From Planctomycetota bacterium (GTDB lineage: Bacteria > Planctomycetota > Phycisphaerae > Phycisphaerales > Phycisphaeraceae), in the NCBI GenBank assembly GCA_021784455.1, contig JAJXSS010000002.1, positions 1 to 33,238 of the forward strand: 33,238 bases of DNA, given 5' to 3'. The notes under the pieces were generated by a model. That model did not search any database. It worked only from the letters and a program-made list of their open reading frames with translations, and was not told where the DNA came from. Of the stretch, positions 1-33,238 are shown piece after piece (position 1 is the first letter of the stretch; each line of letters begins with the position of its first letter). A program made the position numbers and the translations under genes.

Positions 1-68
1 ACGGATACCGCGATGGTCAGCAGCACCAGCAGGATCACGGCCCGCCAGGAAGGGGATCGTGTGCTCAT
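1..68 (-). CDS. Partial membrane-anchored protein, N-terminus only
   Basis: Only the first 22 residues are in the window. They start MSTRSPSWRAVILLVLL, a short positively charged stretch followed by a hydrophobic helix, so the protein is either secreted or anchored in the inner membrane. Its ATG overlaps the stop of the anti-sigma gene in an ATGA arrangement, which implies translational coupling and one operon running sigma, anti-sigma, this gene. Third genes of such operons are often periplasmic sensors that signal to the anti-sigma factor, for example Spy/CnrX-like heavy-metal sensors, but nothing diagnostic can be seen in this fragment. The gene is absent from the ORF track because it runs off the window edge. 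Confidence 0.6.
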   Translation of the reverse strand, partial: MSTRSPSWRAVILLVLLTIAVS

Positions 69-601
69 AGGGCGCCTTTCCGCGTATCCCCGTGCTCGGG
101 GGGGTCGCTCAGCAGGTGGGCCAGGGGCATGGCTTGACCACTGAACACATCCAAGTCGAGTTCATGCACGACAGCCGCCTGTTCCTGGCTCTGGGCCACG
201 GCATTCACAGGTCGGGGGGCCGGAGTCGGTAAGTGAGGCGATGGCAGAGGTATGAGCCAACCTGTCAACAGACCCACCCCGGCGGTCAGCAGCAGCAGTG
301 CGGCCAGACGCCACGGGCTTTCGGCAACCCGGACCCACCCCGGCCGGGGCAGGCCGTCCGCTGGCGACAGGCGGGGAGGCCGGTCAAATTCTTCGGCCGC
401 GGCCAGCACGCGGCGGGCTAAGTCCGTACCGGGCGTGACCGGCTGCCAGATGCCCAGTTGGCTCCACAACCCCTGAAGCTCGGCAACTTGGCGGGCACAA
501 TGCGGGCATGAACGGTAATGGTCTTGGACAGCCTTCTGCGTGGGGTCGTCCAGACGCTGTGCCGCGTAGTCCAGTAGCTCGGTGTAGGAAGGGCAGGGCA
601 T
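65..601 (-). CDS. zf-HC2 anti-sigma factor, single-pass membrane protein
   Basis: This 178-residue protein probably holds the neighbouring ECF sigma factor inactive at the inner membrane. The N-terminal cytosolic part (about residues 1-45) carries the zinc-binding anti-sigma signature H-x3-C-x2-C in DHYRSCPHCARQ. A Pro-rich linker follows, then one clear membrane helix near residues 98-118 (LAALLLLTAGVGLLTGWLIP), and a short, low-complexity periplasmic tail of about 60 residues. A GAGGAG ribosome binding site lies six bases before the ATG. The gene follows the sigma gene by 69 bases on the same strand and overlaps the next gene by four bases. The periplasmic part is small, so stress sensing may need the third gene of the operon. 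That role is inferred; the zinc motif and helix are visible directly. Confidence 0.85.
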   Translation of the reverse strand: MPCPSYTELLDYAAQRLDDPTQKAVQDHYRSCPHCARQVAELQGLWSQLGIWQPVTPGTDLARRVLAAAEEFDRPPRLSPADGLPRPGWVRVAESPWRLAALLLLTAGVGLLTGWLIPLPSPHLPTPAPRPVNAVAQSQEQAAVVHELDLDVFSGQAMPLAHLLSDPPEHGDTRKGAL

Positions 602-670
602 GATGCGCTCCTCAAATTTTAACGGTCAAATAAGGCGCCTCCTGCGGGCCGATCGTGGCCTCGTCGGCGG

Positions 671-1267
671 CTAAGGAGGATTCCAGAGGGCCAGTTCCCG
701 ACGCAGTTGCTGATAGGCACGCACCAGCAGGGACTCGGTGGCCTTGCGGCTCCAGCCGGTGATCTGGCTGATCTGGCGGTGGTCCAGATCGTGGAAGCGG
801 TGCAGCACGAGGGCCAGACGCTGACGCTGAGGCAGGCGGGCCACGGCGGCCTGGACAGCCGCGGCTTGCTCGCGGGCCAGCAGCGCGTCCAGGGCCTGGG
901 GATCGCGGGCGGTAGAATTGTCTACCAGGCCGCTGCTGTCCTCGGGCAGGCTGAGCGGGTGGCGGCGTCGGGCGTGATCCAGGCACAGGTTGGCCACGAT
1001 GCGGTACAGCCAGGTGGTGAATTGGGCCGTGGGCTGGTAACGCGGGGCAGCGCGGTAGATACGCAGGAAGGCTTCCTGGGCCAGGTCGTCGGCGACATCC
1101 CAGCGGTTGGTCATGCGATAGGCCAGAAGTCGAACGGTCTGCTGGTGCCGCTGGACCAGTTCGCCCAGGGCGGTCATATCGCCGCCCGCCAGACGGCCCA
1201 TGAGCTGGGTATCCGGATCGGGCCCGGGTAGGGGGGTGGAGGTTGGCTCTGGAGAAGGGGCCGCCAT
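671..1267 (-). CDS. ECF-family RNA polymerase sigma factor (sigma-70 family)
   Basis: This 198-residue protein has the two-domain ECF layout. Region 2 (about residues 38-105) includes DDLAQEAFLRIYR and the core-binding/-10 recognition helix FTTWLYRIVANLCLDHARRR. Region 4 (about 140-192) includes LPQRQRLALVLHRFHDLDHR and a helix-turn-helix ending in RKATESLLVRAYQQLRR. The acidic and Pro-rich linker and the 20-residue N-terminal Pro/Thr-rich extension are variable in the family. GGGAGG sits five bases before the ATG at 1267, which decides against the overlapping ORF 612-1307 in another frame. The partner anti-sigma gene lies directly downstream. The divergent secreted Cys-rich gene at 1393 shares the upstream region and could be a target of this sigma factor; that is inference. 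The signal that activates the system cannot be read from the sequence. Confidence 0.93.
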   Translation of the reverse strand: MAAPSPEPTSTPLPGPDPDTQLMGRLAGGDMTALGELVQRHQQTVRLLAYRMTNRWDVADDLAQEAFLRIYRAAPRYQPTAQFTTWLYRIVANLCLDHARRRHPLSLPEDSSGLVDNSTARDPQALDALLAREQAAAVQAAVARLPQRQRLALVLHRFHDLDHRQISQITGWSRKATESLLVRAYQQLRRELALWNPP

Positions 1268-1332
1268 TTTTTCCTCCCAACATTCCGCAGGATATCACAG
1301 GAGTCATCGTTCCTTAAATAGGGCCCGGCGGC

Positions 1333-1363
1333 CTTGTAGCCGACCGGTGCCGCATTTTGTCAA
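1333..1363 (-). promoter_or_regulatory. Candidate promoter for the sigma/anti-sigma operon
   Basis: Read on the minus strand, a perfect TTGACA (1363-1358) is followed after 19 bases by TACAAG (1338-1333), about 65 bases before the sigma start codon. The spacer is longer than the 17-base optimum and the -10 match is poor, so the call is weak. The site lies in the shared divergent region with the Cys-rich gene. Confidence 0.25.
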
Positions 1364-1392
1364 GCCGCCTGCGGGCGGGAAAGGAGCCGATC

Positions 1393-1818
1393 ATGCGTTA
1401 TTTGCTTGGAGTCTTGACGTTGGGACTGTTGCTGGCGACGCTGGTTTGGCCGCCAGATGCCCAGGCTGGGCAACACCAGCGTGATCGCACCCGTGGGCGC
1501 GATCGCCAGCGGAGTTGCTGGCTGGCTCAGGATCCCTGGGTGTGCCCGCAGGCCCGTCCGCTGGCCGACCGTCAGCGGGACCGGACGGGGAATCAACAGC
1601 AGGATCGGGACCGTTTGCAGGATCCGCAAGGCGACCCCAATCGCGGTGAAGTATGCCCCAATCCCGACTGTCCCAACCCCGACTGCCCCTGCGATGACTG
1701 CCCCAACCCCGACTGCCCACGTTCGCAGGGCGTTTACGCCGGTACCGCCGCCTGCCCCATGACCTGCACGCACGACCAGCGTCGGGATCGGCGGCGCGAT
1801 GGCAGTTGCCGCCAGTGA
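1393..1818 (+). CDS. Secreted Cys-rich protein with PNPDC repeats, unknown function
   Basis: I do not recognise a family for this 141-residue protein. It starts with a convincing signal peptide (MRYLLGVLTLGLLLATLVW, likely cleaved after AQA-G), so it should be exported. The mature part opens with a Gln/Arg/Asp-rich, very hydrophilic stretch (about residues 26-85). Then comes a strict five-residue repeat, PNPDC-PNPDC-PCDDC-PNPDC (about 89-108), and a second Cys-containing basic tail. Regularly spaced Cys and Asp suggest metal binding or disulfide cross-linking, but no known motif fits. AAGGAG lies seven bases before the ATG at 1393, so the longer ORF start at 1357 is rejected. The gene diverges from the sigma factor operon and ends at a strong terminator, so it is probably a single-gene transcript. 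Confidence 0.65.
   Translation: MRYLLGVLTLGLLLATLVWPPDAQAGQHQRDRTRGRDRQRSCWLAQDPWVCPQARPLADRQRDRTGNQQQDRDRLQDPQGDPNRGEVCPNPDCPNPDCPCDDCPNPDCPRSQGVYAGTAACPMTCTHDQRRDRRRDGSCRQ
1657..1716 (+). repeat. Four tandem 15-base coding repeats
   Basis: Four in-frame 15-base units of the type CCCAACCCCGACTGC encode PNPDC, PNPDC, PCDDC and PNPDC. The third unit has diverged in the middle. Near identity of units two and four at the DNA level suggests recent duplication or slippage within the gene. Confidence 0.85.
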
Positions 1819-1839
1819 TCCCCGTCGACAGGTGGAGGC

Positions 1840-1875
1840 TTGAGCCGCCAATCCGTGTTGTTTTTGGCGGTTCAA
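1840..1875 (+). other. Inverted repeat (hairpin) downstream of the Cys-rich gene
   Basis: TTGAGCCGCCAA (1840-1851) pairs with TTGGCGGTTCAA (1864-1875), with one G-T pair and a T-rich loop. No T-run follows the stem, so it is probably not itself a terminator. It sits eight bases before the strong terminator hairpin and could protect the 3' end of the message. Confidence 0.55.
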
Positions 1876-1883
1876 GTGTAGTC

Positions 1884-1928
1884 CAGCCCGGACCCGCCAA
1901 TCCCAGGCGGGTCCGGGCTGCTTCTTTT
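1884..1928 (+). terminator. Strong Rho-independent terminator
   Basis: A perfect 15-base-pair stem, CAGCCCGGACCCGCC (1884-1898) with GGCGGGTCCGGGCTG (1906-1920), encloses a 7-base loop. It is followed by the T-rich tail CTTCTTTT. It ends transcription of the Cys-rich gene and isolates it from the oxidoreductase gene. Confidence 0.85.
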
Positions 1929-1993
1929 GAAGTATTCCAACACCGGAAACGAGGTTCTGGCCGGTCGGCAATCGGTAGTGGTAGGATGCCCGT

Positions 1994-3112
1994 ATGAGCA
2001 GCAAGATGAGTTGGGCGCTGGTAGGGGGATTCGGGCATGCCGCGCTGGTTCTTCAGGAATTGGATGCGTGGGGTGGGGCGGAAGTGGTGGCTTTAGCGGC
2101 GGCCAGCCCCGACGATGATCAGGACAGCGCCGAGACGTTTCGGGCGGGTCACCGCTGTATCCGACCGGGAGCCCCGTTCTATAAGGATGTGGGGAAAATG
2201 CTGAACGATGTTCACCCTCAGGGGGTGATCATCAGTTGCCGGTTGGACCGTACAGCGGGGGTGATCAGGCTGGCGGCCAAGGCGGGTTGCCACATTATTA
2301 CGGAGAAGCCGCTGGCCTTGGATCGCTCGGTCCTCGCCGAACTGTATCAGGATGTCCGGCGGCAACAGGTGGCGTGCATCCCGATGATTGATTATCCCGC
2401 TCACCCGTGTATCCGGGCGGCCAAGCAGGTGGTGCAACGAGGGTGGTTGGGGGAAATCGTGCTGGCCAACGCGCGCAAAAGCTACCGCTGGGGCAGCCGG
2501 CCGGTGTGGTTTGGGGATCGGTCGATCTATGGGGGGACCCTGCCGTGGATTGGAATTCATGGGTTGGACTTCATTTACAGCACAACCGGCCTGACCTTTA
2601 CAGCGGCCATGGGCATGCACGGGAACCTGTCGAAAAAGGAGCGGCCGCAATGCGAGGACCATGCGGTGGTGCTGATGGAGTTGGTGAACGGCGCTCACAT
2701 GACCCTGAGTGTGGACTACCTGCGTCCAGCCAAGGCCCCTTCGCACGGGGATGACTGGTTCCGGCTGGTGGGCAGCAGGGGAGTGTTGGAAGCAAGCATG
2801 GAGGCCCGCACGTTGACACTGATCTCGGATGTCGAGGGGGGCACAAAGGATCTGGTCTCCGGGAGCACGAATCTACAAGAGAGTGATCGGTCGATATCGA
2901 GCTTGGCTGGCAAAGACTCTCTGCGGGTGGAATTGCCGGAGCGAGAGGCCTATTTCCCGCCGATATTGGAGGAACTAGGCCGCGGCGGTCGGCGTCCCTG
3001 GCAGGAGACGCAGCGGGGGTTCCTGTTGACGGAAGCCGCGTTGGCAGCGCGGGATGCGGCCGACAGCGGCCGGCGGGTGGAGGTGCAGGGTCCGGCGGCC
3101 TACACATTTTGA
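1994..3112 (+). CDS. Gfo/Idh/MocA-family NAD(P)-dependent oxidoreductase
   Basis: This 372-residue protein has the usual family length and two-domain plan. The N-terminal Rossmann fold begins WALVGGFGHAALVL, a glycine-rich loop somewhat different from the usual GxGxxG. The family hallmark EKPLAL is at residues 104-109, and the C-terminal domain contains GGTLPWIGIHGLDF around residues 180-193. His189 matches the conserved catalytic-region His, but the position usually held by Asp in the DIGxH motif is Trp185, so proton transfer may differ from the canonical enzymes. Substrates are typically sugars, inositols or their derivatives and cannot be predicted here. The ATG at 1994 has a weak AGGA ahead of it. 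The gene stands alone, with a terminator upstream and 148 bases before the export operon. Confidence 0.85.
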   Translation: MSSKMSWALVGGFGHAALVLQELDAWGGAEVVALAAASPDDDQDSAETFRAGHRCIRPGAPFYKDVGKMLNDVHPQGVIISCRLDRTAGVIRLAAKAGCHIITEKPLALDRSVLAELYQDVRRQQVACIPMIDYPAHPCIRAAKQVVQRGWLGEIVLANARKSYRWGSRPVWFGDRSIYGGTLPWIGIHGLDFIYSTTGLTFTAAMGMHGNLSKKERPQCEDHAVVLMELVNGAHMTLSVDYLRPAKAPSHGDDWFRLVGSRGVLEASMEARTLTLISDVEGGTKDLVSGSTNLQESDRSISSLAGKDSLRVELPEREAYFPPILEELGRGGRRPWQETQRGFLLTEAALAARDAADSGRRVEVQGPAAYTF

Positions 3113-3260
3113 TTGCGCGGCGTGGCGACCCATCGGCCGCTAATTCGAGTATGAGTCACCAGATGGTATGCTTGCCGTAGGGATTGCCACCGAAAGCCGG
3201 ATGGGCGACAATTGCCGGGCGGTGCGGTTATTGGGGCGTCCCGGCACAAATCTGGTCAGG

Positions 3261-4181
3261 ATGCGACGGGCAATGAGAATCAGAGAAAGACTGTTTCTGG
3301 TCGCGGGCCTGGTCGTTGTGTGCCTCGTGCCGAACCGCCTGTGGGCGGATGCGGGGAAGGTGGCGACTTCCGCCCCGACGGTGACGCGCTATGAGGCCGT
3401 GGCCGAAGCGCGCGAAGACCGGCGTTTGGGCTTTACCGTACCGGGCAAGGTGGCTCACATCCCGGTCAAGGAAGGCCAGCATGTGAAGGCCGGACAGGTT
3501 CTGATGGAGCTGGATGACCGGCAGGGGGTTCTGGCGGTGCAACTGGCGCAACTGGTGGCCCAAAGCCATCTGGAGGTGGAAGCTCAGGAGCAGAGCCTGG
3601 CCATGGCGCAATTGGAGGAGAAACGGCTGGCGCAACTGCTCAAGCAGTCGGCCGCCGCCCCCATCGAAGTGGAGCGGGCCAAGATTCGGGCCAAGGTGGA
3701 GGCGATCCGACTGGCCAAGACGAAGGAAGACGAGCAGGAGGCCCAGATCAAGGCCGCCCAGGCCGAGGCCCTGCACGAGCAGTATGTGTGCAAGGCGCCG
3801 TGTGACGGGGTCGTGGAGTCCATCGTGGTCAGCGAAGGGGAACTGGTCGAGGCCCTTAAGCCGGTGCTGCGGCTGGTGGCCACCGATCCCCTGTTGATTC
3901 AGGTCTGGGTGCCCACGCCGGACACCATGCGGCTCAAGCCGGGGGACCCGGCCTGGATCATTCATCCGCTGCTGGGCGAAAACAAGCCCATGCTGGGCCA
4001 CATCACCGCCATTGCCCAGGTGGCCGACAGCCTGGGCAAGCGTCAGGTGCGCATCGAGGTTCCCAATCCGCAAGGCCTGCCGGCCGGGGGCAAGGTCAGC
4101 GTGCAGTTTGTGGCACCGGTTGCGGCCCTCGGCGCGGCGCCGAGGGCCGGGCGGTCCCGGGCCGGGGAGGCTCAGCCATGA
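3261..4181 (+). CDS. Periplasmic adaptor (HlyD/RND-type membrane fusion protein)
   Basis: Adaptors of this type bridge an inner-membrane transporter to an outer-membrane channel. The protein (306 residues from the chosen start) has an N-terminal signal or anchor sequence (LFLVAGLVVVCLVPNRLWADA). Next is the first lipoyl half-motif (GKVAHIPVKEGQHVKAGQVL), then a long Ala/Glu/Gln-rich coiled-coil hairpin (about residues 90-195). The second lipoyl half (CDGVVESIVVSEGELV) and a beta-barrel segment follow. ATG 3261 or 3273 is likelier than 3168 because the membrane anchor follows directly; neither has a strong ribosome binding site. The stop overlaps the start of the next gene (ATGA). It is the first gene of the four-gene export operon, and no clear promoter is visible upstream. 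It lacks a C-terminal membrane-proximal domain of full length, so it is shorter than typical RND adaptors. Confidence 0.85.
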   Translation: MRRAMRIRERLFLVAGLVVVCLVPNRLWADAGKVATSAPTVTRYEAVAEAREDRRLGFTVPGKVAHIPVKEGQHVKAGQVLMELDDRQGVLAVQLAQLVAQSHLEVEAQEQSLAMAQLEEKRLAQLLKQSAAAPIEVERAKIRAKVEAIRLAKTKEDEQEAQIKAAQAEALHEQYVCKAPCDGVVESIVVSEGELVEALKPVLRLVATDPLLIQVWVPTPDTMRLKPGDPAWIIHPLLGENKPMLGHITAIAQVADSLGKRQVRIEVPNPQGLPAGGKVSVQFVAPVAALGAAPRAGRSRAGEAQP

Positions 4182-6082
4182 CTCGTTTGCGAGCTGCGCC
4201 CAGCCGCCAGCCCCGGGCCTGGGAGGAACTGATCACCCAAGTGACCGCGGCGCCCGACCGGCCCACGGCCCTGCGTGGCATTCTGGAACTGCAGTGCCGG
4301 ATTGTCGCGGCGCAGTATGGCCTGTTCTGGGAGCCCGGGCCGGAAGGGGCGCCGGTGGCGACGATTTCCTGGCCGATGGCCGACGGCAGCACGGCCCTGG
4401 CCGAGCCCGTGCTGAAGATGCTGCAGCAGGCGGCCCGGACCGCCCTGGAGCGCGGGACCAGCCAGGTGCTGCGGGTGGAGCCGGCCGAAGGCAGCGGCCC
4501 GATGTCCAGCGACACCTATGTGTTCGTTACGGCGCTGCGGGCCGAGGGCCAGTGCGCGGCGGTGGTGACGGTGGTGGCCGAGGTGCGTGACACGCAGGTG
4601 ATCACGATAACCACGCCGCAGCGGGAGATTGCGGCCAGCCTGTATGAGAACGTGCTGGCGCGGCAGCGGCAGCAGTCGGCCGAGCTGGAGGCCCAGCGTG
4701 TGCGCCAGGCCATGGCGCTCTTGGCGGTGGTGCAGGACGGGCGGGGCTTTTCGGGATCGTGTCTGAACCTGGTCAATGAACTGGCGCGGTCGCTTAAGGC
4801 CGAGCGGGTGAGCCTGGGGTGGATCCGCGGCCGGAATCTGAAACTCAAGGCGGTCAGTGACAGCGAAGAGGTCAAGCACAAGGGCGAGCAGGCAGCGCTC
4901 CTGGAAATGGCGATGGCTGAGTGCCTGGACCAGCAGCAGCCCATCATGTGCCCGCTGCCCGAAAGCGCGGAACCGGCCCTGGCCCATGCGGTGGTCTACG
5001 GGCACCGGCGGCTGATCGAGGGGCAGAGCCAGAAACAGGTGGTTTCGGTGCCTCTGCGGCACGGGGAAGAATGGGTGGGCGTGCTGACGATCGAGCGGTG
5101 CGGCGACGCTCTGGATGCCGGCGATGTGCAGCGCCTGCAACTGATCGCGGATGTGATTGCTCCGCAACTGGCCGACCGCCGGGCCAGCGACCGCTGGCTG
5201 GGGGCCCAGGCGTGGGAATCATGCAAATGGACGGCGGGCAAGCTGGTGGGCCCCAAGCACGTGGGGTGGAAGCTGGCCGGGGCGGCCGTCCTGGTGGCGG
5301 TGCTGTACGTGCTGCTGGCCACCTGGCCATTCCGGGTGACGGCCTCCTTCCGACTCGAGGCGATGCAGCGGCAGGTGGTGCCGGCGCCCTTCCGCAACAA
5401 GCTGGATGAATTGCTGGTTCATCCGGATGACGTGGTACACAAGGGCCAGGTGCTGGCCAGGCTGGACACGACGGATCTGGCCATCCAACTGGCCGGGGCC
5501 CAGAAGCAACTGGAAGTGGCCCGCATCCAGCGTGACCAGGCTCTGGGGGATCCGAGCAAGCATGCGGAGGCGGAACTGGCCCAGGCCCAGGCCGATGAGT
5601 ACCAGGCCCAGGTGGACCTGCTGCAATACCAGATCCGCCAGGCGACCATCCGCAGCCCGGTGGACGGCGTGGTGCTCAACAGCTACTGGGAGCACCGTGT
5701 GGGCAGTGTGGTGGATCAGGATCAGCCCATGTTTGAGGTGGCGCCGCAGGGGGACGTGACGGCGGTGCTACGCGTGAGCGAGGGCGATGTACGCTACCTT
5801 CTGGACCGCGAGGGCCGGATGCGCCGCGGGCTGGTGGGCGAGCTGGCTACGCGCAGCGAGCCGGAGCAGACCTTTCCCATTCACGTGGAGCGGATCGTGC
5901 CCCTGGCCCAGCCGGTGGACGGCAAGAACGTGTTTGAGGTCTGGTGCGGTCTGGATCGTTCGGCCCCTTGGTTCCGCCCGGGCATGGAAGGGATGGCCAA
6001 GGTGGATGTGGGGCGCGAGCCGCTGTCGTGGATCCTGACGCACAAGATCGTAGATGCCGTACGGCTGTGGATGTGGTGGTGA
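4178..6082 (+). CDS. GAF-GAF-transmembrane-HlyD fusion protein
   Basis: This 634-residue protein joins a cytosolic sensory half to a periplasmic adaptor half. Residues about 15-160 form a degenerate GAF-like domain. A short helical linker follows, and residues about 170-335 look like a second GAF domain (LVNELARSLKAERVSLGWI ... VVSVPLRHGEEWVGVLTIER). One membrane helix (GWKLAGAAVLVAVLYVLLA, about 363-384) leads into a HlyD-like lipoyl/coiled-coil region. That region has half-motifs at VHPDDVVHKGQVLARLD and RSPVDGVVLNSYWEHRVGS and ends in a barrel domain. The geometry suggests that ligand or redox binding in the cytosol could gate a periplasmic adaptor. The ATG overlaps the previous stop. Domain order is visible; the gating role is inference. 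No kinase or cyclase domain is present. Confidence 0.85.
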   Translation: MTRLRAAPSRQPRAWEELITQVTAAPDRPTALRGILELQCRIVAAQYGLFWEPGPEGAPVATISWPMADGSTALAEPVLKMLQQAARTALERGTSQVLRVEPAEGSGPMSSDTYVFVTALRAEGQCAAVVTVVAEVRDTQVITITTPQREIAASLYENVLARQRQQSAELEAQRVRQAMALLAVVQDGRGFSGSCLNLVNELARSLKAERVSLGWIRGRNLKLKAVSDSEEVKHKGEQAALLEMAMAECLDQQQPIMCPLPESAEPALAHAVVYGHRRLIEGQSQKQVVSVPLRHGEEWVGVLTIERCGDALDAGDVQRLQLIADVIAPQLADRRASDRWLGAQAWESCKWTAGKLVGPKHVGWKLAGAAVLVAVLYVLLATWPFRVTASFRLEAMQRQVVPAPFRNKLDELLVHPDDVVHKGQVLARLDTTDLAIQLAGAQKQLEVARIQRDQALGDPSKHAEAELAQAQADEYQAQVDLLQYQIRQATIRSPVDGVVLNSYWEHRVGSVVDQDQPMFEVAPQGDVTAVLRVSEGDVRYLLDREGRMRRGLVGELATRSEPEQTFPIHVERIVPLAQPVDGKNVFEVWCGLDRSAPWFRPGMEGMAKVDVGREPLSWILTHKIVDAVRLWMWW

Positions 6083-6084
6083 GG

Positions 6085-6162
6085 ACGAGCCGCGACCATG
6101 AGGGAGGGCTCTGCACCGTAACGACAATCCGACAAGGCCGCTCCCTTACGGTCGCGGCTCGT
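6085..6162. repeat. Imperfect 22-base inverted repeat, likely planctomycete interspersed palindrome
   Basis: ACGAGCCGCGACC plus nine bases (6085-6106) is mirrored at 6141-6162 (CTCCCTTACGGTCGCGGCTC and GT), with two mismatches in 22 and a 34-base central part. It starts two bases after the stop of the GAF-HlyD gene and ends 17 bases before the M50 gene. From memory, this sequence type recurs in intergenic regions of planctomycete genomes, where it creates false ORFs containing TSRDRKGA-like peptides, as in ORF 5881-6195 here. It may fold in the mRNA and alter coupling between the two genes. No second copy was noticed in the window. Confidence 0.8.
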
Positions 6163-6179
6163 TGGGCGGGTGACAATCG

Positions 6180-8342
6180 ATGGATCGGCCGACATTCAGC
6201 GAATCCTGGAGCCGCGTCAGCCGCCTGACCCCCACCCTGCGCCCGCAGGTGCAGGTGCGGCGGCGGAGCTTGTGCAGGCAGCGCTGGTACGTGCTGCACG
6301 AACCAGTCAGCCAGCAGTTTTTCCGGCTCAATCCGGTGGCCTACCACTTGGTGGGGCTGCTGGACGGCCACCGCATCGTGGACGATGCCTGGCGTCTGAC
6401 CCTGGAACGCTACGGAGATGATGCCCCCACCCAGCCGGAGGTGGTGGGTTTGCTGGGGCAGCTCAACCAGGCCAATCTGCTGCGGGTAGACCTGCCGGTG
6501 GACGCCGAGCCCCTGTTGCGCCGCTCGGGGGAACAGCGGGCGCGGCGCTGGGCGGGGCAGGCGATGAGCATTCTGTTTCTACAGGTGCCGCTCCTGGATC
6601 CCGACCCATTTCTGAGCCGCCTGCTGCCGCTGATGCGGCCGCTGCTGTCGGTGGTGGGGCTGATCCTGTGGGCGGTCTGGGTCACGGTGTGCGCGGTCCT
6701 GTTCCTGCCCCACCTGGGCACGTTCATCCACGACAGCGGCAGCATTCTGGCCCCGGCCAACTGGGGCTGGGTGATGGTGTTCTTCATCCTCATCAAGCTG
6801 GTCCATGAGACGGGGCACGGGCTGGTGTGCAAGCGTCTGGGGGGCAACGTGCACGAGGCGGGCATCATGCTGCTGGTGCTGTTTCCGTGCCCGTACGTGG
6901 ATACGACCAGTGCCTGGGCCTTCGAAAGCCGCTTCCAGCGGGTGCTGGTGGGGGCGGCGGGCATGATGTTCGAGCTGACGATTGCCGGGGGGGCGGCCCT
7001 GGTATGGCTGCACGCCGATCCGGGTACCACGGTGCGGCAGGTGGCCCACAACATCGTGCTGGTGGCCTCGGTGGCGACGGTGATCTTCAACGCCAACCCG
7101 CTGATGCGCTTCGACGGATACTTCATCCTCAGCGACCTGCTGGAAGTCCCCAACCTTTACGACCGCTCGATGCAGCACCTCAAATGGCTGGGGCAGCGTT
7201 ACGCCTTTGGCATGACCGCGGCCCCGCCGGTGGCCACGGACCGCGGCGAACGGCGCATCCTGCTGGTCTATGGGGTTCTGGCCGCCATCTACCGCGTGGT
7301 GGTCATGGCGGGCATCGCCATGCTGATCGCCGTGCGGTTCTTCACCATCGGTCTGGCCCTGGCCATCTGGACGGTGGGGGCGTGGCTGTTGTTCCCGCTG
7401 GGGAAGTTCGTGCACTGGCTGGCCACCAGCCCGGCCCTGCACCGCCAGCGCAACCGGGCGGTGCTGGTCAGCGTGGCCACGGCGCTTGCGCTGCTGCTGG
7501 CCATCGGCCTGGTGCCGGCCCCGCAGTACCAGCGGACCGTGGGCGTGGTCGAGGCCCGGCAGCGGGCGGATGTGGCCATCCAGAGCGACGGTTTCGTGCA
7601 GGAGGTCAAGGCGGAGGTGGGCGACGAGGTTCGCCAGGGGCAGGTGCTGCTGGTATGCGATAACCCCATCCTGCGGGCCCAGCGGCGGCAACTGGTCGCC
7701 CAGATCAAGGGTCTGCAGTTGGAGGAGACCTACGCCCTGCGCAATCCGGCCGATCTGGCCGTGGCCCAGGCCAAACACCGGGCCTTGCAGCAGGCCCTGG
7801 ATGATGCCAACGAGCGTATTGCGGACCTGGTGGTGCGCAGCCCGCTGGCGGGCCGGCTGGCCGGGCCGCCCCTGGCCCCGCTGCTGGGCCGCTACGTCAA
7901 GCGCGGCCATGTGGTGGCCCAGGTGGAGGATCTGCGGTCGCTGCGCGTCACGGCCCTGGTGGATCAGGCCCAGAACGCGCTGGGTTTTTTCAACAGCATC
8001 CGGGCCGTGGAATTGCGGGCCCCGGGCGATGTGGGCGTGGACCTGCCCAGCCGGGTGCTGCAGACGTTTGATTCCGGGCGAACGCAACTGCCCCACCCGG
8101 CGCTGGGGGCTCTGGACGGCGGGCCCGTGGCCACGGACCCGCACGATCCCAAGGGCATGACGGCGCTGCGCCCCCAGTTCGAGATCTGGCTGGCCGTGCC
8201 GCCGCCCCGGACCGCCGCGGATCCCCCGTTTCTGCCGGGCGAGCGGGTGTACGTGCGTTTCACGCTGGCTCAGCGGCGTCCGCTGCTGTGGCAGTGGATT
8301 CATCGGTTCCGCCAGATCTTCCGCGAGCCGTGGGAGACGTGA
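6180..8342 (+). CDS. PqqD-like (RRE) - M50 site-2 metalloprotease - HlyD fusion
   Basis: This 720-residue membrane protein has three parts. Residues about 30-105 resemble a PqqD-type winged helix (WYVLHEPVSQQFFRLNP ... VAYHLVGLLDGHRIVDDAW), the fold that binds peptide leaders in RiPP systems. Residues about 130-440 form a multi-pass M50 core with an intact zinc motif HETGH (209-213) and the partner motif NPLMRFDGY (306-314, Asp312 as third ligand), so it should be active. From about 447 comes a HlyD-like region (RADVAIQSDGFVQEVKAEVG ... VVRSPLAGRLAG) after the last membrane helix. Similar proteins are called putative peptide zinc metalloproteases. The ATG at 6180 has only a weak binding site and lies just after the palindromic repeat. 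Its neighbours are the adaptor genes upstream and a SecA-like ATPase five bases downstream. The substrate is unknown, and no radical SAM enzyme or obvious precursor peptide is in the window. Confidence 0.88.
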   Translation: MDRPTFSESWSRVSRLTPTLRPQVQVRRRSLCRQRWYVLHEPVSQQFFRLNPVAYHLVGLLDGHRIVDDAWRLTLERYGDDAPTQPEVVGLLGQLNQANLLRVDLPVDAEPLLRRSGEQRARRWAGQAMSILFLQVPLLDPDPFLSRLLPLMRPLLSVVGLILWAVWVTVCAVLFLPHLGTFIHDSGSILAPANWGWVMVFFILIKLVHETGHGLVCKRLGGNVHEAGIMLLVLFPCPYVDTTSAWAFESRFQRVLVGAAGMMFELTIAGGAALVWLHADPGTTVRQVAHNIVLVASVATVIFNANPLMRFDGYFILSDLLEVPNLYDRSMQHLKWLGQRYAFGMTAAPPVATDRGERRILLVYGVLAAIYRVVVMAGIAMLIAVRFFTIGLALAIWTVGAWLLFPLGKFVHWLATSPALHRQRNRAVLVSVATALALLLAIGLVPAPQYQRTVGVVEARQRADVAIQSDGFVQEVKAEVGDEVRQGQVLLVCDNPILRAQRRQLVAQIKGLQLEETYALRNPADLAVAQAKHRALQQALDDANERIADLVVRSPLAGRLAGPPLAPLLGRYVKRGHVVAQVEDLRSLRVTALVDQAQNALGFFNSIRAVELRAPGDVGVDLPSRVLQTFDSGRTQLPHPALGALDGGPVATDPHDPKGMTALRPQFEIWLAVPPPRTAADPPFLPGERVYVRFTLAQRRPLLWQWIHRFRQIFREPWET

Positions 8343-8347
8343 CACCC

Positions 8348-10417
8348 ATGGCCAGCGCCCCGATCCAGTCCGATCTGGCTCTTTACTCGATGCTGCGCAC
8401 CCGGCGGCGGCGGGTGGAGATGCCGCGTGGCCTGGATGCCATGGCCAACCGCTGGCTGGCGCGGCTCAAGCACATCCGTCTCAACGTCCGGCAACTGAAG
8501 GCCCAGGCCCAGGCCATTGTGGCCCTGGAATCCGCGTGGGCCGAGCGGACGGAAGCGCAGTTGGAGGAGCGTCTGGAGGAGATCCGCACCGTTTTCGCCC
8601 GGCGGCGCCAGACCCCCGAGCACGTGCGGCAGGGTTTTGCCGCGGTGCGCGAGGTTGCCTGGCGCACCACGGGGGAACGGCCGTTCCCGGTGCAGATCAT
8701 GGGGGCCCTGGGGCTGTATTACGGGCAGATCGTGGAGATGGCCACGGGCGAGGGCAAGACCCTGACCGGGGCGCTGGCGGCGACGGTGCTGGCCTGGCGG
8801 CGTCGGCCGGTACACGTGGTGACGGTGAACGACTACCTGGCTCAGCGCGATGCCGACAGCCGCAACGTCATTTACCGCCGCTGCGGGCTGGCCTGCGGGG
8901 CCATCGTGGCCGACGCCCCGCCGCCGGCCCGGGCGGCCGTGTACCGCCTGCCCGTGGTGTACGCCACGGCCAAGGAACTAATGGCCGACTGGCTGCGCGA
9001 CCAGTTGCGCCTGGGGCGGATCGCCGATCCGGTCTCGACGCGCTGGGGCGACCGGCAGATCTGGCGCGGCGGGCGGGACCAGGCCTCCCTCCTCGAGCAG
9101 GTGCTGGTGCCGGGCCTGGGGGCAGCCATCGTGGACGAGATCGATGCCATCCTGATTGACGAGGCGGTGACACCCCTGATCATCGCCCAGGAGCGCGGCG
9201 AAGACCCGCAGCGCGACATCTATCGCCGGGCCCAGGAACTGGCCCGGAAACTGCAGCCGTTCAAGCACTTCACGCTGCGCGGCGTGGAGCGCCAGGCGGA
9301 CCTGACCGACCCCGGCCGGGACATGCTGGCGGCCCTGATCAGCCGCGAGGACCACGCGGTCTGGCACGCGCCGCGGCGCGCCGAGGAACTGGTGTCGCAG
9401 GCCCTGGCGGCCCAGCACTGCTATCACCTGGGTGAGCACTACCAGATCCTGGACGGCAAGGTGGTCATCGTGGACGAATACACCGGCCGGTTCATGGCCG
9501 ACCGGCAGTGGCAGAACGGCCTGCATCAGGCGGTGGAGGCCAAGGAGGACCTGTCGGTGACGGCCGACCGCGACACAGTGGCCAGCATCAGCTTCCAGCG
9601 CTTCTTCCGCCAGTATCCGCACCTGACGGGCATGACCGGCACGGCGGCCGATGCCCGGGGGGAAATGGAGCGCACCTATGGCCTGCCGGTGCGGGTGATT
9701 CCGACCAACCGGCCGGTGCGGCGCATCTACCGCCCGGTGCGCCTGTTCGCCCGGCAGCCGGAGAAGTGGCAGGAGGTGGCCCGGCACATTGCCCAGGTAC
9801 ATGCGACCGGCCAGCCGATTCTCGTGGGCACCCGTTCGGTGGCGGCCTCGGAATTGATCAGCGGCCTGCTGAGTGAGCGCGGCCTGGCGTACCAGGTGCT
9901 CAATGCCGTCCACCACAAGGCCGAGGCCCAGATCATCAGCACGGCCGGACAGCGCGGCATGATCACGGTGGCCACCAACATGGCCGGCCGCGGCACAGAC
10001 ATCAAGCTGGCCCCGGGCATCGCCGAGCTGGGGGGGCTGCACGTGATCCTGACCGAGCGGCACACGGCCCACCGCATTGATCGCCAGCTCATCGGCCGCT
10101 GCGGCCGCCAGGGTGATCCGGGGCTGGTGCAGGTGTTCGCCAGTCTGGAAGATGACCTGGTGGTCAAGTACACGCCCCGGCTGGCGGCGATCTTGAGGCG
10201 CTGGCTGGCCTGGCGCCAGGGCTCGGCCCGCCCGCCGGCCGGCCCCGGCGAGGCGTCCGCCCCAGACCCCGCCGGGTCGCCCAAGCCCCCCCGATCCTCG
10301 ACCGCAATCCTGCGGCTGTTCGATCTGGCCCAGTGGCTGGCCACGCGGCGGGCGTTCCAAAGCCGCCTGCTGGTGATCCGGCACGATTACGAGCTGGATA
10401 AGTCGCTGCCCTCCTAG
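8348..10417 (+). CDS. SecA-like preprotein translocase ATPase, C-terminally truncated
   Basis: From ATG 8348 the protein has 689 residues, against roughly 800-950 for housekeeping SecA. The motor is intact: Walker A MATGEGKT (131-138), Walker B VDEIDAILIDEA (262-273), VDEYTGRFMADRQWQNGLHQ, SFQRFFRQYPHLTGMTGTA, ATNMAGRGTDIKL and the arginine-finger region RIDRQLIGRCGRQGDPG (576-592). After SLEDDLVVKY it ends quickly with a Pro-rich linker and a short helix. That helix resembles the start of the helical scaffold domain. The two-helix finger, helical wing and C-terminal zinc site appear to be absent. It is therefore a specialised SecA2-type paralog rather than the housekeeping enzyme. It starts five bases after the M50 stop, so it belongs to the export operon; the ORF-track start at 8288 overlaps M50 and is less likely. 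It may energise export of a dedicated substrate or act on it as an unfoldase. Confidence 0.9.
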   Translation: MASAPIQSDLALYSMLRTRRRRVEMPRGLDAMANRWLARLKHIRLNVRQLKAQAQAIVALESAWAERTEAQLEERLEEIRTVFARRRQTPEHVRQGFAAVREVAWRTTGERPFPVQIMGALGLYYGQIVEMATGEGKTLTGALAATVLAWRRRPVHVVTVNDYLAQRDADSRNVIYRRCGLACGAIVADAPPPARAAVYRLPVVYATAKELMADWLRDQLRLGRIADPVSTRWGDRQIWRGGRDQASLLEQVLVPGLGAAIVDEIDAILIDEAVTPLIIAQERGEDPQRDIYRRAQELARKLQPFKHFTLRGVERQADLTDPGRDMLAALISREDHAVWHAPRRAEELVSQALAAQHCYHLGEHYQILDGKVVIVDEYTGRFMADRQWQNGLHQAVEAKEDLSVTADRDTVASISFQRFFRQYPHLTGMTGTAADARGEMERTYGLPVRVIPTNRPVRRIYRPVRLFARQPEKWQEVARHIAQVHATGQPILVGTRSVAASELISGLLSERGLAYQVLNAVHHKAEAQIISTAGQRGMITVATNMAGRGTDIKLAPGIAELGGLHVILTERHTAHRIDRQLIGRCGRQGDPGLVQVFASLEDDLVVKYTPRLAAILRRWLAWRQGSARPPAGPGEASAPDPAGSPKPPRSSTAILRLFDLAQWLATRRAFQSRLLVIRHDYELDKSLPS

Positions 10418-10484
10418 GCAACGATCGCGCTGCCGGCGACGGAACCATGCTTTGACACCCCTGTCTTGGAGAGATGGATTCACC

Positions 10485-10952
10485 ATGGACCAGAACGTAG
10501 AAGCGCGTCTGAAGGAACTGGGGTGGATGTTGCCGGCCAGCCCCAAACCCATTGCGGCCTATGTTCCGGCCGTGCGGACCGGCAATCTGCTGTGGATCAG
10601 CGGTCAACTGCCTCTGTGCGATGGCAAATTGCTGGCGACGGGGCCGGTGGGTTCGGCCGTGAGCCTGGAGCAGGCCCAGCGGGCGGCGGCGCAGTGCGCC
10701 GTCAACGCCCTGGCGATCGTCCACGCCGAGTGTGCCGGCGACTGGTCCCGGCTCCAGCGTATTGTGCGGCTGGGGGTGTTTGTGCAATGCGGGGCGGGGT
10801 ATGGCGAGCAGCCCAAGGTCGCCAACGGGGCCAGCGAGCTGCTGGTGCAGGTGCTGGGCGACGTTGGCCGGCACGCCCGGGCGGCGGTGGGGGTGAACGC
10901 CCTGCCGCTGAACGCCACGGTGGAACTGGAGATGGTGGTGGAACTGGCCTAG
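10485..10952 (+). CDS. RidA/YjgF-family protein
   Basis: RidA-type proteins are trimeric deaminases that hydrolyse reactive enamine/imine intermediates, and some subfamilies do other chemistry. This 155-residue protein has the family opening LPASPKPIAAYVPAVRTGNLLWISGQLP and the C-terminal block GRHARAAVGVNALPLNATVELE. The Arg in HAR and the terminal Glu match the usual ligand-binding positions. It belongs to the longer subgroup that carries a PKVANGAS-like segment (GEQPKVANGASELL). ATG 10485 is chosen over the TTG at 10452 because the family N-terminus begins there; GGAGAG lies eleven bases upstream. It follows the SecA-like gene by 67 bases but has no obvious link to export. It is convergent with the AraC-type gene. 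Confidence 0.92.
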   Translation: MDQNVEARLKELGWMLPASPKPIAAYVPAVRTGNLLWISGQLPLCDGKLLATGPVGSAVSLEQAQRAAAQCAVNALAIVHAECAGDWSRLQRIVRLGVFVQCGAGYGEQPKVANGASELLVQVLGDVGRHARAAVGVNALPLNATVELEMVVELA

Positions 10953-10982
10953 GCTCGCTGCGGGGGGGGCGGGCCCCGATGT

Positions 10983-11903
10983 TCAGTGCCCGGCGGCGTG
11001 CAAGCGCTGGAACTGCCGGGGTGAGACGCCCATGACCCGGTGGAACACGCGTGAGAACTGGAAGGGATCCGGATAACCCAGACGCGCCGCTACCTGTTTG
11101 ACCAGGGCGGCGGGCTCCTGGAGTTGTTGGGCCGCCTCCAGCATTTTGAGCCGGGTCAAGTATTGATAGGGCGACTGGTGGTCGAAGCGGGCGAACAACC
11201 GGCAGAGATAGGCCCGGTCCATCCCGCAGGCGCTGGCCAGGTCGGCCAGGCTGTGCAGATTCAGGAAATGCTCTTCAGCATAGCGCCGACAGCGGCGATA
11301 GGTGGCAAAGGCCAGGCTGTCGATAGTGCCGGGGGCCACGGCTGTTTCGGCCACGCGTAAGAGCAGGTGCTCGGTGATGGCCGCGCACACCCGGTTCTGC
11401 AAGGGGGAAGGTCGCAGGCCGGCGGCGATGAGGTCTTCGAACAGGCGCAGGATTTCATCGGGGGCCGAACTCTGCACCAGCCGGCCCGGGGCCGGGGCGG
11501 AAAGCAGGCCGCGGGCTCGGCGGCCCGCGAAATCGAGGAAATACTTGATCAGGGGCCGGCCGGGGTCGCAGCGGATATCGTGGGCCACCGCGGGGGCATA
11601 GGCGAAAACGCTGCCGGGGGCGAGGGCCCAGGTGCGCCCGCCCAGGCGCAGCCAGCCCGCCCCGTGGGCCACGAACTCGATGGAGCAGTAGGGGAAAGTG
11701 GCGCGGTGCAGGTGATAGTCCGGCCGGCAGTGCTCGACGCCCGCGCAGACCACGGCCAGATGCTGGGCCGGCCGGGGATTGAGGTCCAGATAAAAGCGTC
11801 GGGCCCGGGAGATCTGGGCCGAAAAGAACTCCGGCTCCTGCGGAGCCTTCTGGAGCCGGGGTCGGGCCGTGGCGGGCACGGAAGCAGGCAGGCGGGGGGT
11901 CAT
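10983..11903 (-). CDS. AraC-family transcriptional regulator with cupin sensor domain
   Basis: The 306-residue protein has an N-terminal cupin-like ligand domain (about residues 45-130, including HRATFPYCSIEFVAHGAGW and LAPGSVFAYAPAVAHDI). A two-HTH AraC DNA-binding domain occupies about 205-303 (LADLASACGMDRAYLCRLFA and VAARLGYPDPFQFSRVFHRV, ending SPRQFQRLH). Such proteins usually respond to a carbohydrate or related small molecule and activate a neighbouring operon. The gene diverges from the sugar-nucleotide genes at 12056, so these are the natural candidate targets. Three GTCA motifs at exact 10-base spacing lie just upstream of its start and could be an autoregulatory site. The ribosome binding site is weak. 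The ligand is unknown. Confidence 0.92.
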   Translation of the reverse strand: MTPRLPASVPATARPRLQKAPQEPEFFSAQISRARRFYLDLNPRPAQHLAVVCAGVEHCRPDYHLHRATFPYCSIEFVAHGAGWLRLGGRTWALAPGSVFAYAPAVAHDIRCDPGRPLIKYFLDFAGRRARGLLSAPAPGRLVQSSAPDEILRLFEDLIAAGLRPSPLQNRVCAAITEHLLLRVAETAVAPGTIDSLAFATYRRCRRYAEEHFLNLHSLADLASACGMDRAYLCRLFARFDHQSPYQYLTRLKMLEAAQQLQEPAALVKQVAARLGYPDPFQFSRVFHRVMGVSPRQFQRLHAAGH

Positions 11904-11908
11904 GGCAG

Positions 11909-11932
11909 GTCAATAATCGTCATGCTTTGTCA
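11909..11932. promoter_or_regulatory. Three GTCA repeats phased at 10 bases, candidate operator
   Basis: GTCA occurs at 11909, 11919 and 11929, exactly one helical turn apart, in the divergent region between the AraC-type gene and the epimerase gene. Read toward the regulator gene, the outermost copy is part of a perfect TTGACA -35 box. Phased direct repeats fit AraC-family binding, but the motif is short and chance cannot be excluded. Confidence 0.35.
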
Positions 11933-12055
11933 AGGTTAGCCATGGCCCCCAGGCCCGGCAAGTGCGATACTCTTACGGAAGCCGATGGGGCCGATGGAGC
12001 GCGGGCGGTTGCCTGGCCTGCTTTCGAGCCGCCACCCGGTCAGGAGTTGAGCACC

Positions 12056-13126
12056 ATGAGCCAGCAAGCCAAGACCGTTCAAAAGAACAGAACCGCCCGG
12101 ACCTCGGGCCTCAAGCCCGACGATCAGATCGTCATTACCGGCGCCGGCGGCTTCATCGGCGGGGCCCTGGCCCGCTACTTCCATGACCAGGGTTTTACCC
12201 GCATCCGGGCGGTGGACAAGAAACCGCTGCCGCGCTGGTACCAGCACGTCCCCGGGGTGGAGAGCCTGTGCCTGGATGTCAGCCAGGAGGACAACTGCCG
12301 GAGCGTCTGCGAGGGGGCTGTCGAAGTCTACAACCTGGCGGCGGACATGGGCGGTATGGGCTTCATTGAGCGATTCCGGATCGAATGCCTGCGCAGCATC
12401 CTGATCAACACCCACATGATCGAGGCCGCCTGGCGGGGCGGGGCCCAGCGTTACTTCTATTCCTCCTCGGCCTGTGCCTACAACACCGAACTGCAGAAGG
12501 ACCCGCACTGCCGGGCCCTGAAGGAATCGGATGCCTACCCCGCCATGGCCGAACGCGGCTACGGCTGGGAGAAACTGATGAGCGAGATGTTCTGCCAGGA
12601 ATACTGGGCCGAGCGCGGCATGAGGACCGCCATCGCGCGTTTCCACAATGTGTACGGGCCTTTTGGCACGTGGGATGGGGGGCGGGAAAAAGCCCCGGCC
12701 GCCATCTGCCGCAAGGTGATCGAGGCCAAGGACAGCGGCCGGCACACCATTGAGATCTGGGGCGACGGCACGCAGACGCGCAGCTTTATGTACATCGACG
12801 ACTGCACGCTGGGCATCGACCTGATCACGCACTGTGACGAGCTGATCGCCACGCCGATCAACCTGGGCTCCAACGAGCTAATCGCCATCAACGATCTGGT
12901 GAGCATTGCCGAGGAGATCGGCGGGATCAAGCTGAAACGCACCTACGACCCCACGGCTCCCAAGGGCGTGGCCGGGCGCAACAGCGACAACACGATGATC
13001 CAGCGCATCCTGGGCTGGCAGCCCTCGACCCCGTTCCGCGAGGGGCTGGCCAAGACTTATGCCTGGATCGCCCAGCAGTACGCCGACCGCAAGGCCGGCA
13101 AGCGCACGGTCAAGGATGAGGCGTGA
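12056..13126 (+). CDS. GDP-mannose 3,5-epimerase-like SDR enzyme
   Basis: This extended short-chain dehydrogenase/reductase has 356 residues from the chosen start. Plant GDP-mannose 3,5-epimerase converts GDP-mannose to GDP-L-galactose, and this protein shares its signature blocks as I recall them. These are the Rossmann motif GAGGFIGG; NLAADMGGMGFI; SSACAYN with the catalytic Cys; YGWEK as the Tyr-x3-Lys pair; FHNVYGPFGTW; GREKAPAA with the second catalytic Lys; and WGDGTQTRSFMYIDD. NDP-sugar epimerisation is therefore likely, although a bacterial homolog could use another NDP-sugar. AGGAG is nine bases before ATG 12056; the ORF-track extension to 11927 is not conserved-looking. The kinase-like and nucleotidyltransferase genes follow at short distance, suggesting a three-step activated-sugar pathway. 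The role could be exopolysaccharide or cell-surface glycan synthesis. Confidence 0.85.
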   Translation: MSQQAKTVQKNRTARTSGLKPDDQIVITGAGGFIGGALARYFHDQGFTRIRAVDKKPLPRWYQHVPGVESLCLDVSQEDNCRSVCEGAVEVYNLAADMGGMGFIERFRIECLRSILINTHMIEAAWRGGAQRYFYSSSACAYNTELQKDPHCRALKESDAYPAMAERGYGWEKLMSEMFCQEYWAERGMRTAIARFHNVYGPFGTWDGGREKAPAAICRKVIEAKDSGRHTIEIWGDGTQTRSFMYIDDCTLGIDLITHCDELIATPINLGSNELIAINDLVSIAEEIGGIKLKRTYDPTAPKGVAGRNSDNTMIQRILGWQPSTPFREGLAKTYAWIAQQYADRKAGKRTVKDEA

Positions 13127-13199
13127 GGACGTTGGGCCGGGGCCGATCTTGGGTGGCGGAAGGACGTTCGGCCAGGGCGGAACCTACGTGGAGTTGCGC

Positions 13200-13979
13200 A
13201 TGGAATCGGTGATCGGAAAGATTCCGTATCGCATGGCCCTGGCCGGGGGCTGGATTGACCAGCCCTTCGTGTCGCGGCTGAATCCCCGGCCGCCGGGATC
13301 GATGGTGGTGGTGGGTCTCAAGCCCACCTTCTGGTGGATGGAGCGGGCGGGGATGGCAACGGGTACGCGCCGCGTGGCCGCCCGGCTCTGGCCTGAGGGG
13401 CTGCCGGCGGGGGACCCGGCAGAACTGGTGCGGAAACTTTATGCCGCCGAAAACGAGGGCCGGTCCGAGCCGTCGGGCTCGCAGGACATGATCGGCCTGA
13501 TCTATCCGGGGGTCTGCCGGCTGGATTACGATGCTGGCCATGAAGACGGTGTGTTTCCCTGTCATATCGAGTCGAACAACGATCCGGCCGTGGCTCGCTG
13601 GCTGGAATCGGTTATCCATGTGCTGGCCGTGGCGCCGCGACCCCTGGGGTACAACCCGCTGGGCCAGAAGCACCTGGATCCGCGATGGATCGAGCGCCTG
13701 GGTCAGACCGGCCGGGATTGCTACGCCGCCATCCTGGCCCGCGATGCGGCCGCTCTGGGGGCCGCGCTGAACGCCTGTATGCAGTGCTGGGCAACGCTGC
13801 TGCCCGAGACGGTGCGCCACCCCACGCTGACGGTGGATCTGGCCGGCCTGCTGGCCGAGTATCAGCACCGGTACGCCGGAGCCATGTATTCCGGTTGCGG
13901 CGGGGGCTATCTGTACATCGTGTCCGACCGGCCTGTGCCCGGCACGTTCCAGGTGCAGGTCCGCACGGCCCAGGAATGA
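13200..13979 (+). CDS. GHMP-kinase-like protein, divergent
   Basis: This 259-residue protein resembles sugar kinases of the GHMP superfamily at both ends. The N-terminus KIPYRMALAGGWIDQPFV matches the family opening (R-x-P-x-R-x3-x-GG-x-D), and YSGCGGGYLYIV (230-241) matches the glycine-rich third motif. The central ATP-binding motif P-x3-G-L-x-S-S is not clear; the nearest segment is EPSGSQDMIGL (90-100). It may be a very divergent kinase or a binding protein. GGAG lies seven bases before ATG 13200, while the ORF-track start at 13059 lies inside the epimerase gene. It sits four bases before the nucleotidyltransferase gene, so a role in sugar-1-phosphate formation is plausible but unproven. 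Confidence 0.6.
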   Translation: MESVIGKIPYRMALAGGWIDQPFVSRLNPRPPGSMVVVGLKPTFWWMERAGMATGTRRVAARLWPEGLPAGDPAELVRKLYAAENEGRSEPSGSQDMIGLIYPGVCRLDYDAGHEDGVFPCHIESNNDPAVARWLESVIHVLAVAPRPLGYNPLGQKHLDPRWIERLGQTGRDCYAAILARDAAALGAALNACMQCWATLLPETVRHPTLTVDLAGLLAEYQHRYAGAMYSGCGGGYLYIVSDRPVPGTFQVQVRTAQE

Positions 13980-13983
13980 TTCC

Positions 13984-14799
13984 ATGCCCACGGTGGTCCT
14001 CTCAGCCGGTCTGGACGACTTTCGCTGCCGCGACATGCGCCTGCTGGAGGAGGCATCGCACCTGGGCGAGCTGCACGTGCTGTTGTGGTCGGATGACGCG
14101 GTGCGGCGGTTGACGGGGGCCGCGCCGCGGTTCCCGGCCGAAGAAAGGCTCTATTTCGCCCAGGCCGTGCGCTATGTTCATCAGGCGACCGTGGTGCAGG
14201 CGGCGGCGACGCCGGATGTCCTGCCGACGGTAGCGGGCCTGCGGCCGGACATCTGGGCGATCGATGGCCGTCACGATACCCCGGCCAAGCATGCCTACTG
14301 TGCGGCCCAGGGTTTGATCTGCCGCGTGCTGGGAGAGGATGCCCTGTGCGGATGCCCGGCGCAAACGCCCGCCGAGCCTGCTGCCGGCCGCAAGAAGGTT
14401 CTGGTGACCGGTTGCTACGACTGGCTGCACAGCGGCCACGTGCGCTTTTTTGAAGAGGTGTCCGAATATGGCGATGTCTATGCCGTGGTGGGGCACGATG
14501 CCAACATTGCTCTGCTCAAAGGCGCCGGGCACCCTCAGTTTCCCCAGGAGGTACGGCGCTATCTGGTCGGGTCCATCCGCCATGTGCACCAAGCCCTGAT
14601 TTCGACCGGCCAAGGCTGGCTGGATGCCCAGCCGGAAATCGAACGCCTGCGGCCGGATGTCTACGCCGTCAATGAGGATGGGGACAAGCCCGAAAAGGAG
14701 GCCTACTGCCGGGCGCACGGCATTGAGTACCTGGTTTTGAAACGATTGCCCAAGCCCGGCCTGCCACGGCGGCAGAGCACCGCCCTGCGCGGGTTCTGA
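13984..14799 (+). CDS. Tandem cytidylyltransferase-like protein, N-terminal copy degenerate
   Basis: The 271-residue protein contains two similar nucleotidyltransferase folds of about 130 residues. The C-terminal copy has the catalytic motif HSGH (149-152) within VTGCYDWLHSGHVRFFEE and a closing STALR motif, as in glycerol-3-phosphate cytidylyltransferase and the heptose-1-phosphate adenylyltransferase domain. The N-terminal copy keeps the pattern (LSAGLDDFRCRDMRLLEE, and VRYVHQATVV matching IRHVHQALIS in copy two) but has no HxGH, so it is probably non-catalytic. The reaction is likely transfer of a nucleotide to a sugar or polyol phosphate. It ends the sugar-nucleotide operon, four bases after the GHMP-like gene, and converges on the FHA kinase gene. 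Confidence 0.8.
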   Translation: MPTVVLSAGLDDFRCRDMRLLEEASHLGELHVLLWSDDAVRRLTGAAPRFPAEERLYFAQAVRYVHQATVVQAAATPDVLPTVAGLRPDIWAIDGRHDTPAKHAYCAAQGLICRVLGEDALCGCPAQTPAEPAAGRKKVLVTGCYDWLHSGHVRFFEEVSEYGDVYAVVGHDANIALLKGAGHPQFPQEVRRYLVGSIRHVHQALISTGQGWLDAQPEIERLRPDVYAVNEDGDKPEKEAYCRAHGIEYLVLKRLPKPGLPRRQSTALRGF

Positions 14800-14817
14800 G
14801 CCCGCCGCCGCGCCGCC

Positions 14818-16509
14818 TCATGCCGGGACATCCGGCGGGGGCGGCTCCTCCAGGTTGCTGGCCTCGGGGCCGAGGGTTTCGGTGGAGGCCGGGGCTTGGC
14901 CCGGATCGGTAGGCAGGTGCATGGTGAAGACGGTGCCTGCCTGCGGGGCGCTTTCCACGGTGATGCTGCCGCCGTGCTCTTCGACAATCTTTTTGGTGAC
15001 GGCCAGACCCAGGCCCGTGCCGCGCTGGCCCTTGGTGGAGTGGAAGGGCAGGAACAGGTACTGGCGGTGGGAGGGGTCGATGCCTTCGCCGTTGTCCGAC
15101 ACCGACAGATGCACCTGATGCGCCGGATCGTCCCAGAAGCAGCGCAGGGTGACGACGCCCGACTCGGGCTGCACCGCTTCCAAGGCGTTGGCCAGCAGGT
15201 TCAGCACGGCCTGATGCACGCCGCCGGCATCGGCCGGCACGGGCGGGAGGTTGGGATCCAGCTCGGTGATCAGGGCCACCTTTTTGGCGTCGAACTGGTG
15301 CTGTACCAGCTCGATCACTTCTTCCAGCAGGGCGTGCAGGTTGGTCATCTCCAGCTCCGGGCGGCGCTGCTTGGAGAAGGCCAGCATGTTCATGGTGAGC
15401 TGGGAGATGCGGTCCAGGTTGCGGGCCACGATATCCCAGCCGTTGTGCACAATGCTCATGTTCTGCTTGCGCAGGCCCAGCTCCACCACCTCGGCCCCGC
15501 CCTTGAGGCCCTGGATGATGTTCTTGACCGAGTGCGACAGCGAAGCCACCGTCTGGCCCACGGCCGCCAGGCGCTCGCGCTGGACGCGCTCGGCGTAGAG
15601 CTTTTCATTGTTCAAGGCCAGCCCGATCTGCACGCCCACGGCCGTCAGCAGCCGCAACTGGTCTTCGGTGTAGGTGTAGTTGGCGATCTGGCTGTCGAGG
15701 TACAGGACGCCGAAGGTGTTGTCCTTGAAGCGGATCGGGGCGCACAGGGCCGAGCGGATGCCATAGCGCTGCACGCTTTCCCCCGAGGCGAAGCGCTTGT
15801 CCGCCATGGCGTTGGAGGACAGCACGCCCTCTCCGCGTTTGAGCACGTGATTGACGATGGTGCGGCTGACGGTGATAGGGGCCGGGCTGGGTTGCTTAAG
15901 CGGCATGCGGTGGCGCACCGCCACCGGCTGCCAGCGCGGCTGGGCGCCTTCCATCAGCAGGATGAAGCCGCGGTCGGCCTGGAAATAATCGAACACCACG
16001 TCCAGCGTGCGTTCCAGGAGCTGCGAGCGATTGGTGACCGTGCCGATGAGCTGGGTCATCTCGTAGATGACCTTGAGCTGGAACACGGCCGCCTCGGTGG
16101 GCTCGGGCACGGCCATGATCATCGAGTCTTCGTTGCTGGCGGCGGTGGCCTCGACGTGGGAGTCGAGTTCGCCGGGCCGGGCCAGACGCACGCCCGGGTG
16201 GCTGCCCTCGCGGGGCAGCTCGCGGCCGAACACGAACACGGTGTTGCCGGTGCGGATCTGGTCGCCGGCCTGCAGAAGCCGCCGTTCCATGACCCGCTGC
16301 CCGTTAACGTACGAGCCGTTGGCGCTCTGCAGGTCGCTGATGAACCAGCGGCCCTCATCGGGGGTCAGCTCGGCGTGGCGGCGCGAGATGGTCTGATCGG
16401 TCAGCGGCAGCGATTCGCTGGAGCGCCCGATCATCTGCGGCTCATTGTCCGGCAGCACGAAGCGCTTGCCCTTATCCGGACCTTTCAGAACTGTGAGAAT
16501 CAAGGACAT
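14818..16509 (-). CDS. FHA-GAF sensor histidine kinase
   Basis: This soluble 563-residue kinase has an N-terminal FHA phosphothreonine-binding domain (about residues 1-95). Its conserved residues are present: GRSS, ISRRHAEL and SANGSYVNG. A GAF domain (about 140-305) is followed by a dimerisation helix with the His in SLSHSVKNIIQGLKGG (an HDxKN-like H-box). A HATPase domain completes it, with LLNLLANALEAV, VSDNGEGI and GTGLGLAVTKKIVEEHGG. There is no membrane helix, so it should sense a cytosolic signal and may be recruited by a phosphorylated partner, for example a Ser/Thr-kinase substrate. The tail is Pro-rich. It lies downstream of argH on the same strand with 120 bases between. Its cognate receiver is uncertain; the HTH-receiver protein at 21997 is a candidate. 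Confidence 0.92.
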   Translation of the reverse strand: MSLILTVLKGPDKGKRFVLPDNEPQMIGRSSESLPLTDQTISRRHAELTPDEGRWFISDLQSANGSYVNGQRVMERRLLQAGDQIRTGNTVFVFGRELPREGSHPGVRLARPGELDSHVEATAASNEDSMIMAVPEPTEAAVFQLKVIYEMTQLIGTVTNRSQLLERTLDVVFDYFQADRGFILLMEGAQPRWQPVAVRHRMPLKQPSPAPITVSRTIVNHVLKRGEGVLSSNAMADKRFASGESVQRYGIRSALCAPIRFKDNTFGVLYLDSQIANYTYTEDQLRLLTAVGVQIGLALNNEKLYAERVQRERLAAVGQTVASLSHSVKNIIQGLKGGAEVVELGLRKQNMSIVHNGWDIVARNLDRISQLTMNMLAFSKQRRPELEMTNLHALLEEVIELVQHQFDAKKVALITELDPNLPPVPADAGGVHQAVLNLLANALEAVQPESGVVTLRCFWDDPAHQVHLSVSDNGEGIDPSHRQYLFLPFHSTKGQRGTGLGLAVTKKIVEEHGGSITVESAPQAGTVFTMHLPTDPGQAPASTETLGPEASNLEEPPPPDVPA

Positions 16510-16629
16510 AAGTCAGTCCGCACATCCATCGCCCGTGGCGGGGCTCCCGGAACAGACGAACAAGACGAATACCATGCCGGCGAATTTTCCCAGGCTTGCG
16601 CCCGAGGCTGAGTTTCCACGCCCCGCGGG

Positions 16630-18171
<1,542 letters not shown>

Positions 18172-18250
18172 GCCCGACAGTGTACCACCGTGCGCCGGAG
18201 ACCCTGCCGGGCTGCGAAAAAGATAATGCCTGCATTCTTATAGATATAAT

Positions 18251-18277
18251 ATCATATAAACAATGTGTTTATATGAT
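18251..18277 (-). promoter_or_regulatory. AT-rich perfect palindrome overlapping the putative argH promoter
   Basis: ATCATATAAAC (18251-18261) and GTTTATATGAT (18267-18277) form a perfect 11-base inverted repeat around a 5-base centre. On the minus strand, TTGAAT (18281-18276) and TATATG (18258-18253) are spaced by 17 bases, which would make a sigma-70-like promoter with about 75 bases of leader before argH. A dimeric repressor binding here would block that promoter. The composition contrasts sharply with the surrounding GC-rich DNA. It does not closely match the ArgR box as I know it. Confidence 0.55.
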
Positions 18278-18283
18278 TCAAGG

Positions 18284-19405
18284 TTAGGCCGCTTCCAAGC
18301 CGGGAGTGTCGCTTTCATCGGACTTCTCGGGCAGGTGCCGATGATGCACCCGGATTATCCGGGCCAGGCTGGTGCCGACGGTGTCCGCGATGGCTGACAG
18401 CGTCTCCAGCACTTCTTCATCAAAGGCCTGCGCGTGATTGCGGAACAGCACAATCACCGCCAGTGCTTCCTGCTCGTGCCGGCAGGTGATGGCGGCCAGG
18501 TGGCAGTCTTCCAAGGCATGCCAGCCCTCACCCACTAGGTCCACCAGGGCCTGGTTGTCCGTGAGGTGAACCACCCCCTCGCGCTCAGCCAGTTGCGGGG
18601 CCAGCACATCACCCAGGTGTTGCAGCAGAAAATCCGGCGAGTCCTGGCTGCAGTCGTAATTGATGTAGCCGCCCAGGGCGTATTCGTCGCCGCCGGAGGG
18701 CAGGAACACGGCGGCGTTGGTCGGTCCGGCCTTGTCCAGAACATATTCCAGCAGCTTGCGCACGAACTGCTCCAGATCCAGCTCGGACCGGACGGCGGCG
18801 TTGAACTCGCTGGACTGGATGGCCTGCTGCATCTGCTGGGCCAGTTCCTGGTAGGCGTTGACCAGGTCGTTGCACAGCGTGTCCACCTGCTGGGCGATCT
18901 CCTGCCGGGCCTGATCCAGGCTGCGGCAGAGCTTGCGCAGGTTGCGAACGCGGTTGTGTACGCGGCGATGGGCCCGGGCCCGTTCCATGGCCAGGTGCAG
19001 ACGTTCCTCCGTATCGCGCGGGTCCAGCGGCTTGGTCAGAAGATCGGTGATCCCGGCCCGCATGGCCTCGACCACCACCGGCGAAGTGGCATCTTGCACC
19101 AGCAGGATAACCTGGGCGCCGGACCGGTGGGCCAGGACTTCGCGGGCCAGCTTCATGGCCGCCCCATCCACCGTCTGCGGCTCAACCAGCATGATGTTAA
19201 TCGGCTGGGAGGTGAGGAATACCCGAGCCTGGGCCAGCGTGGAGGCAAAGTGCAGGTGCTGGCCGCGCACGCTGGGGCAAGTCTCGAGGGTCGGACGGAG
19301 GGATTCGTCGCGATCCACGATGAGCACATGCAGGGGCCGGCCCTGGGAGCCGGCGGGGGTCGCCACGGGAGTTCGTCGGGAAGCGGTGGAAGATTGCCGG
19401 GTCAC
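18284..19405 (-). CDS. Pseudo-receiver-coiled coil-GAF signalling protein
   Basis: The protein has 373 residues from the GTG at 19405, which has AGGAG eight bases upstream. The ORF-track start (TTG at 19480) lacks such a site. Residues about 24-145 form a CheY-like receiver (LHVLIVDRDES ... DLLTKPLDPR). The phospho-acceptor Asp is replaced by Glu (E75 in MLVEPQ), the second acidic-pocket residue by Arg and the switch Thr by Val; Lys125 is kept. A coiled coil (about 145-215) leads to a GAF-like domain (about 215-365). There is no output enzyme or DNA-binding domain. It probably acts by protein contact or ligand binding without normal phosphorylation. It lies between the HDOD kinase gene and argH on the same strand. 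Confidence 0.85.
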   Translation of the reverse strand: MTRQSSTASRRTPVATPAGSQGRPLHVLIVDRDESLRPTLETCPSVRGQHLHFASTLAQARVFLTSQPINIMLVEPQTVDGAAMKLAREVLAHRSGAQVILLVQDATSPVVVEAMRAGITDLLTKPLDPRDTEERLHLAMERARAHRRVHNRVRNLRKLCRSLDQARQEIAQQVDTLCNDLVNAYQELAQQMQQAIQSSEFNAAVRSELDLEQFVRKLLEYVLDKAGPTNAAVFLPSGGDEYALGGYINYDCSQDSPDFLLQHLGDVLAPQLAEREGVVHLTDNQALVDLVGEGWHALEDCHLAAITCRHEQEALAVIVLFRNHAQAFDEEVLETLSAIADTVGTSLARIIRVHHRHLPEKSDESDTPGLEAA

Positions 19406-19543
19406 TGCTTTCTCCTGCCTGCCGTTGCCAAAGTCATGCGTGTGATCGTTCCGCAATCCCCGGCCAGGCCCGTACCTCAATCTGTATCGGCCGTCCGCCC
19501 GAGCGGATCAAGTTCCGCCGGCTCCGGCCGGGCCGCCTGGCTT

Positions 19544-21877
19544 TCAGGCCGGATCCGAGTTCGGAGTCTCCAGGGGAATCAGCAGCACAGCCGTTGTGCC
19601 CTGGCCTACCTGGCTGCGCAACTCCACCCGTCCGCCGTGGGCGGCGGCCAGCAACTGGGCCTTGGGCAGCCCCATCCCCGGCTGGCGGCCAGCGGCCTTG
19701 CTGCTGAAAAACGGGTCCATGGCATGGGCCAGCGTATGGCTGTCCATCCCCTGGCCGTCGTCGCTGATTTCCAGTACCAGAATGGCCCCACCAGCCTCCA
19801 ACCGGGCGCTGAGGCGTACCGGATTATGCGGCTGGGATCCCAGGGCGTTGTGTACCAGTTCGGCCACGGCGGTCCGCAGTTGGCCGGCATCCACGGGCAC
19901 CGTCAGGGGTGCGGGCTGGACGCTCACCTGCACGGCCACGGGCACCGGCCCCGGCGTGAATCGCCCCTGGGCCTCTTTGACTGCTTCCTCCAGCAGCGGG
20001 CGGAGGTTCTGCGGCCGGCGCTGGGCCTGCGGGGTTTCGGCGCGCAGACGCATAAGCGAGATCATCTCGGACAGGCGGTGGGCCTGTTCGGTGATGGTGC
20101 GGGCCGCCTGCTGTTCCTTGCTGTCGCGCGGCAGGATCTGGGCCAGGAGCTGGGCCCGGCCGGAGATCACCGCCAGCGGATTGTTCATTTCGTGGGCGGC
20201 TCCGGCCGCCATCTCGCCCAGCCGGGCCAGGGATTCGGATTGCAGCAGGCGATCCTGAGCTTCCGCCAGGGCGCTGTTGGCCTGGGCCAGTTGTTCGCCC
20301 AGGCGCCGGGCCCCGTCGTATTGCCCGGCCGCGGCAATGGCTGCGCCCCAACTGTGGGTGAGGGCCTGCAACTGGGTCCAGGGAGGCAGATTCGGCCGGT
20401 CGTGGATGAGCAGGGCCGCCGTGCCCCAGCCCGAGCCCAAGGGCAGGATGCGCAACTGGCGCAGATCGGGCGCCTGGGGCAGGCAGTCGGCCAGGATGGG
20501 CATGATGCCCATGAGATTGAGCGAGGCGGGTTGGGCGGCGTCCAGACGCGACAGGTCGGGGCAGGTGCTGGGCGGCGGGATGAACTGGCTGTGGGTCGGC
20601 CGGCCCTCCGCGTTGTACTGGCAGACCAGCCACTGGTCCCGGGCGGAGGCCTGGTACACCATCGCGTAGTACCCCGGTCCCAGCACGGAGGTGGCGCTGA
20701 CCACGGCCTGGCTCAGCACATCTTCGACGCTGCGGCCCGGAAGAGCCGCGCCATGAAAGGCAACGATGGCATCCAGAAGCTGCGTCTGCCGCTGGCCCAG
20801 GCGGCCGCGCCGCTCCAGGGCCATGTTCAGCCGGCCCAGCATCTGGTTGGCCTGCTGGATGGACTGGAGGAACAGCTCGCGCGAGGGTTGCTCGTCCAGG
20901 CCCAGGGTTCGGCAGCGCGCTTCCAGCAGGGTGTGCAGGCCGTCGCCGATGCGGTTGGAGGCATCGGCCGGCAGCTCCAGCGCCCGGGCCAAGGCACCTT
21001 CCTCCTGCGGAAAGCTGAAATTGCCGCTGTAACCCAGATGCATGCGCCGGGCCACCAGATCGGCCAGGCTGATCAGACCCACCATGCGCCGGTGTTCGAG
21101 TTTGGGCAGAAGTTCGTAGGGGCAGCCGTGCAGCCAGATGCAGTCCTGGATCAGGTGGGGCAGGCACCACTGTTCGGCCAGGCGTTTGCCGGCCGTATGG
21201 TGGTCAATGCCGATGATGCGCCGCTCGAATTCGGCGATGTTGCCCTGGTTCAGGGCCACCAGTTCGACCACGCGGCCGAAGCTCTTGGGCAGCACGAAGT
21301 CCAGGGCCAGTTTGCCGATGTCGTGCAGCAGGCCACAAACGAATGCTTCGTCGGGATTGAGCTGGTGGCGCGGGTCCAGTTTGGCCAGTTGCTCGGCCGC
21401 CAGGGCCGTGGCCAGACAGTGCCGCCAGAACGCCGGGCGGTCCAGCTCCAGGTCCGTGCCGGGATGCCCCGGCGCGACGCCTGCGCCCGTGGCGTCCGGT
21501 TGCGGCTCGGTGCTTGCGACTTCCGGCCGGGGGTCGGACCGGAACATCTCGAACACCTTGATGGACAGCACCGCGTTGCGCACGGCGGTGAAGCCCAGCA
21601 GCACCACGGCCTTGTCCAGGGTGACGGCCTCCTCGCGCAGGCCCAGGTCGGCCCGCCGGCTGATGCTCAGGATGCGGCTGGTCAGGGCGGGGTCGCAGCG
21701 CAGGACCTCGACGACCTGGCTGGCTTCCGATTGTTCATCGCTGGTCAGGGCCAGCAGACGCATGGCCACGGCCGGCAGCGTCGGCAGACCGTCGATCTGG
21801 CGCAGGATCAGCTCGATGCGCCGCGTCTTGGCCGGATCGGCCGGGGCCAGCACGGGATTCATGGGCAGGGTCGTCAT
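19544..21877 (-). CDS. HDOD-GAF hybrid sensor histidine kinase
   Basis: This 777-residue soluble protein begins with an HDOD domain (about residues 15-300). It includes LPTLPAVAMRLLAL and the HD-type motif CGLLHDIGKLALD, with a second pair at GIDHHTAGK. A GAF-like region occupies about 370-530. The kinase core has the phospho-acceptor His in GAAHEMNNPLAVISGRAQLL (about 555). Its ATP domain contains VAELVHNALGS, ISDDGQGMD and GMGLPKAQLLAAAHGG. The final G box is slightly unusual, with MGLPKAQ in place of TGLGLA. HDOD domains are common signalling modules of uncertain biochemistry. The start has no clear ribosome binding site; an alternative is the Met at residue 6. It lies 119 bases downstream of the HTH-receiver gene and 138 bases upstream of the pseudo-receiver gene, so the three probably act together. 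Confidence 0.9.
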   Translation of the reverse strand: MTTLPMNPVLAPADPAKTRRIELILRQIDGLPTLPAVAMRLLALTSDEQSEASQVVEVLRCDPALTSRILSISRRADLGLREEAVTLDKAVVLLGFTAVRNAVLSIKVFEMFRSDPRPEVASTEPQPDATGAGVAPGHPGTDLELDRPAFWRHCLATALAAEQLAKLDPRHQLNPDEAFVCGLLHDIGKLALDFVLPKSFGRVVELVALNQGNIAEFERRIIGIDHHTAGKRLAEQWCLPHLIQDCIWLHGCPYELLPKLEHRRMVGLISLADLVARRMHLGYSGNFSFPQEEGALARALELPADASNRIGDGLHTLLEARCRTLGLDEQPSRELFLQSIQQANQMLGRLNMALERRGRLGQRQTQLLDAIVAFHGAALPGRSVEDVLSQAVVSATSVLGPGYYAMVYQASARDQWLVCQYNAEGRPTHSQFIPPPSTCPDLSRLDAAQPASLNLMGIMPILADCLPQAPDLRQLRILPLGSGWGTAALLIHDRPNLPPWTQLQALTHSWGAAIAAAGQYDGARRLGEQLAQANSALAEAQDRLLQSESLARLGEMAAGAAHEMNNPLAVISGRAQLLAQILPRDSKEQQAARTITEQAHRLSEMISLMRLRAETPQAQRRPQNLRPLLEEAVKEAQGRFTPGPVPVAVQVSVQPAPLTVPVDAGQLRTAVAELVHNALGSQPHNPVRLSARLEAGGAILVLEISDDGQGMDSHTLAHAMDPFFSSKAAGRQPGMGLPKAQLLAAAHGGRVELRSQVGQGTTAVLLIPLETPNSDPA

Positions 21878-21996
21878 GGAAGAACCGCCAAATCGTTTTA
21901 TTCCTCAGCTCGCTCATCCGCCCACTCGCCGGTTCGACCGACAGCCGTGCGTTTTCCGGCGAATGGACCAGTTGCCCAAGCAACGCGTGAACGTCT

Positions 21997-22608
21997 TCAC
22001 ACCGCCAGCAGCTCGCCGATGCGGGCCACCAGCCTCTCGATGTTGAACGGTTTCTTGACGAATTCATCGGCTCCGGCCTTCAGCAGGTCGTCGATCTCGT
22101 CCTGCTTGACCACGCCGGACACGATGATGATCTTCATGGCCGACAGCTCGGGATTCTGGCGGATGGTGCGGCAGACCACGTTGCCGTTGACGTCCGGCAG
22201 CATGTAATCCAGCAGCAGCAGATCGGGGCGGAACTGAGTAGTCATCAGCCCCGCGTCATAGCCGGTGGAAGCCGTCTTGATCTCGAAGCGGCCATCGCGG
22301 GAAAGCACATCCACGAACAACTCCACAATCTGGTCATCGTCATCCACCACCAGGATGCGCTTCTTGCCGCCTTCGAGTTCGTCGGTGGGGATGTTGTTTT
22401 CGCGCATGAAGCGGATGAGTTCATCGCGGGGGATGCGGCGGAAGCGGCTGCCGGGCACGCGGAAGCCTTTGAGCCGGCCGGCATCAAAGCAGCGGATGAT
22501 GGTCTGCTGAGACACCTTGCAGATTTCCGCGGCTTCCCCGGTGGTGAAAACCAGCTTGGCGTTGTTGTCGGTGGTACCCGGCCTGGGGGTGACGATGGTA
22601 CGGCTCAT
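21997..22608 (-). CDS. Response regulator with N-terminal excisionase/MerR-type HTH
   Basis: The 203-residue protein reverses the usual order. An excisionase-like helix-turn-helix (residues about 19-72, FTTGEAAEICKVSQQTIIRC ... RRIPRDELIRFMRE) comes first. A complete receiver domain follows (about 83-203) with acidic pocket VVDDDD, phospho-acceptor D134 in LLLDYMLPDVNG, Ser164 and Lys186 in VKKPF. It should bind DNA under control of a histidine kinase, most likely the HDOD or FHA kinase encoded downstream on the same strand. AAGGA lies seven bases before the ATG. The gene diverges from the pilin gene across 474 bases, so the pilus cluster is a candidate target. Confidence 0.93.
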   Translation of the reverse strand: MSRTIVTPRPGTTDNNAKLVFTTGEAAEICKVSQQTIIRCFDAGRLKGFRVPGSRFRRIPRDELIRFMRENNIPTDELEGGKKRILVVDDDDQIVELFVDVLSRDGRFEIKTASTGYDAGLMTTQFRPDLLLLDYMLPDVNGNVVCRTIRQNPELSAMKIIIVSGVVKQDEIDDLLKAGADEFVKKPFNIERLVARIGELLAV

Positions 22609-22913
22609 GGTGAGGTCCTTGAATGGCGCTGCCCCGCCCGGGGCCGGCGCAGGCCGGGCGAACGGCGGATTCGCCCCAGCTTGCCCACCTTTACATCGGA
22701 TCGCGCGGGCTCTTGCTTAACGGGGGGAAGACGCCGCCCATCCTTAAATACACCGGCCCCGCGGGCTTCGAGGGGAGCCTGTAGCGTCTGGGCAAGAGCC
22801 GGGTCGGCCCGAGGCGACGAAATCTGCTGCGCGGGGTTGTTCCGGTCGGCGTTGAATCGTTTGGTAGGAGAGCATGGGTAAGCCCGGCTCCATGGGCGGA
22901 GCCGGCAAGAAAG

Positions 22914-22939
22914 GAAAGTGAGGAAATTGAGGCCGACAA
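22914..22939 (+). promoter_or_regulatory. Candidate sigma-28-type promoter for the pilin gene
   Basis: GCCGACAA (22932-22939) matches the sigma-28 -10 consensus GCCGATAA at seven of eight positions. GAAAGTGA (22914-22921) matches the -35 TAAAGTTT at five of eight, with a 10-base spacer against the usual 11. A start near 22946 would give a leader of about 137 bases. No sigma-28 gene is in the window. Confidence 0.25.
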
Positions 22940-22980
22940 GTTAAGCAGGGGCTGGCAACGGACGATGAGAGGAAGGAACG

Positions 22981-23032
22981 CCCCGGGCGAGGCCCGGGGA
23001 AATTGCAGGGAGTTCGGGTTCGTGTGAACCCG
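22981..23032 (+). other. Two perfect hairpins in the pilin leader
   Basis: CCCCGGGC/GCCCGGGG (22981-22988, 22992-22999) has a 3-base loop, and CGGGTTC/GAACCCG (23015-23021, 23026-23032) has a 4-base loop. Neither is followed by a T-run. They lie 51-102 bases before the pilin start codon and could stabilise the message or regulate it. Confidence 0.5.
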
Positions 23033-23082
23033 CCGCAGCACAACGGGTTTGGATGGTCACGCCTAACAGAGGAGAAATGGCA

Positions 23083-23574
23083 ATGAGCAAGGCACGCAAG
23101 GGTTTCACGCTGGTCGAAATTCTGATCGTGGTGGTGATTTTGGGCATTTTGGCGGCAATCGTGATTCCTCAGTTCACGAATGCCAGCGAAAGCGCCCGGG
23201 CTTCCAGCCTGATTTCACAGCTCCAGAGCATCCGCAGCCAGCTCGAGCTGTATCAGGTGCAGCACAACGGCACCTACCCTGACCTGAGCACCGACTGGAC
23301 GCCCATGACCGAATACACTGAAATCGACGGTACGGTGCATGCCACCAAGCCGGCCAACAACAGCCCGGTGGTGTACGGGCCCTACCTGCAACAGGCCCCG
23401 GTGAACCCCTTCGAGAACAGCTCGACGGTCAGCCAGGCCGACCCGTTGCCGGCGGGTGTGGCGGGTACGGGCTGGGTGTATGACAACACCAACGGCCAGG
23501 TCAAGGGAGTAATCGCGGCCACCAAGGCCACCGAAGTGAACCTGACGAACACCAACGACATCGCCACCTACTAA
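23083..23574 (+). CDS. Major type IV pilin / GspG-like pseudopilin
   Basis: This 163-residue prepilin has a six-residue basic leader, MSKARKG, and the classic cleavage site G-FTLVE with Glu at +5. The hydrophobic assembly helix ILIVVVILGILAAIVIPQF follows. The globular part contains LQSIRSQLELYQVQHNGTYP, as in GspG proteins, and ends in an Asn/Thr-rich tail. AGAGGAG precedes two in-frame ATGs; 23083 gives an 8-base spacing and a normal short leader, so 23053 and 23077 are rejected. A strong terminator follows directly, so most transcripts should end here, which suits a highly expressed subunit. It opens the pilus/secretion cluster. Whether it forms a pilus or a secretion pseudopilus cannot be decided without the missing ATPase genes. 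Confidence 0.93.
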   Translation: MSKARKGFTLVEILIVVVILGILAAIVIPQFTNASESARASSLISQLQSIRSQLELYQVQHNGTYPDLSTDWTPMTEYTEIDGTVHATKPANNSPVVYGPYLQQAPVNPFENSSTVSQADPLPAGVAGTGWVYDNTNGQVKGVIAATKATEVNLTNTNDIATY

Positions 23575-23599
23575 GCGGCAAGCGTTGGTCAGCAACTTC

Positions 23600-23635
23600 A
23601 GGCCACTCCGCTCTAACGACCGGAGTGGCCTTTTT
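23600..23635 (+). terminator. Rho-independent terminator after the pilin gene
   Basis: GGCCACTCCG (23601-23610) pairs perfectly with CGGAGTGGCC (23621-23630), with a 10-base loop, and is followed by TTTTT. It lies 26 bases after the pilin stop and only 11 bases before the next ORF. Confidence 0.9.
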
Positions 23636-23646
23636 CAAGCCCGCCG

Positions 23647-24366
23647 ATGACACAGTGCCGATGGCGGCGGGCCGAAGCGCCAGGCACGGAAAGGCTCACC
23701 CCGGTGCGGACGCCGCGCTCCATTTTGGACGCCGAAACGGGCGAGGGGGGCTCGCCGCCCTTGCTCTCGCCGGTGTCCGTTCAAGCCCCGTCCGCCGGGG
23801 CGATCCCCTCGGGCCGGCGGCCGGTGGGCCAGGCCCCGGTTGAAATCGAGGAGCCCGGGCCCGGACCGCGTCACCGCTCCGGCGTGCTGGAAATCCTGAC
23901 CGTCGTGGCGGTCATGGGCGCCCTGGCGGCCCTGGTGGTGCCGCGGGCCATCCTGGCCGCCGAAGCCCCCCACGACCGCGCCTTGAAACAGGATGTCACG
24001 CACCTGCGCGACCAGATTCTCATTTACCGCGCGGAACACCACGGCGTGGCCCCGGGCTACCTCAATGGCGACCCCACGCAACCGCTCTCCCTGGATGCCT
24101 TCACGGCCCAGATGACCCAGTACACCGACGATCTGGGGCGGGTCTCCCCGGTGAAAGATGCCGCCCACCACCTGGGGCCTTACCTGGCCCGCGTCCCCGT
24201 CAACAGCATCAACGGCAGCGGGGAAATCCGCTTCCTGGGCCGTTCCGCGACGTTTCCCGACCAGCCGGTCGGCGCGGAAGGCTGGTTGTACCAGCCCTCC
24301 ACGGGCATCCTTGCGGCCAACGTGACCGGCCACGATGCGGCCGGCACCGCGTACTTCGACTATTAG
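23647..24366 (+). CDS. Atypical pseudopilin with long leader and degenerate cleavage site
   Basis: The ORF encodes 239 residues. Residues about 75-105 contain a pilin-type helix, LEILTVVAVMGALAALVVPR. The preceding motif is RHRSGVLE rather than G-FTLVE; if Glu is set at +5, the residue at -1 is Arg instead of Gly. About 75 Pro/Gly-rich residues precede it, far longer than a normal leader. The C-terminal part resembles the major pilin (GPYLARVPVNSINGSGE against GPYLQQAPVNPFENSS, then GWLYQPSTGILA against GWVYDNTNGQVK), so it is a genuine paralog. No ribosome binding site precedes ATG 23647. GTG 23704 has AAGG upstream and is an alternative. The helix may be uncleaved, which would keep the protein in the membrane. 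Confidence 0.65.
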   Translation: MTQCRWRRAEAPGTERLTPVRTPRSILDAETGEGGSPPLLSPVSVQAPSAGAIPSGRRPVGQAPVEIEEPGPGPRHRSGVLEILTVVAVMGALAALVVPRAILAAEAPHDRALKQDVTHLRDQILIYRAEHHGVAPGYLNGDPTQPLSLDAFTAQMTQYTDDLGRVSPVKDAAHHLGPYLARVPVNSINGSGEIRFLGRSATFPDQPVGAEGWLYQPSTGILAANVTGHDAAGTAYFDY

Positions 24367-24460
24367 GCCGGCCGGGCCGGCCCCCGCGTCCGGGACCAGA
24401 GATGGTCCCAGCGGCGGGCCAGTCCCCCCGGCTACGCCAAATGTTCGGGCCCGCCCGAAC
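24366..24460 (+). repeat. Three successive inverted repeats
   Basis: GGCCGGCC-G-GGCCGGCC (24366-24382) is both a direct and an inverted repeat. GGGACCA/TGGTCCC (24392-24398, 24403-24409) has a GAGA loop. GTTCGGGC/GCCCGAAC (24443-24450, 24453-24460) has a 2-base centre. All lie between the atypical pseudopilin and the small membrane protein gene, with no T-run after any stem, so RNA structure or processing is likelier than termination. Confidence 0.6.
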
Positions 24461-24479
24461 CTACCTGATGGAGGTCCTT

Positions 24480-24749
24480 ATGCGAAGCCTTACCTACCTG
24501 AATGTGGTTCTGAGTCTCATTGCTGTTCTGTTGACGGCCGTGTTGTGGACGATGTGGTCCAACCCGGCGGTCGACCTGACGGCCTCGGCCCGGGCCCAAG
24601 GGCTGACCGACCCCGGCGCCCAGCGGGCGGCCCAGATCGACCAGCTTAAGAGCATCAATCAGAAGGTCGAAGAACTTACGAGACTGTTCAAGTCCGGCCA
24701 GGCACGGGTGCGGCTGGAAAACGCGCCGGGGGACGACAAAGGCCATTGA
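24480..24749 (+). CDS. Small single-pass membrane protein with coiled coil, unknown
   Basis: I do not recognise a family for this 89-residue protein. It has one N-terminal membrane helix (YLNVVLSLIAVLLTAVLWTM) and a short linker. A predicted coiled-coil segment follows (QIDQLKSINQKVEELTRLF) and then a polar tail. A strong GGAGG five bases before ATG 24480 decides the start; the ORF-track start at 24402 falls among the inverted repeats. It lies 24 bases before the GspH-like gene, inside the pilus cluster. By topology it could be an assembly or alignment factor similar in shape to PilN/PilO, but no sequence evidence supports that. Confidence 0.7.
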   Translation: MRSLTYLNVVLSLIAVLLTAVLWTMWSNPAVDLTASARAQGLTDPGAQRAAQIDQLKSINQKVEELTRLFKSGQARVRLENAPGDDKGH

Positions 24750-24772
24750 ATCGGGGCAAGGGACTTGAGGAT

Positions 24773-25282
24773 ATGAGCAAGCCACGTCGAATCCTGCACC
24801 GGGGTGCCTTCACCTTGGTGGAGGTGCTGATGGTAGTCGCCATCATGGGCATCGCCGCGGCGATGGTGGTGCCGGCCATGCTTCAGGGCAGCACCATGAG
24901 CCTGCAGGCGGCGGCCCGCATGATCGTTTCCGACATGTTGTATGCCCAGAATGATGCCATCGCCCGCCAAGCCAACCGCCGGGTGGTCTTCGACACAGCC
25001 CACAACAGCTACGAACTGACGGATGCCTCCGGCACGCTGCTGGACCCATCCGAGGCCGCCGGGCGGGGCAGCTTTTTGGTGGATTTCAGTACGGACAGCC
25101 GTTTTTCCGGTGTCACGCTCGTCTCGGCCGCCTTTGGCGGTCAGGCCACACTGGAATTCGACCCGCTGGGCACCCCTCTGGTGGGCGGGGCCGTGCAGAT
25201 CAGCGGGGGCGGGCATAAGTACGAGATCGACGTAACCGATATCACCGGCCGGGTCACCATCTGTGACCTGTCGGGGCAGTAA
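24773..25282 (+). CDS. GspH/FimT-like minor pseudopilin
   Basis: The 169-residue protein carries a type III prepilin signal, RGA-FTLVEVLMVVAIMGIAAAM, with Ala instead of Gly at -1, a tolerated variant, and Glu at +5. The globular domain includes ARMIVSDMLYAQNDAIARQANRRVVF, cut here as ARMIVSDMLYAQNDAI and RVVFDT. This matches the GspH/FimT pattern in which an Ala/Arg-rich helix precedes beta strands. ATG 24773 has AAGGGA nine bases upstream; the ORF-track TTG start at 24746 overlaps the previous gene. Minor pseudopilins of this kind sit at the tip of the pilus or pseudopilus and prime its assembly. The PilM gene follows after 28 bases. Confidence 0.88.
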   Translation: MSKPRRILHRGAFTLVEVLMVVAIMGIAAAMVVPAMLQGSTMSLQAAARMIVSDMLYAQNDAIARQANRRVVFDTAHNSYELTDASGTLLDPSEAAGRGSFLVDFSTDSRFSGVTLVSAAFGGQATLEFDPLGTPLVGGAVQISGGGHKYEIDVTDITGRVTICDLSGQ

Positions 25283-25310
25283 ACGCGGACCGAGAAGGGA
25301 GATCCATTCG

Positions 25311-26489
25311 GTGTTTGGAGGCATACTGGCATCCTCACGCACCCCCCTGGGGCTGGACTTCGGGACGCGCAGCGTCCGTCTTCTGCAATTAGGGTGCGGC
25401 AAGCAGGAGTGGGCGGTGGCGGCCGCCGCGGAGGCGGCGCTTCCGGCCGATCTGCCGGCCCAGGGGCCCGATCGCCACACCGCGCTGGTGGAGCTGCTCA
25501 AGGGCCTGTTGGCGCAGGGCGGGTTCCGCGGTCGCAAGGTCGTCAGTTGCCTGCCCTCGGCCTGCGTGCAGTACAAGAGCGTGCGCCTGCCGCGTATGCC
25601 CGACGAAGAAATGCGCACGGCGGTGGAGTGGGAAGCCAAGGAACGCATGCGTCCGGCCCATGCCTCCGCCAATGCCGGGGAGCTGATCGTGCAGTTCTAT
25701 GATGCGGGGGAAGTCCGCCAGGGGGAGGAGGCGCGTCAGGAAATCATCGTAATGGCGGCTGAGGCCAGCGCCGTGACGGAGCATGTCGCGGCGTTGCGTG
25801 CCGCCGGCCTGGTGCCCCTGGCCATCGATGCCGCGCCCAGCGCCCTGGCCCGGGCTCTGGCTCGAACCGGTGCGGCTCTTCCGGGGGCGTCGACCGACAG
25901 CAGCGCCCCGGAAGAGGAGGCTCCCGCCCGCTTCATCCTGGATGTCGGTTTCGGGGTTTCCAAAGTCCTTATCGTGCGCCAGGGGCGCATTGTGTTCTAC
26001 AAGACCATCGAGATCGGTGGGGGCCGCTTCGACCAGACCGTGGCGACCAAGCTGAACCTGCCTCTGGCCGATGCGGCGCATATCCGCAGCAGCCTGCGCC
26101 GGGAAGAACCTGCGGCTGCAAGCCCGCCGCTCTTTGGTTCCGACCGCCGGGAAAGCGTGGAACGAGCCGTCTTCGAGGCCCTGCGCCCCCTGGTGGAAGA
26201 ACTGGTCCGCGAAGTGGGCCTGTGCCTGCGCTATTACGGGGTGACGTTTCGTGGGCGGCGTCCGGAACAGGTCCTGCTGGCGGGGGGCGAAGCCGGTGAA
26301 CCCAGTCTGATCAAAGCCCTGACCCAGGAGGCCAGCCTGCAGGTGGCGCCGGCCCAGCCGCTGGTGGCGATTGATCCGGCTCTGCTGCTGAACCAAGGCG
26401 TGCCGGCCCAGAGCTTGGCGGCCTGGTCGGTGGCCACCGGGCTCTGTCTGCGTCCGCCAGCCCGTCAGGCGCAACGGAGGGCCGCATGA
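25311..26489 (+). CDS. pilM: PilM-like actin-fold assembly protein
   Basis: PilM is a cytosolic actin/FtsA-like ATP-binding protein that binds the N-terminus of PilN and links it to the assembly motor. The 392-residue protein opens with LGLDFGTRSVRLLQL, the phosphate-1 motif. It has the family block VVSCLPSACVQYKSVRLPRM with EMRTAVEWEAKERM, the second phosphate motif FILDVGFGVSKVLIV, and the C-terminal VLLAGGEAGEPSL. The start is a GTG at 25311 with GGGAG about ten bases upstream; the ORF-track start lies inside the GspH-like gene. Its stop overlaps the PilN-like ATG by four bases. A Pro/Ala-rich insert (about residues 190-205) and a basic tail are extra. Confidence 0.92.
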   Translation: MFGGILASSRTPLGLDFGTRSVRLLQLGCGKQEWAVAAAAEAALPADLPAQGPDRHTALVELLKGLLAQGGFRGRKVVSCLPSACVQYKSVRLPRMPDEEMRTAVEWEAKERMRPAHASANAGELIVQFYDAGEVRQGEEARQEIIVMAAEASAVTEHVAALRAAGLVPLAIDAAPSALARALARTGAALPGASTDSSAPEEEAPARFILDVGFGVSKVLIVRQGRIVFYKTIEIGGGRFDQTVATKLNLPLADAAHIRSSLRREEPAAASPPLFGSDRRESVERAVFEALRPLVEELVREVGLCLRYYGVTFRGRRPEQVLLAGGEAGEPSLIKALTQEASLQVAPAQPLVAIDPALLLNQGVPAQSLAAWSVATGLCLRPPARQAQRRAA

Positions 26490-27133
26490 GCGAGATTGAT
26501 TTTCTACCTCCGGAATTCCTGAAGCGCCAGGGTCACCGCCGACGCGTGGTCCGTCAGGGCGTGCTGCTGGGGGTGGCGTGGCTGCTGCTGGTGGGCTGGT
26601 TTGCGGCCCGCCAGGGCAACCTGATGCGCTTGAATCAGTACGCCCGGAGCCTGGAGGCCCAGGCCTCGGCTCTGCACCTGCAGGCTCAGCAGTTGGCCGA
26701 TCTACAGCGACAGAAAGCCCTTCTGCAGAACCGTCTGGCGGTGGATCGCGAACTGCGGCCGGCGGCGTCTTACACGCAGATCGTCAGCGCGCTGTCGCGC
26801 GTTATGCCACCCGCCCTGACCCTGCTGGAACTGAGGCTGACCGACAGCCATGGCCCGGCTCCGACCGCGGCCCACGGGGGCAGCGGCCCCCCGCGCCGGG
26901 GCCCGCCTCTGGTGCATCTGGCCCTGGATGGGGTGGCTCCCAACGATGGGGATGTTGCCGACTTGGTAGGTCGGGCCACGGATTTCCCGCTGTTTACCTC
27001 GGTCAAGCTCCTGTACTGCCGATCCCAGAAGATGGGCGATCTGACGGTGCGTAATTTCCGGATGGAGATGGATGTGCCGTTGGACTGCCGGTACCTGCCG
27101 CGCACGGCGGAGGGGGTGGCCCGTGCGCATTGA
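26486..27133 (+). CDS. PilN-like inner-membrane assembly protein
   Basis: The 215-residue protein starts MSEIDFLPPEFLKRQ, the PilN-type conserved N-terminal peptide that docks into PilM. One membrane helix (GVLLGVAWLLLVGWFAA, about 26-42), a coiled coil (about 45-90) and a periplasmic ferredoxin-like region (SALSRVMPPALTLLELRL and later) follow. A Gly/Pro/His-rich insert occurs near residue 115-140. The order after PilM and the four-base overlap agree with the pilMNOPQ arrangement. It is expected to pair with the PilO-like protein in the periplasm. The fold is inferred from topology and context rather than strong sequence motifs. Confidence 0.85.
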   Translation: MSEIDFLPPEFLKRQGHRRRVVRQGVLLGVAWLLLVGWFAARQGNLMRLNQYARSLEAQASALHLQAQQLADLQRQKALLQNRLAVDRELRPAASYTQIVSALSRVMPPALTLLELRLTDSHGPAPTAAHGGSGPPRRGPPLVHLALDGVAPNDGDVADLVGRATDFPLFTSVKLLYCRSQKMGDLTVRNFRMEMDVPLDCRYLPRTAEGVARAH

Positions 27134-27683
27134 ACGGGATCAGGCCCGTGTGGCGGTGTTGATCTGCGCAGGGGCCGTCGTGTTCGCCGTGGGGGCCTGG
27201 TGGCCCCAGTACCGCCGCGAGCAGGCCCTGGGCCGGCGCATTGCCCTCGCCCAGCAGGAGATTCAGAACGATGATGGGCCTAGCGCCGATCTGGCCGGGC
27301 TGGCCCGCCAGGTGGCCGATCTGCAGTCCACGCTGGATGCCTCGGCCCAGCACCTGTCCCAGCCCGATGAACTGGCCGAGGCCCTCAAGTACCTCAGCGC
27401 CCGCATGGAGGCCTTGCACCTGACCGATCAGCAGATTGTGACGGGGAGCCTGAGGTCCGAACCGCACTACGCGATTCTGCCGCTAACTCTGCAATTTCGC
27501 GCCAGCTTTCCCAGCGCGTTTGCGCTGGTCAAAGAGATCGAGTCCATGCCGCGTCTGGCCCGGGTGGTCCGTCTGAGCCTGGCCAACGATGCCTCGCGCA
27601 CGGATCGGCCGGTCGCGGTCTCGCTGGAAATGGAACTGTTTTTCACCCCGACCCCGACCGCCCGCCAGGAGGGCAAGCCATGA
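27123..27683 (+). CDS. PilO-like inner-membrane assembly protein
   Basis: The 186-residue protein begins at GTG 27123 (VRIERDQARVAVLI), with GGAGGGG seven bases upstream. It overlaps the PilN-like gene by 11 bases in a different frame. One membrane helix (about 9-25) precedes a coiled coil (RRIALAQQEIQ ... VADLQSTLDASAQHLSQ) and a beta-rich domain. That domain contains the PilO-type block ILPLTLQFRASFPSAFALVK followed by IESMPRLARVVRLSL, which is strongly reminiscent of PilO/GspM. It should form the inner-membrane platform with the PilN-like protein. The ORF-track start at 27072 would overlap PilN much further and has no support. Confidence 0.88.
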   Translation: MRIERDQARVAVLICAGAVVFAVGAWWPQYRREQALGRRIALAQQEIQNDDGPSADLAGLARQVADLQSTLDASAQHLSQPDELAEALKYLSARMEALHLTDQQIVTGSLRSEPHYAILPLTLQFRASFPSAFALVKEIESMPRLARVVRLSLANDASRTDRPVAVSLEMELFFTPTPTARQEGKP

Positions 27684-28216
27684 GTCCGACCATCCGCCGG
27701 GCCTGGGCCTCATTCAAGGCTGAACAGCGCAAGATGGCCATCGCGGCCGTGTTGGTGGTGGTAGCGGTCGTGTTGTGGGTGCACCTGTACTGGCACGCGA
27801 CGCCGGCGCCGGCCCAGGCTCAGACCCTCAGCCCGCCGCCGAGCGCCAGCGCCCAGGGCTCGGCCCGCTTATCGGACCGCCCGGTCGTCCGCGTCAATCT
27901 GACGCAGGATTTGGGGCGCGACCTCTTCGCCTTTGCCGATTCGCACTACGCCACGCAGAAACCGGGGGCACAATTGGCGGGGGCGGCAAAGTCACCCGCG
28001 TCGACGGTCGATAACTCCCAACAAGCCCAGATCGTGACGGAAGCCGCCCGCAGCCTGAAGCTTCAGACCACGATTGTGGGGGCCCACCCCCGGGCCGTGA
28101 TCAACGGCCAACTGGTGGGCCCGGGGGACAAGATCGCGGGCTTTACAGTTCGTCGGATTCTCGACCGCAAGGTCATTGTGGAAATGGATGGAGTCCAGGT
28201 TCGGTTGGAAATGTGA
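27680..28216 (+). CDS. PilP/GspC/GspB-like periplasmic connector
   Basis: This 178-residue protein has an N-terminal membrane helix (MAIAAVLVVVAVVLWVHLYW), a Pro/Ala/Ser-rich flexible linker, and a small C-terminal beta domain. That domain contains PRAVINGQLVGPGDKIAGF and VRRILDRKVIVEMDGVQVRL, the pattern of the secretin-binding HR domain in GspC, PilP and GspB-type proteins. It should connect the inner-membrane platform to the secretin. The ATG overlaps the PilO-like stop by four bases, and the secretin gene starts 46 bases downstream. PilP is usually a lipoprotein; no lipobox is seen, so the anchoring is more GspC-like. Confidence 0.82.
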   Translation: MSPTIRRAWASFKAEQRKMAIAAVLVVVAVVLWVHLYWHATPAPAQAQTLSPPPSASAQGSARLSDRPVVRVNLTQDLGRDLFAFADSHYATQKPGAQLAGAAKSPASTVDNSQQAQIVTEAARSLKLQTTIVGAHPRAVINGQLVGPGDKIAGFTVRRILDRKVIVEMDGVQVRLEM

Positions 28217-28262
28217 ACTTCAAGGAAAACCGGGAGGCACGCGCTCAGCGCAGGAGTCCGGT

Positions 28263-30416
28263 ATGAAAAGGTATGTGATCGGCATCGTTTTTTTTTGCAC
28301 CCTGGGGTGGGTTTATAGTGACCGGGCAATCGGGGCCGACGCCGCAATCCCGGCAAGCCCGGCGGTCCCGGTAACCCCGTCCAGTCCGCGGTCCATTTTT
28401 GGCGGCCAGGCGGGTACCCAGGGCCGGTCCCTGGATGCCACGGCGGTGAAGGTCGGCTCCTTCGGGCAGATTGATCTGCACGTCAAGGACCAGGATCTGA
28501 CGCGCATCCTGCAGCTTCTGTCCATCCAGGCTCAGCGCAACATCATTGTCAGCAAGAATGTCACGGGCACGGTGACCGCCGACCTGTACGGCGTTGACTT
28601 CTACCAGGCCCTGGATGCCCTGCTGCACGCCAACGGCTACGGCTACCTGGAGAAGGGCAATTTCATCTACGTCTATACCGCTGCGGAGCTGAAGCAGATT
28701 CAGGCCGCCGAACGGCACACCATCGCCAAGGTTGTGCGGCTGAACTACATCAGCGCCGCCGACGCCTCCACCTTCGTCACACCGCTCTTGTCCTCGGCCG
28801 GGGCCATCACCCTGTCGGGCGCCGTGGGTGCGGGCTTTTCGCCCAGCACCTCCGACGGCGGGGCCAACACTTATGCCCATGCCGACACCATGGTCATCCG
28901 CGATTATCCCGAGAACGTCGACCAGATCATGCAGGTGATCAAGCAGTTGGATGTGCGGCCCAAACAGGTGCTGATTGAGGCGACGGTTCTGGAATCCGAC
29001 CTGTCGGAGAACAATGCCTTCGGCGTCAACATGACGATCCTGGCCAGCTTCGGCCTCAGCGACTTCCCCAGCGCCGCTCTGGGCCCGGCCAACACCATCG
29101 CCAACATGGTCGGCGGCCAGATCACCGGCAATGCCCAGGCCGTGCAGTGGCAGAACATCGTGAACTCGACGGATCAGAGCTTCCGCGTGGGCATCCTCAA
29201 CAACAACATCGCGGCCTTCGTGGACGCCCTGGACAGCGTGACCGACACCACCACCCTGGCCAACCCCAAGCTGCTGGTCCTCAATCGCCAGAAGGCCAGC
29301 CTGCTGGTGGGCAACAAGGATGGTTACCTGTCCACCACCCAGACCCAGACTTCCACCACCCAGACCGTGGACTTCCTCGAGACCGGCACCAAGCTCACCG
29401 TGCGGCCGTTCATCAGCGATGACGGCATGATCCGCATGGAAGTTCAGCCCTCGATTTCCGACGGCAGTGTGACCCAGCTTGGTACCACCAACGTGGCCCT
29501 GCCCAATGAATCCACCGAGGAACTGACCACCAACGTGATGGTGCACTCAGGCCAGACCATCATTCTGGGCGGCCTGTTCAAGGAAAAGACCAACGTCCAG
29601 CGCAAGCAGGTGCCGGGCGTGGGCGATGTGCCCCTGCTGGGTGCGGCCTTCAAGGGCCAGAGCGACACGGTGGACCGCAACGAGTACATCTTCCTGATCA
29701 CCCCGACCATCGTGAAGGATGAGGCCCTGTATGCCGCCGGTGACCGCGCCCGTGATTCGGCGGATCTGGCCCGCATCGGCGCCCGCGAGGGCCTGCTGCC
29801 CTGGTCGCGCAGCAAGCTGGTTTCGGCCCACATGCGCGATGCCATGGATTACTACGAGAAGGGCGAGAAGAACAAGGCCCTGTGGGCGGCGGATATGGCC
29901 CTGACCCTGGACCCGACGCTGATCGAAGCCCGCCGCCTGAAGGACCAGATCACCGCCCGGCGCGAGACGCCGGCCTACACCGGCGTGCTCAAGGATGCCA
30001 TCGACGTCATGGTCAAGAAGCAGCTTGAGCTGGACAAGAAGAAGCCGGCCCCGGCTCCTTCCCCCGCGGCCCAGCCGCATGCCCAGGCCCCGGCTACCCA
30101 GCCGGCCCGGCTCGGGACCGCCAGTGCGCAACCGGCGCCGCTGAGCCAGGCTCCGGCCACCCAGCCGGCCGCGGTCAGCGTGGCCCCGCCGGCCACCCAG
30201 CCTGCTCCTGCGGCCCGCGTGAGCGTGATACCGACTCCGTCGGCTCCGCAGGCGGACTCGGCCTCTGCCGCCCCAGCCCCGGCGGCGGCTGCGGCGCCGC
30301 CGTCCATGCAGGAGGTCCTGGCCGCCGGACGGACCGCCGTGGGCCAGGATCCCCCGGCCACGCAGCCCGCCGCTTCAGAACAGACCGTCCCCATCACCCC
30401 GGTAGACGACCGTTGA
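28263..30416 (+). CDS. Secretin (PilQ/GspD family) with C-terminal TPR-like and Pro/Ala-rich extension
   Basis: The outer-membrane channel of the machine has 717 residues. A signal peptide (about 1-25) precedes an N0/STN-like domain (about 68-140, IDLHVKDQDLTRILQLLS) and an N1-type domain (about 155-230, VVRLNYISAADASTFV). The secretin domain (about 235-485) has the hallmark VPGVGDVPLLGAAFKG (450-465) and the end block EYIFLITPTIV. Unusually, it continues with a TPR-like helix pair (about 522-560, AMDYYEKGEKNKALWAADMA). A low-complexity tail follows with repeated PATQPA motifs and a final short helix. AGGAG is six bases before ATG 28263; the ORF-track start at 28176 is inside the previous gene. 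The tail could bind peptidoglycan or the TPR lipoprotein encoded next; that is inference. Confidence 0.95.
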   Translation: MKRYVIGIVFFCTLGWVYSDRAIGADAAIPASPAVPVTPSSPRSIFGGQAGTQGRSLDATAVKVGSFGQIDLHVKDQDLTRILQLLSIQAQRNIIVSKNVTGTVTADLYGVDFYQALDALLHANGYGYLEKGNFIYVYTAAELKQIQAAERHTIAKVVRLNYISAADASTFVTPLLSSAGAITLSGAVGAGFSPSTSDGGANTYAHADTMVIRDYPENVDQIMQVIKQLDVRPKQVLIEATVLESDLSENNAFGVNMTILASFGLSDFPSAALGPANTIANMVGGQITGNAQAVQWQNIVNSTDQSFRVGILNNNIAAFVDALDSVTDTTTLANPKLLVLNRQKASLLVGNKDGYLSTTQTQTSTTQTVDFLETGTKLTVRPFISDDGMIRMEVQPSISDGSVTQLGTTNVALPNESTEELTTNVMVHSGQTIILGGLFKEKTNVQRKQVPGVGDVPLLGAAFKGQSDTVDRNEYIFLITPTIVKDEALYAAGDRARDSADLARIGAREGLLPWSRSKLVSAHMRDAMDYYEKGEKNKALWAADMALTLDPTLIEARRLKDQITARRETPAYTGVLKDAIDVMVKKQLELDKKKPAPAPSPAAQPHAQAPATQPARLGTASAQPAPLSQAPATQPAAVSVAPPATQPAPAARVSVIPTPSAPQADSASAAPAPAAAAAPPSMQEVLAAGRTAVGQDPPATQPAASEQTVPITPVDDR

Positions 30417-30459
30417 CCCTTGACCGGCGGCCCGATCTCCGGCGGGTCCGCCGGGCGGG

Positions 30460-30480
30460 AACTCCCAGGAGAGGGGAGTT
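30460..30480 (+). other. Small hairpin before the TPR lipoprotein gene
   Basis: AACTCCC (30460-30466) pairs with GGGAGTT (30474-30480). It ends five bases before the AAGGAG ribosome binding site, so it could attenuate or stabilise translation. It lacks a T-run and is not a terminator. Confidence 0.4.
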
Positions 30481-30498
30481 GACCAAGGAGATGACGCT

Positions 30499-31722
30499 AT
30501 GAAGCATTCCCTGCGCACAATTGTGAGCGCCCTGATCGGAGCCCTCGCCCTGCTGGTGCTGGCCGGCTGCCAGCCCGGCACCGTGACCAGCGAGCACCAG
30601 AAGGAAGTCAAGGCTGCCAACCAGCGCTGGCACGAGATACGTTCGCGGCTGCTGCTGCAGATGGCCCAGCGCCAGTTCGACACGGGAGACCTGGATCAGG
30701 CCGACAAGAGTCTGGGCGATGCCCTGGCGGTGGATGACCAGAACCCGCGTCTTTTCCTGCTGGCGGGGCGGGTGGCTGTGGAACGCGGTGAGTTGGAGAA
30801 AGCCTACAAGCTCCTGACTCATGCCATCGACCTCGATCCGAGCTTCCCGGAACCGTATTACTACCGGGGCCTGGTGCTCCAGCGCTGGCAGCGCTATGAT
30901 CAGGCCCTGGCGGACTATCAGAAGGCCTACCAGTTCAAGTCGCAGGATCCGGCCTATCTGCTGGCTGTGGCCGAAACCCTGGCCACCCTCAACCGGACTG
31001 ACGAGGCCCTGAAACTGCTGCAGGAAAAGCTCAGCTATTTCGACCAGAACGCCGGGGTCCGCCTGGCCATGGCCCAGCTCTACATGATTAAACGGCAGTA
31101 TCCCCAGGCGGCCGAGGCCTTCCGCCAGGCGTCCCTGCTGAAGCCCGATGATCAGCACATCATCGAGAACATGGCCATCGTTCAGTACGAGGCGGGCCAG
31201 TACAACCAGTGCATCCAGAACCTGGAAGACCTGACCGCACGCCCGGAAAACAGCAAGCGCTGGGACCTGCAGAAGCTGCTGGGAGCCGCCTACGAGGCGG
31301 TTGGACGTCTGCCGGCCGCCCGCGGCATCTACATCGCCATCACCCAGGCCGATCCCGGGGATGCCGGGGCTTGGCTGAAGCTGGCGGCGGTGTCCTGGGC
31401 CATGCACGATGCGAGCGGCACGGAGGTGGCTGCCGGCCGCTGTATCGCCCTGGATCCGCGCCGGCCGGACGCCTACGTCCTGGCTGCTCTGGCCCAGGAG
31501 AAACAGAACAATCTCCCCGCCGCCCTGCACAACCTGGACAAGGCGGCCGAGCTGGCCCCGACGGATGCGGGGCCGGTGATTCTGCGTGGCTTGGCCCTGC
31601 AGGGGGCAGGCCGGCGCACGGAAGCCGCCCAGGCCTACACGGAGGCCCTGCGCCGCGACCCCAAGGATGTCCAGGCGCAGAAGCTGCTGGCGGCGCTGGG
31701 CCCCGAGGCCGGCCGGTCGTGA
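30499..31722 (+). CDS. TPR-repeat lipoprotein (PilF/PilW-like pilotin or assembly factor)
   Basis: The 407-residue protein has a lipoprotein signal ending in the lipobox LAGC (Cys about residue 24), so it is lipid-anchored. The rest is built of about nine to ten TPR units, for example DQADKSLGDALAVDDQNPR, PYYYRGLVLQRWQRYDQAL and VILRGLALQGAGRRTEAA. TPR lipoproteins such as PilF/PilW help secretin oligomerisation in the outer membrane. Position directly after the secretin supports that job, although PilF is much shorter (about 250 residues). AAGGAG is eight bases before the ATG. The histidine kinase gene starts 25 bases later. Confidence 0.9.
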   Translation: MKHSLRTIVSALIGALALLVLAGCQPGTVTSEHQKEVKAANQRWHEIRSRLLLQMAQRQFDTGDLDQADKSLGDALAVDDQNPRLFLLAGRVAVERGELEKAYKLLTHAIDLDPSFPEPYYYRGLVLQRWQRYDQALADYQKAYQFKSQDPAYLLAVAETLATLNRTDEALKLLQEKLSYFDQNAGVRLAMAQLYMIKRQYPQAAEAFRQASLLKPDDQHIIENMAIVQYEAGQYNQCIQNLEDLTARPENSKRWDLQKLLGAAYEAVGRLPAARGIYIAITQADPGDAGAWLKLAAVSWAMHDASGTEVAAGRCIALDPRRPDAYVLAALAQEKQNNLPAALHNLDKAAELAPTDAGPVILRGLALQGAGRRTEAAQAYTEALRRDPKDVQAQKLLAALGPEAGRS

Positions 31723-31747
31723 TGCGGCCCGTGACAGGGAGGCTTAC

Positions 31748-33202
31748 GTGGGCATCGGCAAGTGGCTGAGCCTGGTGGTCGGTGTCCTGCTGGCCCTGCT
31801 TCTGGCAGGGCTGATGCTGCTGCTGCACCCCAGCCTCCATGCCGATGAGTACATCCTGGTGCTCATGGTCCTGGCCTGCCTGGCGGTCGGTCTGGTGGGG
31901 GGGCTGGCGCACCTGCTGGTTCTGGCCCGCTTTCAGGCCGCCGCCCGTCAACTGACGGCGGCGGTGGAAGCCGCCGCCCGCACGGAAAAACCAGCGGCCC
32001 TGCCGAATCCCGGCATGGGCTTGAATGATCTGGCCGGGGCGCTCAACCGGTACCTGGCCGCGCAGCACCAGCGCCAGGCCCAACTCGGCACGCACAAGCG
32101 GGAACTGGAGATTCAGCTCCGCATTTGCGATGCCGAGCGTCAGCACGCCCTGGCCATCCTCAACGCCATGTCGGATGCGGTTATCGTCACCGATGCTTTC
32201 AACGAAATGGCCCTGGCCAACGAGGCCGCCGCCCGCATCCTGCGATTCGGTCTGGAGGCCTCGCTGCACCGGCCCATCGACGATGTGCTGTCCGATTCCA
32301 TCCTGGTCAAGCTCATCAAGGATGCCCGTGAAGGGGCCGACCCCTCCCTGCGCCGGCACGTCGAGCATAAGGTGGGCAGCAACGGCCAGGCGGTGGTCTT
32401 CGATGTGGCCCTGGCCAGCGTAACTCAGCCCGGGCGCACGCCGCCCGAACCCTGCGGCGTGGTCACCATCCTGCGCGACGTCACCCGCGAGAAGGAAATC
32501 GCGGAGATGAAGAGCGATTTCGTCTCCTCGGTTTCCCACGAACTGCGCACCCCCTTGTCCTCCATCAAGGCCTATCTGGAAATGCTCATCGACGGCGAGG
32601 CCCACGACGAGCAGACGCGGGCCGAGTTCTACGGCATCATCCAGAGCGAGGCCACGCGCCTCAGCCGACTGATCGACAACATCCTCAACATCAGCCGCAT
32701 TGAGTCGGGGGTGGTCAAGGTGCAGCGCGAGCACGTGAGCATTCCGGCCCTGATCAAGGAAGCCATCGACGTCATGCAGCCGCAGGCCCGGGCCAAGGAG
32801 ATCGCCCTCCAGGAAGTCCCCACGCCGCTGTTCTTCCAGGTTTTCGCCGACAAAGACATGATCTACCAGGCCACCCTGAATCTGATCAGCAATGCCATCA
32901 AGTACACGCCCAACGGCGGCAAGGTCACGATTTCGGTGGACGTGGATGAGCATGACCGGCTGGTCAGCGTGGCCGTGCAGGATACGGGGGTCGGTATTTC
33001 ACCTGAGGCCCAGACCCACCTGTTCCAGAAGTTCTACCGGGTGGCGGAACACAAGAAGATGGCCAAGGGCACCGGTCTGGGACTGAACCTGGTGAAGCAG
33101 ATCGTGGAAACCGTCCACGGAGGCAAGGTAAGCGTCAAGAGTGAGGCTGGAAAGGGCAGTACGTTCACGTTCAGTCTGCCTTTGGCCGACAACGCTTATT
33201 AG
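31748..33202 (+). CDS. Membrane PAS-domain sensor histidine kinase
   Basis: The 484-residue kinase starts at GTG 31748, with GGGAGG five bases upstream; the ORF-track start at 31586 lies inside the TPR gene. Two membrane helices (WLSLVVGVLLALLLAGLML and ILVLMVLACLAVGLVGGLA) have only a short periplasmic loop between them, so sensing is probably within the membrane or the cytosol. A linker helix, a PAS domain (AILNAMSDAVIVTDAFNEM), HisKA with FVSSVSHELRTPLSSIKAYL and a HATPase domain (LISNAIKYTPNGG, DTGVGI, GTGLGLNLVKQIVE) follow, as in PhoR-type kinases. It is co-oriented with and close to the pilus cluster. Its response regulator may be encoded beyond the window end. Confidence 0.95.
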   Translation: MGIGKWLSLVVGVLLALLLAGLMLLLHPSLHADEYILVLMVLACLAVGLVGGLAHLLVLARFQAAARQLTAAVEAAARTEKPAALPNPGMGLNDLAGALNRYLAAQHQRQAQLGTHKRELEIQLRICDAERQHALAILNAMSDAVIVTDAFNEMALANEAAARILRFGLEASLHRPIDDVLSDSILVKLIKDAREGADPSLRRHVEHKVGSNGQAVVFDVALASVTQPGRTPPEPCGVVTILRDVTREKEIAEMKSDFVSSVSHELRTPLSSIKAYLEMLIDGEAHDEQTRAEFYGIIQSEATRLSRLIDNILNISRIESGVVKVQREHVSIPALIKEAIDVMQPQARAKEIALQEVPTPLFFQVFADKDMIYQATLNLISNAIKYTPNGGKVTISVDVDEHDRLVSVAVQDTGVGISPEAQTHLFQKFYRVAEHKKMAKGTGLGLNLVKQIVETVHGGKVSVKSEAGKGSTFTFSLPLADNAY

Positions 33203-33238
33203 GGGGCGCGAGTTAACCGCGTGCCGTCCGATAATCTC

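Follow-up and report, generated by a model that had tools for sequence, protein, structure and literature searches.

The protein encoded at 6180..8342 joins a PqqD domain, an M50 protease and an HlyD part in a single chain, and we regard it, with a probability of about 0.68, as the core component, located in the inner membrane, of a pathway dedicated to exporting and maturing large LEPR-XLL surface proteins. It lies within a four-gene row or operon (HlyD, GAF-HlyD, PqqD-M50-HlyD, SecA-like ATPase) in the window, i.e., the whole stretch of 33,238 nucleotides that was analysed, which is one contig of a Phycisphaerae (Planctomycetota) MAG whose genome is 71% complete. What was established by computation is how the domains and genes are arranged, how protease and leader co-occur and are linked, and what the leader motif looks like. 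The following features were identified:

3168..4181 (+): HlyD/RND-type membrane-fusion protein, 337 aa as listed; HlyD_3 E 1.8e-16
4178..6082 (+): GAF-HlyD fusion, 634 aa; GAF E 1.5e-9, HlyD_3 E 4e-9
6180..8342 (+): PqqD(RRE)-M50-HlyD, 720 aa; predicted leader-reading intramembrane protease and export adaptor
6252..6482 (+): PqqD/RRE winged-helix domain, aa 25-101; Pfam, structure-profile match, secondary structure of the model
6804..6818 (+): HETGH zinc-protease motif, aa 209-213; invariance in 46 homologs
7095..7121 (+): NPLMRFDGY motif, aa 306-314, with the third zinc ligand D312; invariance in 46 homologs
7518..8279 (+): HlyD/MFP periplasmic part, about aa 447-700; HlyD_D23 match, Foldseek
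8348..10417 (+): SecA-like ATPase, 689 aa; SecA_DEAD E 1.5e-86, P-loop_SecA, SecA_PP_bind

Pfam placed PqqD (PF05402) at aa 37-101 (E 3.7e-7, 30.8 bits, cut-off 23.4), HlyD_D23 at aa 452-598 (E 2.9e-7) and Peptidase_M50 at aa 199-275, the last with an E of 6.5e-5 that is under the family's own cut-off. The closest curated family is NCBIfam NF041824, the daptide intramembrane metalloprotease (E 1.6e-50); the protein, scoring 172 bits against an equivalog cut-off of 300, is not a member of it, and because the alignment spans aa 19-401 it confirms the PqqD and M50 parts as one unit. The PqqD match was found in 40 and the M50 match in 43 of 46 homologs, and H209, E210, H213 and D312 were unchanged throughout these, as were N306, L308, D312 and Y314 of the NPLMRFDGY motif. 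The HExxH motif and the downstream D ligand lie within membrane helices, as in M50 site-2 proteases. The profile of the N-terminal domain matched the solved PqqD structure 3g2b (E 3.8e-5) and, weakly, the lasso-peptide RRE domains TfuB1 (6jx3) and TbiB1 (5v1u). In the AlphaFold2 model (mean pLDDT 85.7), aa 25-97 adopt the beta-beta-beta-alpha-alpha-alpha layout of an RRE winged helix, and the C-terminal third resembles MacA, MexA and AcrA (Foldseek, E about 1e-13). The M50 core (~aa 140-445) has about seven membrane helices according to the model and hydropathy, suggesting, because of this number, that the PqqD domain is cytoplasmic and the HlyD part periplasmic. The original prediction had read the gene as a PqqD-M50-HlyD fusion and had staked this on the profile and fold of the N terminus; the PqqD match and the winged helix are both present, and the fusion is borne out by Pfam, NF041824, the invariant residues and the model. 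Close homologs are carried by Phycisphaerae MAGs, and a search for phage homologs found none.

Of 45 related loci, 43 had the GAF-HlyD family, 29 the family of the HlyD at 3168..4181, 27 the SecA-like family and 12 DUF3467. The GAF-HlyD fusion shows, by hydropathy, a cytoplasmic GAF domain, a single membrane helix (aa 362-380) and a periplasmic HlyD part. The HlyD protein scored above the cut-off of RND_mfp (TIGR01730, 126.5 bits), and its real start is probably the ATG at 3273, which is followed by a signal-peptide-like hydrophobic stretch (hydropathy). The remainder of the window is apparently unrelated: an ECF sigma factor, an AraC regulator, an epimerase-like protein, kinases, and a type IV pilus/type II secretion-like cluster at 23053-30416 (+) with N-methyl pilin-like proteins, PilM, PilO, a T2SSB-like protein and a secretin. 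A gsp cluster also lies downstream of the M50 gene in Variovorax, but this shared presence is probably due to chance. As further observations, reading by eye suggested that 1391-1818 (+) encodes a small secreted protein containing a Cys-Pro-rich repeat (NPDCPNPDCPCDDCPNPDCP), and a histidine kinase is fused to an HDOD-domain protein at 19547-21877 (-). At locus L071, 13014-16573 (-), five tandem paralogs of ~200 aa combine a signal peptide with a short C-terminal tail of hydrophobic residues plus arginine, reminiscent of sorting-signal proteins.

At some related loci, large genes start with a charged stretch and then LEPRxLLS, which is the LEPR-XLL domain (NF012209), and the co-occurrence of leader and protease across genomes was therefore analysed. 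Full-length PqqD-M50-HlyD was found in 50 of 61 relatives. NF012209 matched in 35 of these 50 but in none of the 11 protease-negative relatives. A true absence of the leader from the other 15 was considered and rejected in favour of limited model sensitivity, since a broader leader profile (A3; 16 columns, with some of its leaders coming from the window's class) matched in 14 of the 15, N-terminally as inspection of the loci showed, and still in 0 of 11 protease-negative relatives. Together, a leader was present in 49/50 protease-positive vs. 0/11 protease-negative relatives (Fisher p 3e-11; the genomes compared here and below are related and not phylogenetically independent). In a phylum-wide sample of 294 genomes, the protease occurred in 34 of 35 leader-positive and 33 of 259 leader-negative genomes (p 1e-24), and, among genomes outside the window's class, which contributed no rows to the leader profile, in 21 of 22 leader-positive ones (p 5e-16). 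We are highly confident that the protease is associated with leader proteins. The 33 protease-positive genomes of the phylum sample without a detected leader mostly carry a more distant homolog, and this subfamily may therefore read another leader or do a different job.

The leader motif, derived from 63 leaders, is [LF]-E-x-L-E-P-R-x-L-L-S-A, in which the invariance of positions 5 (E) and 7 (R) and of the hydrophobic positions 1 and 4 is partly by construction, these having been demanded by the search pattern. The part upstream of the motif is 42 residues long (median) and carries a net charge of +7. The leaders have no signal-peptide-like hydrophobic core: the median best 15-residue hydropathy is 0.82, and only 1 of the 63 reaches at least 1.6. 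A Pfam search with the motif gave no match. In daptides, the leader ELExMEAP places L(-7) and M(-4) in two hydrophobic pockets of the RRE, and leader removal has been assigned to an RRE-dependent intramembrane peptidase (PMC10036551). Both kinds of leader share the pattern hydrophobic-E-x-hydrophobic-E, and this likeness, together with NF041824 as best match, provides by analogy an independent line of argument, short of proof, that the PqqD domain may recognize the LEPR-XLL leader. The NF012209 proteins are proposed as substrates, the family label itself covering the leader sequence only. Giant LEPR-XLL proteins elsewhere can have RTX C-termini (PMC10868602), so that a C-terminal export signal is possible.

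No leader gene and no TolC gene occur in the window. The original prediction had suspected that the substrate may be encoded elsewhere, and candidates do exist: at least five leader proteins are encoded on five other contigs of the same genome (C317, 2219 aa; C57, 697; C34, 838; C358, 1047; C7, 1046), four of them above the NF012209 cut-off at the N terminus and the fifth recognized by the leader profile. Partial domain scans of three of them gave CARDB, DUF4347 with CHAP, and PA14. The DUF3467 gene of this genome (C139:17659) does not adjoin a leader gene. In another Phycisphaerae genome (L166, G016:C20), the neighbour of DUF3467 is a giant ORF (about 12,459 aa) with a leader.

Leader and protease genes are also physically linked: 11 leader genes have a protease gene at a distance of at most 15 kb, vs. 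1.3 expected. Plasmids of Alisedimentitalea, Methylosinus, Pseudosulfitobacter, Thalassospira, Ensifer, Mesorhizobium and Pontibrevibacter carry a giant gene immediately upstream of the protease gene. On these alphaproteobacterial plasmids, a leader (e.g., LEPRVLLNAD, FEPRVLLSAD, MEPRVLLSAD) opens each of the seven giant genes whose start was read; the encoded proteins have 4,000-12,700 aa. In Alisedimentitalea (L113 / L119), a giant calcium-binding protein has its start annotated too far downstream, and an in-frame LEPRLLLAAD leader lies upstream of the annotated start. The plasmid clusters comprise the giant protein, DUF3467, GAF-HlyD, PqqD-M50-HlyD, the SecA-like protein, HlyD and TolC, some plasmids holding only part of them. 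The annotated order in Methylosinus is giant - DUF3467 - HlyD - PqqD-M50-HlyD - SecA-like - HlyD - TolC, with the SecA-like ATPase wrongly annotated as a prepilin peptidase, and the Thalassospira cluster has TolC and no adjoining SecA-like gene. Plasmids of Azospirillum and Variovorax show a second type, giant protein - TolC - HlyD - GAF-type HlyD - PqqD-M50-HlyD, again with no SecA-like gene adjoining; their leaders read LEPRFMFDAA (A. lipoferum) and LEARYMFDAA (Variovorax). In the tree, alphaproteobacterial proteins belonging to the first type group together in a single clade (100/100), which falls inside the main group, and those of the Azospirillum/Variovorax type are separate. On a Variovorax plasmid (L155), a tandem-95 repeat giant of about 16,200 aa lies beside TolC-HlyD-HlyD-PqqD-M50-HlyD. 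An E. coli plasmid (L153, 1-7557) encodes giant Ig-like protein - TolC - HlyD - HlyD - M50-HlyD, a cluster without an ATPase gene. Because the Azospirillum, Variovorax and E. coli plasmid clusters have no adjoining SecA-like gene, the SecA-like motor is either not universal or encoded elsewhere.

The SecA-like ATPase of the window shares with SecA/SecA2 the DEAD motor, the preprotein-binding domain, the second motor domain and intact ATPase motifs (the Walker A stretch TGEGKT, GRGTD and RQG, all invariant in 28 SecA-like sequences). Its model corresponds to SecA of the SecA-SecY complex 5eul with a TM of 0.77 (Foldseek). Canonical SecA, however, has SecA_SW (PF07516), which gave no match in any of the four SecA-like proteins scanned (that of the window and those of relatives); the protein stops within the helical scaffold, the model terminating in a single long helix, with neither a wing nor a two-helix finger. 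Among the genomes tested, the SecA-like gene was found in 15 of 15 protease-positive and 0 of 9 protease-negative ones. In the closest relatives it occupies a second locus away from the protease, where DUF3467 frequently accompanies it; at three such loci (L162, L163, L164) a large leader-bearing ORF follows directly. The association thus outlasts physical separation. Adjacency of the SecA-like gene to the protease is confined to part of the tree, close relatives holding it at the second locus. We consider it reasonably probable that the SecA-like protein is the motor of the same export.

Three other roles for PqqD-M50-HlyD deserve discussion. Since M50 proteases are known chiefly as site-2 proteases, and certain homologous clusters hold no dedicated ATPase, the protein might be a leader peptidase only, the LEPR-XLL proteins crossing via Sec or a separate exporter while PqqD-M50-HlyD trims the leader or senses the passage. 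This is unlikely, although it is the most serious of the competing explanations: the protease shares its chain with an export adaptor and adjoins more HlyD genes, and on two plasmids TolC; the leaders have nothing resembling a signal peptide core; and the SecA-like motor co-occurs with the protease.

Far less probable is that PqqD-M50-HlyD strips the leader from a small modified peptide encoded elsewhere and then exports the peptide, as in RiPP maturation. The N-terminal RRE-S2P fusion is indeed shared with the daptide protease (MpaP/DapP, NF041824; PMC10036551), but the 379-position model of the latter has no HlyD part, and daptide substrates are short RiPP precursors accompanied by modifying enzymes, whereas the partners of PqqD-M50-HlyD are large proteins of hundreds to >12,000 aa. 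No oxidative decarboxylase, aminotransferase, methyltransferase or short precursor was found in scans of the window or as a conserved neighbour, nor did the scanned window genes contain any other RiPP-modifying enzyme, in agreement with what the original prediction had noted. The search for small conserved ORFs near homologs that it had proposed yielded no precursor, the sole small conserved ORF being DUF3467, a domain family of 92 positions without precursor layout. With the YydH/LiaK epipeptide protease (NF058609) only the M50 core is common (36 bits vs. a cut-off of 225, the match being confined to this core). Further pointers to protein export rather than peptide modification are the HlyD fusion, the two additional HlyD genes and the SecA-like ATPase, along with TolC in relatives. 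Of the original idea that the protease selects its substrate by the leader, the selection itself is therefore probable, with strong support from genomic context, and the RiPP-like maturation of a small peptide is unsupported. Regulated intramembrane proteolysis, with the site-2 protease signalling for, e.g., the ECF sigma factor at 671-1267 (~5 kb upstream, opposite strand), is the least probable explanation, because over 45 loci the export genes, but not the sigma gene, are kept with the protease and the HlyD and PqqD fusions would be left without a role.

For the proposed export pathway, we infer leader binding, cleavage, a motor role and a route of export as follows. The cytoplasmic PqqD/RRE domain would bind the leader [LF]-E-x-L-E-(P)-R-x-L-L-(S)-(A) of the newly made substrate, and the unfolded chain would be driven by the SecA-like ATPase, with GAF-HlyD and DUF3467 acting as regulatory or chaperone partners. 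The M50 site-2 protease would cleave at or just past the leader, within the membrane, and the fused HlyD domain and the two other HlyD proteins would pass the chain to a TolC-type outer-membrane channel. That PqqD-M50-HlyD binds and cleaves the leader is quite probable. More tentatively, and at close to even odds, the parts may constitute a separate new class of secretion system, in which an RRE reads the leader, a truncated SecA-like protein pushes, an S2P-MFP cuts and TolC passes the chain out.

The building blocks are all known. Type I secretion and tripartite efflux (HlyD/TolC; PMC8277102) use HlyD adaptors and TolC for large exported substrates. HlyD adaptors are present here, the proposed substrates are likewise large, and TolC, though not encoded in the window, is part of the cluster in Methylosinus and Thalassospira. 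However, a SecA-like ATPase and an intramembrane protease replace the ABC transporter, of which none was found among the conserved neighbours or in the annotated plasmid clusters, and the proposed signal is N-terminal. In the literature searched (most subscription journals and bioRxiv fell outside the search), we found no prior description of an RRE-site-2 protease-HlyD fusion, of its tie to LEPR-XLL or of a truncated SecA-like partner, nothing on the function of LEPR-XLL, DUF3467, or PqqD or SecA with M50 and HlyD, and no description of a processing or export machine for NF012209 proteins or of an export route for the giant ones.

In the window's class of Planctomycetota, giant proteins that carry LEPR-XLL at the N terminus are common, and they also occur in Proteobacteria; the system, if our reading is true, would serve such surface proteins in both groups. 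The LEPR-XLL tag would then be a cleavable leader for export, recognized by an RRE domain; RiPP leader recognition would thereby be tied to protein secretion, and RRE reading would extend beyond RiPP peptides. DUF3467 and the truncated SecA-like ATPase would gain a functional context, and the export of proteins of >10,000 residues would become testable in culturable alphaproteobacteria.
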